Source of the DNA: a virus | Virus record (IMG/VR): IMGVR_UViG_3300030103_003268 | Coordinates: 1-64,000 of that record | Length of the DNA stretch: 64,000 nucleotides | Direction: 5' to 3' (one strand) | In this document: positions 1 through 64,000 of the stretch, one piece after another | Numbering within the stretch: the stretch's first letter is position 1 | How the letters are laid out: each line of letters begins with the position of its first letter | Made by a program: the position numbers and the translations under genes | The notes under the pieces: generated by a model | Database searches by the model: none | What the model was told of the DNA's origin: nothing | Seen by the model: only the letters and a program-made list of their open reading frames with translations

Positions 1-135
1 TGATTCGGTTTTGTTTCCATCGCCATCAATATCTATATAATCAGGTTTTGCCGCTTTTAATTCTTCATCATCGGTCTTTTCAGTCCCACAATGTCCTTTT
101 TCTTCTTCCTTTCGGATAATATCTCTCCAACTCAT
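1..135 (-). CDS. Small acidic protein, cut by left edge
   Basis: Reading leftward from the ATG at 133-135, 45 codons are open and run off the window. The visible protein starts MSWRDIIRKEEE and is strongly charged. Near its visible end it has DIDGDGNKTE, which resembles the calcium-binding loop of EF-hand or dockerin repeats (acidic residues alternating with glycine). The ATG overlaps the stop of the next gene upstream as ATGA, so the two are translationally coupled. Its N-terminus (W-x-x-I-I-R) resembles those of three other leftward genes here. The function is unknown; a calcium-binding virion or structural-module protein is only a guess. Confidence 0.6.
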   Translation of the reverse strand, partial: MSWRDIIRKEEEKGHCGTEKTDDEELKAAKPDYIDIDGDGNKTES

Positions 136-239
136 TTCTTCTCACCTGTTATTAAGTCTTTCTTTTGTTTTGCTTCTTCTTTGTCTAAACGCTTTGATTC
201 AGCGTCAAACCATGAATCTAAATAAGTGCATCTTGTCAT
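132..239 (-). CDS. 35-residue hypothetical protein
   Basis: A short ORF starting MTRCTYLDSW and ending ITGEKK. A good ribosome-binding site (GGAG, about 8 bases before the ATG) precedes it, and its stop overlaps the start of the next gene (ATGA). The second half is lysine/glutamate rich and probably helical. No family is recognised. The coupling on both sides and the ribosome site are the reasons for calling it real. Confidence 0.5.
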   Translation of the reverse strand: MTRCTYLDSWFDAESKRLDKEEAKQKKDLITGEKK

Positions 240-254
240 GTCAATTTCTCCAAA

Positions 255-911
255 TTAGAAATAATATCCTCTTCTTTCGGCTCTTAATTGACCTTCACTA
301 AATCCTCTATCCATATTTGCGCCCATTTCATTCATAGCAGCAACATATTCACTATATGAAATCTCTTCGTTCCTTAATTGCCTACTAAGTTCTTCGGCTC
401 TTTTCTCGTCCATTCTGTCATCATGCTTAATTCCGACATTAAATCCTAACCTGTTCATAACTAAAGCAGTAAAAGCAGTAGGGTCAGTTAATTCAAATGG
501 TAAATGTATATTTTCTATTTCAGGATAATCTCCGCCTACCCAATACGCTTCGGTGTCGGTGTCAAAATAAAGTATAATTTCTTTTCCTCTTGATTTGGCT
601 TTTACCGCTACACCAAAATGAAGATGACCACTAAAATCATCGGGGGTTTTTTCATTTATTAAATCAGCCACAAAACATTCAACACCCAAAGTATTCAAAG
701 CATCAATTCCTTTTTGAATATTAAATTGTTGAGCATCATTAGAGACAAAAAGACTACTAGCCTCTTTACTCCATGCGTTTTGCTTTAATCTTTCTTCTTC
801 TCCCTCCATTCCTGGATTACTAGCAGACCATTCCCATTCAAACTGCAAGTTCTTGGGCATAGAAGAGTATTTTTCGTTATCTTCCTTTTTAATCGTTGCT
901 TTCCATGTCAT
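255..911 (-). CDS. 218-residue hypothetical protein, W-x-x-x-I-K leader
   Basis: The start is supported by AAGGTGATATT just before the ATG. The N-terminus MTWKATIKKED resembles the leader-like start of neighbouring leftward genes. A mixed alpha/beta middle contains a segment with HLHFGVAVKAKSRGKEI followed by an acidic strand (YFDTDTEAYW). The C-terminal 60 residues are charged and helical and end in RRGYYF. There is no signal peptide or membrane segment. No family is recognised. The orientation matches the leftward structural module at 44.8-64 kb, which suggests a late or virion-associated role, but this is inference. Confidence 0.75.
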   Translation of the reverse strand: MTWKATIKKEDNEKYSSMPKNLQFEWEWSASNPGMEGEEERLKQNAWSKEASSLFVSNDAQQFNIQKGIDALNTLGVECFVADLINEKTPDDFSGHLHFGVAVKAKSRGKEIILYFDTDTEAYWVGGDYPEIENIHLPFELTDPTAFTALVMNRLGFNVGIKHDDRMDEKRAEELSRQLRNEEISYSEYVAAMNEMGANMDRGFSEGQLRAERRGYYF

Positions 912-954
912 AATATCACCTTAAAATTTCTCAAAAAAATGTGGCGGATTTTTT

Positions 955-1251
955 TCACCTATACTGTCTAATTTCTTTAAATCTATTAACATCAGCATAT
1001 CTATGAGTTCCTGCTCTTTTCTCTTTTGGTAAATCATAGCCGAGTTTCATAAGAGCCTCTTCTAAAACAATAAGATATTTCGGCATAGGAATATTTTTAT
1101 TTTTGTCTGTAATTCTAAATCCTCTATCTGCTCTTTCTGAATATTGCAGTAAATACTGATTAAAAGCCGCTTCATGCACCTGCTTTAAAGTCTCAATGAC
1201 TTCTTCTTCAACATCTGCTTCGGATTCTGCCTTTAAGATATTTTGCCACAT
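955..1251 (-). CDS. 98-residue hypothetical protein, MWQNILK start
   Basis: The ATG at 1249-1251 is preferred over an in-frame GTG nine bases upstream, because that GTG lies inside a GTGAT ribosome-binding sequence. The protein begins MWQNILKAESEADVEEEV, again the tryptophan plus I-L-K leader. It continues as a mostly helical, charged protein with a basic C-terminus. Nothing points to an enzyme. It is the first gene of the leftward group at the left edge; upstream lies an AT-rich stretch that probably holds its promoter. Confidence 0.65.
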   Translation of the reverse strand: MWQNILKAESEADVEEEVIETLKQVHEAAFNQYLLQYSERADRGFRITDKNKNIPMPKYLIVLEEALMKLGYDLPKEKRAGTHRYADVNRFKEIRQYR

Positions 1252-1305
1252 AGTAATCACTTTTTCTCAAAATTTGGCTCGGAATTTTTTTGGCACTTGC
1301 GTCCT

Positions 1306-1320
1306 CATTTAAATTTTTTT
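1306..1320 (-). promoter_or_regulatory. Possible TATA box for the leftward left-edge genes
   Basis: An AT-rich run (AAATTTAAATG on the minus strand) lies about 60 bases upstream of the ATG at 1251. That spacing would give a short leader with an archaeal TATA box. The rest of 1261-1441 contains no convincing ORF. No BRE-like element is obvious, so this is weak. Confidence 0.3.
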
Positions 1321-1441
1321 ATTTGTATTCCCAGGATAAAAACTTTTTCATTTAAAGTTGCTTGTTTAAAGATAATAAGTTTGGCCGCCGTGTAATAATG
1401 TTGTTATAACTAATCGGATTATCATAATTAATTTAATTATT

Positions 1442-1669
1442 TTAATTGCCAAAGTCTGTTAAAGTAGTTTGTTTATCATATCTATTAATAAAATCATTAA
1501 TATGGCTTTTTACCTGTTGTAGTTGCTGGCCCAATTCACCTAGTTTGGTAATACTGGCTATATCCATTTCCTTCAATTGTTTGCGTTTAGCCTTGATATC
1601 AGATAAAATAATAACAATCTCTTTATTGATACCCTGTAATAGTTCTAATGCCTTATCCTCACTAGACAT
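1442..1669 (-). CDS. 75-residue coiled-coil protein
   Basis: A short protein starting MSSEDKALELLQ with heptad-like hydrophobic spacing over residues 5-65, so probably one long helix or helical hairpin. An overlapping rightward ORF (1446-1706) is rich in Leu/Ile/Cys and looks like its shadow. There is no strong ribosome-binding site (only GATACAG before the ATG), which lowers confidence. It stands alone between two AT-rich intergenic stretches. Function unknown. Confidence 0.45.
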   Translation of the reverse strand: MSSEDKALELLQGINKEIVIILSDIKAKRKQLKEMDIASITKLGELGQQLQQVKSHINDFINRYDKQTTLTDFGN

Positions 1670-1808
1670 ACTGTATCATGTTATGGGAGTAGGCCATACC
1701 CTATAATGGTGGCGGTTTTACCCTTGTTTAATTAAAGATAATGCTTCAAAATAGGGCTTTTAAAGCATTTCGCTCTAAATGAGAAGAATTAAAAAATTTG
1801 AAACAAAG

Positions 1809-1816
1809 CCATATGG
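1809..1816. repeat. CCATATGG element, copy 1
   Basis: Core in the context CAAAG-CCATATGG-TTGTAG. Together with copy 2 it frames the long inverted repeat at 1840-1997. No gene is seen in 1670-2044. Confidence 0.75.
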
Positions 1817-1839
1817 TTGTAGATTATGAATGCGGGAAG

Positions 1840-1997
1840 AGTTGTTAATAACTACCATTTTCATCTATTGTCTTGTTTTCATCTTCCTTTACAGTTTGCT
1901 ATAGAACGCTATTGGTAACTACAAAATGTTTGTTTATAGCCATCTATGATGAATAACTATCTAATGCAGAAACCCTAAATGATAGTTATTAACAACT
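1840..1997. repeat. Perfect 15-bp inverted repeat around a 128-base AT-rich spacer
   Basis: AGTTGTTAATAACTA at 1840-1854 and its exact reverse complement at 1983-1997. CCATATGG elements lie just outside both arms (1809 and 2004), so about 200 bases form one nested inverted structure. The spacer holds no ORF. It could be a recombination or replication structure, or a relic of an inverted duplication. Confidence 0.7.
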
Positions 1998-2002
1998 TTA
2001 CA

Positions 2003-2012
2003 ACCATATGGT
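2003..2012. repeat. CCATATGG element, copy 2
   Basis: ACCATATGGT with CTTTG to its right. It forms the right flank of the 1840-1997 inverted repeat. Confidence 0.75.
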
Positions 2013-2044
2013 CGTAACTTTGAGTAATGACCCGAAGGCCGCCA

Positions 2045-2170
2045 TTAACGGCAATCGGGGCAAATCCAAACGATTCGCAATTCCTTAACCCAAGTATCAT
2101 TTCCAAATTGGTCGTAAAAACGAACAGTTCCATCAGCGTTGCATTCTTCACAATACATTGTCTCTTCCAT
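2045..2170 (-). CDS. 41-residue zinc-ribbon microprotein
   Basis: The ORF encodes a protein with CEEC at residues 7-10 and CPDC at the extreme C-terminus, the spacing of a two-knuckle zinc ribbon, with a beta-rich segment (VRFYDQFG) between. An in-frame ATG at 2197 would add nine residues; neither start has a clear Shine-Dalgarno sequence. It lies between two CCATATGG elements, and a weak rightward ORF (2139-2330) overlaps its start. Zinc ribbons of this size are frequent in this genome. Role unknown; nucleic-acid or protein binding is plausible. Confidence 0.55.
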   Translation of the reverse strand: MEETMYCEECNADGTVRFYDQFGNDTWVKELRIVWICPDCR

Positions 2171-2217
2171 GCTTAACCCGCAAATGGGCGTATTCATTGA
2201 GGTATTACCAAAGCACT

Positions 2218-2227
2218 ACCATATGGT
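2218..2227. repeat. CCATATGG element, copy 3
   Basis: Context CAAAGCACT-ACCATATGGT-GTTGCTTTG: the AAAGCA/TGCTTT arms extend the palindrome to about 30 bases. I see no convincing gene in 2171-2399. Confidence 0.8.
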
Positions 2228-2399
2228 GTTGCTTTGCTATAACCCTGAAGTGGGACGGGAAGAATTACCTCTTTTCTTCCCGCCCCCGTATTCCCTCTAT
2301 TCCCTGTTTGTTTGGGTCATAGTGCCATAACGAGAGGCTCATGGCTAACGGGCCGCTTTTAGGGTGCTTACGGACTTCATGCCGTATTTGGTGAGTTAT

Positions 2400-2720
2400 T
2401 CAAAGCACACGGCCATTTGAGAAGTCTTCACCCCAAATGGACTTATATTGAGCCAAAAAGTATTGAGCAAAGCGCACAGCGTCAAAATTCCCATTATCAC
2501 GGGAAAACATATTAATCATATGATTAACAATATCTGCGTTAATATCACGCCATCGGGCAAGCATTTCAGCCATTTTCTTATAGTGTCGTCGTTGGAACAT
2601 GATTAACCGCTTAAGACTCACATATAAGGTTTTATTACCAAAGTATGCAACCATATGGTTAGGCTTTGCATTAACCCCATATAGGGGCTTCACAGGGGAA
2701 TTAGCCGTGAAGAGTCTCAT
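2400..2720 (-). CDS. Hypothetical protein, 106 residues (66 if the later start is used)
   Basis: The frame opens with an ATG overlapping the stop of the upstream paralogue gene (ATGA), but the first 40 codons run across a CCATATGG element. A second start at 2600 (MFQRRHYKKM) would give a 66-residue basic, helical protein and leave the repeat outside the gene, as at the other copies. The C-terminal part (ARWRDINADIVNHMINMF, then FAQYFLAQYKSIWGED) looks like a compact helical domain. Function unknown. The GAGGAGG sequence lies too close to the first ATG to settle the start. Confidence 0.5.
   Translation of the reverse strand: MRLFTANSPVKPLYGVNAKPNHMVAYFGNKTLYVSLKRLIMFQRRHYKKMAEMLARWRDINADIVNHMINMFSRDNGNFDAVRFAQYFLAQYKSIWGEDFSNGRVL
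2650..2659. repeat. CCATATGG element, copy 4
   Basis: Context CAAAGTATGCA-ACCATATGGT-TAGGCTTTGCA. It lies inside the 5' part of the 2400-2720 frame if the first start there is used. Confidence 0.75.
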
Positions 2721-3232
2721 TCCTCCTCGGAACCCTCCATATCTGCTTTCGCAGGGGTTGGTTCAATTTGAGGAACCCCGTCTTTAACGGCTACGCCGTC
2801 CCAACGGTTGTCTTTGATTGACTTAACCATGTAGGCATGAGCCTTACCACGGAAAGAGTCCACCAATTCGCTGAATGAACCATATACTCCACCAGTTCGG
2901 CCATGTGGCACGATAACTGACAGAATCAAGTTGTGGTATTCAGTAGGGATTGCAGCAATAGCACCTGCCACGGTTTCCTCCACAGTCGCCAAAACAAGTT
3001 CCTGTTCGTCCGAGAGGGTTGATTCTCGCCCTCGTCGTGCCGCAGGAAAACCCTCCATAGTGGAGCCTATTGAACGAATTGCCGTCCAATAGGTGCTTCG
3101 TAGGTCGTCTGTTCCCGCATTATCGCCCAATGTGAGCGAAAGGAGAACAGCACTCAAGTTGTCGCTTTTTGGCTGTGTTTCAGCCCAAGCCCGCACTTTG
3201 TTTGTGTTCAGTGTCCAATTCTTCATCTTCAT
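2717..3232 (-). CDS. Paralogue family member 1 (171 residues)
   Basis: One of three related proteins in the window (also 4210-4716 and 6472-6945). Shared blocks with the 4210 copy are LRSTYWTAIRSIGS, FPAARRGRES, PHGRTGG and a C-terminal RWDG. The N-terminal third contains a short Trp-rich segment (NWTLNTNKVRAW); the rest is predicted mixed helical. The ATG at 3232 follows AGGTGAAGAAAT. It is followed by the 2400-2720 gene with ATGA overlap. No known domain is recognised. The conserved Arg-rich central block could bind nucleic acid, but that is speculation. The family lies on both sides of the repeat-rich zone. Confidence 0.85.
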   Translation of the reverse strand: MKMKNWTLNTNKVRAWAETQPKSDNLSAVLLSLTLGDNAGTDDLRSTYWTAIRSIGSTMEGFPAARRGRESTLSDEQELVLATVEETVAGAIAAIPTEYHNLILSVIVPHGRTGGVYGSFSELVDSFRGKAHAYMVKSIKDNRWDGVAVKDGVPQIEPTPAKADMEGSEEE

Positions 3233-3340
3233 ATTTCTTCACCTTTCCTTAAAAAAGATACTCTCACGCCGTTTTCCCCTGTGGAGCGATAATAAGGGTA
3301 TGGCATCGCATAAGGTTGTTTCCACGCAAAGCAAGAAACA

Positions 3341-3350
3341 ACCATATGGT
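3341..3350. repeat. CCATATGG element, copy 5
   Basis: Full element about 3314-3360: GGTTGTTTC (3314-3322) pairs with GAAACAACC (3335-3343), and GCAAAGCAA pairs with TTGCTTTGT across ACCATATGGT. Two alternative hairpins are therefore possible. Confidence 0.85.
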
Positions 3351-3397
3351 ATTGCTTTGTTAATACCCTAAACAATACAATAAGTCAAAGAAGAGAC

Positions 3398-3652
3398 ATG
3401 CACGCAGACAAATCGCAGAAAATCGCTAATCTCTTAGTAAATACCTTCCCAAGCCTTCGGCCTTGGATTGAAGCCCAATACCATTCAGCCTTTTTGAAAG
3501 ATATGATGGTTTATGCCGACGAACCTAACGCTATGATTGCTATGTGCGAATTTGCGGCTTCTATTGAGGCTTTCGCTGATACTATCGCAGAAGTCTCATT
3601 TGATGAGATGATACGCATTATGACTGATATGGGATGGGAGGTGCTTGAATGA
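3398..3652 (+). CDS. 84-residue hypothetical protein
   Basis: An acidic, helical protein (MHADKSQKIANLL at the start, DMGWEVLE at the end). Its stop overlaps the ATG of the zinc-ribbon gene downstream, so the two form a small operon. The ribosome site is weak (GAAGAGAC). Residues 30-80 could form a helical bundle. No family is recognised. It lies just after a CCATATGG element, opposite in strand to the flanking paralogue genes. Confidence 0.6.
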   Translation: MHADKSQKIANLLVNTFPSLRPWIEAQYHSAFLKDMMVYADEPNAMIAMCEFAASIEAFADTIAEVSFDEMIRIMTDMGWEVLE

Positions 3653-3783
3653 TTTCCCACTGCCCCACCTGTAAAAGAGAATTGGCTAAAGATGATTTTA
3701 TGTCCTTTGCCTTTATCCTTGGAGGAGACATTTGCCGCTATTGTCTTGATGATGAGCCTTCGGGCCAGTATAACAAAGTATGA
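3649..3783 (+). CDS. 44-residue zinc-ribbon microprotein
   Basis: CPTC at residues 5-8 and CRYC at 29-32 give a compact zinc ribbon (MISHCPTCKREL at the start). It is coupled to the preceding gene by a 4-base ATGA overlap. The stop codon TGA sits directly at the left edge of CCATATGG element 6, so the element begins where the gene ends. Probably a small binding or adaptor protein; target unknown. Confidence 0.6.
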   Translation: MISHCPTCKRELAKDDFMSFAFILGGDICRYCLDDEPSGQYNKV

Positions 3784-3792
3784 CCATATGGT
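3783..3792. repeat. CCATATGG element, copy 6
   Basis: Context AACAAAGTATG-ACCATATGGT-TGCGGAACTTTGTT. It immediately follows the stop codon of the zinc-ribbon gene. Downstream CGCAACCCCATA can also pair with the TATGGTTGCG of the core. Confidence 0.85.
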
Positions 3793-3853
3793 TGCGGAAC
3801 TTTGTTTTCTGAAAGGAAACGCAACCCCATAACCGCATAACGCCGGATGAGGC

Positions 3854-4105
3854 ATGAAAGCAACCCTAACTCAAGATTTACTTACTGGAGAGTGCCGTAT
3901 TAGTATTAAAACCTGTTCGGAGGCCATCAACTACATGGGAGAAATCTTCGGCTTTATCAAAGATAATGGCTTTTATTGCCGAATGACCACTGATTTCTAT
4001 ACGGTCAATTTCACCATTCGTGGCGACGAGGACATAGCGGCCCGTGTCCCTAAAATCATGGGATTCATTAATGACATCACCTGTGGTCGCATTAAGCGTG
4101 ATTAA
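3854..4105 (+). CDS. 83-residue hypothetical protein
   Basis: The start is supported by GATGAGG a few bases before the ATG. The protein (MKATLTQDLLTGECRISIK at the start) looks alpha/beta, with alternating strands in residues 40-60 (FYTVNFTIRGDED) and a basic C-terminus. There is no cysteine motif, signal or membrane helix. It stands alone between two CCATATGG elements. No family is recognised. Confidence 0.6.
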   Translation: MKATLTQDLLTGECRISIKTCSEAINYMGEIFGFIKDNGFYCRMTTDFYTVNFTIRGDEDIAARVPKIMGFINDITCGRIKRD

Positions 4106-4135
4106 CGGCCTTCGGGCCAATTTAACCAAAGTAAG

Positions 4136-4145
4136 CCCATATGGT
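4136..4145. repeat. CCATATGG element, copy 7
   Basis: CCCATATGGT in the context ACCAAAGTAAG-core-TGTGCTTTGCC, about 30 bases after the stop of the preceding gene. A second hairpin, CCCCACC-CATA-GGTGGGG, follows at 4170-4187 and could act as a terminator. Confidence 0.75.
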
Positions 4146-4209
4146 TGTGCTTTGCCAGTTGAAAACGGAACCCCACCCATAGGTGGGGCTGCGAGGGGAA
4201 AGACCCGCA

Positions 4210-4716
4210 TCATTCCTCTTCTTGACCTCCTTCAGCAGATTTAACCGCAGGTGGGGTCATAGTTGGGATTTCACCGTTCATAGAACCATCCCAACGACCT
4301 TCTTTGTAGCCCTTAACGAGCGCATCATAGGCTTTCTTACCCATTGAACGGGCAAAGGCCATGATATCTTCATAATCGCCACCAGTTCGCCCGTGAGGGA
4401 GAATAACGGTAGTAATGAGGTCAGGGTTAGTAATGCCCGCAAAGGCAGTAATAACCGCATTCTTCACAGAAGTCGCATTTAGGTCTACTTCTTCGGGCAA
4501 AGATGATTCTCGGCCTCGGCGGGCGGCTGGGAAATCGTCATAAGGACTCCCAATAGAACGAATAGCCGTCCAGTATGTAGACCGCAATTCGTCGTTATCC
4601 GTTGCATTTCCAAGTGTAATAGAAAGAGAAATGGCTTGACCCACATCTCCCCTATCTTCAAGTTCAAGCCATGCTTGAACCGCATTCGTGTTCTTAATCC
4701 AGTTGTCTTGCTTCAT
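4210..4716 (-). CDS. Paralogue family member 2 (168 residues)
   Basis: The closest relative is the gene at 2717-3232: the two share LRSTYWTAIRSIGS, FPAARRGRES and LPHGRTGG almost unchanged and diverge mainly at the ends. The start at 4716 (MKQDNWIKNTN) has an ideal GGAGG eight bases upstream; an upstream in-frame start would lie beyond that site. The protein ends in EGGQEEE. Function unknown. Like member 1 it is followed by a structured repeat. An arrangement of duplicated leftward genes facing small rightward genes suggests local duplication within this zone. Confidence 0.85.
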   Translation of the reverse strand: MKQDNWIKNTNAVQAWLELEDRGDVGQAISLSITLGNATDNDELRSTYWTAIRSIGSPYDDFPAARRGRESSLPEEVDLNATSVKNAVITAFAGITNPDLITTVILPHGRTGGDYEDIMAFARSMGKKAYDALVKGYKEGRWDGSMNGEIPTMTPPAVKSAEGGQEEE

Positions 4717-4775
4717 AATCAATTCCTCCAAAAAGGTTTGATGCGTCCGTTTTCCCCTCGGAGCAACTAATGGCG

Positions 4776-4837
4776 ACCATAGGCGACTATGGTTGCTTTT
4801 TCATTAACACTCGCAAAGCGAAAAGCAACCATATGGT
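4776..4837. repeat. CCATATGG element, copy 8, with upstream hairpin
   Basis: ACCATAG-GCGA-CTATGGT (4776-4793) is followed by TATGGTTGCTTTTTC, which pairs with GAAAAGCAACCATA leading into ACCATATGGT (4828-4837). GCAAAGC and GCTTTGC flank the core. This is the most elaborate copy. It sits upstream of the 4716 start, within a gene-poor stretch (4717-5522). Confidence 0.8.
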
Positions 4838-4879
4838 TGTAATTATGCTTTGCATTAATAAAACCATAAAGAAGGCTAC

Positions 4880-4938
4880 ACTAAACGGACAGGGAAAAGC
4901 CTATATTGGTGCATTTCGTGCTAATTTGTCCGTTTAGT
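4880..4938. repeat. Perfect 11-bp inverted repeat with 37-base spacer
   Basis: ACTAAACGGAC at 4880-4890 and GTCCGTTTAGT at 4928-4938. The spacer has no ORF. It may be a paired protein-binding site, a stem in a transcript, or a recombination site. Confidence 0.65.
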
Positions 4939-4939
4939 G

Positions 4940-5400
4940 GGTGAATACAAAACGCCGCCTACTCCATTCATATCCGACTAACTGCCTTACTGTTGTTTCC
5001 GTCTCTAATTCGGCATGCCTCCTTAGATTTGTTTCCTTTCGGGTCTTACTACGCTGTGTTTCGGCTTTGTTTCCGATTGATGTTTATGGCCAATCAACCA
5101 AGGGAATTTGAAAAGGGTGGGATGAAGAATTGGGTATCTCCAAGTATGATGCGATTGGGTCGCACTCACTTTTGAACGCTCCTTAGATTTCGTCTTAAGA
5201 GCCATACTACCGATTTCATGAAGTTAGTTTGTAGCCAACCGCCTTTTGAGCCTTAATCACTTTCACAGGGAACAATTAATCTGCCTCTTGGCCGTCATAA
5301 CTGCTATGTGTCCCACAACAGGAGAAATCGTCCATTACCCCCGTTCAAAAGGGCATTAATGGTAATCCCCTCCGAGGGAGCGACCCCCGAAGCAATAGAA
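4940..5400. other. Gene-poor stretch with no confident feature
   Basis: Only weak frames are present: a 60-residue basic minus-strand frame (5023-5205) and a 60-residue plus-strand frame (4993-5175). Neither has a convincing ribosome site or composition. CTCCTTAGATTT occurs twice (near 5021 and 5182). I cannot support a gene here. Confidence 0.4.
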
Positions 5401-5446
5401 CCGAGCGATTATCGCTTATGGTTCTCTATAAGCAAAGCAATATAGA

Positions 5447-5456
5447 ACCATATGGT
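5447..5456. repeat. CCATATGG element, copy 9
   Basis: ATGGTTCTCTATA (from 5419) can pair with TATAGAACCAT leading into the core. GCAAAGCAA and TGCTTTGTT flank ACCATATGGT. The two-hairpin plan is the same as in copies 5 and 8. Confidence 0.85.
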
Positions 5457-5522
5457 AATGCTTTGTTATTTACCCCAACGCTCCATTATTAAAGGCATTT
5501 GAAGGGGCAATCCGCTATTTCA

Positions 5523-5639
5523 CTACTCTTCCTCCTGTATATAAGCCATACTCAGCAAAGCGGCCTCAATGACCAGTCCGTTCTTATTACACAGTTTCAC
5601 AAGGGCTTTAGCCAATCCACACCAATCCATAGTCTTCAT
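5523..5639 (-). CDS. 38-residue hypothetical protein
   Basis: A short leftward ORF starting MKTMDWCGLAKAL and ending YIQEEE, with an amphipathic helical pattern (LAKALVKLCNKNGLVIEAAL). The Glu-rich C-terminus is typical of many genes in this window. The upstream sequence AAGATAAAC is a poor ribosome site. It is a better candidate than the overlapping Ser/Leu-rich rightward frame (5499-5687). Function unknown. Confidence 0.4.
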   Translation of the reverse strand: MKTMDWCGLAKALVKLCNKNGLVIEAALLSMAYIQEEE

Positions 5640-5733
5640 GTTTATCTTAAGTGGGTATGTTCGCAACTTGTTGATTTAAATGTTTAATGTTTCAATTTAA
5701 ATTTTTAGAGGGTATTTATAACAAAGCAACAAT

Positions 5734-5743
5734 ACCATATGGT
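5734..5743. repeat. CCATATGG element, copy 10
   Basis: ACCATATGGT preceded by ACAAAGCAACAAT. The right arm is degenerate (TTGATAC). It lies across a weak rightward frame (5687-5902) that I do not call. Confidence 0.7.
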
Positions 5744-5828
5744 TTGATACTATCAAAGAGCGCAGAATATTCTTATTTAGCGATATTCAATGACACTGAA
5801 ATGGGGAGAATTTTCAACCCCCAAAAAT

Positions 5829-5844
5829 CTGTCAAATTTGACAG
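5829..5844. promoter_or_regulatory. Perfect 16-bp palindrome, operator candidate
   Basis: CTGTCAAATTTGACAG reads the same on both strands. It lies in a non-coding AT-rich stretch just before the TGTCTCA repeat cluster, as expected for a dimeric regulator or initiator site. No gene is supported in 5640-6471. Confidence 0.55.
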
Positions 5845-5922
5845 GGTGTTTCTCAACTGTGGTTATATTAATTCGTATTCATATTCTAATATTCAATATT
5901 AGTATTATAGTAAAATAAATGG

Positions 5923-6217
5923 GTTGTCTCATGGTCGGGAGGGGATGAGACGAGACAACTCAGGGAAGAATCATTAAGGTTATGCAACATAAGTAAAAAT
6001 ATATTTCTATTATCTCATTATCTCATCATCTCATCATCATCATCTTCTTCTCTCTGCATAACCCCTTATTTTCTTAGGGGCTAGGGAGAGAGAAATATAT
6101 GGAACTTTGATGAGACGAGATGAGACAACTCTTTTTTGCGGGTTTCGTCAAGGTTTTGCAGGGTTGTGTTGCATAACCCCGTTGTCTCAAGATGAGACAA
6201 TAGGCGAGACAGTCTCA
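5923..6217. other. Candidate replication origin: TGTCTCA/TGAGACA repeat cluster
   Basis: A non-coding stretch with repeated GAGAC motifs: TGTCTCA at 5925 and 6183, TGAGACGAGACA at 5946, TGAGACGAGATGAGACA at 6111-6127, TGAGACA at 6193, and a run of TCATCATC. Paired TTATGCAACA (5980-5989) and TGTTGCATAA (6167-6176), plus a direct repeat TGCATAACCCC (6055 and 6170), frame the middle. Iterated short motifs, AT-rich DNA and a position next to the start of the rightward replication module fit an origin. A regulatory region is the alternative. Confidence 0.5.
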
Positions 6218-6405
6218 ACGACGGGGAACCAAAAGTTATTTCATTTGGCGAACTATTGTTGTAAATAAAATCTATTTGATTCAACAAAAGAATTATCTCA
6301 CCATTTAATTAAAAATACAAAGATGAAACACATCGGAGTCGCAGGAAACTTTCTTGGTAAAATGTTGGTAATTCCCTCAAGGGAGGTGCATTCGGAGGCA
6401 TTTCT

Positions 6406-6420
6406 GGACTCCTTTATATA
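6406..6420 (+). promoter_or_regulatory. Promoter with shared GGACTCC-TTTATATA box
   Basis: GGACTCCTTTATATA lies 51 bases before the ATG at 6472, the right distance for an archaeal TATA box with a leader of about 25-30 bases. The same 15 bases precede the ubiquitin-like gene (15096) and occur once inside the clamp-loader gene (31888). GGACTCC occupies the BRE position read by TFB proteins. Confidence 0.7.
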
Positions 6421-6471
6421 CCGAAAGACAACTGTTGAGAATACCCCGCAAAGGGGAAGGAGAGAATATAC

Positions 6472-6945
6472 ATGGATGATACCACATGGGAAAGCCTCAA
6501 AATTGAGGTGAACGAATACCTAGAAGCCGACACTACGCTTGATGCTGGATTGCGTCAAGTCGTTGAATTGAACCTGCAAATCGGGACGAACAACCCCGAT
6601 GAGCGAACTGCCGCCGAAGGTGCGCTTAAAGCACTTTTGAAGGGAAGAGACGGAACTCCGTTCCGCCGAGGCCAAAAGAGCGCAGTTCCAGCCGCAGTTC
6701 GTGTTTCTATTGACCGAATCTGTGGAGTTGTTGAAGAAGCCGCTATTGGCTACTACAACCACGATGCAGTTATTGGTGCAATTACAATGAAGCACATCAA
6801 ATCTGGTGGCGGAAACTTTGATGGCGCAGAAGATTACGCTTCTGCTGTCGTTAAGCGAACCCGAAACAACCTTGGCAAAATGTTCAAGGCTGGCGATTGG
6901 GACGGTAGCGTTGATTCCCTTTTAGGCGAATCAAGCGACCTTTGA
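6472..6945 (+). CDS. Paralogue family member 3 (157 residues)
   Basis: A divergent member of the family at 2717 and 4210. It keeps the order of blocks: a short N-terminal helix (TTWESLKIEV), a central basic block (PFRRGQKS in place of FPAARRGRES), then a Gly-rich GGGNF and a C-terminal GDWDGS. It has its own promoter (6406-6420), a strong ribosome site (GGAAGGAG) and a run of hairpins behind it, so it is probably transcribed as a single gene at high level. Function unknown. Its position at the head of the rightward module and next to the origin candidate suggests an early role. Confidence 0.85.
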   Translation: MDDTTWESLKIEVNEYLEADTTLDAGLRQVVELNLQIGTNNPDERTAAEGALKALLKGRDGTPFRRGQKSAVPAAVRVSIDRICGVVEEAAIGYYNHDAVIGAITMKHIKSGGGNFDGAEDYASAVVKRTRNNLGKMFKAGDWDGSVDSLLGESSDL

Positions 6946-6970
6946 GATTAAAACCTCAAACAACCGCTTA

Positions 6971-7040
6971 TCAGGTCAATGACCTGAACAACGGGGAATA
7001 GGAGTCTAAGGACTCCTATTCTCCCCTTTTCCACAAGGGG
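6971..7040 (+). terminator. Tandem hairpins after the third paralogue
   Basis: TCAGGTC-AAT-GACCTGA (6971-6987) is followed by AATAGGAGTC-TAAG-GACTCCTATT inside GGGG/CCCC (6993-7026) with TTTT next, and then CCCCTT-TTCCAC-AAGGGG (7023-7040). The middle stem plus T-run looks like a terminator. A further GAAGAGAG/CTCTCTTC pairing extends to 7089. Confidence 0.65.
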
Positions 7041-7107
7041 GAAGAGAGGCGCATGAAAATGCTTTGCTGGCAAGGCTTTCTCTCTTCTCCCGCCTTTGGG
7101 TGGTTTG

Positions 7108-7365
7108 ATGCGTTTAGTTGAAGAAGTCTTTGTCAAAACAAAAGAAGATTTAATTTGCCAGTCTTGCGGTGTTGATATACCAAAAGACAGCAACCATCTT
7201 CTTGAGTCTTATGTTCATCATGGCGTTATTTCAACTAGTCATTACTGTTTAAACCCAAAGTGCAATCCACCTAATAATGTTCGTTTGAAGTTATTTTGGG
7301 GAACACTAGCCACAGGCGTTTCTCTGTGGTTAATCTACTTTTTCTATCAAAACGCTGCGTTTTGA
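7108..7365 (+). CDS. Zinc-ribbon protein with C-terminal membrane helix
   Basis: An 85-residue protein from the ATG at 7108, preceded by GGTGGTTTG. CQSC and CLNPKC form a zinc knuckle pair in the first two thirds. The last 25 residues (FWGTLATGVSLWLIYFFYQ) are a clear transmembrane helix, so the zinc domain would face one side of the host membrane with a tail anchor. It stands alone between a hairpin cluster and tRNA-Leu. Function unknown; a membrane-tethered host-interaction protein is plausible. Confidence 0.7.
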   Translation: MRLVEEVFVKTKEDLICQSCGVDIPKDSNHLLESYVHHGVISTSHYCLNPKCNPPNNVRLKLFWGTLATGVSLWLIYFFYQNAAF

Positions 7366-7509
7366 ATCTATTCATTCAAAGTTTGGGGGGTGGCCCCGCA
7401 ACATATACGCCCTCGGCAGGTGGGGGTATGCTTCAACAGTCGCCAAGCGACATGGTTTCACTTTTTTAATTTGAAATGGTGTGGTTTTCTTCTGTTTAAG
7501 TATTTTAAC

Positions 7510-7593
7510 GCTGAGATGGCTGAGTTTGGTTAAAAGCGCAGGGCTTAAACTCCTGTCCGTATTGGTTCGCAGGTTCAAATCCTGCTCTCAGCA
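7510..7593 (+). tRNA. tRNA-Leu (anticodon TAA)
   Basis: The acceptor stem GCTGAGA (7510-7516) pairs with TCTCAGC (7586-7592), discriminator A. The anticodon stem CAGGG/TCCTG encloses the loop CTTAAAC, giving TAA. A 13-base variable arm (class II) is followed by a T arm GCAGG-TTCAAAT-CCTGC. The CCA end is not encoded. It would read UUA codons, which are common in this AT-rich genome. Confidence 0.93.
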
Positions 7594-7601
7594 CTTTTAC
7601 A

Positions 7602-7665
7602 TGGGGAAGGTTGAACAGGGGGCTAAAGAGTAATGACCGAGTAATCGGTTTTGTTCCCTTCCCCA
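7602..7665 (+). ncRNA. Structured element between tRNA-Leu and the helicase
   Basis: TGGGGAAGG (7602-7610) pairs perfectly with CCTTCCCCA (7657-7665), and an inner hairpin CCGA-GTAA-TCGG lies at 7637-7648. It sits nine bases after the tRNA. It may be a small RNA co-processed with the tRNA, or a terminator/leader structure for the helicase gene. Confidence 0.45.
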
Positions 7666-7695
7666 CCTATTCTCTATTTTTAAGAGGTAATAAAA

Positions 7696-9123
7696 ATGCA
7701 ACACACAAACGAACAAGAAGCAATTTTCAATTGCATAGAAAAAACAGACGACCACCTAATTATCAATGCAGGTGCGGGAACAGGAAAAACAACAACAATT
7801 GTTGAAGCAGCAAATCGTATCAATGGGGAGAAAGCCGCATTCTTGGCATTCAATAAATCTATTGCTACTGAATTAGCAGAAAGACTTCCAACTGGCGTAG
7901 AAGCGAAAACCTTTCACGCCTTTGGTTTCGCTGCGATTCGTGCCGCCGGTGTCAAAACAAAGGTGAACAATTTTAAGGTCAATAACATTATCAAAGAACT
8001 TCATGGTGCTGATTTCTACATCGCCCCACTAAAGAAACTTGTTTCTCTTGTTAAGGGAAGTATGGTTAATGGAACTGACAAGAAAGCCATCAATCAACTG
8101 ATTGATGAATACAATATCAACTTCAATTCAGACCGTGAAGAACGGATTGCAGTAGAATCAATACCTGCAATTCTCACGATGTGCCGAACACAAACCCATG
8201 TCATTGATTTTGATGATATGATTTGGATGCCTATTGTTAATGACTATCCTTTCCCAAAATACGATGTTTTGTTTGTTGATGAAGCACAAGATTTTAACGA
8301 AGTGCAACGAGAAATGATTTCTTTGTGCGTTAATGGCGGTCGCTGTATTATTGTTGGAGATAAAAACCAAGCAATTTACGGCTTCCGTGGTGCTGACTCA
8401 AACTCAATTGATATGTTTCGGCAACGGCTTCTCAAAGGAGAAAGAAAAATCAGCGAATTTCCTCTTTCAATTACTTGGCGCTGTCCTAATTCAGTGGTTC
8501 GTGAGGCTAACCGATATGTGCATGAGTTTAATGCACCTGATTTTGCCGAAGAAGGAGCAGTTATCGTAGATGCTCCATTCACACCACAACGAAATGATAT
8601 GGTTCTTTGCCGATACAATGCTCCTTTGGTGTCTGCTTTCTATGATTTGATTTCACAGGGCAAATCGGCTTATGTTCTTGGTCGTGATATGACGAAGGGT
8701 TTAATTACCGCCGTTCAAAAGATTTCTAAGAACAACCACATGGGCGTTGATGAGTTTTTGCAGTTGTTCCAAAAGGACTTTGCATATAACTATCAACGGC
8801 TTCTTGACCAAAACAAAGAGAATCAAGCGATGGCTCTTGAAGATAAGCGTGATTGTATTATGATTTTTGTTCAAAAAGCAACAACTGTTGGTGGAATCAT
8901 TGAAGAGATTAAGCGTGTCTTTGATGGAAATGATAAAGGTGAAATTATGCTTTCTACTGTTCACAAGGCTAAGGGTCTTGAAGCAGACAATGTTTATATT
9001 CTCGCAACTGAGCGAATGCCCCATCCTTATGGAAGTAAGGAAGAGAACAACATTTGCTATGTAGCGATTACACGGGCTAAAAAGAACTTGTTCTATGTTG
9101 GCCCAAAACCGGGAAAAGTTTGA
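7696..9123 (+). CDS. UvrD/PcrA-type SF1 helicase
   Basis: A 475-residue superfamily 1A DNA helicase. It has Walker A GAGTGKT (residues 26-32), Walker B/motif II VDEAQD near residue 196, motif III VGDKNQAIYGFRGA, motif V STVHKAKGLEADNV, and motif VI YVAITRAKKNLFYV at the C-terminus. It is shorter than bacterial UvrD (about 720), so the 1B/2B subdomains are reduced. Likely roles are 3'-5' unwinding in replication restart, recombination or repair. An AAGAGGTAA ribosome site precedes the ATG. It opens a long rightward run of small genes. Confidence 0.95.
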   Translation: MQHTNEQEAIFNCIEKTDDHLIINAGAGTGKTTTIVEAANRINGEKAAFLAFNKSIATELAERLPTGVEAKTFHAFGFAAIRAAGVKTKVNNFKVNNIIKELHGADFYIAPLKKLVSLVKGSMVNGTDKKAINQLIDEYNINFNSDREERIAVESIPAILTMCRTQTHVIDFDDMIWMPIVNDYPFPKYDVLFVDEAQDFNEVQREMISLCVNGGRCIIVGDKNQAIYGFRGADSNSIDMFRQRLLKGERKISEFPLSITWRCPNSVVREANRYVHEFNAPDFAEEGAVIVDAPFTPQRNDMVLCRYNAPLVSAFYDLISQGKSAYVLGRDMTKGLITAVQKISKNNHMGVDEFLQLFQKDFAYNYQRLLDQNKENQAMALEDKRDCIMIFVQKATTVGGIIEEIKRVFDGNDKGEIMLSTVHKAKGLEADNVYILATERMPHPYGSKEENNICYVAITRAKKNLFYVGPKPGKV

Positions 9124-9132
9124 GGTGAAAAA

Positions 9133-9351
9133 ATGAAATATGCAGAATTTATGAAAATTACAGATAGATGGTCAGATGATGATACGATTTGTTTCTTGAT
9201 GGAATACGAAGTTTGGAACGAAATGATTAAGCGTTTTATTATGCATAAGTGGCGTGATGGTGTTGTTGAGGCAGAACACATTGAATGGTATGCTAATGAT
9301 ATATATAACAATATCATGGAATACACAGATTTGCCGGAGGGAGAAGAATGA
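9133..9351 (+). CDS. 72-residue acidic hypothetical protein
   Basis: The start has AGGTGAAAAA upstream. The protein is helical and acidic (MKYAEFMKITDRW at the start) with many Trp/Tyr residues and ends in LPEGEE, where the Glu codons double as the ribosome site for the next gene. It overlaps the next start by 4 bases. No family is recognised. Confidence 0.65.
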   Translation: MKYAEFMKITDRWSDDDTICFLMEYEVWNEMIKRFIMHKWRDGVVEAEHIEWYANDIYNNIMEYTDLPEGEE

Positions 9352-9542
9352 TTACACGAATGAATTGTCGTCATGTTGATTATGAATTAACAGCCGAAGA
9401 TTTAGAATTGAATGAAATTTACAACATCATCCATCAACACTTTGTTTGTTTGGATTGTGGTGCAATCGGTGAGCGAACCTATCGTATTCCAAATGAAATT
9501 ACTTGGAATGGTAATCAAGACACCCTGCCTTTGGAGGAATAA
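9348..9542 (+). CDS. 64-residue protein with CxxC motif
   Basis: It contains C7-x-H9 near the N-terminus and CLDCG around residues 35-39, a probable small zinc site, in an otherwise acidic protein. Translation is coupled to the gene before it (ATGA) and it ends LPLEE before the GGAGGAATAAATATG start cassette of the next gene. Function unknown. Confidence 0.65.
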   Translation: MITRMNCRHVDYELTAEDLELNEIYNIIHQHFVCLDCGAIGERTYRIPNEITWNGNQDTLPLEE

Positions 9543-9544
9543 AT

Positions 9545-10849
9545 ATGGAATCAATCGTAGCAAAGCGTGAACTCGGTAATGGCCGTTGGGACAAAGCCCT
9601 AAAGCGCAAAATGGTAGAATTATCTGTTGCTGATAACTATGATGAAGCAAAGGAAGAATGGATTGCCACCGGAGAAGTATGGTGGGCAGGAAATGAAGAA
9701 ATACCTGATTGGGTTTCTAATTCACAAATGGGACAAGGTAAATGTCTTTGTGGACATATTGTAGTTTATCACTTTCAAATCACTAACACCGAAAACGGTG
9801 TAGTTGAATGTGTTGGTAGCGACCATATCAATACTTATCTAATTATGCGAGCAATTGCAGAAGATGAAGGTATTTCTATTGATGCTATCACTGATGAGAA
9901 AATCCAAGCATGGATTGATGTGCGAACAAAATCAATGAAAGCAGAAGCATGGTGGAAAGCCAACGGTGCTGGATTTGAGATGATGTTTGATTCAGTCAAA
10001 GAAATGGATTTGTTCTTCAATGTTCGTGAAGGTGGTAAAACCAATTATAATCCCGACACTCAATGGTATGAAACTGAAAAGTATATTCGTAAGCGAGCAG
10101 ATGGTCAATTTGGTAGTCCTGAATATAAAATGGCTTCTATTGTTTGGCGGTGGAATCATCCAGATAACCCAAAGGCTCAAATCAATACGACTGGCTATCC
10201 TAACGATAACCTGATGAAGGATTTGTCTTTGTTCTATGTAATGCAAGCCCAGTATTTGCCTCGTTTTAATCGCGCTAAAAAGCGAAAAGAAGACAGAATT
10301 GCTGAATTAGCAGAACAACGACGAAGAAGGCAAGAACGCCTTGAACAAGAGCGAATTGCCCGTCAAGAACGAGAAGCCGAGCGTCAGCGTATTTACAATT
10401 TACCTGAAAATGTTGAGAAGCGTAGGCTTCAAGCAATTGAAGAAGAAAAGCGTCGTGCCGAAGCAAGAGAAATGCGACGAATCCAAGAAATTGAAGCAGA
10501 AAGAATTCGTAAAGCAAGAGCCATTAGAAAACAAATGGAACAGGAAGATACACTTAGAGACAATAACTCCGAGTTTGAGAATCTTTGTGGATATTATGGT
10601 ATTCCTGCATTTGATGAATCTTATGCTGGTAATGATTGGGAACGGGAGTTCTTGTCAAGTGTTAAAGAGCAAATGCTATCGGGCAAATCAATGTCTGACA
10701 GGCAACTTGATACAATGAAAAGGATTCTAACCCATGAACCAGCAACAACAAAACAAATTGACTACTTGATTAGCCTTGGCTATGAAGGCCCAGTTATTGA
10801 TTTAACTAAAATGGAAGCAAGCAAGTTAATTACCAAATATATTCAATAG
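9545..10849 (+). CDS. 434-residue protein: zinc site, long coiled coil, C-terminal helical module
   Basis: Three parts are visible. Residues 1-90 hold CLCGH and a later C/H, the layout of the small zinc domain seen in several phage proteins (CxCGH followed by VGSxH). Residues about 240-330 are an Arg/Glu-rich uninterrupted coiled coil. The last 35 residues (ATTKQIDYLISLGYEG, then LTKMEASKLI) match a short C-terminal module found in assorted phage and bacterial nucleic-acid proteins. The start follows the GGAGGAATAAAT cassette. Probably DNA- or RNA-associated; no enzymatic motif is seen. Confidence 0.8.
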   Translation: MESIVAKRELGNGRWDKALKRKMVELSVADNYDEAKEEWIATGEVWWAGNEEIPDWVSNSQMGQGKCLCGHIVVYHFQITNTENGVVECVGSDHINTYLIMRAIAEDEGISIDAITDEKIQAWIDVRTKSMKAEAWWKANGAGFEMMFDSVKEMDLFFNVREGGKTNYNPDTQWYETEKYIRKRADGQFGSPEYKMASIVWRWNHPDNPKAQINTTGYPNDNLMKDLSLFYVMQAQYLPRFNRAKKRKEDRIAELAEQRRRRQERLEQERIARQEREAERQRIYNLPENVEKRRLQAIEEEKRRAEAREMRRIQEIEAERIRKARAIRKQMEQEDTLRDNNSEFENLCGYYGIPAFDESYAGNDWEREFLSSVKEQMLSGKSMSDRQLDTMKRILTHEPATTKQIDYLISLGYEGPVIDLTKMEASKLITKYIQ

Positions 10850-10880
10850 ACGGATTTCGGAAGCGTGTTGTTTCGCCGTC
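10849..10880 (+). terminator. Possible terminator hairpin
   Basis: GACGG overlapping the stop codon pairs with CCGTC at 10876-10880, followed by TTTG. The stem is short, so this is tentative. The remaining intergenic DNA to 11058 holds another stem-loop (CTCAcAGAAT/ATTCTaTGAG, about 11000-11031) and no ORF. Confidence 0.35.
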
Positions 10881-11058
10881 TTTGATACCGCAGGTTTAAA
10901 AGTAAAAATCATCACTCTGGGCGCATTTGATTTGCATTAGATGGTTTTCCTGCACCTACTCACGGGGTTTTTCTAGTAAAAACGACAATCTTTTACCTCA
11001 CAGAATAGTAGTATTTGCATTCTATGAGTCGTTTATCCCCACCTTTTGAGGTTTTATT

Positions 11059-11241
11059 ATGAAATTAATGAAAGATATAATCCCACCCGACCAACAACGC
11101 TTTTACAAAAAAGAATACCTATTGCGAAGTTGTTGGGCGGAAGAAAATAGAAAAAGAATATTTAAAGAATTAAGGAGTTTAGGAATGCCTCCGTATCAAG
11201 CATTCCAAATATCAATAAAAAGGATGTATGAAAATGAATGA
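11059..11241 (+). CDS. 60-residue basic protein
   Basis: The ribosome site is TTTTGAGG and the start is MKLMKDIIPPDQQ. Lys/Arg-rich and predicted helical throughout, with PPYQAF in the second half. It overlaps the next gene by 8 bases. It may bind nucleic acid; no family is recognised. Confidence 0.6.
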   Translation: MKLMKDIIPPDQQRFYKKEYLLRSCWAEENRKRIFKELRSLGMPPYQAFQISIKRMYENE

Positions 11242-11401
11242 AGAAATTAAAAGAAAGATGTGGGAATTGCTTGATTATGCGATTTCTACTTTGAAGCACT
11301 ATGATAAAGGAGATAACCATTGGAAAGTTACGCTTTCTTTGGCTCGCCATGAAGCAAAAGAATTGCTAGAATTGACCAAATCTTTAGATGAGGAGGAATG
11401 A
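11234..11401 (+). CDS. 55-residue helical protein
   Basis: Starts MNEEIKRKMWELLDYA and ends LTKSLDEEE. One or two amphipathic helices are expected. The terminal Glu codons form the GAGGAGG ribosome site of the next gene. Function unknown. Confidence 0.55.
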   Translation: MNEEIKRKMWELLDYAISTLKHYDKGDNHWKVTLSLARHEAKELLELTKSLDEEE

Positions 11402-11403
11402 GT

Positions 11404-11634
11404 ATGGATAATTTTGTTGAAATTAAATACGGAACCATCATCTACAATGACGGGACAATTAGCAAGACCACTATTTACAATTTTAATACTGTGCAGGGTT
11501 TTCGCACATCGTGGGAAAATCGTAGCCAGTTGTCAAAAGCAGAATATCAGGCAAATGTTAAGGAATTGACTATTCAATGCCGAGAGTTTGTTGATGCTAC
11601 TGAATACCTTAACTCTTTGGGTGAGGAAGAATGA
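11404..11634 (+). CDS. 76-residue hypothetical protein
   Basis: The ATG at 11404 is chosen because it sits seven bases after GAGGAGG; an ATG at 11398 is too close to it. The first half is beta-rich (VEIKYGTIIYNDGTISKTTI), the second half helical. It ends LGEEE and overlaps the zinc gene downstream by 4 bases. No family is recognised. Confidence 0.65.
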   Translation: MDNFVEIKYGTIIYNDGTISKTTIYNFNTVQGFRTSWENRSQLSKAEYQANVKELTIQCREFVDATEYLNSLGEEE

Positions 11635-11864
11635 AGACATACAAATGCCCTAGTTGTGGTAAAACAGGCGGAATGCGTTCTGTTGAAACGGAAATTCATC
11701 AATATCCTATCTTTCCAGATGATGAAGGTAATAAAGAATATGATTCAACTAATAGTAAATGTATTTATGGAGAGTTTGAGTGTATTACATGCGTTCATTG
11801 TAATGATGAGTTTTCCGAAAGCCAATTAGCAGGAATGGTTATTGATGAGGAGGAAGAAGAATGA
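11631..11864 (+). CDS. 77-residue zinc-ribbon protein
   Basis: CPSCG at residues 6-10 and CITCVHC at about 51-57 form a zinc-ribbon pair separated by a 40-residue loop. It starts MKTYKCPSCGKTGG and ends in five Glu. It is coupled on both sides by ATGA overlaps. Probably a nucleic-acid-binding or adaptor protein. Confidence 0.7.
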   Translation: MKTYKCPSCGKTGGMRSVETEIHQYPIFPDDEGNKEYDSTNSKCIYGEFECITCVHCNDEFSESQLAGMVIDEEEEE

Positions 11865-12001
11865 ATAGCGATGAAAGAATTGGAAACGAAGTTATGTCAA
11901 TGAATGTGGCTGAATTGGCCGACCTATCAACTATTGAATTGGTTGGGTTAATTTTGAATCTTAGATTTAAACTGCGAGCATTTATGGGGGAACAACAATG
12001 A
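11861..12001 (+). CDS. 46-residue helical protein
   Basis: Starts MNSDERIGNEVMSMNVAEL. The C-terminal half is a hydrophobic amphipathic helix (STIELVGLILNLRFKL). Overlaps of 4 bases with both neighbours and the GAGGAGGAAGA ribosome site support it. Function unknown. Confidence 0.55.
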   Translation: MNSDERIGNEVMSMNVAELADLSTIELVGLILNLRFKLRAFMGEQQ

Positions 12002-12684
12002 ATATCTTTGCACTATCACGAAATCCAGTTGAAGCGGCTCAACAAATGCTTGATAAGCATATTATCAAGATGCCGACTGAAACCTGTCAAATGTTGCATA
12101 CTAATATTCTTTACATGCAATATGTTCAAGAACACGGTGAAGAACCTCAATTGAAAGACCTTAAGGCTTTTCACCTCGCCACCGAGTCAAAATTAATGAA
12201 GCCAGCCATGCTTAACCACCCCTCAACCATTTGGGCGAGGCAAACTTACGCTAATTGGAACTGGCTTTATGAACATGGCTTGGCTCTTTGTGATGAATAC
12301 ACTCATCGTTATGAGAAAAAGCATGGAACACTACAAAGAATCCTTGATTGTATTCCTTATTTTGATGTGGTGTTTGAACACCCATTTTCAAAGAAGCGAC
12401 TTCAACCAGTTTCAATTGCTATGGATGACAAATATCGTATTGATAGAGATGTGTTTTACAATACATCAAGAGTTCAGTATGGTATTGAAACTACTGAATG
12501 GGATTTTGTAATTGAATCTTATCGCCACTATTATCTTGAGGGTAAGTGGCGTATCGCTGAATGGCGCAAGAACCGTCGTCCTGATTGGTTTCCTGCAAAC
12601 CACTACGCAAAAAAATACAATGTGGGTGTTCGTGCTTATAATGCTCGTAAGCCCCGTTATCCACAACAACTGATGGAGGAATAA
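11998..12684 (+). CDS. Conserved phage-type protein, DKHxxKMxxE motif
   Basis: A 228-residue protein whose N-terminus (MNIFALSRNPVEAAQQML, then DKHIIKMPTE and TCQML) matches a family common in tailed phages, sometimes annotated as pyrimidine-dimer glycosylase-like. The conserved His, Lys and Glu near residues 20-29 could form an active site. The middle and C-terminus are rich in Trp/Tyr/Arg (AEWRKNRRPDWFP). The family's biochemical function is not established to my knowledge, so DNA repair is only a possibility. It ends LMEE before the GGAGGAATAAATATG cassette. Confidence 0.65.
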   Translation: MNIFALSRNPVEAAQQMLDKHIIKMPTETCQMLHTNILYMQYVQEHGEEPQLKDLKAFHLATESKLMKPAMLNHPSTIWARQTYANWNWLYEHGLALCDEYTHRYEKKHGTLQRILDCIPYFDVVFEHPFSKKRLQPVSIAMDDKYRIDRDVFYNTSRVQYGIETTEWDFVIESYRHYYLEGKWRIAEWRKNRRPDWFPANHYAKKYNVGVRAYNARKPRYPQQLMEE

Positions 12685-12686
12685 AT

Positions 12687-13205
12687 ATGAAAGAAGAATG
12701 GAAAAATGAATTTGAATTGTATAAGAGCAGACTTGGAACCTTCTTTAATGCCATAGGCCACAAACAAAAGATTGGTCTTTCTAATGAAGAGTTAGAAGTA
12801 ATATTTACTGCTTTCAAAAACTTTGCAGAGCAAGGAGATAGTGATTCTTTTCAACAAATATATATGAATCTTTGGAAGGAGAGACTTGCTCCCTTAAAGG
12901 AAATTATTGAAAGAGACGGCAGTGGTGAAAACTTTACTGAGGAACAAGAAAAAGAGTGGGAAAGTGTTAATTCTAGTTTTGAAGTTGCATCTTATCCTAT
13001 TAACTGTTCTTGTTGCGGTGTAAATAAACCAAATATGTTTTATATTGGAGAGCCATCTTTTACTATGGCTATGATGAAACTCAAATTTGCCAAAGAATGG
13101 GATAGGTCAATGCAAGACTTTTATGATAAACTAACCCATTGTGATGTTTGTTATATAGAATATGGCGATGATGAAGGTAATGGCGGAATTACAATTAAAG
13201 CGTGA
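12687..13205 (+). CDS. 172-residue protein with two CxxC sites
   Basis: The N-terminal 100 residues are helical and acidic. CSCCG near residue 111 and CDVC near residue 154 probably bind one zinc, enclosing a helical insertion. The start uses the GGAGGAATAAAT cassette. No family is recognised; the layout resembles small HNH-like or zinc-ribbon domains, but no catalytic His-Asn pair is visible. Confidence 0.65.
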   Translation: MKEEWKNEFELYKSRLGTFFNAIGHKQKIGLSNEELEVIFTAFKNFAEQGDSDSFQQIYMNLWKERLAPLKEIIERDGSGENFTEEQEKEWESVNSSFEVASYPINCSCCGVNKPNMFYIGEPSFTMAMMKLKFAKEWDRSMQDFYDKLTHCDVCYIEYGDDEGNGGITIKA

Positions 13206-13214
13206 GGATTGAAA

Positions 13215-13466
13215 ATGTATAATGATATTGAAATGAAAATGCTTGAGTCGCTCAAAAAAGAATTTGGAGAGACATATGAAGCACTAGAAGAAGTAATTGT
13301 GATGGATAAATTGAGAGTTGCTCAACAGTTGTATAAAAAAACCGTTGATGACTATCGGCTAAATCAATCAGCCAAAAACTACAATATGCTAACAGTTGCT
13401 ATGATTTGTCTCCAATATTGGGGCCAAAAGAAAGTGAAACTGTTTTCTCTTACGGAGGAGTTTTAA
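13215..13466 (+). CDS. 83-residue helical protein
   Basis: The ATG at 13215 lies seven bases after GAGG; an in-frame TTG six bases earlier is less likely. Helical throughout (MYNDIEMKMLESLKK at the start), Lys/Glu rich. No cysteine or membrane motif. It is followed immediately by the zinc-knuckle gene. Function unknown. Confidence 0.6.
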   Translation: MYNDIEMKMLESLKKEFGETYEALEEVIVMDKLRVAQQLYKKTVDDYRLNQSAKNYNMLTVAMICLQYWGQKKVKLFSLTEEF

Positions 13467-13769
13467 ATGAAATGTGAAATTTGTAATGGAACGGGTTGGT
13501 ATAAAGTGCCAAACCATCGTCTTGAAATTATGGAAAATGTTGAATGTATGGATTGTTTAGCACATGAAAACTTCAAAGACCATCTAAAAGACGAGTTATC
13601 TCGCTTGTTAATCAACACAAGTCCACAAAAACTGGCTCAAATTGTAGCACAGTTGGTCGTCAATTCGGTGGATAGAAACGAGAACGACGACATTCAGCGC
13701 ATTGAGGGTATCATTCATACGAAAAATGCTTTAAATGCGCTCACGCTAGCAGAAGCGTATTCGCAGTGA
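13467..13769 (+). CDS. DnaJ-type zinc-knuckle protein (100 residues)
   Basis: CEICNGTGWY at residues 3-12 is a CxxCxGxG knuckle of the type found in the DnaJ central domain, paired with CMDC at about residue 27. The remainder is helical. It lies directly before tRNA-Arg, with a GGAGG ribosome site formed by the end of the previous gene. It may be a chaperone-related or nucleic-acid adaptor. Confidence 0.65.
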   Translation: MKCEICNGTGWYKVPNHRLEIMENVECMDCLAHENFKDHLKDELSRLLINTSPQKLAQIVAQLVVNSVDRNENDDIQRIEGIIHTKNALNALTLAEAYSQ

Positions 13770-13781
13770 GAATGGTCGCAT

Positions 13782-13856
13782 GGGTGTATGGTGTAATGGA
13801 TAGCATTCTGGCCTTCTAAGCCGGAGATTCGGGTTCAAATCCTGATACGCCCGCCA
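13782..13856 (+). tRNA. tRNA-Arg (anticodon TCT), CCA encoded
   Basis: Acceptor GGGTGTA (13782-13788) with TACGCCC (13846-13852), discriminator G, and an encoded CCA (13854-13856). The anticodon stem CTGGC/GCCGG encloses CTTCTAA, anticodon TCT. T arm TCGGG-TTCAAAT-CCTGA. It reads AGA, a favoured Arg codon in AT-rich genes. Confidence 0.94.
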
Positions 13857-13907
13857 TTCTCGTTGTATCGCCAACTTTCTGAGACGGACTCCCCGCTTTT
13901 TGGATTC

Positions 13908-13915
13908 TTTAAATA
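13908..13915 (+). promoter_or_regulatory. TATA box for the 13969 operon
   Basis: TTTAAATA lies 54 bases upstream of the ATG at 13969, matching archaeal TATA spacing with a leader of about 28 bases. A GGACTCC sequence lies further upstream (13885-13891) but not adjacent to it. Confidence 0.5.
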
Positions 13916-13968
13916 GAGTCGTGGGAAGTTCGTTTCACCTAGAGGTAAATTAAAAAAGAGGAATAAAA

Positions 13969-14340
13969 ATGCACACAGAACAAGAAACAATACAAACCGT
14001 GTTGCTCAATGTAATGTTGAACAATGACGGTGCAACAACCGAAGAATTAAAAAACGCTTTGATTCATGCTGGCTTGATTAAGCCAACATCTAATAGTATG
14101 GATAACACAATTAGAGCAGGAATGATTGCTTTACAAAGACGATTTGCTAAGCAATTTGATATTATATTGCATAAAATTAATCCACATATTAGACAAAGAA
14201 AATATATTCCCTTTGAAAAGGCTAAGCAATTTTGCATAGATAATCTTTTAGAAGAGATGTATGATGAAGACGGAAACCAAATTGGATATTATTTCCAACA
14301 CCCAGTAGCAATAAGTAAAGAGAGGATTGATTTAATATGA
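13969..14340 (+). CDS. 123-residue protein, possible winged helix
   Basis: The N-terminal 65 residues (HTEQETIQTVLLNVML, then GATTEELKNALIHAGLIK) have the helix-turn-helix look of a small winged-helix DNA-binding domain. The C-terminal half is basic and aromatic and ends FQHPVAISKERIDLI. It is the first gene after a TATA box, with AAGAGG upstream, and overlaps the next gene by 4 bases. Perhaps a regulator; unproven. Confidence 0.6.
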   Translation: MHTEQETIQTVLLNVMLNNDGATTEELKNALIHAGLIKPTSNSMDNTIRAGMIALQRRFAKQFDIILHKINPHIRQRKYIPFEKAKQFCIDNLLEEMYDEDGNQIGYYFQHPVAISKERIDLI

Positions 14341-14585
14341 TACCCGAAAAAAATAAAGTAGAATTTAGAATAATTGACGCAGAAGATATGCCACCAATGG
14401 TTATATCACAGAATGAAAATGATGAACCAAAGGTAGTGATTAACACTTATCACCGTCTTTGGTTAAGTCTTAACCGACGATTAATTGCAGGTATTATTGA
14501 TGCTCTACCTGAAAAACTAGATATGATTTTGACTTCATATCTTGAACAACAAAGAGCATACGAACAAATGGACAGGGAGGAATAA
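14337..14585 (+). CDS. 82-residue hypothetical protein
   Basis: Starts MIPEKNKVEFRIID with an initial beta region, followed by a helical C-terminus ending QMDREE, whose Glu codons form the ribosome site of the next gene. Translationally coupled upstream by ATGA. No recognised family. Confidence 0.6.
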   Translation: MIPEKNKVEFRIIDAEDMPPMVISQNENDEPKVVINTYHRLWLSLNRRLIAGIIDALPEKLDMILTSYLEQQRAYEQMDREE

Positions 14586-14587
14586 AT

Positions 14588-15010
14588 ATGGCAGGAATAA
14601 TTAAAGAATGTCGCCAATGCGGAATCAACTTCAGAACAAAAACAATTAAAGCAGGTGCATGGCAAGCCTACTGCAATCCTTGTTTTGGAGCAAGACAAGA
14701 AAGTAATGCTGAAAAATCTATCAAGAAGCGACAATCTCATATGTTTGAAGCACTAGATGACAGAATCAAAAGGATAGAGGAAAAAAGTCAGCACATGGAT
14801 ATGCTGGTTTCTGCTGAAATCAGTAATGCCTTAACAAATCTCTCAAATAATGATTTGTTTAATTCAGTGAATGATGCTATGCAAAAGGCACTAGAAGAAA
14901 AAAAGAAGCAGATTGATGCTGATAATAAGAAGTTTAAAGATAAGATTCAAAAACAATTAGTTATGCTAAATAACAAATTGGTTAAAATTATGCAGGAGAT
15001 GGAAAAATGA
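14588..15010 (+). CDS. Zinc finger plus coiled coil (140 residues)
   Basis: CRQCG (residues 8-12) and CNPCFG (about 30-35) form an N-terminal zinc site, followed by about 95 residues of Lys/Glu/Gln-rich coiled coil. Such proteins often act as oligomeric adaptors. The start uses the GGAGGAATAAATATG cassette. Function unknown. Confidence 0.65.
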   Translation: MAGIIKECRQCGINFRTKTIKAGAWQAYCNPCFGARQESNAEKSIKKRQSHMFEALDDRIKRIEEKSQHMDMLVSAEISNALTNLSNNDLFNSVNDAMQKALEEKKKQIDADNKKFKDKIQKQLVMLNNKLVKIMQEMEK

Positions 15011-15093
15011 TTAAAAAATTAGCAAAGATTGCATTTAACCAACATTCTGTGTTGGGATTGACAATGTGGGTATTGACTTACCCATTGGAGTAG
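15007..15093 (+). CDS. 28-residue hydrophobic peptide
   Basis: An ORF overlapping the preceding stop by 4 bases (ATGA) encodes MIKKLAKIAFNQ followed by a hydrophobic stretch, so it could be a small membrane peptide. GGAGATGGAAAA supplies a ribosome site. It ends just before the promoter at 15096. Its short length makes it uncertain. Confidence 0.35.
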   Translation: MIKKLAKIAFNQHSVLGLTMWVLTYPLE

Positions 15094-15095
15094 GT

Positions 15096-15110
15096 GGACT
15101 CCTTTATATA
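15096..15110 (+). promoter_or_regulatory. Promoter with shared GGACTCC-TTTATATA box
   Basis: Identical over 15 bases to the promoter at 6406. It lies 38 bases before the ATG of the ubiquitin-like gene, so the transcript leader would be short (about 10-15 bases) and contain GGAGATGAG. Confidence 0.75.
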
Positions 15111-15148
15111 CTTTGGAAGAGTAGAGAAAACACAACGGAGATGAGAAT

Positions 15149-15355
15149 ATGATTAAGTTGAGAATTATGAACGAAACTGGACACACAGAAGTTGTCCTTG
15201 CAGAAAGCGAAGTTATTGACCAAATTGACCAACACCCGACCCATTGGGTGTTTATTGACGGTGAAATGGTTGCTAGAGAATCTATCGGGGAAATTAATTG
15301 GGACACTGTTCAATCAGTGGATTTGACCCCCGCTATTGTTGGAGGAAGTTATTGA
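15149..15355 (+). CDS. Ubiquitin/ThiS-like beta-grasp protein candidate
   Basis: A 68-residue protein. It starts with a beta hairpin (MIKLRIMNETGHTEVVL), then a short helix (SEVIDQIDQ), then WVFIDGEMVARESI, and ends with a strand and LTPAIVGGSY. The DGE-V-R segment and the terminal strand leading into Gly-Gly closely resemble ThiS/MoaD sulfur carriers and ubiquitin-like modifiers. Two residues (Ser-Tyr) follow the Gly-Gly, as in precursors that a JAMM protease trims. The window also encodes an E1-like enzyme (20980) and a JAMM protease (22627). It has its own promoter and a strong terminator, so it is probably made in quantity. The assignment is by pattern, not by database match. Confidence 0.65.
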   Translation: MIKLRIMNETGHTEVVLAESEVIDQIDQHPTHWVFIDGEMVARESIGEINWDTVQSVDLTPAIVGGSY

Positions 15356-15390
15356 GATTAATTTCTCTTAACTCTTCCAAACCACCATTC

Positions 15391-15435
15391 GGGGGTAGCG
15401 TAGGATTTAATCCATCCTGCGCTATCCCCTTTTTT
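15391..15435 (+). terminator. Terminator after the ubiquitin-like gene
   Basis: A long stem (GGGGTAGCG with CGCTATCCCC, plus an inner AGGAT/ATCCT) followed by six T. It isolates the 15149 gene as a single-gene transcript. Confidence 0.8.
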
Positions 15436-15440
15436 GGGTG

Positions 15441-15821
15441 ATGCAACCCGATTTGATAAATTTTATCAACCAAAATGGATTAAAAATAATGCTAGACCTG
15501 AAAGGATGGACTTATTCCTCCTGTATTCAGATAAATGGTTTAGCAGTAGTCAAACCCGACTTTTACCCGCCCCGTCATGTCCTCGCTATGGGCAAGAGGG
15601 GCTACATTTATTGCGACGGGCAGACTCGGATAGATTACGCAGGGAAAGTGTTTTCATCAACAGATGAATTACTCAATACCTGCGGTGAAGAAGCAATTCT
15701 TCATTTTAAGGATTGGGTATTCCTTGAAGAAAAAGAATGGGTGATAACCGATGGTAGTCATTGGTTAGCCTCATTCTCAAATCTCTCAGAATTACCTAAA
15801 AGAAGCAAATATAGGTGTTAA
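15441..15821 (+). CDS. 126-residue hypothetical protein
   Basis: Starts MQPDLINFINQNGLK with GGGTG just upstream, only five bases after the terminator T-run. Mixed alpha/beta with several Cys and Trp, including YIYCDGQTRIDY and FLEEKEWVITDG. It precedes ribonucleotide reductase by two bases, so it may be co-expressed with it. No family is recognised. Confidence 0.6.
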   Translation: MQPDLINFINQNGLKIMLDLKGWTYSSCIQINGLAVVKPDFYPPRHVLAMGKRGYIYCDGQTRIDYAGKVFSSTDELLNTCGEEAILHFKDWVFLEEKEWVITDGSHWLASFSNLSELPKRSKYRC

Positions 15822-15823
15822 TT

Positions 15824-17689
15824 ATGACTCAAGCCCCAAACAAAAAGATTTTATCAGATATTACTGTTCACATGAAATATGCAAAATACAACCCCGAATT
15901 ACTCCGAAGAGAATCGTGGGATGAAATTGTTGAAAGAAATATGCAAATGCACATCAAAACCTATCCTCAGTTAGAAGAAGATATTCGTGATGTTTATACT
16001 CACTTTGTCAAAACGAAGAAGGTGTTGCCTTCTATGCGTTCAATGCAATTTGGTGGTAAGCCGATTGAGATTAGCCCTAATCGGGTCTATAATTGTGCTT
16101 ATATGCCTATTGATACTCACATCGCTTTTAGCGAGGCTATGTTCCTATTATTAGGAGGAACAGGCGTAGGATATTCGGTTCAACGACATCATGTTGAATT
16201 AATGACTCCTATTCAGCATCCTAACCCAAATCGCCAACGACGATATTTAGTTAATGATTCAATAGAAGGTTGGGCTGATGCAGTAAAAATTCTAATGGAA
16301 TGTTATACTGGTGTTAGAACATCTACACCTACATTTGATTATTCCGACATTAGACCAAAAGGCTCTCTTTTAAAAACTTCTGGAGGTAAAGCCCCAGGCC
16401 CACAACCATTGAGAGAATGTCTTGTTAAGATTGAAGGTATGCTTCAAACTATTTCTAATGGTTCTATGTTAAAGCCAATTCAAGCACATGATATTATGTG
16501 CCATATTGCTGATGCTGTTCTTAGTGGAGGTATTCGTCGTGCGGCTATGATTTCTTTGTTTTCAGCAGACGACCATGAAATGATTGCTTGTAAATCTGGT
16601 AATTGGTGGGAAAACAATCCCCAAAGAGGAAGGGCAAACAATTCAGCCGTTCTTTTGAGACATAGAGTGACGAAAGATTTCTTTATGGATTTGTGGAACA
16701 GAATTAAAGCATCCGGTTCAGGAGAGCCTGGAATTTATTTTAATAACGACAAAGACTGGGGAACAAATCCATGTTGTGAAATTGCGCTACGGCCATATCA
16801 ATTCTGCAACTTAACCGAAGTAAATGCTTCAGATATTACAGACCAAGCCGATTTAGAATCAAGAGTTTCAGCCGCCGCATTCCTTGGAACGCTTCAAGCA
16901 GGATATACTGATTTTCATTATCTTCGTGAGGTATGGCGCAAAGCAACAGAAAAGGATGCTTTGCTCGGTGTTTCAATGACAGGAATTGCATCCAACATTG
17001 TTGAACATCTTGATTTAGAAATGGCGGCCTATGAAGTCAAGAAAGAGAATGAACGAGTTGCTAAAGAAATTGGTATCAATCCAGCATCAAGAACAACTTG
17101 TGTGAAACCAGCAGGAACCACTTCTCTTGTTTTAGGAACATCAAGCGGCATTCATGCTTATCACGATGAGTATTATATTCGTCGTCTTCGTGTTGGTAAG
17201 AATGAAGCAATTTATGGCTATCTCGCAAACAACCACCCCGAACTCGTTGAGGATGAGTTTTTCAATCCGCACGAACAGGCAGTTATTTCAGTCCCTCAAA
17301 AAGCACCAAAAGATGCAATTATCCGACATGAATCAGTGTTTGATTTGTTGGAGCGAGTCAAAAACTTTAGTATTCGTTGGGTTCGTGCAGGACATAATGA
17401 TGGGTTGAATACCCACAATGTTTCTGCAACAGTCTCTATAAAAGAAGAAGAATGGGAAACAGTGGCCGATTGGATGTGGTTAAACCGACATTACTATAAT
17501 GGCCTTTCTGTTCTCCCATATGACGGAGGAACATATACTCAAGCACCCTTTGAAACTTGTGATAAAGAAACCTATGATAAACTGACTGAAACTCTTCAAG
17601 ATATTGATTTAACATTGGTTCAAGAATTACAGGATGATACTGACCTTTCAGGCGAATTAGCCTGTGCCGGTGGCGCTTGCGAAATTTAA
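15824..17689 (+). CDS. nrdJ: Adenosylcobalamin-dependent (class II) ribonucleotide reductase
   Basis: A 621-residue reductase of the monomeric ribonucleoside-triphosphate type. It shows GGTGVGYSVQ, NPCCEIALRPYQFCNL (thiyl-radical Cys and, ten residues on, a redox Cys), KPAGTTSLVLGTSSGIH with YIRRLRV, and a C-terminal redox pair in CAGGACEI. NCAYMPID near the N-terminus carries the partner Cys. It makes dNTPs for viral DNA synthesis and depends on vitamin B12 rather than on oxygen or an iron subunit. It is shorter than the Lactobacillus enzyme (about 740). The ATG at 15824 follows GGTG. It is followed by small genes. Confidence 0.93.
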   Translation: MTQAPNKKILSDITVHMKYAKYNPELLRRESWDEIVERNMQMHIKTYPQLEEDIRDVYTHFVKTKKVLPSMRSMQFGGKPIEISPNRVYNCAYMPIDTHIAFSEAMFLLLGGTGVGYSVQRHHVELMTPIQHPNPNRQRRYLVNDSIEGWADAVKILMECYTGVRTSTPTFDYSDIRPKGSLLKTSGGKAPGPQPLRECLVKIEGMLQTISNGSMLKPIQAHDIMCHIADAVLSGGIRRAAMISLFSADDHEMIACKSGNWWENNPQRGRANNSAVLLRHRVTKDFFMDLWNRIKASGSGEPGIYFNNDKDWGTNPCCEIALRPYQFCNLTEVNASDITDQADLESRVSAAAFLGTLQAGYTDFHYLREVWRKATEKDALLGVSMTGIASNIVEHLDLEMAAYEVKKENERVAKEIGINPASRTTCVKPAGTTSLVLGTSSGIHAYHDEYYIRRLRVGKNEAIYGYLANNHPELVEDEFFNPHEQAVISVPQKAPKDAIIRHESVFDLLERVKNFSIRWVRAGHNDGLNTHNVSATVSIKEEEWETVADWMWLNRHYYNGLSVLPYDGGTYTQAPFETCDKETYDKLTETLQDIDLTLVQELQDDTDLSGELACAGGACEI

Positions 17690-17698
17690 GGTGATTAA

Positions 17699-18073
17699 AT
17701 GAAACTCTCCAAAATTTCTAATTTTGAAGAGTATTTAGATGTAATAGTAATAATGTCTAGAGATTTATCTAATATGTCTCTGGAAAGAATAGGTATGGCA
17801 ATCAATGTGTGTGATTCTTACATGGATGACAGCGAAAAAATATATAGGCTAAATACCACTCTCAAAAAATGCCTGTGGGAATATGAAGAAGCAATTAACA
17901 TGGGCTTTCATAAGTTCATAATCAAAGAGACAGGTAAAATTAAAGAACTGCTTAACTATCACAAATTTAATTGCGAAGGCGAATCATGTTATATTTGTAA
18001 TGTTTTAAAAGAAACTAAATTGAAAATGGTGAATAATAATGAAAGAAAAGAATCCTCAATATGTTCTCAATAA
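17699..18073 (+). CDS. 124-residue helical protein with C-terminal CxxC
   Basis: Mostly alpha-helical (MKLSKISNFEEYLDVI at the start), with C-x4-C-x2-C (CEGESCYIC) near residue 102. The ribosome site is AAGGTGATTAA. It overlaps the next gene by 35 bases in another frame. Function unknown. Confidence 0.65.
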   Translation: MKLSKISNFEEYLDVIVIMSRDLSNMSLERIGMAINVCDSYMDDSEKIYRLNTTLKKCLWEYEEAINMGFHKFIIKETGKIKELLNYHKFNCEGESCYICNVLKETKLKMVNNNERKESSICSQ

Positions 18074-18200
18074 GAGAAGCAATAAACCAATAGCCACACG
18101 ATGTCGTGTGTGTGGCGGGCAACTTATGGTAGCCCATGAAATTAAAAACGAAATCCATGATAAATGTAATAATGACGATAAAAATGTATATATGATGTGA
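18039..18200 (+). CDS. 53-residue zinc-finger microprotein
   Basis: CRVCGG at residues 22-27 followed by H-x-K-C (HDKC) gives a CxxC-HxxC zinc site. The basic N-terminus suggests nucleic-acid binding. GGTGAATAATA precedes the ATG. It overlaps the end of the previous gene, which is normal for this genome. Function unknown. Confidence 0.55.
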   Translation: MKEKNPQYVLNKRSNKPIATRCRVCGGQLMVAHEIKNEIHDKCNNDDKNVYMM

Positions 18201-18204
18201 TATA

Positions 18205-19356
18205 ATGAAACTAAGAATTAAAAAACCAGATGATAGCCAACAGTATTTTGAAACAAATATTACCTGTGCTTCTTTCCAATTTAGAGAAATCATAACGGTT
18301 AATTTTATCCGGTCTTCTAAAGACCCAATCCAAGCAGGACTGGAAGCCTTTTGGAAGAACTTGATTTCTCCTAGAAAATCAAGAAGACATCTCTCTACTG
18401 GCTTCGGATATAAATTTAATCATATTATTTTTATTGAAGGCTGTCCTGTTGTTCTATCAAGAGAAGGCATTCGTTATCAATTAAATGGTAAATCATACAG
18501 CCTTTCAACTATTTGTTCAGCATTAGCAAGAATCACTTTCAAATCATGTTTTGAAAAGAAGCCAGAAAATTTACTTTCTGCGTTGTATTCAACTCTTAAT
18601 TTGCCAGAAAATGTCAAGTATTGTCTTGAGAATCGTGCGCCCTTTCATTTCTTTGAGGACTTTGAGAAACAAGAGGTTCGCTTGAATGTAGTTCAAATTG
18701 ATGATAAGATGCTTGCTATGGAGATAAGTGATGGTATTTGGGGAGAGATAACTCCAAAACAATTAGACTCTTACTGTAATTTTTATCTCCATAATAGGAG
18801 AAAGGGGTCTTGGAAATATCTTTCACCTAAATCACTATATACTAGGCTAATGGGCCGTGAGCCATCGCAGTCTGAATTAAAAGTCATGATTGCTTTTTTG
18901 ATGCAAAACAGAATGCAGGATATTGTAGACGCAAGGGCATTGGAATTAGTGGCTGATATGCTAGTTCAGCATAAAGGTAGACTATCTGCTGAATATGGTA
19001 ATGACGGAGTGTTAGAGACTCTCTTTGTTAGAGGCAAAGATTATGATTGGAAACTTACAAATAATAGATATAAGTCTGGCATTCAAATGGTTTCAACTTT
19101 TGTCTGGCAACCAATTGTTGAAATGGTTAAATCAGAGGAAGATGATTCTTCTTCTAAGATATTCACTGAACCAGATTGGAGAGGGCCAATTTGTATTGAC
19201 AATATGGCCGAAGGCTCTCCATTAGGCGACCAATTTGCTGCAAGAGCATTAGCCCTTCTAAACGACTCCTTTACAATAACAATAGTAAATACAATTAAGC
19301 GGTATCTTGCTGCTGAACCGAATAAATATAGGATTGATAGCAATGATTTGCGATGA
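18205..19356 (+). CDS. 383-residue protein of unknown function upstream of TFB
   Basis: A large protein without a recognised domain. The N-terminal half is mixed alpha/beta with CASFQF and KSRRHLSTGFGYKFNH. Residues about 205-260 (RLMGREPSQSELKVMIAFLM, then ARALELVADML) are helical. The C-terminus again is helical. No Walker motif, zinc cluster or membrane helix is seen. Its end overlaps the TFB start by 14 bases, so the two are co-translated and may work together, for example in transcription, but that is an inference from position only. Confidence 0.75.
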   Translation: MKLRIKKPDDSQQYFETNITCASFQFREIITVNFIRSSKDPIQAGLEAFWKNLISPRKSRRHLSTGFGYKFNHIIFIEGCPVVLSREGIRYQLNGKSYSLSTICSALARITFKSCFEKKPENLLSALYSTLNLPENVKYCLENRAPFHFFEDFEKQEVRLNVVQIDDKMLAMEISDGIWGEITPKQLDSYCNFYLHNRRKGSWKYLSPKSLYTRLMGREPSQSELKVMIAFLMQNRMQDIVDARALELVADMLVQHKGRLSAEYGNDGVLETLFVRGKDYDWKLTNNRYKSGIQMVSTFVWQPIVEMVKSEEDDSSSKIFTEPDWRGPICIDNMAEGSPLGDQFAARALALLNDSFTITIVNTIKRYLAAEPNKYRIDSNDLR

Positions 19357-20200
19357 ATGTGGAAGCAACAATAACTCATTTGATGAGATACAAGGCGAAA
19401 GAGTTTGTAATAACTGTGGGCTTATTCTAGTCCAAGAGATGTTTGAAGAAACTGTTCATATTTTAGATACGGGCGGTAATCTAAAACATTCTGCTGATAA
19501 AGGTAGATTGGGTTCTGTTATTACTGGTAAAGGTTCTTACAAATTTAATAAGTTTGGTAAGAATAGTGTGATTCCTCAACACATACAAAATGCTTTGATG
19601 CATTGTAATATGATTTTGTCTCATGTTGCCCCTAACTTGGGTTTGAATGAGCGTGTTGAAAAATTATATCTTGACTTACATAACAAAGGTATTTTTGGAA
19701 GAAGTCAAATTGAAGCGAGAGCAACCGCAGTTGTTTTTTATGCTTTAAGAGAAAACGGAACACCACATACTTTTGCAGAAGTCTCGTCTGAGTTTAATGC
19801 TAACTTAAAAACAGTTAAGAGACTAGTTAGAAAAATCAATCAAGTTTTTAGAAACAAAGCCGCTTATAGTCCTATTAATCCACAGTATCTTTTAGAGAAG
19901 ACACTTAATGAGATTACAAGTGATTTAGTATTTAAAAGACAGACAATCAAAATATTAGAGTTTTTTGAAACAAAGGCCGCACAGAACACCTTCAATAAAG
20001 GAAGGTCATATTATGCGTCAATTGTTTGGATTTCAGCAAACATGAATGTAAATACGCTGATAACTCAGAATCTAATTACCGAGAAAACAGGATTTTCTCG
20101 CTTCAATATTAGAAGACAGACTAAAGCAATCTTATCTATGGTGGGTTTAAAACTAGCCAGCCAAGTGAAAGGAAAACAACTAAGTGAATTAGGTGAATGA
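19343..20200 (+). CDS. tfb: TFIIB-like transcription initiation factor (TFB)
   Basis: A 285-residue archaeal TFB. The N-terminal zinc ribbon uses CDECG (residues 3-7) and CNNCG (22-26). A linker and two cyclin-like repeats follow (about 85-170 and 180-280), with IEARATAVVFYALREN in the first and YYASIVWISANM in the second. TFB recruits RNA polymerase to TATA-TBP complexes and reads the BRE. The start at ATG 19343 places the ribbon at the N-terminus, as in all TFBs. A virus-encoded TFB could redirect host polymerase to viral promoters such as the GGACTCC-TTTATATA set. Confidence 0.92.
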   Translation: MICDECGSNNNSFDEIQGERVCNNCGLILVQEMFEETVHILDTGGNLKHSADKGRLGSVITGKGSYKFNKFGKNSVIPQHIQNALMHCNMILSHVAPNLGLNERVEKLYLDLHNKGIFGRSQIEARATAVVFYALRENGTPHTFAEVSSEFNANLKTVKRLVRKINQVFRNKAAYSPINPQYLLEKTLNEITSDLVFKRQTIKILEFFETKAAQNTFNKGRSYYASIVWISANMNVNTLITQNLITEKTGFSRFNIRRQTKAILSMVGLKLASQVKGKQLSELGE

Positions 20201-20201
20201 T

Positions 20202-20525
20202 ATGTTTGAAAAAGAATGGAATAAAATAGCAAAGAAAGTATATAAGAACGCAGTTAATCATGGGTTTTGGAAAGAAACCCCGAATGATGGTGAACGCATG
20301 GCTTTGATTCATGCAGAAATTAGTGAAGCACTTGAGGCTTTACGGGATGGAAACCCATCATCTTCAAAGATTATTGAATTTAGTAGTCTTGAAGAAGAAT
20401 TAGCCGATGCAGTAATTCGTATTATGGATTATGCCTTTGGCAAAGATTTAGATATTGCAGGAGCAATTCTAGCAAAAATGGAATATAATGAAAGCCGTGA
20501 GTTTATGCATGGTAAAACATTTTAA
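20202..20525 (+). CDS. MazG-like nucleotide pyrophosphohydrolase
   Basis: A 107-residue all-helical protein with the MazG metal-binding pattern: HAEISEALEALRDGN (the E-x-x-E pair) and EEELADAVIRIMDYA (E-x-x-D). The family hydrolyses nucleoside triphosphates and, in phages, may adjust nucleotide pools or alarmones. GGTGAATGAT precedes the ATG at 20202. It lies between TFB and a small acidic gene. Confidence 0.85.
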   Translation: MFEKEWNKIAKKVYKNAVNHGFWKETPNDGERMALIHAEISEALEALRDGNPSSSKIIEFSSLEEELADAVIRIMDYAFGKDLDIAGAILAKMEYNESREFMHGKTF

Positions 20526-20537
20526 GGAGGAATAAAT

Positions 20538-20804
20538 ATGGATGAATTTGAGAAGAAGAAAGAAAGATTGATTAGGCAACATAATCTTTATATTGAGGAT
20601 TGTGAATCAGACATTACATTTGAAAATTTTCTGGTTCTAAACATTTTGTCTCAAGCAGATGAAATTAATTCGCTTATGCAGGAATTATTAAAATTTAATC
20701 CCCCGTATTTAGAAGAGATTGATGAGATAGCCGAAGAGTTTTTTGACACTCTTAAAAAGCAAGATAAAGAAGCAGAAGAAAAATTTAAGGAGGAATATCA
20801 ATGA
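20538..20804 (+). CDS. 88-residue acidic helical protein
   Basis: It starts within the GGAGGAATAAATATG cassette. Very rich in Glu/Lys/Asp, with predicted helices throughout (EKKKERLIRQHNLYIEDCES). Its end overlaps the next gene by 4 bases. Function unknown. Confidence 0.65.
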   Translation: MDEFEKKKERLIRQHNLYIEDCESDITFENFLVLNILSQADEINSLMQELLKFNPPYLEEIDEIAEEFFDTLKKQDKEAEEKFKEEYQ

Positions 20805-20983
20805 GAAAAGATAAATTAATAACAGGTTTTACTTGTGTTTGTATTGATGGAATTGGATTTGGCCACCAACCAACGGTGGTTAAATGGCATCCAACAGATA
20901 CAACCGCAGAATGTCTTGAATGCCAGCGAGTTTGGGATTTAGAAGTAATTAAATATACAATAGAAAATGGAGGATGGGAATGA
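20801..20983 (+). CDS. 60-residue zinc-ribbon protein ahead of the E1 gene
   Basis: CVC near residue 12 and CLECQ near residue 38, with two His between, indicate a zinc site. It ends IENGGWE, and its last codons contain the GGAGG ribosome site of the E1-like gene. It is translationally coupled on both sides. It may be an accessory to the E1 or an unrelated adaptor. Confidence 0.65.
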   Translation: MRKDKLITGFTCVCIDGIGFGHQPTVVKWHPTDTTAECLECQRVWDLEVIKYTIENGGWE

Positions 20984-21540
20984 TGAGAAAAATATTAGTA
21001 ATTGGAGCAGGTGGAATTGGAAGTTTTCTGATTCCTACATTAGATAAAGTGGGCCTTTACCGCATTCATGTGGCTGACCCTGATTCGGTAGAAACAAAGA
21101 ACCTACCTTATCAAAACTTTAAGAAAGGCCATGTTGGGCAAAATAAGGCTCAGGTAATGATGGATTCCTACGAATCTGTCTCTACTTTTAGCAAATACCC
21201 AGTTTTGACTGAAAAACAAATGCAGGGCTATGACCTTGTGATTTGTTGTGTTGATAACTTGGGTGTGAGGCGAACCTTATACAACACAACCCTTAAATGG
21301 CTTGACTTACGAGCGCAAGGTAGAAATGCCGCACTTGTGAGTCATAAGGCCGACCCGAAGATGTATGATATGCTCTTAGCCGGAGAAGAAGGTTCATTCA
21401 GTTGCCAAGGGGATTCGTGGGATGGAACAAATAGTAATGTTCATTTTATGCAGGTCGCAATTGCAGGATTAGGCTCACAATGGATTCAAAGATATTTTAA
21501 TAAGGAAGAAGTGAGAGATTATATGGTGGTGAATGTATGA
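20980..21540 (+). CDS. ThiF/E1-like adenylating enzyme (short form)
   Basis: A 186-residue Rossmann-type E1 domain. It shows the nucleotide loop GAGGIGS, DPDSVETKNLPYQNF with GHVGQNKAQV (the D...N...K activation motif), and CCVDNLGVRR (the conserved D/C-VDN block). A single Cys in GSFSCQGD near residue 140 is a candidate thioester residue. E1 proteins adenylate the C-terminal Gly of ubiquitin-like or sulfur-carrier proteins. At under 190 residues it lacks the extended C-terminal half and CxxC zinc pairs of MoeB/ThiF, and resembles the short plasmid/phage E1 forms such as PRTRC-type ThiF. It is coupled to the genes on both sides. Confidence 0.85.
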   Translation: MMRKILVIGAGGIGSFLIPTLDKVGLYRIHVADPDSVETKNLPYQNFKKGHVGQNKAQVMMDSYESVSTFSKYPVLTEKQMQGYDLVICCVDNLGVRRTLYNTTLKWLDLRAQGRNAALVSHKADPKMYDMLLAGEEGSFSCQGDSWDGTNSNVHFMQVAIAGLGSQWIQRYFNKEEVRDYMVVNV

Positions 21541-22625
21541 GTGAAAGAAATTTTTGGACGGATGAGCAGGTGGCGTTTCTTGTTGTTTGTAGAACAAAAA
21601 GACAAACATGGGAACAGATTGCACTTTCTATGGAAAGTAAATTTGGCTTTTCAAGAAGTCCTTCTAATATTGCTAATAAATATCGTAGTCTATTTGATGG
21701 CGACCATGCCAAAGAATATACGCCCGAACAGTCAAAATTCATTATTGATTGCTATTTGAATCACTTCCAAACAAAAGTGATTCTTGAGGGTTATTTTGAA
21801 CAGTTTGGTCAGACCATTAATCCATCGGATATTGATAAAGTCGTAAAAAAGCATCTAGCGACTGAAAAGAAAGTAGATGCTGAAATTAAAACAATAAAAA
21901 CAAAAATTAAGGAGAGAAAAAAGATGAAAACTAACAGAACGGCCGCTAAGTGGTCAAAAGAAGAAGATGAGATGATTATGGCGTGTAAAAGCCGAAAGGA
22001 AGCACTGTCGCTCCAAATTGGGCGAACACAGGGAGCACTTCGTAATCGTTGGCAAAATTTGAAAGTAAAAGCAAAGGCAGTAAAACCTGTTGAGAAAGTT
22101 TCTCAGCCAAAAAAGGGCGCAAAGCGTGGACGAATGACAAATGTTGAATTAGAAATGATTCGCAATTGTAAAACGGTTGAAGAAGCATTGGCTTTGAATT
22201 TGCGAAAGCCTGAAACAATTATTCGGCAATTCGCTACTTTCAATTCAAAGAAGAAAGAAGTGGTTCTTGCAGTTAGACCTAAGCAAAATACTCATGGAAA
22301 CAAGGGTAGGAAATATACTCCCCGTTGGACAAAAGAACAGGACTATGACCTCATCTTGAACTTTTACGAACTTTCAATTGACGAAGCCCGAAACCGATTT
22401 AATCGGCCATACGGAGTTATCGCAAGCCGCTTAGAAAAGTTGGTTGATAGCACAAAGCCTGAGCATATCTCTATGCTTATGGAGGCTTCAAAGGAAATCA
22501 AGAGTCGCAAGAAGGCACAGAACCCAACGCCCAAAAAGAGCCGCAGAACACTACGCAAAGAGCGAAAGAAGGCTAAGAAAGAGGCTAAGTTGAAGGCCAA
22601 GTTGCAGAAAATCCGAGGTGAATGA
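21537..22625 (+). CDS. Protein with four Myb/SANT-like repeats
   Basis: A 362-residue basic protein with four Trp-led helical repeats: NFWTDEQVAFLVVC near residue 5, KWSKEEDEMIMACKS near 140, RGRMTNVELEMIRNC near 200 and PRWTKEQDYDLILNF near 260. Each is followed by a helix-turn-helix-like segment, for example RTQGALRNRWQNLK. The C-terminal 50 residues are almost all Lys/Arg. This is the layout of a Myb/SANT or related tri-helical DNA-binding protein. It sits between the E1-like and JAMM genes, with ATGA-type coupling to the first. It may be a transcription factor or chromosome-binding protein. Confidence 0.8.
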   Translation: MSERNFWTDEQVAFLVVCRTKRQTWEQIALSMESKFGFSRSPSNIANKYRSLFDGDHAKEYTPEQSKFIIDCYLNHFQTKVILEGYFEQFGQTINPSDIDKVVKKHLATEKKVDAEIKTIKTKIKERKKMKTNRTAAKWSKEEDEMIMACKSRKEALSLQIGRTQGALRNRWQNLKVKAKAVKPVEKVSQPKKGAKRGRMTNVELEMIRNCKTVEEALALNLRKPETIIRQFATFNSKKKEVVLAVRPKQNTHGNKGRKYTPRWTKEQDYDLILNFYELSIDEARNRFNRPYGVIASRLEKLVDSTKPEHISMLMEASKEIKSRKKAQNPTPKKSRRTLRKERKKAKKEAKLKAKLQKIRGE

Positions 22626-22626
22626 A

Positions 22627-23202
22627 ATGAGTAAAAGTAGCGATTGGGCGTTAAAAGAACAGGAGAAGAATGAAATGAAAGATGAAAGTGAAATTGAACA
22701 AGCAGAATTGGAGTATTTTAGAGAGAAAGCCATCTCTGATATTAAGGAATCCTTTGAAGAGATTCTTGAGATTAACCTTAACTCTTGTAAAGGCCCAAAG
22801 GAAGAACTATTAGATGTTGCTATGCACAACAAAAATTTTCATGAAGTTATTTGGAAGGCTTCAACGGAAACATTACCTCATCTTGAAGTGCAGGTTGTAA
22901 TTGATGGAAAAAACAATTGTTTCGTTTCAACAGGAACGGCTGGCTTTGTTGATTTCTTTGAGCCTCCAATTGGTATGACTCTTCCTATTCGTTGCTGGAT
23001 TCATACTCATCCATTTGGAGCCGCCTATTTTAGTGGAACCGATATTCGGACAGTTTCTATCTGGGAACAGAATATGGAATGTGCATATGTTCTTGGTGGA
23101 ATTGACCATCATGGTTTTTGGAGTAAGCGAGAACCTAAACAATTGGAAATCTATGAAGATAATGAGGAATACAAAATACAAACATGGGGTGAAGAAGAAT
23201 GA
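22627..23202 (+). CDS. JAMM/MPN metalloprotease (deubiquitinase-like)
   Basis: A 191-residue protein with an N-terminal helical region (1-60) and a JAB/MPN domain. HTHPFGAAYFSGTD is a perfect H-x-H-P-x6-S-x-x-D zinc motif, which marks active JAMM isopeptidases. A catalytic Glu should lie upstream, near the VQVVIDG strand region or the preceding helix. These enzymes cut after the Gly-Gly of ubiquitin-like proteins or remove them from targets. ATG 22627 follows AGGTGAATGAA. Together with the E1-like gene two positions upstream and the Gly-Gly protein at 15149, it suggests a modifier pathway. Confidence 0.87.
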   Translation: MSKSSDWALKEQEKNEMKDESEIEQAELEYFREKAISDIKESFEEILEINLNSCKGPKEELLDVAMHNKNFHEVIWKASTETLPHLEVQVVIDGKNNCFVSTGTAGFVDFFEPPIGMTLPIRCWIHTHPFGAAYFSGTDIRTVSIWEQNMECAYVLGGIDHHGFWSKREPKQLEIYEDNEEYKIQTWGEEE

Positions 23203-23513
23203 GAAAAACAATAACAACAGGACAACGATTTAAGTCAATTAAGAAGGGTATTAGCACTGCGTCTAAATATCCAGATAGACCAATGCGAGAAGCCGAAAAG
23301 ATTTCTTTGATGGAAAGAGCCGAGAGACATTCAAATGCTCATCCTAACGACAAAAATACACCAAAGGAAAATAAAGGTGTTCAATGGGCAAAGTCAAAAA
23401 AGACTGAGCGAGATAAGAAATTGAAGGAGTTTTACAAAACTCATGTTTATACTTGGGTTTCTGAAACTAACCGAGCATGGGTCGCTATTCCATCAATGGA
23501 GGAAGAAGAATGA
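23199..23513 (+). CDS. 104-residue highly basic protein
   Basis: Lys/Arg-rich and low in hydrophobic residues until the C-terminus (FYKTHVYTWVSETNRAW). It is probably DNA- or RNA-binding and partly disordered. Coupled to the JAMM gene by a 4-base overlap and ends MEEEE. Function unknown. Confidence 0.65.
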   Translation: MRKTITTGQRFKSIKKGISTASKYPDRPMREAEKISLMERAERHSNAHPNDKNTPKENKGVQWAKSKKTERDKKLKEFYKTHVYTWVSETNRAWVAIPSMEEEE

Positions 23514-23917
23514 AGAAGAAATTATGGCAAGAAATGACTTACGAAGAACAGCAAGAGATTTTGGAAGATTTGAAAGGGAGTTGGCCTTCATTCAGATATG
23601 ACCATCCTCGCTCAAGGAATCTGAATACTTGGCGCAACCCTAATTTGGAAGATTTTGTGGCTTATATGAATGCGCCTCTCCATTCTTCTTGGATTCAGTA
23701 CCAAAATGAATATAATCGTTTGCGTCGTGAAGAACGACAAAAAGATATGGTTGGGTTCCTAGAGCATTATTCTAAAACGCAGCCCTTAGCGGCTAAAATG
23801 ATTGAAGATATTTATGCTTCTCCCCGAGACTATAAAACTGTCAAACAGATGACTAAAATGGTTTTAGATTTTTTCCCGCCAAGAAACTGGCCTATTACAA
23901 GAGGTGAAGAAGAATGA
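23510..23917 (+). CDS. 135-residue hypothetical protein
   Basis: Starts MKKKLWQEMTYEEQQEILEDL at ATG 23510, which follows GAGGAAGAAGA. A helical, aromatic-rich protein (residues 35-80 contain several Trp, Tyr and Pro), ending RGEEE. The next start overlaps by 4 bases. Function unknown. Confidence 0.65.
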   Translation: MKKKLWQEMTYEEQQEILEDLKGSWPSFRYDHPRSRNLNTWRNPNLEDFVAYMNAPLHSSWIQYQNEYNRLRREERQKDMVGFLEHYSKTQPLAAKMIEDIYASPRDYKTVKQMTKMVLDFFPPRNWPITRGEEE

Positions 23918-24132
23918 AGGCTTTAGGTAATTATGCAATAATCAAACTAGAAAACTCGGTTTCTAAATCAGGTATTCAGGTTAAGATTGATAGCACAGGT
24001 GTTGTGCATTCATGTCCTTCAATGCCCGAAGTAGAGGGTAAAACGGTTTTATTTGACGATAGACACCGTTTCGTTACTCACGACGATATGATTATTGTTT
24101 CCGTAGAACATCTATTGGGGGTTTTTGATTAA
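23914..24132 (+). CDS. groES: GroES-like co-chaperonin
   Basis: A 72-residue minimal Cpn10. KALGNYAIIKLE matches the L-x-D-R-V-V-V-K strand of GroES, SKSGIQVK the mobile-loop region, VEGKTVLFDD the barrel, and DDMIIVSVEHLLGVFD the C-terminal strand (compare the GroES ending E-x-D-I-L-A-I-V). It is shorter than cellular GroES (about 97), mainly in the loop, as in some phage forms. It lies one small gene upstream of the GroEL-like gene, which strengthens the call. Confidence 0.8.
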   Translation: MKALGNYAIIKLENSVSKSGIQVKIDSTGVVHSCPSMPEVEGKTVLFDDRHRFVTHDDMIIVSVEHLLGVFD

Positions 24133-24332
24133 TGTTTTTTAGGCAACAAAAATATAGGAATAAGATTGAGAAGTTTCATAGTTGGGCAACGTGGCATTTA
24201 AATGCCGATAAAGACTTTGTTGAATATGTATTGTATCTGTCCAACATTACTCCAGAAGAAAAAGATTGTAGATTTATTTGGAAAACGATTGAATTGCTAC
24301 TTAGAGTGGAGGAGATTAATTATGATTATTAA
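24132..24332 (+). CDS. 66-residue protein between groES and groEL
   Basis: Its ATG shares a base with the groES stop, and its end overlaps the groEL start by 11 bases, so all three are coupled. Basic N-terminus (MFFRQQKYRNKIEKF), helical C-terminus ending INYDY, aromatic-rich. It may be a chaperonin accessory or simply a spacer gene. No family is recognised. Confidence 0.6.
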   Translation: MFFRQQKYRNKIEKFHSWATWHLNADKDFVEYVLYLSNITPEEKDCRFIWKTIELLLRVEEINYDY

Positions 24333-25845
24333 AGGAAGAGAAGTAAAAGAAAAACTACTACAAGGAATCAATTTGGTTGCTGATACAGTTAAACCAACAT
24401 TAGGGCCACAGGCAAAAACAGTAATTTTACAGGGTAATCCACCAGTCGTCATCAATGACGGCGTAACAATTACAAGGTATGTTTCTCACGAAGACCCTTA
24501 TGTTCAAATGGGAGTTCAATTAGTTCAAAATTTAGCAAGTAAAGCCCAAGAAGGTTCAGGTGATGGAACAACTACTGCTTGTATTCTTGCACAGGCTTTT
24601 TGTAATGAATTGATTAACAATGAAGAAAAACTGACTACGCATGAATTTCACCTTTTGATGGAAACCCTTCGTGAAGAAACAATTAACTACTTAGATAGTA
24701 TTTCAATTGCAGTTGATGATGGCGATATTATGAATGTAGCCACAATTGCAGCAAACAATGATGCTTCTCTTGGAAAATTAATTCAAGAAGCATTTAATAC
24801 AGTTGGCCGAGATGGGGTAATTACCGTTGAAGAATCTAATAACTATCAGACACAATTAATTGTCCGTGAGGGAATGGAAATTCAAGAAGGCTATTTGAGC
24901 CATCTTATGTGTAATACTGAAAGCGGGAAAGTTGAGTTTAATAATCCTGTTGTTTTCATGTCAAACATGAGCCTTCGGCACTTCAAAGACATTATGCCTT
25001 TGCTTGAGTATTCGGCCAGTCAAAGCCGACCTCTTCTAATTATGTGCAAGGGTATGGATGGTTCAGCACTTAACAATTTGATTATGAATCTAATCAACAA
25101 GACTGTTGAATGTGCAGTGGTCATGGCTCCTAATTTTGGTGATGCTCAGATTGATGAATTGTCGGATATTCAATCCTTGATTGGTGGAAAGGTCTTTGTT
25201 GAAGAAAGTAAAGACGATTCAAAACTCTTTACTGAAACTGATTTGGGAACCTGTTCTAAGGTTATCATTACAAAAGAAACGACCACCTTTATTGGCGGAG
25301 AAGGCAATACCGAAGAAAGAATCAAAGCCTTAAAAGAACAGGCACTTGATTTGAAAGGACATGACTTGGCTCGTATCAAATCAAGAGTCTCCCGTCTAAA
25401 GGGTGGAATTGCTACGATTAAGGTTGGTGCATCATCTTCCATTGAAATGAGAGAAAAGAAAGAAAGACTTGATGATGCTCTCCATGCAACAAAAGCAGCC
25501 TTAGAAGAAGGTATTGTTATTGGTGGCGGTGTTCCGTTTATTCGTCTTGCTCATGCTATTGAAGCACCCGAATGGTTTAGAAAATCAGTCGTAAAACCAT
25601 ATCGTGTTCTTTTGGATAATGCTAATTATACTGAACAAACGAGGGTTGTTGAATTTGAAATGGAAAAAACAATTGATGGAACAAATCCTAATTGGGGATT
25701 CAATGCAGTTTCATGTATGCACGAAGATTTAGCAGAAGCAGGTGTCTTTGACCCTGTGAAGGTTTCTAAGAACAGTTTCTTAGCGGCATTATCAATCGCC
25801 CAGTTGTTTTACTCAACAGATGTTGCAGTATTAGTGGAGGAATAA
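24322..25845 (+). CDS. groEL: GroEL-like group I chaperonin
   Basis: A 507-residue Cpn60. TVKPTLGPQAKTVIL and NDGVTITR match the equatorial N-terminus, GDGTTTACILA (80-90) is the ATP-binding signature, and EEGIVIGGGVPFIRLA matches the intermediate/equatorial return. The GGM-rich GroEL tail is missing. The sequence is group I (bacterial type), not a thermosome. It would form a ring that, with the GroES-like protein, folds viral proteins. ATG 24322 follows GGAGGAGATTAATT. It ends LVEE before a GGAGGAATAAATATG cassette. Confidence 0.92.
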   Translation: MIIKGREVKEKLLQGINLVADTVKPTLGPQAKTVILQGNPPVVINDGVTITRYVSHEDPYVQMGVQLVQNLASKAQEGSGDGTTTACILAQAFCNELINNEEKLTTHEFHLLMETLREETINYLDSISIAVDDGDIMNVATIAANNDASLGKLIQEAFNTVGRDGVITVEESNNYQTQLIVREGMEIQEGYLSHLMCNTESGKVEFNNPVVFMSNMSLRHFKDIMPLLEYSASQSRPLLIMCKGMDGSALNNLIMNLINKTVECAVVMAPNFGDAQIDELSDIQSLIGGKVFVEESKDDSKLFTETDLGTCSKVIITKETTTFIGGEGNTEERIKALKEQALDLKGHDLARIKSRVSRLKGGIATIKVGASSSIEMREKKERLDDALHATKAALEEGIVIGGGVPFIRLAHAIEAPEWFRKSVVKPYRVLLDNANYTEQTRVVEFEMEKTIDGTNPNWGFNAVSCMHEDLAEAGVFDPVKVSKNSFLAALSIAQLFYSTDVAVLVEE

Positions 25846-25847
25846 AT

Positions 25848-25955
25848 ATGGATAAAGAAATTGTAAGAATGACTACCGTTTATTCCGATGGAACCATGTG
25901 TATTCTCATCAAAGAAGATGATGGCCGATTAAGAGTTGAATGGAGGGAACGATGA
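25848..25955 (+). CDS. 35-residue hypothetical protein
   Basis: Begins two bases after the groEL stop, using the start cassette. Sequence type: beta hairpin (MTTVYSDGTM, then LRVEWRER). It overlaps the next start by 4 bases. Function unknown. Confidence 0.5.
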   Translation: MDKEIVRMTTVYSDGTMCILIKEDDGRLRVEWRER

Positions 25956-26071
25956 TGAAATGCCCGAAGTGTAATATAACTATTATCCCTCATTTTGGTG
26001 GGTATCATATGCGAAGATATGGTATGTGTCAAGATTGTTGGGAATCAAAACTTAAGGAGACTAAGAAATGA
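25952..26071 (+). CDS. 39-residue zinc-ribbon microprotein
   Basis: CPKC (residues 4-7) and CQDC (26-29) with two His between; starts MMKCPKCNITIIPHF. GGAGGGAACG supplies the ribosome site. Coupled on both sides. One of more than ten tiny zinc-binding proteins in the window. Confidence 0.6.
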   Translation: MMKCPKCNITIIPHFGGYHMRRYGMCQDCWESKLKETKK

Positions 26072-26466
26072 AAGAAAAAGCAATAACTGTTGTTTTACCC
26101 GCACCTCATAAAGCAAGGGTTAAGTGTCCTATTTGTGAAGGAAATAAATGTAAAGTGTGTGCTATGACAGGAGAATTAGAAATTGGGGTAGCACCAAAAA
26201 TCCCTATTCAACGGGCGCATATCATTAAGTATGTTGCTGAAAATATGCACACGGTAGCGAAAGAAATTACCCGTAAATATGGTTTAGTGCCTGAAGTAAA
26301 TACTGCTGAAGTATTAGAAGTAAATGGAGGGCAATTTGAAGTTGTTCAGATTTCTAGTCTTGGCGGTGTTTGTTGGGTTGTAAATCGCTTGGATGATTTA
26401 GATACTCCAAGATACTTTACATCAAAACAGGAACTTGATAAGTTTAAACAGGGGTGGATGAATTGA
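26068..26466 (+). CDS. 132-residue protein with zinc knuckle
   Basis: CPICEGNKCKVC (residues 20-31) is a DnaJ-like double knuckle, followed by a helix (HIIKYVAENMHTVAKEI) and a beta-rich C-terminal domain (FEVVQISSLGGVCWVV). AAGGAGACTAAG precedes the ATG. It may be a substrate-binding or nucleic-acid adaptor near the chaperonin genes. No precise family. Confidence 0.65.
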   Translation: MKEKAITVVLPAPHKARVKCPICEGNKCKVCAMTGELEIGVAPKIPIQRAHIIKYVAENMHTVAKEITRKYGLVPEVNTAEVLEVNGGQFEVVQISSLGGVCWVVNRLDDLDTPRYFTSKQELDKFKQGWMN

Positions 26467-26675
26467 CAGATGAATTAGAAGTTAAAGGAACCATAGTCCG
26501 TAATGCTGAACTGGACTGTAAAATAAAGCGTGGTGTCTATTGGAATATAGAGGTCATGGATATTCGTTGGTATCGTAATGACAAACCAACGAATAAAGGC
26601 ATTCGTTTGAATGTTGATGAAGCAAAATTGTTATTACAAATTTTAAGGAGAGAATTAAATGAAGAGAGTAAGTGA
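26463..26675 (+). CDS. 70-residue hypothetical protein, TTG start
   Basis: TTG at 26463 overlaps the preceding stop (TTGA) and lies after GGTGGATGAA, so it is preferred over a GTG nine bases upstream. Beta-rich N-terminus (VKGTIVRNAELDCKIKRGVYW) and a helical C-terminus; may be OB-like, which I cannot confirm. Confidence 0.55.
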   Translation: MTDELEVKGTIVRNAELDCKIKRGVYWNIEVMDIRWYRNDKPTNKGIRLNVDEAKLLLQILRRELNEESK

Positions 26676-26922
26676 TGTTCAATCAAAGATAAGCCTACGG
26701 GCAGCAAATGAAGATAGGCAATATGGGCATAATGCTGTTCCTAGGTTTGGGACTTGTGCTGGTAAGATTATTGATTTGTTTGCTACCTATGTTGAAGAAA
26801 GTATGACTGTCCCACCTAAAGGTGGAAGAGGTTGTAGAGTTCAAAAAGAACATATTGACCTTTGTTTCGGTAAGTTTTATCAGGCTATGAGAGAGTTTAT
26901 GGATGGTGAAAAAAATGAGTAA
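26659..26922 (+). CDS. 87-residue hypothetical protein
   Basis: Starts MKRVSDVQSKISLRAAN with AAGGAGAG upstream. Contains GTCAGKIIDLFATYVEE and PPKGGRGCR, then HIDLCFGKFYQAMREF. Basic in the middle and helical at the end. It overlaps the preceding gene by 17 bases. No family recognised. Confidence 0.6.
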   Translation: MKRVSDVQSKISLRAANEDRQYGHNAVPRFGTCAGKIIDLFATYVEESMTVPPKGGRGCRVQKEHIDLCFGKFYQAMREFMDGEKNE

Positions 26923-27031
26923 GGAATACAATGTAGGTGTTAGATACGATATGTTAATTATGTGGTTGATGAAAAACCATGATGAAGTATTTGATGAATG
27001 GATAGAATATATTTGGGAAAAAATGGAGTGA
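26915..27031 (+). CDS. 38-residue helical protein
   Basis: A Trp/Met-rich helix (MLIMWLMKNHDEVFDEW) makes it either membrane-associated or part of a helical hairpin. The ribosome site is GGTGAAAAA. It overlaps the preceding gene by 8 bases. Function unknown. Confidence 0.5.
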   Translation: MSKEYNVGVRYDMLIMWLMKNHDEVFDEWIEYIWEKME

Positions 27032-27036
27032 AAAGA

Positions 27037-27390
27037 ATGAATAAACTTTATTTGATTACAACCAACAATAAGAAGTTTGATTCTTGGTCTAAGCAATTGA
27101 AGAAGAACCTCAAGGGACTAGCCCTTGACCACTTCAATTCAGGATATAATGATACTGTTAATGGAAACTATTTGGCGAGAGCCTCTTTTGTCTGCTATTG
27201 GGAAATCTATTCTAATGATTCTCTAGCAAGATTAGCACCAGCGATTACTCAAGCATCATTGATTCATATGTTGCATAGATTTATGGAAATGCAAATGCAC
27301 GAAGAAGTAAGAGTCGTTGAGCAATTAATGATGAATTTCTTACGGCTACTTCAAAGACTAGAAGGAGAGGAAAACAATGAAGAGGAATGA
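27037..27390 (+). CDS. 117-residue hypothetical protein
   Basis: Starts MNKLYLITTNNKKFDSW at ATG 27037, which follows GGAGTGAAAAGA. Mostly helical with a long C-terminal helix (MQMHEEVRVVEQLMMNFL) and a Glu-rich end. The 4-base-type coupling pattern continues. Function unknown. Confidence 0.6.
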   Translation: MNKLYLITTNNKKFDSWSKQLKKNLKGLALDHFNSGYNDTVNGNYLARASFVCYWEIYSNDSLARLAPAITQASLIHMLHRFMEMQMHEEVRVVEQLMMNFLRLLQRLEGEENNEEE

Positions 27391-27619
27391 TTGGGTCTAT
27401 CTAGCAAACGCTATGTGGACTTATTCCGAGAAGAATGAAGGAAGAATCAGTAGACTTCTAAAACAACTGATTAAAGAAGTAAATAACAATAAGGAGATGA
27501 TTGAAAATGACATGGGAAAATATGAGCAGAATGCTACAAGCGACAGACCAATTAACACCGACTCAACAGATAAGTCGGATTTCACGGGACTTGGAAACAT
27601 TCACGACGCAGAAGAGTAG
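27377..27619 (+). CDS. 80-residue protein overlapping the ligase gene
   Basis: Starts MKRNDWVYLANAMWTYS with AGGAGAGG upstream. The first 45 residues are helical. The last 37 codons overlap the ligase reading frame and are Asp/Thr/Ser-rich, probably unstructured. Such a long overlap is unusual here, so the 3' end may be little constrained. Confidence 0.5.
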   Translation: MKRNDWVYLANAMWTYSEKNEGRISRLLKQLIKEVNNNKEMIENDMGKYEQNATSDRPINTDSTDKSDFTGLGNIHDAEE

Positions 27620-29048
27620 TCCTTCTTTGGTTTTGCAGATTCTTGACAAAGATAAACTAGAAGCAAATAGTCTTGGTTTAGCAAAGGCAAAGAAATGGTT
27701 GGCTAAAATCTTTGATGTTTTTGATGATGAAATTGATGGATTAATTTATGCTCACAATGATTTGGGCGAAGCAATTTATCACCTTGACCCATCAGCAGAA
27801 AAGCAACGAAATTTTTCTGTTCAGTATGTTCACCGACTACTGAACATGAATTGTGGAAAAATTGATTCTAATGAATTTGAAATGATTGAGGAATCAATTT
27901 TGGCTATGTCTGCAAACGCACGACGCTGGTTCATTCGGTATATGCTTAGAACGCCACGAAACGGAATCAATGAAGGAACAGTAGCGAAGATTATCGCCAA
28001 GCACTACAATAAGAAGCAAGCAGATGTAAAGAAACATTTGAACTTTAATTCTGTTGAAGTAGTTTGTCAGTATTATGAGGCGGGCAATACCCCTCCTTGT
28101 AATTTAACTTACGGAAAGTTCGTAAAACCAATGCTTGCTAAGGAAGTTCCGATGAATAAGTGGCCGACTGATTTTGTTGTTGATTACAAATACGATGGAA
28201 ATCGCTATCAAATTCACATTGATGGAGATAAAACTATGATTTTTAATCGTAAGGGTAAAATCGTAACTCAGCAATTCCCTGATGTTGTTGAATTGGTTCA
28301 AGCCTATGATATTGAAAACGCTATTCTTGATGGTGAAATCTATCCTATCTTGGAAAATGGCGCACCTGCACCTCATAAACAAATGGGAACAAGGGTTCAT
28401 TCAAAGAATGTTCAAGAGGCTATGGAAAGGGTCAAGGTTGAATGGGTCATTTTTGATTGTCTCATGTTGAATAACGAAACAGTCATGGATTTGTCATACA
28501 CGGAACGCTTAGAGAAGATGAAAGACTTGCCGAATCAAGCACACCGAATCACCGAGGGCGACATTATGGCCTTTTACCATGAAGCAATCAACGAAGGATT
28601 TGAAGGAATCATCGTTAAAGATGCAAGCCAACCTTATCAATCAGGAAAACGCTCCGTTTTCTGGGCTAAATACAAACCTCCGCAGATAAACCTTGATGTT
28701 GTTATCCTTTCTGCTAAATATGGAGAAGGGAAACGAGCAAGTGTTTTCGGCACTTACGAGTTAGGCGTGAGGGCTAATAATGGTTATCACAGCGTCGGCT
28801 GGTGTGGAACCGGCTTCTCGGATAGCGATTTAATCAACCTCACTAATACGCTACGGCGTAATGTTGAATCCTTTGACAACGGGCGATTCTTTGTTTCACC
28901 TGTTGTTATCCTTGAAGTCAAGGCTGATTTGGTTAGCCGTGATGAAAAAGGCAACTTGGGTCTAAGGTTTCCAAGATGTGTCCGTATTCGTGATGATAAG
29001 TTTGTTGCAGATATTAATACCTTAAATGATGTGGAGAGATTAGAATGA
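27507..29048 (+). CDS. lig: ATP-dependent DNA ligase
   Basis: A 513-residue ligase. The N-terminal 200 residues match the helical DNA-binding domain. The nucleotidyltransferase core has KYDGNR (Lys 228 is the adenylated residue), EWVIFDCLML, EGFEGIIVKD (motif IV) and WAKYKP (motif V). A C-terminal OB domain follows. It seals nicks in viral DNA (Okazaki fragments, repair), and its length is normal for archaeal ligases. ATG 27507 follows GGAGATGATTGAAA. Confidence 0.95.
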   Translation: MTWENMSRMLQATDQLTPTQQISRISRDLETFTTQKSSPSLVLQILDKDKLEANSLGLAKAKKWLAKIFDVFDDEIDGLIYAHNDLGEAIYHLDPSAEKQRNFSVQYVHRLLNMNCGKIDSNEFEMIEESILAMSANARRWFIRYMLRTPRNGINEGTVAKIIAKHYNKKQADVKKHLNFNSVEVVCQYYEAGNTPPCNLTYGKFVKPMLAKEVPMNKWPTDFVVDYKYDGNRYQIHIDGDKTMIFNRKGKIVTQQFPDVVELVQAYDIENAILDGEIYPILENGAPAPHKQMGTRVHSKNVQEAMERVKVEWVIFDCLMLNNETVMDLSYTERLEKMKDLPNQAHRITEGDIMAFYHEAINEGFEGIIVKDASQPYQSGKRSVFWAKYKPPQINLDVVILSAKYGEGKRASVFGTYELGVRANNGYHSVGWCGTGFSDSDLINLTNTLRRNVESFDNGRFFVSPVVILEVKADLVSRDEKGNLGLRFPRCVRIRDDKFVADINTLNDVERLE

Positions 29049-29425
29049 AAGATGAAAAAGAAAATGCGGTTTGGAATACAAAATATTTTCCCGATGAACA
29101 CGGGAGATGTAGAAAAATCTCAGACATGAGTATGAATCAAACCAATAAAGCCCTTAAAACAATAAATGTTAGGATGAAAACCTGTATGCTTCATTTAGAA
29201 AGACTATATCAACGAAGATTTGTTTTAAAACAACAGTCAGGCGAGGAAGACTATACAGTAAAGAATCATAAACAGAAGATTATTAAAAATCTAGGTCTTA
29301 AAACTGAACTAGAAAAAAATGAACACATGCAACAGATTCTTTTGACAGCACTAGGCTTTATTGAAAGCGGGAAAGACCTTTCCTTAATTAAGGCCATTCT
29401 TGAACAAGCGAGGGATGAACTATGA
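29045..29425 (+). CDS. 126-residue basic helical protein
   Basis: Coupled to the ligase by a 4-base overlap. The sequence is Lys/Arg-rich with long helices (MNQTNKALKTINVRMKT, then LKTELEKNEHMQQILLTAL). It may assist the ligase or the next protein. No family recognised. Confidence 0.65.
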   Translation: MKDEKENAVWNTKYFPDEHGRCRKISDMSMNQTNKALKTINVRMKTCMLHLERLYQRRFVLKQQSGEEDYTVKNHKQKIIKNLGLKTELEKNEHMQQILLTALGFIESGKDLSLIKAILEQARDEL

Positions 29426-38097: not shown

Positions 38098-38288
38098 AGG
38101 ATGAAGAATTTTACTTTGAAACATTGAAAGAAATAAAGAAAATGAAAGAGCACCTAGAAGAAGAATTAGAGGACTTAGAAATCAAACTGCGTTCTCTTAA
38201 ATTAGTTAAAAGACAGATTATGGAACTTCAAGATGAAGTTGCTAAAATGCAAAAACAACCTGTTGGTATGCTTTTTACTTTGAGATGA
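38094..38288 (+). CDS. 64-residue coiled-coil protein in the polymerase insertion
   Basis: Nearly the whole protein is a Glu/Lys/Leu heptad coil (LKEIKKMKEHLEEELEDL). ATGA coupling to the previous gene. It ends four bases before the polymerase C-terminal part. It could help dimerise the split polymerase, but that is a guess. Confidence 0.6.
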   Translation: MKDEEFYFETLKEIKKMKEHLEEELEDLEIKLRSLKLVKRQIMELQDEVAKMQKQPVGMLFTLR

Positions 38289-38292
38289 TAAT

Positions 38293-39186
38293 ATGAAAGT
38301 AGTTTATGGACATACAGATTCTATCTATGTGCAGATAGATTCGGTGGAACAAGCACAAAAATCAATTAAAAAGATTGAGGCAAAAGTGCGTGAGAGTTTT
38401 CCTAATGTAATGGGATTAGACAATCATCCTGTTGTTCTTGAGTTTGAGAAGTATTATTCGGCATTGGGTGTAGGAACAACCAAAAACAGAAATGCAGGTT
38501 TAGTATCTTGGGAAGATGGAGAATGGTTAGAAAAGCCAAAGTTTAGCATGACTGGCTTTACGGCAAAGCGAGTTAGTGAAACAAAATTAGCAAAGAGAGT
38601 TCAAACTAATACTCTTAAAATGTGGGTTGAAGGTAAAACACAAGCAGAAATTGTGCAATACTTACACAGAGAATATACAACCGTTCTTGATGGGCAGATT
38701 AGCATAATGCCTCTTATTAAAAGAAGTCGTCTAAGGAAAAATCGTTTCACAGTAAAATGCCCTGAATGTAAAACACAGTATCATTTGCGTGATTGTGTTC
38801 ATTTAAAGCATGAAGTTTGTGAAAAGTGCGCTACTCCAACAAAACAATTTACTACTCTTGAGGGAAAGAAGCCGACAATTGGTTCAGGTATTGCTGGCGT
38901 TTTATATGCTTGGGAAAAGAAAGATGCTAATTTTGATGACTCTTATATTTACTTAAAAGTAAAGGGTGTAAATGATTTTTATACGCATCCTTTAACGCAT
39001 GAAAGGCGAGAAGTTGAATACATATCAGGCACAACCGCTAAGGATTTAGGCAGTTGTAGAGCAGACTTAGCCTTCTATTCGCAACAGGTTATCAAGAAGG
39101 CGGAACCCATTTTCAAGGCTATGGGATGGGACACATCGGCCATACGCACAGGAAAAATACAGTCAAGCCTTGACGAATGGTGGTGA
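38293..39186 (+). CDS. polB: Family B DNA polymerase, C-terminal part (motif C and thumb)
   Basis: 297 residues starting right at motif C: MKVVYGHTDSIYV. The first Asp of the usual D-T-D is His; the second Asp, which binds the catalytic metal, is kept. MTGFTAKRVSETKLAKRVQ corresponds to the KxY-like/thumb entrance. A CPEC...CEKC zinc site lies at residues 156-179, inside the thumb, which is unusual. The rest completes the thumb. GATGATAAT is a weak start site, so expression may depend on coupling. It must pair with the 35468 product to be active. Confidence 0.9.
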   Translation: MKVVYGHTDSIYVQIDSVEQAQKSIKKIEAKVRESFPNVMGLDNHPVVLEFEKYYSALGVGTTKNRNAGLVSWEDGEWLEKPKFSMTGFTAKRVSETKLAKRVQTNTLKMWVEGKTQAEIVQYLHREYTTVLDGQISIMPLIKRSRLRKNRFTVKCPECKTQYHLRDCVHLKHEVCEKCATPTKQFTTLEGKKPTIGSGIAGVLYAWEKKDANFDDSYIYLKVKGVNDFYTHPLTHERREVEYISGTTAKDLGSCRADLAFYSQQVIKKAEPIFKAMGWDTSAIRTGKIQSSLDEWW

Positions 39187-39190
39187 AAAT

Positions 39191-40102
39191 ATGAACACAG
39201 ATGAAAAATACGAAGCAAGAATTAACTCAATGAGGCCATTTACCTATGATTGGAAAGCAGAAGATTATGACGACCCTTCAAAACCAATTCTAAAAATTAG
39301 CAAGTCTTCTCTTGTTGGTGCGTTTGCTTGGTGCAATAAAAAATATGAATTTTCATATATTCAAAGATTGCCTCAAGACCAAACAGAAGCCATGAGAAAG
39401 GGAACAATTCTTCACAATAACCGTGAAGAATTTTTTAATGTGTTTGATATTAAGAAAGCCGAAAGTATGAATAATACTGAAGTGCTTGAGTATTGCACAT
39501 CACTTATGCCTATTGATGATTATTTTGATATTTCCTTGACTGTTGCTGCATTTGAAGCACAACGGTTTATAGAAGCAAGAAGTGAAGGAAGAGTTGATGA
39601 ATACTTACCTGTTATTAACGAGCGAATGTTTGATTGTGAAATTACTGTTCCTCAAAATGTAAGTAAGAAATATCCTTTACAAAGGGATTATGTTGTGAGA
39701 CTTCAAGGGATTATTGACCGTGTGTTTATTGAAAACGGCAAATTGATTCCGTTTGAATATAAAACAGGCGGTTGGAAAGACTCAAAGTATAGCAGTATGC
39801 GTCAAGAGATGGCTTTCTATCAAGTGATGATTGAAAATGCTCCCGAAGAAGTGCTTGAAAAACACGGCCTAACAAAAGACATGGAAGTATCTCATTGGGG
39901 TTGGTATTATCCAGCCGCTAATCACATCACTGTTGAACCAGTTAAAAAGCGGTCAATGACTGCACTTTGGGATAATATTGCTAAGTTGATTTACACTTAT
40001 GAACAAGGGGAATTTCCCACTAGTTTCTGGAGACAAACCTGTTCTAATTGGTGTTCCTTTTATGGTATTTGTCCTGCGGCACAAGAGGATGCGTGGTTAT
40101 AA
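39191..40102 (+). CDS. Cas4/RecB-like PD-(D/E)XK nuclease
   Basis: 303 residues from ATG 39191 (GGTGAAAAT upstream). The nuclease core has GTILHNNREEFF (His motif), LQGIIDRVF (Asp), PFEYKTGGW (E-x-K) and QEMAFYQ. Four Cys, one near the N-terminus (AFAWCNKKYEF) and three at the C-terminus (CSNWCSFYGICP), match the iron-sulfur cluster of Cas4/AddB nucleases. It is likely to resect DNA ends for recombination or degrade host DNA. It overlaps the next gene by one base. No CRISPR array or other cas gene is present, so an adaptive-immunity role is unlikely. Confidence 0.9.
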   Translation: MNTDEKYEARINSMRPFTYDWKAEDYDDPSKPILKISKSSLVGAFAWCNKKYEFSYIQRLPQDQTEAMRKGTILHNNREEFFNVFDIKKAESMNNTEVLEYCTSLMPIDDYFDISLTVAAFEAQRFIEARSEGRVDEYLPVINERMFDCEITVPQNVSKKYPLQRDYVVRLQGIIDRVFIENGKLIPFEYKTGGWKDSKYSSMRQEMAFYQVMIENAPEEVLEKHGLTKDMEVSHWGWYYPAANHITVEPVKKRSMTALWDNIAKLIYTYEQGEFPTSFWRQTCSNWCSFYGICPAAQEDAWL

Positions 40103-40473
40103 TGAAAGATTTAATTGAAAAGAAAGTGCTTGGAAGAAATTGGACATTCAATGAGATTTCTAATCTCAATGATACAGTAGCCAATCTATCGCAAGATATT
40201 TATTCAGAAATGTCTATTATTGAGAAATTTAAATTGGTTCAGGACTTAAGAATCAAAGACGATTATGTAGGAGCATATTTTGAAGATGTGCTTAAATTAA
40301 CAGTAATGACAGTCTTAAATGGCGAAATTGCTATGACAATCAAACAACTGCTCAATGGAGCAACAATTAATTTTGGAGGTAATACAAATGAAATTTCCGA
40401 GGGAAGTATGGGCGGGAAGCCACATCAAGAACGCCCCACAAATGAAAAGAAAAGTCGTCTTAGCGAGGAATGA
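40102..40473 (+). CDS. 123-residue hypothetical protein overlapping the primase
   Basis: ATG shares a base with the preceding stop. The helical middle (MSIIEKFKLVQDLRIKDDY) is followed by a Gly/Asn-rich, probably disordered tail whose last 28 codons overlap the primase start. Perhaps a primase partner. Function unknown. Confidence 0.6.
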   Translation: MKDLIEKKVLGRNWTFNEISNLNDTVANLSQDIYSEMSIIEKFKLVQDLRIKDDYVGAYFEDVLKLTVMTVLNGEIAMTIKQLLNGATINFGGNTNEISEGSMGGKPHQERPTNEKKSRLSEE

Positions 40474-41428
40474 CTATGCTAACTTTATTAATGCTCAAAA
40501 TAACAGGACGAATGTATATACTACGGTCTATGATTTCCAGCATTTTTCGGAGAAAGCAAAGGTAGAATCCTCAGTAATTATTGATAGAATCTTTCTTGAT
40601 TTTGATGCACATGAAGATGAATTAGATTTGGCTTGGAGGGATGTTAAAGTGGTAATGCAATTAGTCCATCAAAAAGATTATCTACATACGCTTTTCTTTT
40701 CAGGTCGTGGTTTTCATCTATTTTTGTTTGGTAAAAAAACAAATAATATGAGAAATGTGCAAACTCTTTTCCGGGAAATTAAAGCCTATTTATCATCAAA
40801 AGTTGGTAGCAAAAATAGCCTTGATGATAGAGTAGGACAAACAACGAGATTACGCCGTATTCCAAATACTGTGAATATGTCATCTTCAGATGAAAATGGT
40901 AATCCTTATTATTGCATACCCCTGACACGATTTGACCTTATGTGTGAAGTTGAAGATATTCTTGAAATTGCTAAAGAGCCACGCCTTATCCCCTTCCAAA
41001 AGGGCGGAAAAAATGAGGTCGTGTTTCCCGATGCACCCCCCATTGAGGCGGTAGAAGGCGAAGTATCGGTTCCCGATACAGTAGGAAAACTCCCAATGTT
41101 GCCTTGTTTGCATAATGCAGTAATGACGGAGAATCCCTCGCATATGGCGAGAGCATACCTTGTTTCTTGGTATCGTGATTTGCTTTCGGGCTATCGTGAT
41201 TTGTCTTCAGGACAAGAGAAAATGAAAGTGCTTGACTTAACTGTTGAAGAACTTGAAAGAGTTTTTGCTGATTCTGATTCAGTATGGCTTGATTGGGATA
41301 AAAATGAAACGAGAAAACATGCAAGATTTACAGTATTCAATAACTACAATACGCCACATTGTGATAAATTAATCAGCGAAGGATTTTGTGTAGGTAAATG
41401 TTGGAGGTATTCAAATGCTAGTAATTGA
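40388..41428 (+). CDS. Archaeo-eukaryotic primase small-subunit-like
   Basis: 346 residues from ATG 40388 (TTGGAGGTAATACAA upstream). AEP motifs: RIFLDFDAHEDE (metal Asp pair), LFFSGRGFHLFLFG (SGR-x-H) and DRVGQTTRLRRIPNTVN (motif III). A C-terminal Cys group (FCVGKCWRY) may bind metal. It makes RNA/DNA primers for the PolB. Neighbours are the Cas4-like and ERCC4 nucleases. It overlaps both adjacent genes, so translation is coupled. Confidence 0.9.
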   Translation: MKFPREVWAGSHIKNAPQMKRKVVLARNDYANFINAQNNRTNVYTTVYDFQHFSEKAKVESSVIIDRIFLDFDAHEDELDLAWRDVKVVMQLVHQKDYLHTLFFSGRGFHLFLFGKKTNNMRNVQTLFREIKAYLSSKVGSKNSLDDRVGQTTRLRRIPNTVNMSSSDENGNPYYCIPLTRFDLMCEVEDILEIAKEPRLIPFQKGGKNEVVFPDAPPIEAVEGEVSVPDTVGKLPMLPCLHNAVMTENPSHMARAYLVSWYRDLLSGYRDLSSGQEKMKVLDLTVEELERVFADSDSVWLDWDKNETRKHARFTVFNNYNTPHCDKLISEGFCVGKCWRYSNASN

Positions 41429-42104
41429 TTCAAGAGAGAAGTCCAAATTGGCTAAACTAGTTATGCAAAAAGCAAAGGGCTTAAATATACAATACGAACA
41501 GCGTTGGATTGAGATAGGCGACTATATCTACGATGATGTTTGTTTTGAAGCAAAATCAACAACCGACTTTTTAGGTTCAGTAATGACAAAAAGATTATGG
41601 ACTCAAATTGATAATATGGATAGGCACTATAAAACAAATGTAGTGATTATTCATGGTAGTCTTGATGAAGCAATTATTAATGTAGTTGAAAACTCGGAAA
41701 GCAAAATGCCCATCGGAACAAGAAGCATCATGCTCAATAATAAATTTCTCGGTGCAATTGGTAGGCTAATTCTTGATACAGATGTAAAACCAGTATGGGT
41801 TGAAACAGAAGAAGAGGCGGCTTTGATTATTACAGCAGTATGCAAAATGAAACCAATGACAAGAGATGTGATTGCACCTCAAGTATTTAAAAGATTAACT
41901 ACTGATGATTTGCGGCTAGATTTATTGTCTAGTATTAAAGGAGTATCAATTAAGAAGGCAAAAGAACTAATAAAACAATTTGGTTCTATTATGGAAATAG
42001 GTGAGTGTTCGGAATATGAACTACAAGCCATTGAAGGAATCGGAGAAACCTTAGCCAAAAGAATACTCTCCACATTAAACTCAGAAGAGAAGGTGAAAAT
42101 ATGA
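41415..42104 (+). CDS. ERCC4/XPF-type structure-specific nuclease
   Basis: 229 residues. The ERCC4 nuclease core is IDSREKSKL, IEIGDYIYDDVCFEAKS (G-D...E-x-K) and TDFLGSVMTKRLWTQID (D...RL..Q). It is followed by a tandem helix-hairpin-helix domain (SSIKGVSIKKAKELI, then LQAIEGIGETLAKRIL). This is the Hef/XPF/Mus81 nuclease module without helicase. It would cleave branched replication or recombination intermediates. It is coupled at both ends. Confidence 0.93.
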   Translation: MLVIDSREKSKLAKLVMQKAKGLNIQYEQRWIEIGDYIYDDVCFEAKSTTDFLGSVMTKRLWTQIDNMDRHYKTNVVIIHGSLDEAIINVVENSESKMPIGTRSIMLNNKFLGAIGRLILDTDVKPVWVETEEEAALIITAVCKMKPMTRDVIAPQVFKRLTTDDLRLDLLSSIKGVSIKKAKELIKQFGSIMEIGECSEYELQAIEGIGETLAKRILSTLNSEEKVKI

Positions 42105-43564
42105 ATGAAGAATATAATGAAGAAGAATACATGGAAATATTTGAAACAAACGCAGGTGTTTTCAGCGAAGCCTTGCCTAAAGTCGTTAGAGACTTTCAAT
42201 CATCAGCAGTTGAAGTATCACACTACAATGATATTCCTGCTGGTATTAGTTTCTTTAATATCCTTGGCCAAGTAGTGAAAGATTTTATCACAATTCCTAA
42301 TGGAAGAAACCATGAAGATACCCGAATCCACTTTTGTTGGGTTCAAACAAGCGGAACTGGCAAATCTACTATGTGGAACTTTGTTGGGCCAGTGGCAGAA
42401 AAAACATTTGCGATGATTAATTCTGCAAACAATCATCCTCCTTTTGTTCGTAATAATCTACCAATGAATCGTATTTTCAATACATTCGGTGTGACTGATT
42501 ATACAGATTCAGTTCTTATTGGCGGATATGATAAAGAAGTAGATGATGATGGCGAAATTGAATATCAAAGAAGGCCAGGAGTTTTAGAAGGAAATGGTCT
42601 TGCTCATTGGGATGAATTTGAATATTCAGGTATCTTTAAGCAAAGCCAGCATAAAGAAAACTCAATTGTTTATCTCAATACTTTGATGAACTCATTAGCG
42701 GGCGAATCTTGGATTATTTCTAAGGCTTTGACTTCTTTTGGTGGCATGATTATGGAATGTTTTTGTGAGCGTTCAGTATTGGCTATGACTTATCCACCTA
42801 GTAATCTTAATGATGTAATGGCTGAAAAGGGTGTTCTTCAAAGAATGCTTTTGTATGTTTGGGAAGTTCCTGAGTTTATTCAACACAAGATGCGTCTTGA
42901 ACAAATTGAGAAAGCAGGAACCGTTGAAGAAGTTAATCAACCAATTGATAAATATGCGAATGCTTTGTATAAGATTTATGAATTAACCCGTGAAAGATTC
43001 AATCAAGTCGGTGGCGACCCACTTAAAACTATGAAATATACTCAAGACTTTAATCAAGTTCTAAGACTTGAATACGAAAGTATGCGTATGTATCTTCAAA
43101 ACACCCGACCCGATGTTGCTAAAATTGCGGGTAATTTTACCACCCGTTTGATGAAGATTCTGTATAAAATGTCTGTTCTTTGTAGTGTTGCATCTGCTCC
43201 TTCAATTAAAGATAAAGACCAACAATTCATTGTTACTGGGCATAATGTCCGTCAAGCAGCAACAATTGTCCGACAGTGTTATATGACATTGGTTGATTGG
43301 CTAGAGCGAAGCCTACGAGCGAAGCGCAAGAGCATAGCCGAAAACTCGCTTGAATCAGTCTTTATGGATATTTATAACAAAATGAAGAAAGATGACGATG
43401 GTTTCGTCAATAAGACTACTCTCTTAACAGAAGTCCGAACAAAGGCTAAAAAATCAAGAGCGCAAGTGTATAGACACTTTGATGTTATTAGACACAAGTT
43501 TGAAGAACAAAAAGGGCCAAGCAATAGGACTTACATTAAGTTGATAAGGAGTGATGAAGAATGA
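42101..43564 (+). CDS. Putative replicative helicase (P-loop ATPase)
   Basis: 487 residues. Walker A QTSGTGKST (near residue 87), Walker B LAHWDEFEYSG (near 170), followed by a helical lid and a C-terminal winged helix (FVNKTTLLTEVRTKAKKSRAQ) ending RSDEE. This resembles phage helicases with N-terminal AAA+/RecA-like and C-terminal DNA-binding domains. No other candidate for the replicative helicase is present, and it follows primase and nuclease genes. The exact family (MCM-like or DUF3987-like) is not clear. Confidence 0.7.
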   Translation: MNEEYNEEEYMEIFETNAGVFSEALPKVVRDFQSSAVEVSHYNDIPAGISFFNILGQVVKDFITIPNGRNHEDTRIHFCWVQTSGTGKSTMWNFVGPVAEKTFAMINSANNHPPFVRNNLPMNRIFNTFGVTDYTDSVLIGGYDKEVDDDGEIEYQRRPGVLEGNGLAHWDEFEYSGIFKQSQHKENSIVYLNTLMNSLAGESWIISKALTSFGGMIMECFCERSVLAMTYPPSNLNDVMAEKGVLQRMLLYVWEVPEFIQHKMRLEQIEKAGTVEEVNQPIDKYANALYKIYELTRERFNQVGGDPLKTMKYTQDFNQVLRLEYESMRMYLQNTRPDVAKIAGNFTTRLMKILYKMSVLCSVASAPSIKDKDQQFIVTGHNVRQAATIVRQCYMTLVDWLERSLRAKRKSIAENSLESVFMDIYNKMKKDDDGFVNKTTLLTEVRTKAKKSRAQVYRHFDVIRHKFEEQKGPSNRTYIKLIRSDEE

Positions 43565-43788
43565 AGTGGGAAAACACATACCTAGTGTTTCAAGTTGAAA
43601 AGGGGCCAAAAGTGATTATTGATACTCTAAACACTTATGGCGACGATGGATGGGAATGTTGTTCGCAACTAATTGTTGCGAATAAGCAAATCGTGTGCTT
43701 TTTAAAGCGACGAACCGATACTGACGAGGAACCAAAGGTGAACAAGGAAGAAGAAAAGATTAGCAAACTTTGGTCTAACGGTGAATGA
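43561..43788 (+). CDS. DUF4177-like small protein
   Basis: 75 residues. The first 50 match the small beta-alpha-beta DUF4177 pattern: WENTYLVFQVEKG, then IDTLNTYGDDGWE and a final strand ending FLKRR. The tail is charged. The family's function is unknown. ATGA coupling to the helicase. Confidence 0.65.
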   Translation: MKWENTYLVFQVEKGPKVIIDTLNTYGDDGWECCSQLIVANKQIVCFLKRRTDTDEEPKVNKEEEKISKLWSNGE

Positions 43789-43789
43789 T

Positions 43790-44383
43790 ATGTCTGTATT
43801 GGCTATTGATTTGGAAACCAAAAATATGTCGTATGACATTGGTGGTTTCGGTAATACGCATATGTTTCAAGTTTCAACCGTAGCAACATGGGATGGAAAT
43901 AATGGAACGGTTTATGTTGATGAACCTGTTGAATCGTTTGCTAAGTCGGGCCATACCGTAAAGTCCCTATCCGAACTTAAATATGATTTAGATAATCATT
44001 TTCAAAAGGGAGGACTATTGTTAGGGCACAATATTAAAGGGTTTGATTTGCCTGTTCTTAGAGATGCGATGGATATTTATTGCATTAATAAGTATATCAA
44101 AGAAGAGCAATTTATTGATACTTCAAGAATCCTGTTAAAAGAACACGGTGAAAGATTTCAACTAAAAAATCTAGTTAAATGCACCATGAATGATGCTAAA
44201 TTAATGGAAAGTGCTGATGCACCTAAATTATGGAAGATGGGTCAATATGATGATGTAGTTGAGTATTGTATGAAAGATACTCAATTAGTCTATGACCTTT
44301 GGAAATACGGACAAGATAACGGTATTGTTAAAGCCTTTTCCTTAGAAAAGGGAGAACATAAAGAATTAGAGGTGATGTGGTAA
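43790..44383 (+). CDS. 3'-5' exonuclease (DnaQ/PolB-like)
   Basis: 197 residues from ATG 43790 (GGTGAATGAT upstream). Exo I AIDLETKN, Exo II LLGHNIKGFDLPVLRDA, and Exo III VEYCMKDTQLVYDLW give the D-E-D-D metal ligands. Stand-alone exonucleases of this kind trim or proofread DNA ends. This one is separate from the PolB proofreading domain, so it may serve repair or degradation. Coupled to the next gene. Confidence 0.88.
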   Translation: MSVLAIDLETKNMSYDIGGFGNTHMFQVSTVATWDGNNGTVYVDEPVESFAKSGHTVKSLSELKYDLDNHFQKGGLLLGHNIKGFDLPVLRDAMDIYCINKYIKEEQFIDTSRILLKEHGERFQLKNLVKCTMNDAKLMESADAPKLWKMGQYDDVVEYCMKDTQLVYDLWKYGQDNGIVKAFSLEKGEHKELEVMW

Positions 44384-44529
44384 TGACGACATGGGAATGG
44401 ATTGGTTTATTCTTTTTCATCAGCGTTTTAATGCTTCTATTCTTTGCCGCTTTCGGTGGAACAAATATCACCGATGAAAGCGTTGAAGAATACATGAAGC
44501 GGCTGATGGGCGAAGATAGCCAAAAGTGA
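44383..44529 (+). CDS. 48-residue membrane protein
   Basis: Starts MTTWEWIGLFFFISVLMLLF (one transmembrane helix, residues 5-25), then a charged helical tail (EEYMKRLMGED). The ribosome site is GAGGTGATGTGG. Perhaps a small lysis or membrane-adapter protein, judged by size and position only. Confidence 0.65.
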   Translation: MTTWEWIGLFFFISVLMLLFFAAFGGTNITDESVEEYMKRLMGEDSQK

Positions 44530-44533
44530 TGAT

Positions 44534-44677
44534 ATGGGATTGAAGCAAGAATGTTTCTACTGTAAAGAAAAAACAGTAGCAAGACGATTACTTGGCTTTT
44601 ATGTCGGTTCTACTGAACAGACAAAGTTATGGGAATGCCGAGCCTGTAATGCCATTTGGTCGGAAAAAACAAATTGA
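44534..44677 (+). CDS. 47-residue zinc-ribbon microprotein
   Basis: CFYC (residues 7-10) and CRAC (35-38) form a zinc ribbon. Last gene of the rightward module; its stop codon overlaps the 5' arm of the terminator. Confidence 0.65.
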   Translation: MGLKQECFYCKEKTVARRLLGFYVGSTEQTKLWECRACNAIWSEKTN

Positions 44678-44708
44678 GGGGGAGCGTATGCTCCCTCTCT
44701 TTTTTTTT
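44676..44708 (+). terminator. Strong terminator between the convergent modules
   Basis: GAGGGGGAGC-GTAT-GCTCCCTCTC (10-bp stem) followed by nine T (44700-44708). It separates the rightward replication genes from the leftward tail genes that end at 44851. The remainder of 44709-44850 holds no supported gene. Confidence 0.88.
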
Positions 44709-44850
44709 GGTTTTTCAACTTTTGTGAATTTTTTAAAAATTCATTAATCCTATTTTTTGTTCGTCCAAATGACGAGGTTTTGCTCTGGTTCAATTGCGAA
44801 CCAAGTTATAACAAACCCAAATACAAAACTTAGTAGAAATAAATAAAATA

Positions 44851-46707
44851 TCATGAAATTAACCCAGTAGTTGTTAAAGCCGTAATTAATGCATCTAACT
44901 TAGTTCTAAGATTAGTAATTTCTTGTTCTACATTAGCCAAATAAAGCCCTTGGTCTGAGGTAAATAACCCTGTTGCCGTAGGGTCTACGAAACCAGCCCC
45001 CGCAGTAGGATTAATAGCATTACCTCCTAAAGCACCAACAGATTGCCGAGTAGCGGGAGAAATACCATAAAAACCTACATTGGAACCATCATGATTTAAA
45101 CTACCATCTATTTCAATGTCTCCACCTGAACGAATACTTCCAACAACTAATCTTCCTTGAATATGTCTTCCATTACCCGTTATTCCGGTAATGTCGGTTG
45201 TAGAAACAATGTTAAAGGCAGAATAATTATTACTGCTACCTACTCCTAGATTATCATGTGCTGTATTGTCTGCATCTGCCACAGCATCATTTAAAACCCA
45301 ACCATCCTCTTGAAAGTTATTTTTAAGAAAAACCTCAATATTGTTTGTTGCATTTGCTATTTGTATTTGCAGAACTGCCCCATCATAAGTAGAGCCTTCT
45401 TTGATTCTTACTGCGCTAATACCTACCGTAGAGAAATGACTGGCATGTTCAACACTTATTCCATTTCCATTCCCCGCACCAAACAAATGACTGGCTGTTA
45501 AAATAATACTTTGATGTCTTGAAGAATCGGTATTTCTAATAAAAAATGTTCCTATTCCCCTTTGTTGTTGATTTGCTGATGAGCCATTACCTGCTCCATT
45601 CCACCCATCAATGTGAGCAATAGTGTGATAGCCAGTTGCTATATCGTCTGATAAATCTTGAAATTGGTTATACTGAACCCCATCAATTTGTATATCGCCA
45701 CTAGCCCTAATATTACCAGAAACAGTCAATTTTTCTGAAGGAGCATTTGTGCCAATACCCACATTTCCTGCATCATCAATTCTCATTCTTTCTGCTATTC
45801 CTGCATTTGCGTTATTAGTTGAAAATACTAAACTTCCATCATTAACTCCATCTGCCTCATTAACTGCGCTAATTCTTGCACCGACATAAGAAGTAGGGCC
45901 GTTAGAATCATAATTTTCTAAATCAATTCTAGCGTAATCAGTTCCCGCTGCGTTTCTTGCCCCTTCTATGCTTAGCGTTCTTGTTTGTCCCGAATCAACA
46001 CTTCTTGAAATTGCTGTATCACCTTTCACTTCTAATTTGGCTGTGGGTGCTGTTGCCCCAATACCTACTCTTGAAGATGAACCATCTACTCTCATTACTT
46101 CTGTTGATGCTCCGCCATCATTTGCTTTAAAAATAATATCCTTATCTTGCTCTAAAGCCTCAATTTCAATATCTCCAGCGTTGCTTTGAATTGTTAAACC
46201 CTCAGTATAGCCAGAATTGTCTCTACCAATGCTTAAACTGTTTTCAGTTTTATTAACAGTAAGATATTGAATACCTACATTCGCAGTTCCGTTATGGGTA
46301 ATAACCGCAATAATAGTGTCTCCTGCCGTATATTCAGGAACTTTATCAGCCGCAGTAGGGTTTCTTAAAACAACCGTTGATGTATCGGGAGTTGAGCCAT
46401 TACTATCTTCATCACTTTCAATTGGGGCAACTAGTAAATGATAACCATTTGTATGTGTTGAACTTAAGGTCAAATTATTAGCCCCAAGAACAGATAACTT
46501 TCTACCATCACGAAAAACAACTCCTGCGCTTACATCAATTTGTGTTGCGCTATCAACAGTAATGTTAAAACCACTAATTGCATAGTTTTGACCTAAACCA
46601 TGTGATAGTGCTTTAACTATCCCAGTATGGGGAAAATCTACACCATCTTCAATTTGATTTGGTGTTCCATGTGTGCTTTGTCCATAAAAGTTCGGATTAT
46701 TTACCAT
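44851..46707 (-). CDS. Tail fibre protein
   Basis: 618 residues from ATG 46707 (GGAGGTTGAGTAAT upstream). It has the repeat style of phage fibre shafts: RVGIGATAPTAKLEVKGD and NVGIGTNAPSEKLTVSGN, then repeated D-I-Q/E-I-D-G units. There are Ser/Thr/Gly/Asn-rich beta strands, and a C-terminal coiled coil (NLRTKLDALITAL) that probably trimerises. It is expected to be distal on the virion and to bind the host surface. No intramolecular chaperone domain is visible. It is the last gene of the leftward structural module. Confidence 0.8.
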   Translation of the reverse strand: MVNNPNFYGQSTHGTPNQIEDGVDFPHTGIVKALSHGLGQNYAISGFNITVDSATQIDVSAGVVFRDGRKLSVLGANNLTLSSTHTNGYHLLVAPIESDEDSNGSTPDTSTVVLRNPTAADKVPEYTAGDTIIAVITHNGTANVGIQYLTVNKTENSLSIGRDNSGYTEGLTIQSNAGDIEIEALEQDKDIIFKANDGGASTEVMRVDGSSSRVGIGATAPTAKLEVKGDTAISRSVDSGQTRTLSIEGARNAAGTDYARIDLENYDSNGPTSYVGARISAVNEADGVNDGSLVFSTNNANAGIAERMRIDDAGNVGIGTNAPSEKLTVSGNIRASGDIQIDGVQYNQFQDLSDDIATGYHTIAHIDGWNGAGNGSSANQQQRGIGTFFIRNTDSSRHQSIILTASHLFGAGNGNGISVEHASHFSTVGISAVRIKEGSTYDGAVLQIQIANATNNIEVFLKNNFQEDGWVLNDAVADADNTAHDNLGVGSSNNYSAFNIVSTTDITGITGNGRHIQGRLVVGSIRSGGDIEIDGSLNHDGSNVGFYGISPATRQSVGALGGNAINPTAGAGFVDPTATGLFTSDQGLYLANVEQEITNLRTKLDALITALTTTGLIS

Positions 46708-46708
46708 A

Positions 46709-47071
46709 TTACTCAACCTCCAACAATATAAACAGTTCTAATGTTTCTGTTGTGGAAAATGGGCCAACTCCTTGAAAGTTGGTTCTATATACCATTTTTT
46801 TATCATTTGGGGCAGGATTACCTGTGTTTCTAAAAAGACCAACTTCACGAATAACTTGTCCTTGAATATTCTGCCCATCTACTGACACTTTAACTTCAAT
46901 AACATTTAATGTGGAATTTGTAATTGTTAATGTTGTAGAGGCGGATAAAGGAACATCTAAATCGGTAGCAGTTGGACTAGTAGCATTTCCCCCAAGTCCA
47001 ATTTTTGCGGTATCAAAGAGGTTATCTTTAATATGTGTGGCAATCAATGTTTTTAATTCATCTGTAATCAT
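46709..47071 (-). CDS. Fibre-adjacent tail protein (120 residues)
   Basis: Starts MITDELKTLIATHIKDNL, then GLGGNATSPTATDLDVPL, a segment common in marine phage tail and fibre-linked proteins. It is beta-rich (TLTITNSTLNVIEVKVSV) and ends LFILLEVE. It overlaps the large protein upstream by 4 bases. It probably joins the fibre to the tail tip. Confidence 0.65.
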   Translation of the reverse strand: MITDELKTLIATHIKDNLFDTAKIGLGGNATSPTATDLDVPLSASTTLTITNSTLNVIEVKVSVDGQNIQGQVIREVGLFRNTGNPAPNDKKMVYRTNFQGVGPFSTTETLELFILLEVE

Positions 47072-50000
47072 GCTAAATCTTCCTCCACTAAATCAGTAAT
47101 TGTGATTGCTCCACCTGTAAATCCTAAAGCAGTAGTAAATCCTAACGCTGCTCCAAAGCCGAGAGTCCGACCTGCGCCTCCCGCACTTCTCTTCCGAACC
47201 AACAATTTAAGTTCTTTGGTGTCCACAGTATCAAGGAAATTAAAAGAGACTTCTTGCGTGTTTAAGTCGTTGCTTCTCAATGCTGCTTTTGTTTCTTTAC
47301 TTGAAATCAGCAGTTCAGAGAAAACATCGGAAAGGTCTTTACTGTATCGGCCAAGTTGTAGTTTGATAAAGCCTGTTAATTGGTGTTCCATTTCCAATAC
47401 AATAAATTCATTCATTTCAATGTTCTCTCTTGGGATAAACACATTTACAATATCACCGACTCGCAGTTGGCTTATTCCTTTGTTTTGCATAGTAAAGGAT
47501 AATTTTTGATTAAGACGAGAATGAATCTGTAAAAGGTTAGTAGCCTTTTTATCTACTTCTTCTTGAGTTAGTAAAGTGTTATCTACCACTTCTAATGTCT
47601 TTCGCCCTCTTTTTTGTATTGAGCGCAAGTCTTTGCGAATGGCTTTATGTGCATTTCCATATACATTAATTTCGTTAAAGAAATCAAAGAGAGTTGAAAC
47701 TTTATCAAATTCAGAAATTAAAAATTCTCCACTATCATCAATGGTGATATTCGTTCTTAAAGAATTTTCGCTTTCAGGGAAAATCTTAAACACATTGTTT
47801 TCCTCAACAAGTTTCATATTCTTTCTATCAAGAATATATCGTATTGCAGAATATAAATCTACACCTTGATAGTTGGGTGCTAAATACATCGGTGTGTCCG
47901 TTGAAGTAGTTGTAAATTCAATTCCTTCTTGCTCAAGTAATTCGTTGATAAGGTCTTCACCTTCAAGACCAATACTTACTGTTGAACCAATACAGGCTCT
48001 TGTTGGGTCAATTTTTAATTGCTCATTTGATGAAGCAGTAAAGGTTTCCGAAACAGAAACAACTCCTTTAGCATTAAACATTTCATTTAAAACTATGGAA
48101 TGTAATGTGCTTCTTATTGTTTTTGAAGAAGTTTGTATTCTTTTGGAATTTTTTCCATCAGAATAATACAGAGAATAATCTCCTGTTGGTAAAATATTAG
48201 TAAATTGCTCAGAGTCTTCAATTACAATTCCGTCATCTGTTGATTGTTTATCTAAATCAATGGCGACAAACATTGAAAGAACGCCTTCATCCCGATAAGA
48301 GTTATCTCCCGATTTATCATTTCCATCTTTATAGAAATAACTTTCTTTTTCGTCTATATACACTTCATTTTTATTTGCTTTTTTAGTGTATTCAGATTTT
48401 AATGTATTAAGGTGTAATTCTTTAGGCATGAAATCATAAAAGCAAGTTTCGTTAGGTTGAAGTATTCTATATGCTCCTGCGGCTAAAGCCCTATCTGTAA
48501 TTAAGTGATGCTCGTCAATATCGCCATTATTGACTTCATGCGAGACTACATGAATCAATTGAGAAACTCTTACCTCTTGCATACTCTTTGCTAAATCTTT
48601 TGTTCCAGTTGAAACAGAAGTTCCGACAATATCTCGGCCCGCTTCAGGAACAAGATAACATCCCGTCAAATCAATAAACTTTAAGAAACAATTATGTTTA
48701 TCACTAGTTGCTACATCAATAGCATTTTTGTGTAAATTGCCATTAGAAGAATTAATTGTTCCTGTCGTGAAATTGGCTGGAGTAGATGTTTGTAAAAATA
48801 ATCTTGGCTTAAAGACCATCATCGCCCCATCAGCAGTATATGGTCTTGAGGTGGTGTATGAAGTGCTAGTATCGCCTACATATTCAAAGCCCTTAAAATG
48901 AGCATCGCTTTGTAGAATAAGGTGTTCATCAGCATTAACTGTTATTTCCCCGACTCCTTTCAAAATCTGAGTAGTATTACCTTCTGCCAATTTAAATGCG
49001 CCCGCATCCTCAATTCCAAATCTATCTAAGACAACACCAATTAGACCATTATATGGCTTACCATGAATATTTGAAAAATAGTGTCCTAATGGTCTTATTG
49101 GAAATGTATCTGCACTAGAAGATAGTGTTGAATAGTTTCCAGATTCAAATGCAATAGGCAAAACAATTTCTGTATCTACTGGAATAGAAAGAACAGTTGC
49201 CCCTGAACCAGTATCATTTGCTACTGCGGCGGCATCTGCTGGATTAGAAACAGCAGTAGCATCGCTCCCATATCCGCTTGTTTCAGGAATAACGCAACAT
49301 TTAAGTGGATGGAACTTAAATCTATCCAATTGATGAAAAGAATCTTTTTCATTTCTTCCTTTCAAAAATGTTCCTGTTAATCCAGTTATTACAATAGCCT
49401 TTGAAGCCGCAGAACCATTATTAGTCAATATTCCAGCAGAAGTAAGTGTGTGGGCAGTTCCAGTAGATGTTCCTGATTTTGCTCCTATAAATTGTCCCTT
49501 TTCATCAAAAATATTAGTAGTATCATTAATTGTGACTGAGGTTGTAAAGTTAATGGTTGTTCCACTAATGCTAGCAATATTTCCTATTACCGTAATTGAA
49601 GAACCTGTCAAACTTACAACGCTAGCAAGGCTTTCAGGAATTCTCTTAGGAATTTCTTTTTCAGGATTTACTGGATTAAAAAGAAAATCTACACATAGTT
49701 CTGTAAGTCTCATCAATCCAAATCTCTTGAGTTTAGATAAATCAGTTTCGCTAGAAAATGACAGCGTTTGGAATTTTTCATCTTTTAATAATTGTCTTTT
49801 TCCAGACTCTAATGTAGAGTCTCCTACATTTTTATTATCAATTAAAAATAAATTATAGTTATTTAAAGTTTTAGACATACTTCCGCCTATTGAGTGCATT
49901 AAACTATCTTTTCTTAGACTACTATAAGGTAAAATATCACTATTTACATATAAAAATAACCTAGCGACTGATTCATCTATATGAATATATCTAGCATATT

Positions 50001-53000
50001 TTTCTAAAGTCCCAAATGCACCACCAATAACAGTATAGTAATAATTTACTGATTCATTAGCACTAGTAAATATTCTTGTGTTGTTTAAATTAGAACCAAA
50101 GGGGCTATGATAGCCTCTTTCATCGGGAGGTAAAACCCTATAAGAACTATCTGTCTTATTAGCATTGTTGATATTAGATGAACCAGTGTTGGGTTTAAAT
50201 CTATAAGAACTGGCATAAGTGTTTAGTTGAGATTTTCTAGGATAAAAACTAGGAAAACGAGAGTTAGACTTTTTAATAAGAGGATTGTTTAATGTAAAAT
50301 TACCAAAACCGATTTCTCTAGTTTTATAGTATGGTTGTCCAAAACGACTAGTGTTATCTCCTGCAACAGTTGTGCTTTCTACATTTAGTGGAACTGAGCC
50401 GCTAGCCCTTACTGTGGGATGAGGACGAGTTAAAATTTTACCTCCCCATAAGTGGGAGCCATTGACTAAAAGTAAATCACTAACTGGTTTGTCAATTTTA
50501 TGTATGGTTTCACTAACAGAAAAATTATGTATAGTTCTATCTAAATAGATTCTAACTAGCACAGAAGAGGTTGTCTTAACTAATTTATCAAAAACTAAAC
50601 CAACGAATGTTTTATTTGCACCAACAAACAAAGCATCTCCTATTTCTAAAGTGTAGGCATTTGCATTAGCAATATCAAAAAAGTTATCATTTGTAGAACT
50701 ATCAACAGCACTTACTGTTCCTACTTCTGTAAATGTAAAATCACTAGTATCTGTAAAATAATTTGTTTTTCTACCCAAAGTGATAGGAATATACGGGGCT
50801 AATTCAATTTCTGTAATATTGTCTTTCTTTGAAGTAGAAACAACTTCAAAATCAATTAAAGTATTTACAGTATCAAAGGATGATTCTCCTGCACTACCAT
50901 GTTCGTCCTTTAATTTTGATTGAAAAGCAAAGTCATTTGAAATAGATGATGGCTTATGAATTGCATATCCAATTGCGCCAGCACTTGCATTTGCACTACT
51001 TGAAACCAAAGAGTCGCTTTCAACACCGCTTGACATTGTGATTTTGTTTCCTGATGTAAAAATTAATCCTTTATTAGCGGCTCCTGTAAGAGAAGAGGGT
51101 TTGCTTGTAGCAAGATGGGATGAACCAAGTGCCTTTGAGAGAATGTAATTCTTTTCTGACTCTTTGTAAATTTTATCTCCTGCTGAAACGCTAGTAAGTA
51201 GTCCCGTTGATATATTTATTTGTTGTAATACACTAGAGCCTCCACCAGAATAATCACTAAAAGAAGTTATTTCTCCTAAAAAGCCATTTTCTACAAATAT
51301 TTTATCACCTGCAACTAAAGGTGAATCAAAACCCTCGGCAATCATTTCTGTTTTTATAAAGGTTGAACCAACAGAACTTGCTAAAACCGAACCTGCGGGA
51401 ACAGCAGATTGTAATTTATTATATGGACTATTACTAGAATAAATAATATCTTCACTAAACAAAGTATTTAGATTTACAATAGGAGAAAGTAATTTGCTAA
51501 ACTTGTCTCTACCCTGAATTTCCATAATAGTCTGCCCATTCTCCTTTCTATTTTCAATATTTTCAACTTCGCCGTTAAATCTTTCAATAAAGATTTGATA
51601 TTGTCCTTTAGTAAAACTTAACGGGTTAGTATGATATGAGTCTGTATCAAATGATAAAGTAATCATTCCTTTTGTGGCATCACAAGCAGTAATAGTAGCA
51701 AATCTTTCATTATGATTTAATGATGTAAAAGAGACATACATCTTGCTAAACCTACCATTTAGTAGTGAAATATCAAGCATAAGTGTCCCGTCAGTTGCGT
51801 TATATGCTCGCCTGTTAAGCACATCTCCGCTTGTTGGGGTCGTGGACTGTGCGGCGAAAACCCCGTCGTTCTCCGTTCTTACATAGGGGTGTGTGGATGA
51901 TTGGAAGGTTATCTCTTGGGTTGTTCCCGACAAGCCAGCAATAGACTGAACAATTAAAATATTATCTCCTAACTTGACCTCATCTCCTGCATTTAGAACA
52001 TCATCTAAATTATATTGAGTATTGAAAGAAAATACTGCATTAGAAGTCTTTGAACTATATGTTGCGGCTAAAGGAAAAAATTCGTTCATATCACCACGAT
52101 GAATATTATGTCGCACACGGTATGCGTCAAATTCTTTCACCTTTCTCGGCATAATTCTGCCGTTATCAATAATAGATGTCTCTGCAAACCCACCCTTTCC
52201 ATCAATTGATTCTGTATTTGTGTGGTCATAAATATTGTAAAGAAGATTAGATTTAGTCGGTGAAAAATCATAACTTAGGTATCGTAGGGGGCCGGTGAAT
52301 GTAGGAGTAGAAATAACATCGTCTGCGATTCTTCTTGCATTAATGTGGCTTTGCTGATAATTTGTTGTATCCTCCACAATTGTTCCTCCTTCATTATAGG
52401 TGCAATTTATGGATTGTGCCGCATCCAAATCTCTTAGTTTATCAGTCAATTTTATCTTGTATGAGAATCTGCTGTAATCTACAACAGACTTACCAAAGTC
52501 TTGCATCGTAGTAAAAACTTTACAATTATCTGCATTTGATAGTGTATAACTGTTGGCTGTGCCGCTTTCCCTCATAGCGTAAAACTTGCGATTATGGTTC
52601 AACTCATTGGGCTTATCCAAACTATCATTATAGAAATAAAATAGCGGTCTTGCCACTGCCATTCTTCTCCACAATTCTCCTTCAAAATCATTTGATGAAG
52701 AACCTAAACTATCATCTTGGAGCATGCCCATTGAGACAGCAACAATGCTTCCATTCTTGGTCATTTGGAAAATAATGAACTTGGTATCTTTTGGGATTTC
52801 ATTTCCTAACTTCGGTTCAAATTCAAAAGCATCACCATATTCGTCTTCTGTTAAAACCTCAGTAATTTTAGCAAAGTGATGTTGGTATGGAGTGTCCGAA
52901 TAAAGCAAAACAAAATAATCATTATCTGTTAAGTTAGTAGCAGTAGGGTTAAATCTAATCCCTGTCGTGGTCAATGAATCATAGCATTTGATTCTAAATC

Positions 53001-53175
53001 CCTTCGTTGTATTTAGATTAGAATTTTCTGTAATGGTTCCTCCCCAACCAGTAATCGCAACAGAAGTGTCTTCTGTTGTAATTGCAGTATATATTCTATG
53101 CCCGTCTGTTGGGCTACTGTCCTTCAAATAAGGATTTGTTGGGGCATTAAAAATGTCATCTAATGTCAAAGCCAT
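47068..53175 (-). CDS. Large tail tip/hub protein (2035 residues)
   Basis: The longest gene. It is beta-rich, Ser/Thr/Asn-rich and modular. The C-terminal 400 residues include hub-like segments (ISQLRVGDIVNVFIPRENI, then FIVLEMEHQLTGFIKLQL, and SELLISSKETKAALRSN), which resemble tail hub/tip proteins. The last 60 residues are Gly/Phe-rich and hydrophobic (TLGFGAALGFTTALGFTGG). The middle has repeated strand motifs, probably stalk and receptor-binding modules. It sits between LamG and fibre genes in the usual tail-tip position. It could contact the host membrane during DNA entry. Confidence 0.75.
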   Translation of the reverse strand: MALTLDDIFNAPTNPYLKDSSPTDGHRIYTAITTEDTSVAITGWGGTITENSNLNTTKGFRIKCYDSLTTTGIRFNPTATNLTDNDYFVLLYSDTPYQHHFAKITEVLTEDEYGDAFEFEPKLGNEIPKDTKFIIFQMTKNGSIVAVSMGMLQDDSLGSSSNDFEGELWRRMAVARPLFYFYNDSLDKPNELNHNRKFYAMRESGTANSYTLSNADNCKVFTTMQDFGKSVVDYSRFSYKIKLTDKLRDLDAAQSINCTYNEGGTIVEDTTNYQQSHINARRIADDVISTPTFTGPLRYLSYDFSPTKSNLLYNIYDHTNTESIDGKGGFAETSIIDNGRIMPRKVKEFDAYRVRHNIHRGDMNEFFPLAATYSSKTSNAVFSFNTQYNLDDVLNAGDEVKLGDNILIVQSIAGLSGTTQEITFQSSTHPYVRTENDGVFAAQSTTPTSGDVLNRRAYNATDGTLMLDISLLNGRFSKMYVSFTSLNHNERFATITACDATKGMITLSFDTDSYHTNPLSFTKGQYQIFIERFNGEVENIENRKENGQTIMEIQGRDKFSKLLSPIVNLNTLFSEDIIYSSNSPYNKLQSAVPAGSVLASSVGSTFIKTEMIAEGFDSPLVAGDKIFVENGFLGEITSFSDYSGGGSSVLQQINISTGLLTSVSAGDKIYKESEKNYILSKALGSSHLATSKPSSLTGAANKGLIFTSGNKITMSSGVESDSLVSSSANASAGAIGYAIHKPSSISNDFAFQSKLKDEHGSAGESSFDTVNTLIDFEVVSTSKKDNITEIELAPYIPITLGRKTNYFTDTSDFTFTEVGTVSAVDSSTNDNFFDIANANAYTLEIGDALFVGANKTFVGLVFDKLVKTTSSVLVRIYLDRTIHNFSVSETIHKIDKPVSDLLLVNGSHLWGGKILTRPHPTVRASGSVPLNVESTTVAGDNTSRFGQPYYKTREIGFGNFTLNNPLIKKSNSRFPSFYPRKSQLNTYASSYRFKPNTGSSNINNANKTDSSYRVLPPDERGYHSPFGSNLNNTRIFTSANESVNYYYTVIGGAFGTLEKYARYIHIDESVARLFLYVNSDILPYSSLRKDSLMHSIGGSMSKTLNNYNLFLIDNKNVGDSTLESGKRQLLKDEKFQTLSFSSETDLSKLKRFGLMRLTELCVDFLFNPVNPEKEIPKRIPESLASVVSLTGSSITVIGNIASISGTTINFTTSVTINDTTNIFDEKGQFIGAKSGTSTGTAHTLTSAGILTNNGSAASKAIVITGLTGTFLKGRNEKDSFHQLDRFKFHPLKCCVIPETSGYGSDATAVSNPADAAAVANDTGSGATVLSIPVDTEIVLPIAFESGNYSTLSSSADTFPIRPLGHYFSNIHGKPYNGLIGVVLDRFGIEDAGAFKLAEGNTTQILKGVGEITVNADEHLILQSDAHFKGFEYVGDTSTSYTTSRPYTADGAMMVFKPRLFLQTSTPANFTTGTINSSNGNLHKNAIDVATSDKHNCFLKFIDLTGCYLVPEAGRDIVGTSVSTGTKDLAKSMQEVRVSQLIHVVSHEVNNGDIDEHHLITDRALAAGAYRILQPNETCFYDFMPKELHLNTLKSEYTKKANKNEVYIDEKESYFYKDGNDKSGDNSYRDEGVLSMFVAIDLDKQSTDDGIVIEDSEQFTNILPTGDYSLYYSDGKNSKRIQTSSKTIRSTLHSIVLNEMFNAKGVVSVSETFTASSNEQLKIDPTRACIGSTVSIGLEGEDLINELLEQEGIEFTTTSTDTPMYLAPNYQGVDLYSAIRYILDRKNMKLVEENNVFKIFPESENSLRTNITIDDSGEFLISEFDKVSTLFDFFNEINVYGNAHKAIRKDLRSIQKRGRKTLEVVDNTLLTQEEVDKKATNLLQIHSRLNQKLSFTMQNKGISQLRVGDIVNVFIPRENIEMNEFIVLEMEHQLTGFIKLQLGRYSKDLSDVFSELLISSKETKAALRSNDLNTQEVSFNFLDTVDTKELKLLVRKRSAGGAGRTLGFGAALGFTTALGFTGGAITITDLVEEDLA

Positions 53176-54338
53176 TAATCATCCACCTCCTCAAATCGTA
53201 AATATAAAACAGTATTATTTAAATTAGGCATCAAGTTATTAATTGCACTAAATTCAGTTTTTTTAATATTCATGATACTTAACTCATGTAATTCTCCCAT
53301 GAATTGATTATTTGTAGTGGCCGAATTAGCCCCTGTTGCACCTCCACCATTCGCACCAATATAGAAATCTTCTCCTTCCATTGTAAAAGAATCCGTTTGA
53401 GTATGCGTTCCTGTTTTAACTATTCTTCCGTTAAAAAAGACTAGTGCCTCTTTATTTTCATTATCCCAAGAACAAGCAATATGATAAGTATTGTTTATGT
53501 AAGAAGGCTCAAAGAAATCATTATGTATAAATATTTCACTACCTGAAGGAACAGAAATAGAAGGGTCAGCCTTCAATGTTAGGCTAGTCCCATTTGCTGA
53601 ATGCACAAGACCAAAAGAAGTAAAATTAAATCCATCTCTAATAAATACTTCTTTACCATCAAAAACATATGTATTCGCATTTGATAGATTAGCGACCTTA
53701 CTAGAAAAGGCACTTGTAGTAGAACCAATTGATTTATATTTTACCTTTCCGTCTTCTTCAAAGCCCTTTTCTACAAAAGAATCATATTGGTTTCCAAGAT
53801 TAGGAATAATCACCGCATCGCTCGTAAAGTATTCCATTGAAGCAGTTCCTAATTTAATTCCTACTTTAATTTTGTATCTTGCTGGATTATTCTCATTGTG
53901 TAAAGTATCATTTACTAAACTCACTTGAAAGTTGGTGCTATGAAAAATTCTCATTTCATGTGTAATTCTACTGGCTCTTGGTAAATATAATTCACTTTGA
54001 AAATTATTTTCTTCCGTAGCAGTAAAAACTGCTTGACTTAATCCAGGCATTATTTTCTTATTATGTGCATCAAAAGAATGACCACTACCAATAGGGGCCT
54101 GATTAATATTTGATGGCTTACTGATAGAACCTGCTGTTCTGTAAGTCCCGTAGCCGTTAATTTCATATGGTGTTAAAACACACTCAAAGGTAAAATTATT
54201 ATCTAAATTCCAAAGACCATAGGGAATACCTGTTCCAGTTGAAGCAATATTATCTGTATAATCTAAGGTCAAAAAACCATTACACATAATTGGAAAAACA
54301 AGAGAGCGTTGTTTTCCTGTAAAAATAGCATATGACAT
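53175..54338 (-). CDS. LamG/concanavalin-like tail protein
   Basis: 387 residues. The C-terminal half matches a LamG-like jelly roll: TYHIACSWDNENKEALVFFN, GRIVKTGTHTQTDSFT, DFYIGANGGGATG and MGELHELSIMN. It probably binds sugars or glycans on the host surface. ATG 54338 follows GAGGTTTTATT, which overlaps the previous stop. It shares one base with the large tail tip gene. Confidence 0.8.
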   Translation of the reverse strand: MSYAIFTGKQRSLVFPIMCNGFLTLDYTDNIASTGTGIPYGLWNLDNNFTFECVLTPYEINGYGTYRTAGSISKPSNINQAPIGSGHSFDAHNKKIMPGLSQAVFTATEENNFQSELYLPRASRITHEMRIFHSTNFQVSLVNDTLHNENNPARYKIKVGIKLGTASMEYFTSDAVIIPNLGNQYDSFVEKGFEEDGKVKYKSIGSTTSAFSSKVANLSNANTYVFDGKEVFIRDGFNFTSFGLVHSANGTSLTLKADPSISVPSGSEIFIHNDFFEPSYINNTYHIACSWDNENKEALVFFNGRIVKTGTHTQTDSFTMEGEDFYIGANGGGATGANSATTNNQFMGELHELSIMNIKKTEFSAINNLMPNLNNTVLYLRFEEVDD

Positions 54339-54347
54339 AATAAAACC

Positions 54348-54962
54348 TCAAGGAAGAACATTGGCTACGACAAATTCTAAAGAAAACGAAACATCAATAC
54401 TTTCACCTGTCATCTCATAAGAAAAACTTTGAATAAACCCGCTTAGTCCCTTTGATGTGGAAGAGGTAGGAAATGAAAATGAACCAACTACATTTGTATT
54501 ATCCTTTTCTAAAGCATTTCCTCTTGCTCTAAAGGTTAAAGGAATTTGGACTGTGCTTGCTCTTGCTGCATAATTTTCATCAACCTTTGAATCTATTAAA
54601 ACAACTAATTGATTAATTGCTTGATAAGAAGCCAGACCTGTTGAATCAACACCAGATGCAATCATTTGAGCCACTTCTTGCGCTGTAAAAGTTAGGTTAG
54701 TCGCACTTCCGCCTGATTTAGTGTGGCTTCTTCTTATTTCTGTATCAACAATAATTCCATTTAATGAAATTCTTTTATTAGACATTCCTAAATCTAAAGC
54801 AACGGTAGTAGATTCTCCTGTTGCTAAACCGCTTAAAGGAACAGGAATAGCAGGAATCGTTTTATCAACCGAAACACTTACGCTATTTACCTTCAATGGA
54901 ATAGTATCAATTGTTGCACTACTACCGCTATGCTTTTGTAATTTTAGATATACATAACTCAT
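54348..54962 (-). CDS. Tail protein, distal-tail-like (204 residues)
   Basis: Start ATG 54962 (AGGTGATTAAA upstream). Beta-rich: SYVYLKLQKHSG, IPLKVNSVSVSVDKTIPAI, and a C-terminus of repeated strands (FSYEMTGESIDVSFSLEFV). Its place right after the tape-measure gene is that of the distal tail or tail-tube-cap protein. No enzymatic motif. Confidence 0.65.
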   Translation of the reverse strand: MSYVYLKLQKHSGSSATIDTIPLKVNSVSVSVDKTIPAIPVPLSGLATGESTTVALDLGMSNKRISLNGIIVDTEIRRSHTKSGGSATNLTFTAQEVAQMIASGVDSTGLASYQAINQLVVLIDSKVDENYAARASTVQIPLTFRARGNALEKDNTNVVGSFSFPTSSTSKGLSGFIQSFSYEMTGESIDVSFSLEFVVANVLP

Positions 54963-54967
54963 TTTAA

Positions 54968-56638
54968 TCACCTAAATGTGCTTGAAGAAGTGCTTCTGTT
55001 AATTTTGGAATTAATCATGCGACCAATTTCATCTGCCATTCTACGCATTTCTGCCTTTGAAGAATCTTTTGCATTAACAGTAATGTTGAAGTTATTTACA
55101 ACAGATTTTCCTCCAACCATCTTTTTGCTATCTCGGTTGGAATGAACTCTTGCTCCTCTCGGCAAATTTACCAATTCTGGGCCTTTTTCGCCAACAACAG
55201 TTAATCCTCCTTGAGCGATACCTCCGTTAGCCATAAAGGGTATTTTATCTGTAATTGTTCTCATAAATCTATACATTATAACTCCAAGCAGACCCGCTAA
55301 CCAAACAGGCGCACCCATAATGAAAGCACCCACTAGAACAATAAAACCAGCAACTCCCGCAATATATCCTATTTTTTCCGAAAAATTACTTCCTACACCT
55401 CTAAGGTAGTCTGTAAATCTTATCCATCCTTGTTTAAAGAATTCTACAAATATCCCACCTATGAATAATAGACCTGCTCCAATAATTCCAACTGCTACAC
55501 CGATAATACCAACAGCAATTTTAATCATACCATCTATAACATCAGATAGGTTTCCATCACCGAAAAAGCCATTCCATATATCAGTAATCCCTGACCAAAT
55601 CATAGAAATTGAACCCATTATTACTTGACCTGCTAATTTTATTGCTGGTAATGCTTCTTTAAATGCCGCTATCAATGTTTTTCCAATTGTCTTGTATAAG
55701 ATATAAAAGACGGTTAGGGTCAGAGTCATATATATTGTAGCCTTTAAGAAAAATTGAAGAGCCTTCAAAAAGAAACGAGCAATATTTTTTGGCTGTAATG
55801 CTGTGAATACATTATTCATCGCTAAAATCGCCCTGCCTATTTTGGTTTTTTCTAATATTTTATTTCTTCTTCTTTCCATGTCATAGGTTCTTTTTTGCTG
55901 CTTTTTAAGTAGGGTTTTTAAGTAGTCAGGTTGTTTGCCTTTCGCTTCTAATTTTCTAATTGATACTAGTAGGTCTTTTTCATCTTTTTTTGATTGTTTT
56001 ATTTTTCTTGTTCTTTCAAAATCTTTACCTACTACTTTTGTTATTCCGCCCAACCCTTTCTTAAAATCACCTAAAGTCATTTTAGGTAATTTGGCAAGAC
56101 CGACCATTCCAGCCGCAAGAGTAGAAAATAGGCTACTGCTCTCTTTATTTGCGCCCGAAGCACTATCTCTAACGGCTCTTACTGCACTTCCCATACCATT
56201 GAAAGCAGTTGCCACTTTATTGACTAATCTAAACATTCCAGGCGGTAAAAACCCATACATAAATCTTCTAGCAGAAGCGGCCTCAAAACCAAGTAATCTA
56301 ACCTCTTCTTTTGTTGAAGTCATAAAAGTAGCAAGGTATTCTAAGGTTGTTCCTCCCGCTTTTCTATAATCTCTAAGGCTTTTTATGCCAAAAGTTAGCA
56401 TATCATTATTTAGTTTTAAAGTTGTATTAAGAATTTTAGTTCTCTTTTTTAACCCTTCTTCGTCCTGAACTGTTTCTCTTAATTCTTGTTTATTTAATTT
56501 CTTAAGTTTTAATGCTTCCTCTTGAGTTTTATTTAAATTATCATAATATTTTTTCATAGACGCTAACGCCTTATTCATTTCATTTAATGAATCTGTTAAG
56601 GTATTAGTTTCTTGAGTCAAAACGGTGACATTACTCAT
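54968..56638 (-). CDS. Tape measure protein
   Basis: 556 residues from ATG 56638. Long helical N-terminus, hydrophobic segments at about 295-330, 370-400 and 430-465 (VAVGIIGAGLLFIGGIFVEF and VAGFIVLVGAFIMGAPV), and a C-terminus with the tape-measure signature GGLTVVGEKGPELVNLPRG. It sets tail length; at about 1.5 Angstrom per residue, roughly 80 nm is expected. It is probably inserted into the host membrane on DNA entry. It follows the frameshifted chaperone, the standard order for siphovirus tails. Confidence 0.9.
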   Translation of the reverse strand: MSNVTVLTQETNTLTDSLNEMNKALASMKKYYDNLNKTQEEALKLKKLNKQELRETVQDEEGLKKRTKILNTTLKLNNDMLTFGIKSLRDYRKAGGTTLEYLATFMTSTKEEVRLLGFEAASARRFMYGFLPPGMFRLVNKVATAFNGMGSAVRAVRDSASGANKESSSLFSTLAAGMVGLAKLPKMTLGDFKKGLGGITKVVGKDFERTRKIKQSKKDEKDLLVSIRKLEAKGKQPDYLKTLLKKQQKRTYDMERRRNKILEKTKIGRAILAMNNVFTALQPKNIARFFLKALQFFLKATIYMTLTLTVFYILYKTIGKTLIAAFKEALPAIKLAGQVIMGSISMIWSGITDIWNGFFGDGNLSDVIDGMIKIAVGIIGVAVGIIGAGLLFIGGIFVEFFKQGWIRFTDYLRGVGSNFSEKIGYIAGVAGFIVLVGAFIMGAPVWLAGLLGVIMYRFMRTITDKIPFMANGGIAQGGLTVVGEKGPELVNLPRGARVHSNRDSKKMVGGKSVVNNFNITVNAKDSSKAEMRRMADEIGRMINSKINRSTSSSTFR

Positions 56639-56643
56639 ATCTA

Positions 56644-57233
56644 TCACATTCCTTTCATATTAGATTTAGATTGTTTTTCTATCTTATCCATCTCTTCTTT
56701 TTCTAATTCCATCATAACTTTATGAACTGACAATAAATCTATAACAAGAGAACTCGGCATTTTATAGATTTCTAACGGGCTTATTGCTAATGCTTTCGCT
56801 AAAGTATAAACGATAATCAAGGAAATATCTTCAGGGGAACCTTGTCTTCCCTTGAATACCCCCTTTAGTCTTCGTTTTTTTCTTCATCCTCCTCTAACGC
56901 CGAAAACGGGTTTGGGAGAATTTCTTTCAACTGATTGCCGATATACGGCGTGAGTCGTAAAATGTCAATCGCAGAAAGACTTGGTTCAGTCTTTACTACG
57001 AAATTTTCAACCATGAATCTAAACATAGCGTTTAGGTCTAACTCCATGTCTTGACGCTTTGCATCAATCTTCATCATGGCGTTCATGGCCTTATCAACCT
57101 CAAGCCATGTGGGTTCTTTTACCCAGACTTTGAGGTATTCTTCTTTCTCAGGTGCTACACGAATATAGTGTAGTTTTGGCTCGGTTAGTGCAAATAGCAC
57201 ACTCTTATCTGATACAATTTTTTTGTTCAACAT
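56644..57233 (-). CDS. Tail assembly chaperone, minus-one frameshift product (G-T type)
   Basis: The 57233 frame continues past its stop by a -1 shift at AAAAAAC (minus strand, 56874-56880). The zero frame reads GAA AAA AAC, an ideal X-XXY-YYZ slippery site. The -1 frame adds 76 residues (RRLKGVFKGRQGSPEDIS... ending NMKGM) and stops six bases before the tape-measure ATG. A stem of nearly 10 bp (TTCAAGGGAA/TTCCCCTGAA, 56830-56856) lies about 17 bases after the slip site. The product is about 199 residues, the length and layout of the lambda-type gpG-T chaperone that folds the tape measure. Confidence 0.85.
56865..57233 (-). CDS. Tail assembly chaperone, short (G) form
   Basis: 122 residues from ATG 57233 (AAAAGGTGGATAAA upstream). 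Starts MLNKKIVSDKSVLFAL and has a helical middle with a Glu-rich C-terminus EDEEKNED that carries the slippery AAAAAAC. It is made by normal termination, in excess over the frameshifted form, as in other tailed viruses. It acts with the tape measure before tail-tube assembly. Confidence 0.85.
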   Translation of the reverse strand: MLNKKIVSDKSVLFALTEPKLHYIRVAPEKEEYLKVWVKEPTWLEVDKAMNAMMKIDAKRQDMELDLNAMFRFMVENFVVKTEPSLSAIDILRLTPYIGNQLKEILPNPFSALEEDEEKNED

Positions 57234-57282
57234 TTTATCCACCTTTTATACCAACAAACAAACAAACGGTGTTGGTGGAATA

Positions 57283-57381
57283 TTATTCTGCTAACTTAGA
57301 TTTTTTAGTAGTCTCTTTCTTAACCTTCTTTTTCTTAGATGCTTCTCTAATCAAGCGACCTTTTTCTGCTTTGGAAACCAT
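57283..57381 (-). CDS. 32-residue lysine-rich peptide
   Basis: GGGGTGATTAA before ATG 57381. The peptide (MVSKAEKGRLIREASKKKK) is about 40% lysine. It lies between tail tube and chaperone genes. It could be an internal virion or DNA-binding peptide; it is too short for family assignment. Confidence 0.5.
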   Translation of the reverse strand: MVSKAEKGRLIREASKKKKVKKETTKKSKLAE

Positions 57382-57385
57382 TTAA

Positions 57386-59026
57386 TCACCCCTGCAAAAC
57401 CCAATGAGTCTTAACTGTGCATGAGTTTAATGTTCTCGGCATAACTGTTCCTTCAACGGTAATTGGGCCTTTATCATCAGGAATAGTAAAGTTTGCAGAA
57501 CTAAGGAAATAGTCTTGGAACTTCATCAAAATCTGTTCTCCATTTGCTTTATCAAATTGTAGAGTTAAGAGAGTATCTGTTGCACTACCTACTTCTGTTT
57601 GATTTAACAATTCTTCAAACAATTTATCATCAGTCACCATAGCAGTAAAAGAAACTTCATAGGTTCTTTGTGCTGGAATAGCGTCTTTGATTGATTTATT
57701 ACCAATACCCACAAATCTCTTGTCTTGAAGATTATTGTTGATGGTCAAAGTAAGGTTTGTAATTTTCAAGAACTGTTGTCCAAATACGCTGAACAATCCA
57801 CTTGAAAAGAAGAAAGGCTCTAAAAATTCAGCATCTTTATCAGTTGTGCTTGAGTCATTGGCTTGCTCAAAATTAAATAATTGACGATTATCAGTAATTC
57901 CGCCTCTTGCTTCATAATTTTCATCTTGCTCTAATTTGTGAACTGCTCTTGCATTTAAGTCAAGAGTCATTTTAATTTCTTCATTTTCGTTAGCCGTCAT
58001 TGTTAAGGTATTGACTCGGTTTCCTCTAGCAATACGAACAAAAGTAGTATCTTCTGAACCGGATGCAGTATTCGTAGTTAATGTGCTAGTCTTAGCCAAA
58101 GTTTGTTCTAAAGCAAAAGAAGGTAGTTTTTCACCATTTGCTTCTTCAAATTTGTAAGTAATTGGGTTTGTTAAAGCAGTTGCAGTAGTAGTTGTTCTAT
58201 TGACTAATTCTGTAGTTGCCGCAGTATCAAATCCGTTAAGAAGAGGTGGGAGTAAAGTATCTGATGCTCTCGCTGTTTTGTAAAAGATTGGGCCTTGTTC
58301 TAAAAATGTAGTAATTGTGTGTTCTCCAGTAGCATTAGATGATTCAAGATAAACATGCCGTCTATCATCAACAGTAGGAGTTCCATGAGCATTTAATACA
58401 TCAGCAGGAGAATGACCCGAAGGGTTCCCAAATGTAGCAGTAATTTCTGTGCATCGTCCCAAAGCATAATATAGAAAAGCACCATGATTTGCGACAAGAT
58501 TAAGATTTGCTGCACCTGCGGTTTCAATGCCTTTATATTGATAAGTATAGTTTCTTGAACCACCGAGAGACAAATTTAATTGTTTCATCTCTACCTCAAC
58601 ATCAGGGAAGGTAGCACTTTCAAGAATACCTAACCAATTATCAGCATTAAGCCTCTTTGTGTTAGTAGACTTTTCACCAACGCAAGGTGCGCCATATCCT
58701 CTAATATGAATAAAATCCCCAGAAATAATTGTTCTTGGGTCAGGGCTTAAAGTAATATCATTGTCAGTATTACTAGTAATGGTATGGGTAGAAATAACAG
58801 TTGTCTGTGCGGCATTTGCATATAATTCAACAATGCAACCCACATATAAGTTATTAACCATCAAGAAATGAGTTGCCCAACTACTATGGACTTTTACTGT
58901 ATTTGTATTTGCGGCGTTATCTCCGCTTCCTGTGCTGTTTGAATGGTCAAGTGGAATATACAAATCCACTTCGGGAACCATTGTTAAACTTGCTTGACTT
59001 CCTAAAAATATATCTTCTGCGCTCAT
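57386..59026 (-). CDS. Major tail tube protein candidate
   Basis: 546 residues from ATG 59026 (GGGGGAGAAATAAC upstream). Beta-rich with Ig-like strand patterns. Segments such as SRNYTYQYKGIETAGAANLNL then FLYYALGRC occur in tail-tube proteins (hinge and loop regions). No sheath gene is apparent between it and the tape measure, so the tail is probably long and non-contractile. At 546 residues it is larger than classical tubes, perhaps with added surface domains. Confidence 0.7.
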   Translation of the reverse strand: MSAEDIFLGSQASLTMVPEVDLYIPLDHSNSTGSGDNAANTNTVKVHSSWATHFLMVNNLYVGCIVELYANAAQTTVISTHTITSNTDNDITLSPDPRTIISGDFIHIRGYGAPCVGEKSTNTKRLNADNWLGILESATFPDVEVEMKQLNLSLGGSRNYTYQYKGIETAGAANLNLVANHGAFLYYALGRCTEITATFGNPSGHSPADVLNAHGTPTVDDRRHVYLESSNATGEHTITTFLEQGPIFYKTARASDTLLPPLLNGFDTAATTELVNRTTTTATALTNPITYKFEEANGEKLPSFALEQTLAKTSTLTTNTASGSEDTTFVRIARGNRVNTLTMTANENEEIKMTLDLNARAVHKLEQDENYEARGGITDNRQLFNFEQANDSSTTDKDAEFLEPFFFSSGLFSVFGQQFLKITNLTLTINNNLQDKRFVGIGNKSIKDAIPAQRTYEVSFTAMVTDDKLFEELLNQTEVGSATDTLLTLQFDKANGEQILMKFQDYFLSSANFTIPDDKGPITVEGTVMPRTLNSCTVKTHWVLQG

Positions 59027-59055
59027 GTTATTTCTCCCCCTTCCTAACAAACTTA

Positions 59056-59568
59056 CTAGGGAATAGATAATGCGAATCTTTTTGCTTCTAAATTGACTTT
59101 ATATCCGAATAAACGCTTGGCTCTATCATTTGATTCGCTTCTTGAACCAACAAACAACTGATTGAACTTTGAGCCATCACTTGCTGTATAGCCCTTGCGC
59201 TTACCCTCAAGAACCCTACGAAGAATCAAGTATATAGCCCTTAGCCTGTCTTTTCCGTGTGAGGCATCAGCACCGCCTCGCTCATCGTGGAGAACCCGAA
59301 TATGAAGGGTAAAGGAATAAGTTTCATTTCTTACATCATAATGAATTGTTGGGTATGTAATTGACTGTGAATCTTCAAAAACAACAATTGTTGCAGGTGT
59401 TCTACTTAAATCAACACGAACACCTTTATTGGCAGACAATGTTCTAATATCAATAAAATCTGGCGTAACGGCGTGGTCTGAACTAATTTCTCCTGCACTT
59501 ACAAGAGCAGTGGCATTAGACGACCAATTGTTTGATAACAAATCTAAGAGAAGAGAGACTTCATCCAA
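59056..59568 (-). CDS. Head-tail completion protein candidate (170 residues)
   Basis: A TTG start with GGAGGTGGAAAA upstream (the only in-frame option at the right distance). Alpha/beta protein with a core of YPTIHYDVRNETYSF, then FTLHIRVLHDERGG and the end LFGYKVNLEAKRFALSIP, the layout of tail terminator/completion proteins. Position after connector genes fits. No sequence family is certain. Confidence 0.55.
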   Translation of the reverse strand: MDEVSLLLDLLSNNWSSNATALVSAGEISSDHAVTPDFIDIRTLSANKGVRVDLSRTPATIVVFEDSQSITYPTIHYDVRNETYSFTLHIRVLHDERGGADASHGKDRLRAIYLILRRVLEGKRKGYTASDGSKFNQLFVGSRSESNDRAKRLFGYKVNLEAKRFALSIP

Positions 59569-59759
59569 TTTTCCACCTCCGCATTAATTTGTTTTTCAAT
59601 TGATTTTTGATATTCTTCTAAAGCAAACTTCATTACTTCATCATCACTAAAACCAATATCAATTCCTAATGATTCCGAAACGGCTTGCATGGCTAACTGT
59701 CTTTCTTTTTGAATAGTCAATAACTGGTCAAATGCAGAGAGGTCAATCTTAATTGCCAC
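59544..59759 (-). CDS. 71-residue helical protein of the structural module
   Basis: Starts MAIKIDLSAFDQLLTIQ and is helical (LAMQAVSESLGIDIGFSDDE). It overlaps the next gene by 25 bases. Probably a minor virion or assembly factor. Confidence 0.6.
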   Translation of the reverse strand: MAIKIDLSAFDQLLTIQKERQLAMQAVSESLGIDIGFSDDEVMKFALEEYQKSIEKQINAEVENWMKSLFS

Positions 59760-59761
59760 AA

Positions 59762-59965
59762 TTAATACCCCTCATGATAATAATCTCCATATGCTCTTGC
59801 ATCTGCCGAATCATTTAATAAGTCTAATTTACAATCTTCACAAAGATTTTCAGGTTCGTAGCCCATTTCTCTAGCCATTTTATTACCCATTTCATCATAT
59901 TGGCTATATGTAGCAGGTTGTTTCTTACAGCGAACACACATATTTTTAATTATATTTTTCCACAT
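59762..59965 (-). CDS. Zinc-ribbon protein with MWKNIIK leader
   Basis: 67 residues from ATG 59965. The N-terminus MWKNIIKNM matches the leader seen in the left-edge genes. CVRCKK and CEDCKL form a zinc ribbon. It sits among head-tail genes, so it may be packaged with the virion. Function unknown. Confidence 0.6.
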   Translation of the reverse strand: MWKNIIKNMCVRCKKQPATYSQYDEMGNKMAREMGYEPENLCEDCKLDLLNDSADARAYGDYYHEGY

Positions 59966-59970
59966 AATAA

Positions 59971-61275
59971 TCAATCCAAGAAATAAACTAAATCTCCCTT
60001 GCCTTTCAAAATATCCATAGCCTCTTTACGAAGTATATCATACTTTTCTTTTGTTGAAATATTACCACCCGATTCGGTAATTAGAATACTTTGGTCGTCA
60101 TGCCGGATAATTTCAGAAGCAACTAACTTAGTCGTTGCTTCGTGAATTGCAGACGGCACTCTATTATCACCGGCAATATATGAAACAATAACTGAATTAT
60201 TTCTATGATAGGGATAGTCCTTCAAAAAGAAAATACGCCCCTCTTCATTAATTGTCCAGAAATCACCAAGCCTTCTTAAGTCTTCTTTATCTGTAAATAC
60301 TTCTATTGTGCAAACTGTCGGTATTTCATTTTCTGTGGTAAATGTTAATGGTGTTGAAAATGCTCCGCCCGTTGAGGAATGACTCAAAGTAATAGTTGTT
60401 GAATCTACAATAGCAGCAATTGTGGTTGAAGTCACTATATTAACTGCTCCGCTAACCACCATACCTACTGCTAATTTGCTAGAATCAGCAACAGTAAGGT
60501 TTGTTGAGTTATTGCCCGAACATGACTGTTTTATGGTGGCCTTGATGACACAATCTGCCCCATCATCCCCCGAAAGTAGGGATGAGATGAGAATTTGTTT
60601 CCCGTTTGACTTGGCCTTCGCACCATAGAAAAAGTCAGAAATGGCTAGATTAGAAGAAATAAGACTTTTTGGTGCAGTTGCTTTAGTAAATTGAGACATT
60701 GAAGGAAAAGACTCGTTTATTAAAGAAACAATATCATTAGCGGTAGTTTTTATTCCAAAGGTTGTATTGAATTCATCATTTCCTAAACTACTAACATCAA
60801 CTTCGCTTTTCATTTCAAAAGATACGCCACTATTAGGCAACTGAAGAATAATAGAATGCAAGTCTCTATAATTGTCTTGTAGAGTAATTTTTGCTTGAGC
60901 CGAAGCAATTTCAATATATTGACTTCCTTGCCACAATTGAAGAGAAACAATCTTTCTTACCTTCATCTTTGATAATTGCACAAAACCGACATGACCTCCA
61001 TAATACGCCTTATGCGGGAGGCGAGAAAATTCAAAGTTATGGTGTTCATCCTTTGTGATAATTGGTCGGTATGAACGCTTCACCTTGTCATCAACAATAC
61101 CCTCCACCCTTTTGATGATTGACCCGACTTGAGCCAATGTGGGGAAGGTAGATGCTGAAAAAGCGGGAACTTGTAAGAGATTCGCAACCTCAGTAGCGTT
61201 GGTATAATGTCCTCTTCCATCCGAATATAGCGGATTAATTTCCGTAAAATCGCTAGGCGAGATTGTTTGTCCCAT
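59971..61275 (-). CDS. Head-tail connector protein (434 residues)
   Basis: Start ATG 61275 (GGTGCTTGAA upstream). The C-terminal part (VIVSYIAGDNRVPSAIHEA, TKLVASEIIRHDDQSILI, then YDILRKEAMDIL) resembles gp6-like adaptor proteins of siphoviruses. The N-terminal half is beta-rich with a Ser/Thr/Gly insertion around residues 240-310. It would join the portal to the tail. Upstream, on the right, other head genes are expected. Confidence 0.6.
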   Translation of the reverse strand: MGQTISPSDFTEINPLYSDGRGHYTNATEVANLLQVPAFSASTFPTLAQVGSIIKRVEGIVDDKVKRSYRPIITKDEHHNFEFSRLPHKAYYGGHVGFVQLSKMKVRKIVSLQLWQGSQYIEIASAQAKITLQDNYRDLHSIILQLPNSGVSFEMKSEVDVSSLGNDEFNTTFGIKTTANDIVSLINESFPSMSQFTKATAPKSLISSNLAISDFFYGAKAKSNGKQILISSLLSGDDGADCVIKATIKQSCSGNNSTNLTVADSSKLAVGMVVSGAVNIVTSTTIAAIVDSTTITLSHSSTGGAFSTPLTFTTENEIPTVCTIEVFTDKEDLRRLGDFWTINEEGRIFFLKDYPYHRNNSVIVSYIAGDNRVPSAIHEATTKLVASEIIRHDDQSILITESGGNISTKEKYDILRKEAMDILKGKGDLVYFLD

Positions 61276-61276
61276 T

Positions 61277-62983
61277 TCAAGCACCAATCATTTTCTTTAA
61301 AGCCCGAATGTTTTTCTTTAGTTTATTAACATAATTAGCCATGGGCTTATTTTGACTTCTTCTTGCTCCACTTAAATTAAATTCACCATGATTAGTCACT
61401 TCAAATTCTACTACAACAATAGAGTTTTTAAAGGCATCAATTAACCCATCTTTAGGAATAGGAACCATTGAAAACTTTTCTTTTCCAAAATCTGCGGCAC
61501 TTCTTGTTTGAAAGGTTCTTTTAACTTTACCTTCCGAGTCTTCGGATTCATTAAACTGAAATACCGAAATTTCAGATTTATAGTTATTCTTTTCTTCTTT
61601 GCTAAGATTCTTATATTCTTCTTCGGAAATAAAAATCTTACTTCCATCTTTATTTTTCTTAGTTTTATGACTGAATGCCTTTTTAGATTGTTCTTCAATT
61701 TGTTCAGGAGTTAAACCCTTACCACTAAAATCTTCAATATTTTTCATTGCGTCAAGAGCCATATCTTTATAAGTCTGTTCGGTCTTTTTTGAGTTTTTAA
61801 TAGTAGCATAACATTTTACAGAAAAGACAGCATCGGGAACAACTAAAAATTTGTTAAGTATTCTCATAATGGCTTCTTCATTATCAATAAAGAATCCTTC
61901 GGGTGTTCCTGAACTGCCGTCAAATGGAAACTTAACTCTTACTTCTCTTGTTGATTCTGCAAAAGTATAAAAATAATATTTATCACCTATCTGGACAATA
62001 TCTTCTTCTCTCATTAAATCTGTCCTATTTAAATCCATTCGTGCGGCTGAAATAACTACAATGTTTAAATCCTCAGTAAGTCCGGTGGGCATAGGCATTT
62101 TTTCTCCTACCTGCTCAAACATTTTATTACCATCTTCATCTTCTACTAATTTCATTTCAGTAATAGTGTTTTTACTTTCAAATTCGCCTGAAATTTGTTC
62201 AATGTGTTTTTCGGGTAAATCAAAAGCATAATCAAAGGTTTCTTTTCCTATTTTTGACTTGGTATTTCTTTCTCTAAAAGCGGCCTCTTGTCCTGTCTCT
62301 TCTAGGATAAAATCAGTTTTTGCAGCAATTAAAGCCCCTTCATCGAAAAAAGGAAATCTGGCTTCCATATGTGCTTTTAATCCGCTTATATCTGAATCAA
62401 AACCATAAGTATATTTTCCTTCTTGGCCTACTCCTTTATGTTGGCGAATAGTAATATCATAAGAAACATCAAAGTCATCTACTTCTAGTTTCTTACCTTC
62501 TTCTGTTTGTTCTATTTTCTTTAGTTTATTTTTAGCATACCAAGATTCAAAGTCAAAATCTGGCAATTTAGTAATTCCGCTTTGAATAAAAGAAACATCT
62601 GTCCCTCTAAGCCTACCCAAAACTCTATTATTAGACAAGTCTTTTAATTTTTTATTTTTAATAAACTCTACATTTGCAGTATTTGGTTTAGGTTCTTGTC
62701 CTTGCTTTCTTCTCAATTGAGAAAATCGGTTCCAACCACTAGGCTCTTTCTTTAATTCTTCTTCTAAAGAATCATCTAAAACTGTTTCTAATATAGACTT
62801 TAGTTCTTCATCTAATTTTTCTAAATTAACTTCGCTTTCTTCTACGCTTTCCCTAGCAATCCTTAGTTTATTACGAAAAGATTTTTGTCCTTCTGTAATA
62901 TAATCTCTCATTTGAGTTTGAACATAATCTTTAGATTTGGGTAGAGAAAGAGTTTGATTACCCCATCTAAAACTAACAGACAT
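61277..62983 (-). CDS. 568-residue structural-module protein
   Basis: Starts MSVSFRWGNQTLSLPKSK and is charged and helical for the first 90 residues (acid/basic heptads), then alpha/beta with many Lys/Glu. The C-terminus is beta-rich, ending KNIRALKKMIGA. It has no recognised domain. Position between connector and virion genes suggests a head or neck component, with a middle region (EKEVDDFDVSYDIT) of unclear role. Confidence 0.65.
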   Translation of the reverse strand: MSVSFRWGNQTLSLPKSKDYVQTQMRDYITEGQKSFRNKLRIARESVEESEVNLEKLDEELKSILETVLDDSLEEELKKEPSGWNRFSQLRRKQGQEPKPNTANVEFIKNKKLKDLSNNRVLGRLRGTDVSFIQSGITKLPDFDFESWYAKNKLKKIEQTEEGKKLEVDDFDVSYDITIRQHKGVGQEGKYTYGFDSDISGLKAHMEARFPFFDEGALIAAKTDFILEETGQEAAFRERNTKSKIGKETFDYAFDLPEKHIEQISGEFESKNTITEMKLVEDEDGNKMFEQVGEKMPMPTGLTEDLNIVVISAARMDLNRTDLMREEDIVQIGDKYYFYTFAESTREVRVKFPFDGSSGTPEGFFIDNEEAIMRILNKFLVVPDAVFSVKCYATIKNSKKTEQTYKDMALDAMKNIEDFSGKGLTPEQIEEQSKKAFSHKTKKNKDGSKIFISEEEYKNLSKEEKNNYKSEISVFQFNESEDSEGKVKRTFQTRSAADFGKEKFSMVPIPKDGLIDAFKNSIVVVEFEVTNHGEFNLSGARRSQNKPMANYVNKLKKNIRALKKMIGA

Positions 62984-62993
62984 TCATTTCACC

Positions 62994-63644
62994 TCACATT
63001 AACCATTTAGCCCAAGCCGCACCCTTTTGGATTGCTGCACTTAAATGAAGCCCGCTTGAAGGAGGCTCATAACTCATTTGTCCTTGAGCATCAATCCAAT
63101 AAGGACGACCATATCCATCTGTTCCGTTTGGAGGAATAGGGTAGCCTGTTCCATTGTTCATGGCTCCTTGCATTTGCTGATACTGTTGAGTATTTCCAGT
63201 AACATTGGCTAAAGCCATCCCTGCTGATGGCTGTTGCATACCTCCGCCATTAAATCCTTGTGATTCAAGATATTGCTGTTTAGCCATCTTTCTCTGCATA
63301 ACAACTTCAGTATTGATTGCTGACTGTAATAACTTTTGAATATCTAAGTCAATATTTTCTTGAGTAATTCTTTCATATTCACGGAGAGCATCTCTATTTA
63401 TTGTAAGGCTGCTCCCATTAGAATCAAAACTTAACTTAGCCAACATTTGAGAAACAACTCTTTCAACAACATCTTCCATCAACTTTTCAAGAGCAATTAA
63501 GAATTGTTCTCCATGATATTGAAAAAATTCTTCAACATGATTTTCTTGTAATGAAAGTAAATTGTTCACTGTTTTAAACTGTGTATCGCTTTGTGCTTGA
63601 ACTGCACCCAACACGGTGCTATTGCTTGTCCCTAGTATTCCCAC
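62994..63644 (-). CDS. 216-residue protein with low-complexity tail
   Basis: Starts MGILGTSNSTVLGAVQAQSD. A helical core (residues 30-120) is followed by a Gly/Gln/Met/Pro-rich stretch (GGGMQQPSAGMA, then QYQQMQGAM) and a short C-terminal GAAWAKWLM. It is probably a virion or assembly protein. No family recognised. Confidence 0.6.
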   Translation of the reverse strand: MGILGTSNSTVLGAVQAQSDTQFKTVNNLLSLQENHVEEFFQYHGEQFLIALEKLMEDVVERVVSQMLAKLSFDSNGSSLTINRDALREYERITQENIDLDIQKLLQSAINTEVVMQRKMAKQQYLESQGFNGGGMQQPSAGMALANVTGNTQQYQQMQGAMNNGTGYPIPPNGTDGYGRPYWIDAQGQMSYEPPSSGLHLSAAIQKGAAWAKWLM

Positions 63645-63646
63645 TT

Positions 63647-64000
63647 CTATTCCTCCTTAATTTTCTGTTCTTCTGGTAATTCGTTTTGTGCTTGAACACC
63701 GTTCTTTAGCATCAAATGGTTTAGCCTCTCTGTCATAATGTTCATTTCTGCAATTAAGCGAATGACTTCATCGGTGGCCGTCTTTGTGTCTGCTAAGGCG
63801 GGTGGGGTTATAAACCAACCTGCCGCCGTAAGGGACATAACATCTTCCTTTGTTAGTGTTTTAATTGGGCCACCTTTAAGCATTTTAGGCATTCTTGGTT
63901 TAAAGGCACTAAATTCAAGCCCATGTTTATCTGCTAAAATCTGTTGTTGTAGCATTTCTAGTTGCATATAAATTGAAGCATGTTTAGGGCAATAAGTTCC
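63647..64000 (-). CDS. Structural-module protein, cut by right edge
   Basis: The frame is open to the window edge: before the internal ATG at 63967 the codons read GTYCPKHASIY, with a CxxH pair that suggests a zinc site, so the true start lies outside. The visible part has helices (LTKEDVMSLTAAGWFITPP, then EVIRLIAEMNIMTERLNH) and an acidic tail (PEEQKIKEE). Function unknown; neighbours suggest a virion gene. Confidence 0.65.
   Translation of the reverse strand, partial: GTYCPKHASIYMQLEMLQQQILADKHGLEFSAFKPRMPKMLKGGPIKTLTKEDVMSLTAAGWFITPPALADTKTATDEVIRLIAEMNIMTERLNHLMLKNGVQAQNELPEEQKIKEE

Follow-up and report, generated by a model that had tools for sequence, protein, structure and literature searches.

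Our comparison of related viral genomes suggests that the palindromes described here are probably the joints at which a viral array of gene cassettes recombines. They lie in a window of 64,000 nucleotides, positions 1 to 64,000 of IMG/VR record IMGVR_UViG_3300030103_003268, whose source virus is a magrovirus, that is, a marine archaeal virus: the contig carries the marker genes PolB, thermosome, ATP ligase and RNR, and agrees with the ICTV profile of the Magrovirales in its PolB, chaperonin, ATP ligase, RFC-like and TFB-like genes, its opposed replication and virion gene arms and its length of ~90–100 kb. That profile describes magroviruses as abundant, with hosts in a dominant group of marine archaea, and states that they encode neither integrase nor transposase. 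Sequence comparison shows each joint as two putative hairpin-forming half-sites which meet at an invariant core, ACCATATGGT, each half-site moving with its own cassette, and it shows cassettes that have been inserted, deleted, reordered and inverted by crossover within the core while the flanks stayed collinear.

The ten copies of CCATATGG listed in the first-pass annotation (at 1809, 2004, 2219, 2651, 3342, 3784, 4137, 4829, 5448 and 5735) and the lone extra copy at 36577 are all present; 0.85 ± 0.90 copies per 64 kb are expected by chance, and none of 100 shuffles attained 11. The full 10-mer ACCATATGGT occurs eight times in the 94,476-bp record, every time inside 2003–5743, the cores at 1809 and 4137 being devoid of its A. 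Equal density elsewhere, or lack of conservation in any relative, had been named as outcomes that would speak against the element; the rest of the record is free of it, 36577 excepted, and many relatives keep it. The CAAAG and CTTTG arms noted earlier were found at nearly every copy, separated from the core by variable distances (from 0 to ~14 bases); the architecture is that of two back-to-back hairpins, GGT..C-AAA-G..ACC and GGT..C-TTT-G..ACC, flanking a central AT/AT. The proposed covariation check yielded stems that covary between copies around a core without variation in 243 flanked copies. A 6-nt arm meets its own reverse complement at 157 of 894 ends (10 expected), and these half-site hairpins occur with about the same frequency at the 5′ and the 3′ ends of genes. 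The alternative hairpins suspected earlier are likewise real, as computed DNA structures of ~0.3 pairing probability: the natural sequence specifically favours the local hairpins (0.33 and 0.30 versus 0.08 and 0.12 in controls), and the long hairpin is due to the fixed motifs alone (0.31 versus 0.30 in the shuffled-flank control). Each hairpin of a joint belongs to its own adjoining cassette, and the two halves differ.

Evidence also comes from 332 core-to-core cassettes, most often with a single small gene and with a median length of 540 bp, and from 65 cassette clusters present in more than one array, these array counts coming from related viruses and not from independent samples. Recurring cassettes differ between arrays in order, neighbours and orientation, both orientations being found; 40 of 364 shared cassette pairs stand in opposite order, and one cassette is inverted in place (704/706 bp). 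Homology between arrays ends inside the 10-bp core, and the genome outside the array remains collinear, which argues for joints of a shuffling array rather than iterons, regulator sites or RNA-processing signals. At 91 junctions where a shared cassette meets an unrelated neighbour, identity is 1.00 across the core and 0.31 by position +6; many cassette events are between viruses that are 75–95% identical. Since cassettes usually carry their own TATA-like box at the gene 5′ side (48% versus 15%) and GC hairpin at the gene 3′ side (44% versus 6%), their function should not depend on order or orientation; genes lie on both strands (161 minus, 100 plus). The data showed neither excised cassettes nor empty sites nor within-population polymorphism, a search for the empty site CAAAGCCATATGGCTTTG giving two matches, both chance. 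Host copies were rejected: there were 31 single matches in 84,980 prokaryote genomes against ~28 estimated by chance for that pattern, and the lone array in an ‘Altibacter’ bin has a magroviral anchor and cassettes. In our literature searches, neither cassettes nor palindromes turned up for magroviruses.

In the window, the fixed left array end is the plus-strand anchor AAATTTGAAACAAAG/CCATATGG (1786–1816), the left side of which is without a full hairpin. Cassette 1 (1813–2007), conserved at the first place of the array in this virus group, has no ORF and folds as a whole-cassette hairpin (RNA z −2.9). Joint 2 (1989–2033, core 2004–2011) leads to cassette 2 (2008–2222, minus), whose 50-aa zinc-ribbon-like gene (2045–2197) has a weak Pfam match, PF08274; the cassette is missing in relatives L160 and L141, which retain the neighbouring cassettes. 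Between joint 3 (2208–2238, core 2219–2226) and joint 4 (2634–2675, core 2651–2658) lies cassette 3 (2223–2654, minus; cluster C14), with a small gene at about 2400–2600, found in four arrays with differing neighbours. Cassette 4 (2655–3345, minus; C1), with gene 2717–3232 of a hallmark family of ~165-aa all-helical proteins, recurs in 13 arrays next to 10 different left neighbours. Joint 5 (3317–3364, core 3342–3349) forms both local hairpins and is followed by cassette 5 (3346–3787, plus; C26, in three arrays), with genes 3398–3652 and 3649–3783, joint 6 (3774–3825, core 3784–3791) and cassette 6 (3788–4140, plus; missing at the same place in L160), with gene 3854–4105. Joint 7 (4125–4170, core 4137–4144) is flanked by convergent genes, the second being the hallmark gene 4210–4716 of cassette 7 (4141–4832, minus; C0), which has 11 left and 12 right neighbours across the 16 arrays that contain it. 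Joints 8 (4794–4867, core 4829–4836) and 9 (5418–5475, core 5448–5455), both with both local hairpins, bound cassette 8 (4837–5447, minus; C3), and cassette 9 (5452–5738, minus; C62) holds a short ORF, 5523–5666. In L160 cassettes 8 and 9 are swapped. The window differs from L160 by three cassette gains or losses and one swap, with neighbours retained and an 8-kb flank collinear. The array's distal end (5718–5760, core 5735–5742) has a right flank that is fixed in relatives; in L146, L158 and L172 flank homology begins at this core and the left cassettes differ.

The A/T-rich anchor is common to 77 oriented loci, a few of which are chance matches, and it is polar, with array cores on its ATGG side; element arrays occur in >100 stretches of IMG/VR and recur in many of its magrovirus contigs, always on one side of the anchor. 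To the left of it, a minus-strand gene (1442–1669) encodes a 75-aa coiled-coil-like protein with the PIP-box-like C-terminus KQTTLTDFGN; in 27 viruses a homologue lies 90–210 bp away from the anchor, and 7 more have an analogous gene. Just beyond the distal end, outside the array, a plus-strand paralogue of the hallmark family (6472–6945) encodes a product that shares 28% identity with the C0 protein (E 3e-12), with homologues on the same array side in 20 viruses. The suggested GC-skew check puts the skew minimum at the array, which has divergent gene arms on its two sides; the array also lies at the early/late divide.

Hallmark proteins are encoded in 51 arrays, and the products of 4210–4716 and 2717–3232 are 47% identical. 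As a recombinase candidate the family was rejected: its confident all-helical model (pLDDT 89) had no informative PDB fold match (VIA Z up to 6.5, within helical-bundle noise), its relatives in BFVD are unnamed viral proteins only, no Pfam match rose above noise, and the C0 protein had no match in 50,697 phage records. PHROGs and Pfam returned nothing for the other small cargo proteins. The minus strand of cassette 8 is predicted to encode a previously undescribed structured RNA of ~600 nt, the alignment of which comprises 124 pairs with 98.4% of cells paired and compensatory change at 41 pairs, i.e., strong covariation; its core domain was found at 23 loci, and cassette 8 has no conserved ORF. 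Rfam, searched over positions 1–8000 at E ≤ 5, gave one tRNA and otherwise sub-threshold chance matches, and at gathering score gave only tRNAs and no family for this RNA in four relatives. Phage RNAs of the GOLLD/ROOL type are large and structured, with function unknown. The cassette 8 RNA is likewise a large structured viral RNA, but matches no Rfam family and travels as a mobile cassette in magroviruses.

We infer that each half-site is extruded as a hairpin whose loop is TTT or AAA and that the DNA is then cut by a structure-specific enzyme, either in the palindromic core or next to it. Because all ends carry the identical palindrome, any cassette end could rejoin any other in either orientation. 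The outcome would be an integron-like platform turning over early small genes and RNA genes. Enzymatic site-specific recombination remains putative because no recombinase family was found: tyrosine recombinases or integron integrases (PF00589, detected in 14 of 14 control rings), serine recombinases (PF00239) and Y1 transposases (PF01797) over cut-off were each found in 0 of 18 records, a sub-threshold PF01797 match in G002 (E 0.0015) not being convincing. The conserved viral XPF/ERCC4-type nuclease (the XPF type occurs in 16 of 17 array-bearing records), acting with the DNA ligase of the virus, and a recombinase that escaped recognition are no more than candidates for the joint enzyme; a PD-(D/E)XK exonuclease is also encoded. 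A Sak4-like match on 30266–31114 was dropped, since its P-loop, adjoining RFC-S and PIP-like tail make a clamp-loader subunit more likely.

The shared 8–10-bp core could also serve microhomology or annealing recombination. The main rival, which we regard as rather unlikely, is passive shuffling. Here the element would chiefly mark where transcription units meet, as an insulator, a terminator or a processing hairpin, and general viral annealing or homologous recombination would shuffle genes as a by-product, because the core is the only sequence common to such boundaries. The cassettes' promoter-like and terminator-like signals and the encoded exonuclease are consistent with this. So is the reported role of PeSL stem-loops in the gene shuffling of T4-like phages (as cited in PMC4503421), and so is an analogous motif proposed in haloarchaeal HGTV-1 (in the account of PMC3950731). 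However, hairpins are about as frequent at 5′ as at 3′ gene ends and occur in all gene contexts, the promoter-side hairpin lies upstream of the TATA-like box and therefore outside that gene's own transcript, homology between joints is just 8–10 bp, and in-place inversions suit a palindromic joint.

The remaining candidates had been raised in the first-pass annotation. Origin iterons, or sites bound by a viral initiator or regulator, would agree with a fixed palindromic core at the GC-skew minimum but fit poorly with variable arm spacing, covarying stems and one copy per cassette end, with copy number tracking cassette number; we consider them improbable. The array does lie near a possible origin, yet this location leaves the exchange of cassettes at the core unexplained. 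Hairpins that process or end RNA, dividing one long array transcript, are very improbable in our view: stem covariation fits RNA as well as single-stranded DNA, but genes face both ways within one array, so that no single transcript covers it, and exact DNA exchange at the core is left unexplained. Promoter or processing roles also do not account for an element whose neighbouring genes may be divergent (17), convergent (16) or tandem (85). Of the suggested mobile palindrome family, mobility holds in spirit; what moves, however, is the cassette between two palindromes. Although the copies are many, palindromic and intergenic, a self-mobile palindrome of MITE or REP type is hardly credible, given joint halves that differ and follow their own cassettes separately, the absence of copies elsewhere in the genome except the core at 36577, and the lack of a Y1 transposase over cut-off.

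Among known systems, PeSL elements (Arbiol 2010; Comeau 2014), characterized in PMC4503421 and PMC3950731 as composite promoter–terminator motifs, are similar in that stem-loops lie between small early genes, modules are shuffled among related phages and, as far as these accounts go, no dedicated recombinase is known in either. By the same accounts, the magrovirus joint differs in its symmetric double hairpin around an invariant palindrome, its promoter-like box inside the cassette at the gene 5′ side only instead of in the shared element, its genes facing both ways and its fixed polar anchor. Integrons (attC/attI/IntI) likewise are arrays of small cassettes, gained, lost and reordered, with hairpin-forming, sequence-variable sites and a distinct site at one end. 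Integron cassettes, however, are largely promoterless and in one orientation, whereas those of magroviruses bring promoter-like boxes of their own and meet at symmetric sites, so that both orientations occur; IntI or any tyrosine recombinase is lacking, attC R boxes (RYYYAAC...GTTRRRY) were found in 0 of 204 elements, and the arrays belong to lytic archaeal viruses. The haloarchaeal myovirus HGTV-1 is also an archaeal tailed virus, and each of its many small genes has a conserved intergenic motif that includes an inverted repeat and TATA-like boxes. When tested, it showed a conserved CTCCTCGTGGCACGGGGAG repeat which stands, flanked by two TATA-like boxes, upstream of same-strand genes; a double hairpin was lacking, as was any CCATATGG joint, 50 kb containing a single core. 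The repeated intergenic elements of HF2, another archaeal tailed virus, are described in PMC8707807 as sequence-conserved promoters with positions kept in relatives and, on that description, are not palindromic joints of shuffled cassettes. We tentatively entertain, as a possibility somewhat short of even, a new class of structure-guided cassette recombination with symmetric double-hairpin joints that have a palindromic core and an enzyme unrelated to known recombinases. By this means a lytic archaeal virus would take up autonomous cassettes, of genes and of RNA, at a single anchored locus that adjoins the replication/late-gene divide, and would change their order and orientation there; the array would also spread the ~600-nt structured RNA.

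An anchored shuffling array would explain the exchange of small early genes in magroviruses, presumably of genes that confront the defences of the host. An enzyme dedicated to the joints, if there is one, would represent a recombination system outside known families. Finally, the joints may provide an address for the systematic discovery of new viral genes, including large structured RNA.

The palindromic core CCATATGG occurs 11 times in the window against a chance expectation of 0.85, and ten of these copies lie at 1809-5735, in keeping with the confinement to one zone claimed in the first-pass annotation. Relatives bear the element out: among the 15 contigs that reach 50 kb (this virus record itself and others picked by PolB alone), 14 carry 7-20 cores, the sole exception being one 75-kb contig. 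Most array contigs devoid of PolB are short fragments. Scanning IMG/VR for the pattern yielded at least 120 stretches with the element, many of them multi-copy, while a second scan for the A/T-rich left end, AAATTT..CAAAGCCATATGG, yielded 82, nearly all at the start of an array (a handful lacking TTGT/TTGG after the core are chance matches); the array always extends from this anchor's ATGG side. Prokaryote genomes gave single matches at chance level only, plus one misbinned magrovirus contig (L188, in the bacterial MAG 'Altibacter sp. EAC109', genome_contigs). Three loci (L070, L075, L124) exhibit dense arrays with ∼100-350 bp spacing and many cores without CAAAG/CTTTG, possibly a variant joint.

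The full virus record comprises 94,476 bp, of which the window covers 1-64000, and encodes PolB, a chaperonin, an ATP-dependent ligase, a B12-type ribonucleotide reductase, a tail tube protein, an XPF-type nuclease, and RFC-like and TFB-like proteins. Late genes lie to the left and early genes to the right, the arrangement given for magroviruses in the ICTV description, and the array sits between these divergent arms, where the GC skew reaches its minimum. Since the contig ends are bridged without break in the relative L160, the molecule is circular or circularly permuted. PolB is split into two genes (35468-37156 and 38293-39186) with an HNH/NinG-like gene (37153-37818) in between, and a P-loop protein adjoining RFC-S (30266-31114, +), with weak AAA_24/Sak4 similarity and a PIP-like C-terminus (TQTVLEEYYA), is probably a clamp-loader subunit.

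The 332 core-to-core cassettes (median 540 bp) group into 65 clusters present in more than one array and 127 singletons, and clusters reappear with changed order and neighbours, some of them inverted. Comparing the window with L160, whose cassettes are 74-93% identical, we infer three gains or losses and a swap of two adjacent cassettes (C0-C3-C62 versus C0-C62-C3); a single 165-bp cassette distinguishes L045 from L169, and between L042 and L167 one cassette is inverted in place (704/706 bp). All these events are deduced by comparing related viruses, which do not count as independent samples. Array flanks are collinear for 8 kb on either side, and distal-flank homology begins at the core despite different adjoining cassettes. 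For 91 junction pairs from 18 clusters, in which the cassette but not its neighbour is common to both arrays, identity is mostly 0.6-0.9 before the core, 1.00 within it and 0.31 at +6, which places the exchange point within the 10-bp core, each hairpin travelling with its own cassette.

Read by eye, the joint between cassettes has the layout [GGT..CAAAG..ACC] ATAT [GGT..CTTTG..ACC]. Among 894 distinct half-sites, an arm starting from GG meets its own reverse complement past CTTTG in 157 cases for 6 nt, 299 for 5 nt and 507 for 4 nt, compared with 10, 33 and 79 expected from other half-sites, and complementary bases flank CTTTG in 431 (290 expected). Two alternative hairpins had initially been proposed: in DNA folding the local ones exceed shuffled flanks (0.33 and 0.30 versus 0.08 and 0.12), but the long hairpin spanning the core gains nothing beyond what the fixed motifs alone provide. 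Likewise, covarying arms, taken as the mark of an RNA role, and a fixed core with varying arms, taken as that of a protein site, had been set against each other; the arms covary, and the core is also invariant in the 243 copies that both arms flank. Half-sites are similar at both gene ends (CTTTG in 195/210 at the 5' and 184/210 at the 3' end), and the genes on either side of a joint are tandem in 85 cases, divergent in 17 and convergent in 16.

We consider it fairly probable that the joint is active and structure-guided; structure-specific cutting there would be compatible with the covarying hairpins. Neither an integrase nor a resolvase, nor a convincing Y1 transposase, was found in 18 records, in agreement with the ICTV description. 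An XPF-type nuclease is encoded in 16 of 17 array-bearing records and a NinG/HNH-like protein within the window; either would be no more than a candidate for acting on the joints. Passive shuffling at a transcription boundary is less likely, and annealing recombination as at the PeSL stem-loops of T4-type phages is possible. Judged from sequence, cassettes look like autonomous transcription units: the hairpin is immediately followed by a TATA-like box more often on the gene's 5' side (48%) than on its 3' side (15%), and a short GC hairpin marks the 3' side (44% versus 6%). Their genes point in both directions (161/100). Origin iterons, RNA processing signals and a self-mobile palindrome, all candidates of the first-pass annotation, are improbable.

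The first cassette (1813-2007), adjoining the anchor, has no ORF; it folds into one extended hairpin (z -2.9), contains a conserved internal block and is possibly a small RNA or an origin. Other virus groups have different first cassettes of 155-220 bp, likewise without ORF. Beside the anchor, 1442-1669 (-) encodes a small coiled-coil-like protein whose C-terminus, KQTTLTDFGN, resembles a PCNA-binding motif, and its homologous position is conserved in 27 viruses. A ∼165-aa all-helical family, for which no known fold relative was found, is encoded in 51 of the arrays analysed, frequently as two or three paralogues per virus; in the window its members lie at 2717-3232 and 4210-4716 within the array and at 6472-6945 just beyond it. 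This hallmark protein may be cargo or a machinery component. Its cassettes carry an extra CACAGGGGAAAA-like inverted repeat just within both ends (2680-2720 / 3250-3290; 4186-4215 / 4730-4775).

Cassette 4837-5447 (-) contains no conserved ORF and specifies a structured non-coding RNA of ∼600 nt with very strong covariation. Seven homologues support 124 pairs, 98.4% of them formed, and both sides change in 41 (shuffled 19.2 ± 2.6; slid structures 2-9). A model of the central 127-column domain retrieved 23 loci, all magrovirus and including the seven seed sequences; in these, with the alignment fitted to the model, compensatory changes affect 37 of the 39 pairs, and covariation scores 0.80 versus 0.20 when shuffled. 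In all 21 loci with flanks available, the domain falls within a single cassette bounded by a joint at each end, and both orientations with respect to the anchor are seen. Rfam gave no match, and the RNA makes a strong candidate for a large, previously undescribed RNA family borne on a mobile cassette.

Follow-up and report, generated by a model that had tools for sequence, protein, structure and literature searches.

Why should a virus that packs the neighbouring genes tightly keep one short gene apart, between a promoter-like box and a stem with a run of T? The gene in question encodes a ubiquitin-like protein (Ubl) and lies in a 64,000-base stretch, here called the window, of the virus record IMGVR_UViG_3300030103_003268, which has 94,476 bases in total; the remaining 30 kb were read as two loci. 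The original prediction saw a single-gene unit with its own promoter and terminator. After comparison with relatives, the answer I consider probable is that the gene supplies the Ubl of a viral Ubl-E1-JAB module and is its own transcription unit, with a TATA box, a stem and U-tract at its end and, in lineages with a two-residue tail, a panhandle. The unit exists and most of the virus group has kept it, but it is not universal.

Virus and host

The open reading frames (ORFs) of the window, named by reading, include an SF1 helicase, TFB, the RFC small subunit, PCNA, a split PolB, MCM and GroEL/GroES. This is also the gene content of Aoguangviridae, or magrovirus group B (PMC10768690), so that the window agrees with the ICTV profile in a comparison of gene content, and the virus appears to be magrovirus group-B-like. 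Because of this match, its host would be a marine archaeon of the Poseidoniales. One difference stands out: the ICTV profile makes no mention of a ubiquitin-like protein, ThiF or JAB (PMC10768690). A ThiF-family gene is prevalent in archaeal viruses (PMC8276007).

Two further features of the genome deserve description. About 15 proteins of the opposite-strand (virion) module begin with M-(S/T/N)-W-K-x-I-L-K or close variants (window 255-911, 955-1260 and 59762-59974; L166 9031-16615; L167 6164-12370), a start that resembles an N-terminal tag common to them for packaging or targeting. At the GC-richer, gene-poor end of the window (1800-5750) the palindrome ACCATATGGT is present in many copies together with flanking CAAAG-type repeats.

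A small protein with an invariant Gly-Gly

The Ubl gene (15149-15355, plus strand) encodes 68 amino acids and ends in DLTPAIVGG-SY; its classification draws on sequence, alignment, an AlphaFold2 model and structure matches. Relatives in viral contigs number 93 by single-sequence search and 168 by alignment search; 80 loci were kept from each, and 67 distinct loci were compared. Among 28 diverse aligned members I, N, GH, HPT, W, F, R, W, L and AIVGG are invariant, the Gly-Gly standing in all 28 and followed by 0-2 residues. The AlphaFold2 model (pLDDT 87) predicts the order beta-beta-alpha-beta-beta-alpha-beta, that is, a beta-grasp fold, and its best structural matches are MoaD, ubiquitin, the bacterial Ubl of an E1-E2-Ubl complex, ThiS and TtuB. 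MoaD, ubiquitin and ThiS occupy the top rows of VIA-align at middling Z (up to 6.1); Foldseek with the same model gave no E below 0.001, and Pfam, NCBIfam and PHROGs profiles gave no Ubl match above their curated cut-offs. A profile of the PinA protease inhibitor matches 16 of the 28 members weakly (best E 1.4e-4, below cut-off) and was set aside, as both fold and partners fit a Ubl. The named phage records searched held no Ubl relative. Three contigs binned as an Altibacter (bacterial) MAG (L161-L163; NZTP01000016/27/30) carry this archaeal-virus Ubl family and are probably mis-binned virus contigs.

A gene set apart from its neighbours

The neighbours are densely packed, as had been claimed: in the plus-strand module at 7696-44383, 41 of 54 intergenic gaps in the gene list from ORF calls are at most 10 nt, mostly overlaps. 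Two genes alone, those for the Ubl and GroEL, are separated from both neighbours by more than 30 nt. A Shine-Dalgarno-like GGAG (15137-15140, plus strand), kept in relatives, lies 8 nt before the ATG. On the 3' side the next ORF (15438-15821, plus strand; 127 amino acids) begins with GTG at 15438 or ATG at 15441, directly after the T-run, which leaves the Ubl unit without an insulating gap there. The same placement is seen in many relatives, and in some the next ORF is farther from the stem. The idea of a single-gene unit thus holds for the conserved TATA box and the covarying stem described below, but not for an insulating free gap downstream; that of an own transcription unit holds for most of the group, but some lineages are without the TATA box. 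Comparison with relatives supports the Ubl gene well as a separate transcription unit.

The start of the unit

The promoter-like box GGACTCCTTTATATA (15096-15110, plus strand; TATA at 15103-15110) was found where predicted, exactly 38 nt before the ATG at 15149. Of the 67 distinct loci, 50 have a TATA box at -36 to -60, whereas 60 of 1605 control starts (3.7%) do; this comparison marks the start of a unit and not unusual promoter strength, because most control starts lie inside operons. The strict box is missing in 17 of the 67 loci. Elsewhere it is kept across clades although the surrounding sequence is unrelated; conserved, and at a position that would set the transcription start ahead of the gene, it looks like an archaeal TATA promoter. 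A sigma-70 scan returned 55 promoter-like sites, with 62.7 expected, and none at the Ubl TATA box. The upstream regions of tRNAs gave no calibration of the distance from TATA to start.

Could the promoter-like sequence instead encode a small membrane peptide, GVGGLLYILWKSRENTTEMRI, whose frame runs into the Ubl start? That frame is indeed open up to a TGA that overlaps the ATG. The relatives, however, have the end of another frame in common, that of a 28-aa ORF (15007-15093, plus strand) that ends in TYPLE here and in DADYPLE in L002, and from this shared YPLE stop it follows that the promoter region is not coding. The persistence of the TATA box in unrelated surroundings also speaks against a peptide, and with the comparison of relatives already contradicting it, the idea is scarcely credible.

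The window contains exactly three copies of GGACTCCTTTATATA, where 0.12 would be expected with up to 2 mismatches: before the Ubl gene, before the gene at 6472-6945 and within the RFC small-subunit gene. The last, an exact copy at 31888-31902, may be an internal promoter or a coding coincidence. The copy before 6472-6945 belongs to a second single-gene unit (6406-7034) with a conserved leader hairpin, a GC stem with TTTT and the gene with the most capsid-like codon usage in the window.

The end of the unit

The long stem and six T that had been noticed just after the gene are there: a GC-based stem-loop of 16 pairs, GGGGGTAGCGTAGGA..CCTGCGCTATCCCC (15391-15429, plus strand), is followed directly by TTTTTT (15430-15435). 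Ranked by a simple pairing score, it comes first among the stems of the 64-kb window, and its 90-nt surroundings have a folding energy of -34 kcal/mol (z -5.6; none of 200 shuffles as good). A strong stem recurs in 53 of 67 loci, nearly always with a GGGG..CCCC base, while compensatory changes have replaced its middle part. The median folding energy at the loci is -25.7 kcal/mol against -9.9 for control 3' regions. In nine stems of equal length, two-sided (compensatory) changes occur at 11 of 16 pairs and 97.9% of cells are paired, a value reached by none of 500 shuffles; the stem is therefore a structure under selection. An Rfam search found two tRNAs only and nothing at the Ubl locus.

A GC stem and then a U-run make this an intrinsic-terminator-like element, and the stem may terminate transcription. 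Archaeal terminators usually need only a U-tract. Complete termination would silence the 127-aa gene, whose start codon directly adjoins the T-run, and since there is no room for a promoter before this gene, read-through or cleavage must supply it. Because only 2-5 nt separate the T-run from the next gene, partial termination, attenuation or processing at the stem is more likely than a full stop. Taken further, the stem would be no terminator at all but an attenuator or processing site within one transcript running from the Ubl promoter through the 127-aa gene to a ribonucleotide reductase gene, and cleavage at the U-run would leave a stabilised Ubl message and a leaderless downstream message. 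The close downstream start here and in many relatives, the space too small for another promoter and the 14 of 53 strong-stem loci that keep the stem without a T-run all favour such a transcript. Conversely, at least four T fall within the next 8 nt in 39 of the 53, and the next ORF is farther away in some relatives. I regard this as a serious possibility that stops short of being probable, and I continue to read the element as the end, perhaps a leaky one, of the Ubl unit.

Complementary arms around the gene

The original prediction did not notice that the sequences following the TATA box and the stop codon are complementary to each other. The 5' arm, TTTGGAAGAGTAGAGAAA (15112-15129, plus strand), begins, in the median over loci, 3 nt beyond the TATA box; the 3' arm, TTTCTCTTAACTCTTCCAAA (15362-15381, plus strand), lies just after the stop. 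When the arms pair, the GGAG stays unpaired. The 11-mer TTTGGAAGAGT has exactly two copies in 64 kb, the two arms themselves, and an operator shared by a regulon was rejected on this ground.

Over 67 loci the arms of one locus are more complementary to each other than to those of other loci (z 15), and the excess persists with one representative from each of 33 clades (z 9.6): the arm sequence is replaced from clade to clade while complementarity is maintained. This own-versus-cross test was used in place of position-by-position compensation, which gave no information over all locus pairs when these were aligned permissively (8.4%, with 4-7% for shifted partners). The whole signal comes from the 46 loci with two residues after the Gly-Gly (z 15.2); the 21 loci with 0-1 residues serve as an internal control and give z 0.0. 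This restriction probably reflects lineage. The distant L163 (50% identity) has perfect 10-bp arms and neither a clear TATA box nor a strong stem, so the arms are independent of both.

Do the arms pair as RNA? In strict alignments of the Ubl arms, G.U mismatches outnumber A.C by 14 to 6 (p 0.12), which is weak support, because looser alignments gave no difference (43:39 and 21:14). The arms of a second family give 15:4, and the two families together 29:10, a pooled count that is not independent of shared ancestry. The G.U excess leans towards pairing in the sense RNA.

Archaeal TATA boxes normally lie some 25 nt before the transcription start. With that spacing the Ubl transcript would start near 15133, just past the 5' arm, so that the arm would be absent from the message. 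This leaves three options: a start nearer the box, a role for the arms in transcripts that come in from upstream, or a role on DNA. The last of these, whether as protein binding with looping, a cruciform or an invertible segment, draws on this spacing, which would leave the 5' arm untranscribed, and on how closely the arm follows the box. I nevertheless hold it to be unlikely: the arm sequence is not found at other promoters in the window, it changes completely between clades while pairing stays, the G.U excess appears in both families, and indels distinguish the two arms, unlike recombination sites. An invertible element was rejected for the same indels. Bulge-helix-bulge excision was also considered and rejected, as the arm alignments show by eye no regular 3-nt bulges.

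The second family consists of paralogous proteins of about 170 amino acids (window 2717-3232 and 4210-4731, minus strand), which in many genomes are also flanked by covarying complementary 5' and 3' arms (z 20.5); by eye, two short motifs are seen repeatedly, TTGCTTC ahead of the 5' arm and GTTGC behind the 3' arm. It is conceivable, though I would put it forward only tentatively, that magrovirus-type archaeal viruses form a panhandle mRNA in two unrelated gene families, in which the stretch between promoter and ribosome site pairs with the one right behind the stop codon and covariation preserves the pairing while the sequence keeps changing. If true, the panhandle would serve generally to process, circularise or stabilise selected short messages. 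The icaR mRNA of Staphylococcus aureus (PMC3868564) is comparable in that its 5' and 3' UTRs are complementary, but there the pairing covers the Shine-Dalgarno sequence, whereas the Ubl arms leave the Shine-Dalgarno-like site free and their pairing covaries across many virus clades.

The E1 and JAB partners

A ThiF/MoeB-type E1-like enzyme (20974-21540, plus strand; PF00899, E 7e-17) and a JAB/JAMM protease-like protein (22618-23202, plus strand; PF14464, E 9e-4, below cut-off) are encoded about 6-8 kb from the Ubl gene, inside a dense operon. A ThiF-type E1 is present in all 33 searched records that carry the Ubl and a JAB in 32 of the 33, the latter always scoring below the Pfam cut-off. The E1 conserves GxGGxGS, DxDxVExKN, DN..R and SFSCQG, with one invariant Cys, and the JAB conserves HTHPFGxAYFSxxD. 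This co-occurrence and the kept motifs define a core Ubl-E1-JAB module. Among the ORFs read, none was recognised as an E2. That the Ubl is set apart from the dense E1/JAB operon fits a substrate made separately from its enzymes.

Bil systems likewise combine three parts within a genome: a beta-grasp Ubl with Gly-Gly, an E1 of the ThiF/MoeB type and a JAB peptidase. The same three parts make up the prokaryotic neighbourhoods described by Iyer et al. (2006; PMC1779556), from which the present case differs in its archaeal-virus-like genome, in the Ubl split off as its own unit and in the want of a recognised E2. In lambda and T1 tail assembly, TAPI and the JAB-NlpC protein TAPK also pair a viral Ubl with C-terminal glycine with a viral JAB (PMC1779556). 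The magrovirus-like Ubl, by contrast, has an E1, lies outside a tail cluster and has no TAPI-C or NlpC domain; as a 68-aa protein with no further domain, encoded in the replication module, it is not a lambda TAPI.

What is the Ubl for? Instead of modifying proteins, it could be a sulfur carrier of the MoaD/ThiS/TtuB type for viral or host thiolation. Those three proteins are among its best structural matches, the E1 is minimal with its single invariant Cys in SFSCQG, and no E2 was recognised in the ORFs that were read. The JAB encoded close to the E1 points the other way, as does the lack of any recognised sulfur-using enzyme among the ORFs read by eye in the 94-kb record, part of which was profile-searched. 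A sulfur carrier is quite possible, if somewhat less likely than not to be the right answer.

Two observations concern the partners elsewhere. IMGVR_UViG_3300021958_000021 (L006, L060; 184,733 bases) carries two different Ubl, two E1 and two JAB genes and is either two joined genomes or a double genome. The Bacteroides crAss-like phage DAC15 and bajarodcaudo virus 1 (PQ006092.1, MT074136.1; L168, L169) encode an E1-like protein about 27-29% identical to this E1.

Expression and proposed mechanism

High expression of the Ubl, as the original prediction has it from the isolation of the gene, is a conjecture that draws on this architecture and a mild codon signal: in 58 of 66 loci the Ubl gene exceeds the locus mean in GC3, and its codon similarity to the capsid gene ranks 12 of 89, for a gene of 68 codons.

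Taking the parts, their conservation and their covariation as observed, promoter and terminator activity, RNA level, enzymology and panhandle function would fit together as follows. TBP and TFB would bind the TATA box at 15103-15110, and RNA polymerase would make a message of about 300 nt from the Ubl gene. The GC stem and U-tract would end most transcripts or protect their 3' end, with a little read-through past the stem into the 127-aa gene. In two-residue-tail lineages the 5' and 3' flanks of the message would pair into a panhandle, which may hold the mRNA ends together or mark the message for processing. Ubl would in this way be plentiful compared with the E1 and JAB, which are made from the long operon. 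Its Gly-Gly end would then be activated by the E1, and the JAB may cut off the 0-2 residues beyond that end, release the Ubl from its targets, or both.

Two things appear to be new: a Ubl-E1-JAB module that is widespread in archaeal viruses and has its Ubl split off, and the covarying pairing of message ends; a literature search, without several key magrovirus papers, found no description of the Ubl or the arms. An uncultured and widespread virus group thereby gains a defined Ubl-E1-JAB module, together with a concrete guess about its stoichiometry, namely that the tag is made apart from its enzymes. Finally, the covarying arms point to control of single genes at the RNA level in archaeal viruses.

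Follow-up and report, generated by a model that had tools for sequence, protein, structure and literature searches.

The locus considered here raises the question of whether three viral proteins (a 68-residue protein ending in Gly-Gly, an E1-like enzyme and a JAMM protease) make up one ubiquitin-like (Ubl) modification system and, if so, on what it would act. E1 enzymes adenylate the terminal glycine of ubiquitin-like and ThiS proteins, while JAMM proteases trim or remove them, and the initial annotation of this DNA had proposed that the three work together, perhaps to modify host or viral targets. Magroviruses are viruses of abundant archaea of the surface ocean. The stretch analysed (hereafter the window) covers 64,000 nucleotides, positions 1–64,000 of the 94,476-base record IMGVR_UViG_3300030103_003268, and is, judged by gene content against the published description, a magrovirus-like genome. 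The order Magrovirales comprises tailed viruses of ~90–110 kb with two divergent modules, a split PolB, RFC, sliding clamp, TFB and GroEL/ES (PMC10768690); this virus has PolB in two parts, an RFC-like protein, a ligase, TFB and Cpn60, together with a weak clamp match. Its likely hosts are presumed to be Poseidoniales archaea. The Ubl, E1 and JAMM genes (Table 1) lie within a replication-strand block that also holds TFB and GroES/GroEL, the late module being on the opposite strand. Two tRNA genes are carried by the virus as well.

Table 1. Features of the locus in window coordinates; gene counts are taken over 80 dereplicated viral loci.
Feature	Position	Strand	Basis
Ubl, 68-aa ubiquitin-like (beta-grasp) protein, Gly65-Gly66 then Ser-Tyr	15149..15355	+	Predicted fold, invariant Gly-Gly, codon test
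Class II (B12-dependent) ribonucleotide reductase, outside invariant block	15815..17689	+	NCBIfam RTPR E 4e-74, under cut-off; 43/80 loci
Zinc-ribbon-like protein, 53 aa, CRVCGG motif	18039..18200	+	79/80 loci
Protein X, 383 aa, no known family	18205..19356	+	80/80 loci; Cys330 invariant
TFB/TFIIB-like transcription factor	19343..20200	+	80/80 loci; Pfam TFIIB zinc ribbon E 1.3e-5, under cut-off
E1-like/ThiF adenylating enzyme, 185 aa	20983..21540	+	Pfam ThiF E 7e-17; PDB profile matches; conserved columns
Myb-like DNA-binding protein, between E1 and JAMM, accessory	21537..22625	+	Pfam Myb E 8e-7; 48/80 loci
JAMM/MPN+ metalloprotease, 191 aa, long N-terminal helix	22627..23202	+	Invariant catalytic residues; profile matches; model

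The case for a modifier begins with the 68-residue open reading frame, which is present as described and ends in PAIVGGSY. All 67 distinct relatives finish in AIVGG followed by zero to two variable residues, the Gly-Gly being invariant. Across 81 distinct DNA sequences, the first and second positions of the two glycine codons are constant and the third takes all four bases, while differences over the whole gene fall at codon positions 1/2/3 in proportions of 27/17/56%; selection therefore acts on the protein and on its di-Gly terminus, and this codon test rules out a chance Gly-Gly ending. The AlphaFold2 model (pLDDT 87, pTM 0.70) has the topology bb-a-bb-a-b, with the final three residues disordered. 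Foldseek returns ubiquitin, MoaD, ThiS and ISG15 as top matches, the E-values (best 8e-3; probability up to 0.99) being modest on account of the very small size of the protein, and nearly all top matches in the PDB are ubiquitin-fold proteins. The predicted fold is thus the beta-grasp that the initial annotation had anticipated rather than any other, and the C-terminal Gly-Gly is exposed or exposable, as in ubiquitin-like modifiers.

The other two members of the set are putative enzymes. The E1 matches Pfam ThiF (PF00899) at 61.8 bits against a cut-off of 28.1 and so has a ThiF-type adenylation domain; it is the only protein of the set to pass a Pfam or NCBIfam model cut-off. The short ThiF/E1 protein with GAGGIGS noted earlier is thereby confirmed, although its start moves by one codon from 20980 to 20983 (rather than 20974) because most relatives align from residue 4 and the ATG there overlaps the upstream stop. 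The nucleotide-site residues GxGGIGS, D32/D34 (DxD), K55 and D91 (D91-N) are invariant in relatives, as is Cys141, and the profile matches UBA5, Cap2, MccB, Uba4 and MoeB in the PDB. The arginine of NLxRQ, which we take to be the Arg finger of MoeB, is replaced by tyrosine in the virus and by histidine in most hosts; since the enzyme is also minimal (185 aa), its activity could be altered. The JAMM contains HTHPFGAAYFSGTD, an intact HxHPx6SxxD motif, plus an upstream glutamate, and none of the five catalytic residues (E87, H126, H128, S136 and D139) varies across 61 relatives, which bears out the earlier identification. It is the active site and the fold that support this assignment, not the Pfam Prok-JAB model (19.6 bits, under the 25-bit cut-off): profile searches find AMSH-LP (E 3e-4) and Sst2 (E 2e-3), and the predicted model (pLDDT 90) matches Rpn11, AMSH and PfJAMM1.

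Do these genes belong together? In related viruses the answer is all or none. Ubl, E1 and JAMM occur jointly in 129 viral loci, the remaining loci being truncated, and without exception wherever a contig covers the region, as the initial annotation had led one to expect. When records longer than 90 kb were picked by an independent late-gene marker rather than by the set itself, all eight carried the three genes and the others none; the set is hence kept in every near-complete related genome examined. Beyond what had been noted before, three further genes are part of the invariant viral block, which consists of Ubl, zinc ribbon, X, TFB, E1 and JAMM, and the set is common to the presumed host archaea.

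Poseidoniales chromosomes encode homologues of all three proteins in several arrangements. In hosts, E1 and JAMM lie side by side or share one open reading frame as a fusion (the fused JAMM forms having x5 instead of x6 in HxHPx6SxxD), and Ubl, E1 and JAMM are also found as neighbours. The host Ubl comes as a single unit, as an E1 fusion or as two to four tandem units, each ending in (V/I)GG; there are (Ubl)2–E1 fusions with JAMM adjoining, and a Ubl–X fusion adjoining E1 and JAMM. In Poseidoniaceae, E1-JAMM loci have no adjoining Ubl, which is found elsewhere in the genome. Among 146 Poseidoniales genomes, 62 encode both Ubl and JAMM, 71 neither and 13 only one (6 and 7), with a Fisher p of 7e-26 that treats the genomes as separate even though related genomes are not independent. 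In the E1 tree, the viral clade (support 99/97) stands outside the Poseidoniales clade, which does not support recent capture from a sampled host; the sister relation of the two is weak (80/18).

Together, we put at roughly 70% the probability that magrovirus-like viruses possess a dedicated Ubl modifier system homologous to one in their presumed hosts. The most probable reading is that the virus encodes an apparatus of its own for Ubl activation, maturation and deconjugation that acts on proteins. The co-occurrence and the host E1-JAMM and Ubl-E1 fusions uphold the earlier idea that the three proteins form one set; the modification of targets is the part we infer. In such a scheme, E1 would adenylate the C-terminal glycine of Ubl. 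The Ubl would then pass to target-protein lysines, either without an intermediate, as happens in archaeal sampylation, or by way of a carrier cysteine, be it Cys141 of E1 or possibly Cys330 of X. JAMM would trim the tail of zero to two residues after Gly-Gly and strip the tag from conjugates, and in the host its homologue would cleave the tandem Ubl precursors as well; for comparison, CsRpn11, likewise a JAMM, cuts behind the Gly-Gly of the CsUb precursor (PMC6043591). Because TFB is in the block, one may guess that the targets include host or viral proteins of transcription or replication, possibly tagged for proteasomal turnover. In Haloferax, sampylation and JAMM2 control TBP2 turnover (PMC4895103).

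The same E1 and Ubl chemistry also serves sulfur transfer, and an unlikely alternative is that E1 adenylates Ubl for conversion to a thiocarboxylate that donates sulfur to a tRNA or cofactor, as do ThiS, MoaD and Urm1, with JAMM releasing the carrier. The MoaD and ThiS matches of the Ubl model and the viral tRNA genes fit such a role, and sulfur-carrier operons can contain JAB proteins (PMC1779556). Nonetheless, the E1 lacks a rhodanese domain, and no rhodanese, cysteine desulfurase or thiolase was recognised in a scan of the block genes (part of the viral genes; host genes could supply such partners), none of these being an invariant partner; a protein modifier, moreover, better accounts for the E1–JAMM fusions and the tandem Gly-Gly Ubls.

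Somewhat less probable again is that the host set serves defence, like Bil or type II CBASS, with Ubl, E1 and JAMM of the virus serving as decoys or antagonists, either to intercept the host tag or to take it off viral proteins. That virus and presumed host have homologous sets, that the host distribution is patchy and that the E1 profile matches Cap2 would all be in keeping with this, yet the viral E1 forms a clade of its own outside the host clade, the active-site residues of the viral JAMM are all intact and those of E1 mostly so, and, rather than lying in varied islands, the host genes have flanking genes that are conserved in each host group. Countering the host might also be what the proposed viral Ubl system is for. 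A part in virion or tail assembly, modelled on the lambda proteins TAPI (Ubl) and TAPK (JAB) with the ThiF-like protein as an accessory, recalls known phage Ubl-JAB pairs (PMC1779556) and the phage tail proteins in the viral Foldseek list, but is highly improbable given the position of the genes away from the late-module strand and the lack of E1 in the lambda-type pairs of that study. Just as improbable is MccB-like adenylation of a small-protein C-terminus to yield a modified peptide: MccB is a top PDB match of the mixed E1 profile, but the block has no recognised export or immunity genes, JAMM always accompanies the E1, and the E1 would most likely act on a folded beta-grasp protein with a Gly-Gly end.

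How does the proposed modifier system relate to those already described? One close likeness is to the archaeal SAMP system of Haloferax volcanii (SAMP1-3, UbaA, HvJAMM1/JAMM2), with its Gly-Gly Ubl, one E1, a JAMM and no recognised E2; here, however, the genes are virus-borne and obligately linked, and fused or in tandem in hosts, and at 30.4 bits against a cut-off of 450 on the UbaA model the E1 is not a member. Bacterial E1-JAB-polyUbl operons likewise have E1 fused to or adjoining JAB and tandem Ubls (Iyer et al. 2006, rows 6a-6e; PMC1779556), but carry an E2-like or inactive-E2 domain, whereas none is recognised here. The suggested parallel with PRTRC plasmid loci, which encode E1 (ThiF), JAB and Ubl together, is a loose one, likeness to the PRTRC model being confined to the E1; membership is rejected, with viral and host E1 at 43 and 52.9 bits (the latter the best NCBIfam match of the host E1) far under the PRTRC_ThiF cut-off of 144.75, and no PRTRC model matching Ubl, JAMM or X. 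The Caldiarchaeum subterraneum operon (CsUb, E1, E2, RING, CsRpn11) shares precursor residues after Gly-Gly, removed there by JAMM (PMC6043591), but has an E2 and a RING E3 and is not viral. Bil and type II CBASS (Cap2/Cap3) have E1 and JAB, and Bil a Ubl as well, and the E1 profile matches Cap2; the present set differs in being virus-carried, with no recognised E2 or cGAS-like enzyme. Searches of phages in GenBank brought up no relative of Ubl or JAMM, and the E1 matches were mostly crAss-like, among them that of the ~100-kb crAss-like Bacteroides phage DAC15, whose genes 88 and 89 place JAB directly before E1 (29% identity); that E1 has an N-terminal extension and is distant in the tree, and no Gly-Gly Ubl of this family was found there.

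In the papers searched we found no description of this viral and host set, which would, as far as that literature shows, be the first virus-encoded Ubl-E1-JAMM set in an archaeal virus. The host polyubiquitin-like gene, with its two to four Gly-Gly Ubl repeats, and the natural Ubl-E1 and E1-JAMM fusions bear on the archaeal origin of ubiquitin-type signalling and its precursors, and a tagging system shared by virus and host offers a testable case.

This leaves the companions of the set, above all protein X. No E3 was recognised, and Pfam E2/UBC had zero matches in the scanned genes, 43 X members among them, in line with the earlier remark that neither was obvious. X itself matches no known domain in Pfam or the PDB, be it E2, SWIM or another, nor does it resemble the genes adjoining E1 in crAss phages or Methanoperedens. 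Its invariant Cys330 lies within GPICIDN...GDQ...LLND, and a relative of its C-terminal region adjoins host E1-JAMM and in L324 is fused to Ubl, although profile comparison with the host neighbours (hhalign probability 25–89%) is suggestive only. It is a tentative idea, and a doubtful one, that X is a noncanonical E2- or E3-like Ubl carrier and that the six-gene block, as a competitor of the homologous host system, reprograms transcription or protein turnover in the host. In one host group, a TFIIB-like gene follows the E1-JAMM gene. A link to ribonucleotide reductase as the function of the set was ruled out, that gene occurring in only 43 of the 80 viral loci; GroEL, which may play a part, is present in 74 of them.

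The three genes that the initial annotation had proposed as a ubiquitin-like modification set, encoding a small Gly-Gly-tailed protein (Ubl), an E1/ThiF enzyme and a JAMM protease, are all present as described (table). As had been supposed, the 68-residue Ubl is predicted to adopt a ubiquitin/ThiS-type fold: its AlphaFold2 model (mean pLDDT 87; order strand-strand-helix-strand-strand-helix-strand) retrieves almost only ubiquitin-fold proteins from the PDB with Foldseek, i.e. ubiquitin, MoaD, ThiS, ISG15 and SUMO, with probabilities of up to 0.99 and E-values that are modest (best 8e-3) because the protein is tiny. Its C-terminus reads AIVGG plus 0, 1 or 2 variable residues in 67/67 distinct relatives. 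In 81 distinct DNA sequences, positions 1 and 2 of the Gly-Gly codons are fixed without exception and position 3 takes all four bases, the differences across the gene being distributed over codon positions 1/2/3 as 27/17/56%.

Coordinates of the features discussed (window unless a locus is named)
Feature	Location	Strand
Ubl	15149-15355	+
Ribonucleotide reductase	15815-17689	
Zinc ribbon, 53 aa	18039-18200	+
Protein X, 383 aa	18205-19356	+
TFB	19343-20200	+
E1/ThiF (start where alignments of most relatives begin)	20983-21540	+
Myb protein	21537-22625	
JAMM	22627-23202	+
GroES-like ORF and Cpn60	23914-25845	
DNA polymerase B, two ORFs	35468-39186	
HNH-like ORF	37153-37818	
Late-module marker protein	59971-61287	
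Late proteins with common N-terminus, examples	955-1251, 59762-59965; L319, L320 (remainder of the virus genome)	-
crAss-like JAB-E1 pairs	L160 (Bacteroides phage DAC15) 6551-8660; L161 6598-8654	
Methanoperedens-related E1 and following gene	L228 7968-9170; L226 7995-9056	
Host ~80-aa helical protein	L221 9154-9390; L223 9163-9408; equivalents	

The active sites of both enzymes are conserved. E1 scores 61.8 bits against Pfam ThiF, its profile matches UBA5, Cap2, MccB, Uba4, the NEDD8 E1 and MoeB in the PDB, and GxGGIGS, D32, D34, K55, D91 and C141 are invariant across viruses, Poseidoniales, Methanoperedens and crAss-like phages. At the position of the Arg in the NLxRQ motif of MoeB, viruses have Tyr and most hosts His. 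JAMM reaches 19.6 bits in Pfam, under the cut-off of 25 bits; E87, H126, H128, S136 and D139 do not vary among 61 relatives, its profile matches AMSH-LP at E 3e-4, and a model of it with pLDDT 90 resembles Caldiarchaeum Rpn11, AMSH, Sst2, CSN5 and PfJAMM1 at modest E-values (best 2e-3).

That the three genes belong together is borne out in related viruses, where 129 of 159 loci hold all of them and each remaining locus is truncated, its contig or locus end lying close to the absent gene. When 43 virus records were chosen by an independent marker, a late-module protein, E1 and JAMM were found in 12 and Ubl in 11, the twelfth beginning just before E1; all three genes occur in 8/8 of the records longer than 90 kb. 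The other 31 have none of the set; many are short fragments, but they include G010 (66 kb), G029 (58 kb) and G031 (78 kb), and some relatives may therefore be without it. Linkage within dereplicated loci is obligate: Ubl, protein X, TFB, E1 and JAMM are present in 80/80 and the zinc ribbon in 79/80, with GroEL in 74/80, the Myb protein in 48/80 and ribonucleotide reductase in 43/80. One 184,733-base viral contig, IMGVR_UViG_3300021958_000021 (L013, L064), carries two different whole-module copies separated by ~90 kb and is probably made up of two virus genomes that assembly has joined.

A homologous set exists in Poseidoniales, the presumed hosts, which were matched, including the MGII chromosome CM001443.1, when genomes were scanned with the E1 profile. 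In many of these genomes E1 and JAMM are fused in a single ORF of about 400-420 aa, directly preceded by a Ubl ORF whose product ends GLVGG or GLTGG and then one or two further residues. Poseidoniaceae have E1 and JAMM as separate, neighbouring ORFs; their Ubl, located elsewhere, consists of two or three units in tandem (four in one genome), each ending (V/I)GG plus a short linker, which by its sequence has the architecture of a polyubiquitin precursor. In three genomes, two being close relatives, a single ORF encodes two Ubl units fused to E1, and the next gene downstream is JAMM; a further genome fuses Ubl to a domain resembling protein X, recognised by eye from its motif, followed by E1 and JAMM. 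Ubl and JAMM occur together in 62 of 146 Poseidoniales genomes and are both missing from 71, with Ubl alone in 6 and JAMM alone in 7 (Fisher p 7e-26, related genomes not being independent); when Ubl was searched for in 293 genomes from the phylum, no genome outside this set was matched. Most host loci continue after E1-JAMM with a conserved ~80-aa helical protein lacking a Pfam match, of which no viral counterpart was recognised. A TFIIB-like gene lies in the operons of one host group and TFB in the viral block, a generic similarity that is no proof of common origin. One stretch in a genome of the Poseidoniales set (L325, G162 contig 56), in the order Ubl, JAMM, then E1, has Ubl together with a JAMM that is much nearer the viral type (E 2e-40) and is possibly an intermediate or virus-derived.

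The E1 tree does not support recent copying from a sampled host, since the viral clade is separate and well supported (99/97); it adjoins the Poseidoniales clade at a weakly supported joint (80/18), with Methanoperedens outside and crAss-like and other bacterial E1s far away. In crAss-like phages a JAB gene immediately precedes an E1/ThiF gene, with labels such as hypothetical or thiamine protein in several records. On Methanoperedens-related contigs, an E1 of 192-195 aa and broadly similar type is followed by a 156-166-aa protein ending KGKGG, with no JAMM seen nearby.

Protein X has no match in Pfam or the PDB. In its C-terminal part the Cys of a GPICIDN motif is invariant and is followed by GDQ and LLND, and genes adjoining host E1-JAMM have in common the pattern V-G-[sG]-W ... 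C-I ... GD ... LLND ... TL. Hhalign probabilities are 89% against the MGII gene adjoining JAMM and 25-36% against another host gene family, suggesting that these genes may be related to protein X. Protein X may be a carrier of E2-like type, a degenerate zinc finger or a target.

Membership of PRTRC, to which the set had initially been likened, and of UbaA is excluded by curated models. Bacteria are known to have operons of E1, JAB and Ubl, fusions of E1 to JAB, and Ubls in tandem, with E2-like domains (PMC1779556); archaeal Ubls are known in the form of SAMPs and Caldiarchaeum ubiquitin. No paper that links ubiquitin to magroviruses or Poseidoniales turned up in a literature search, which covered magroviruses incompletely. 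Judging from the respective families, E1 would most likely make Ubl-AMP at Gly66, Ubl would end up on protein lysines, and JAMM would trim the Ubl tail and reverse the modification; a JAMM is known that processes the precursor of an archaeal ubiquitin directly behind its Gly-Gly (PMC6043591), and in Haloferax degradation of a TATA-binding protein is controlled by sampylation and JAMM2 (PMC4895103). The main chemical rival to such protein tagging is sulfur transfer. What the tagging is for can be guessed at: it might redirect transcription or protein turnover in the host, or block the system that the host itself possesses.

The window, 64 kb of a 94,476-base IMG/VR virus record, encodes TFB, a Cpn60 chaperonin, an RFC-like clamp loader, a two-part family B DNA polymerase and an ATP-dependent DNA ligase. 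In gene content, in the size of its genome and in its arrangement in two divergent modules, the virus fits the published account of the magroviruses (PMC10768690), which are tailed viruses linked to Poseidoniales (Marine Group II), the archaea presumed to be its hosts. An HNH-like ORF separates the two polymerase ORFs, and directly downstream of the module a GroES-like 72-aa ORF (recognised by eye; no Pfam hit) precedes Cpn60. Finally, at least 12 otherwise unlike late-strand proteins begin M-x(0-3)-W-x-x-[IL]-[ILMV]-K (e.g. MSWKNILK, MTWKNILK, MNDWKEILK), an N-terminal tag common to late-module proteins, with 0 matches in the reversed sequence.
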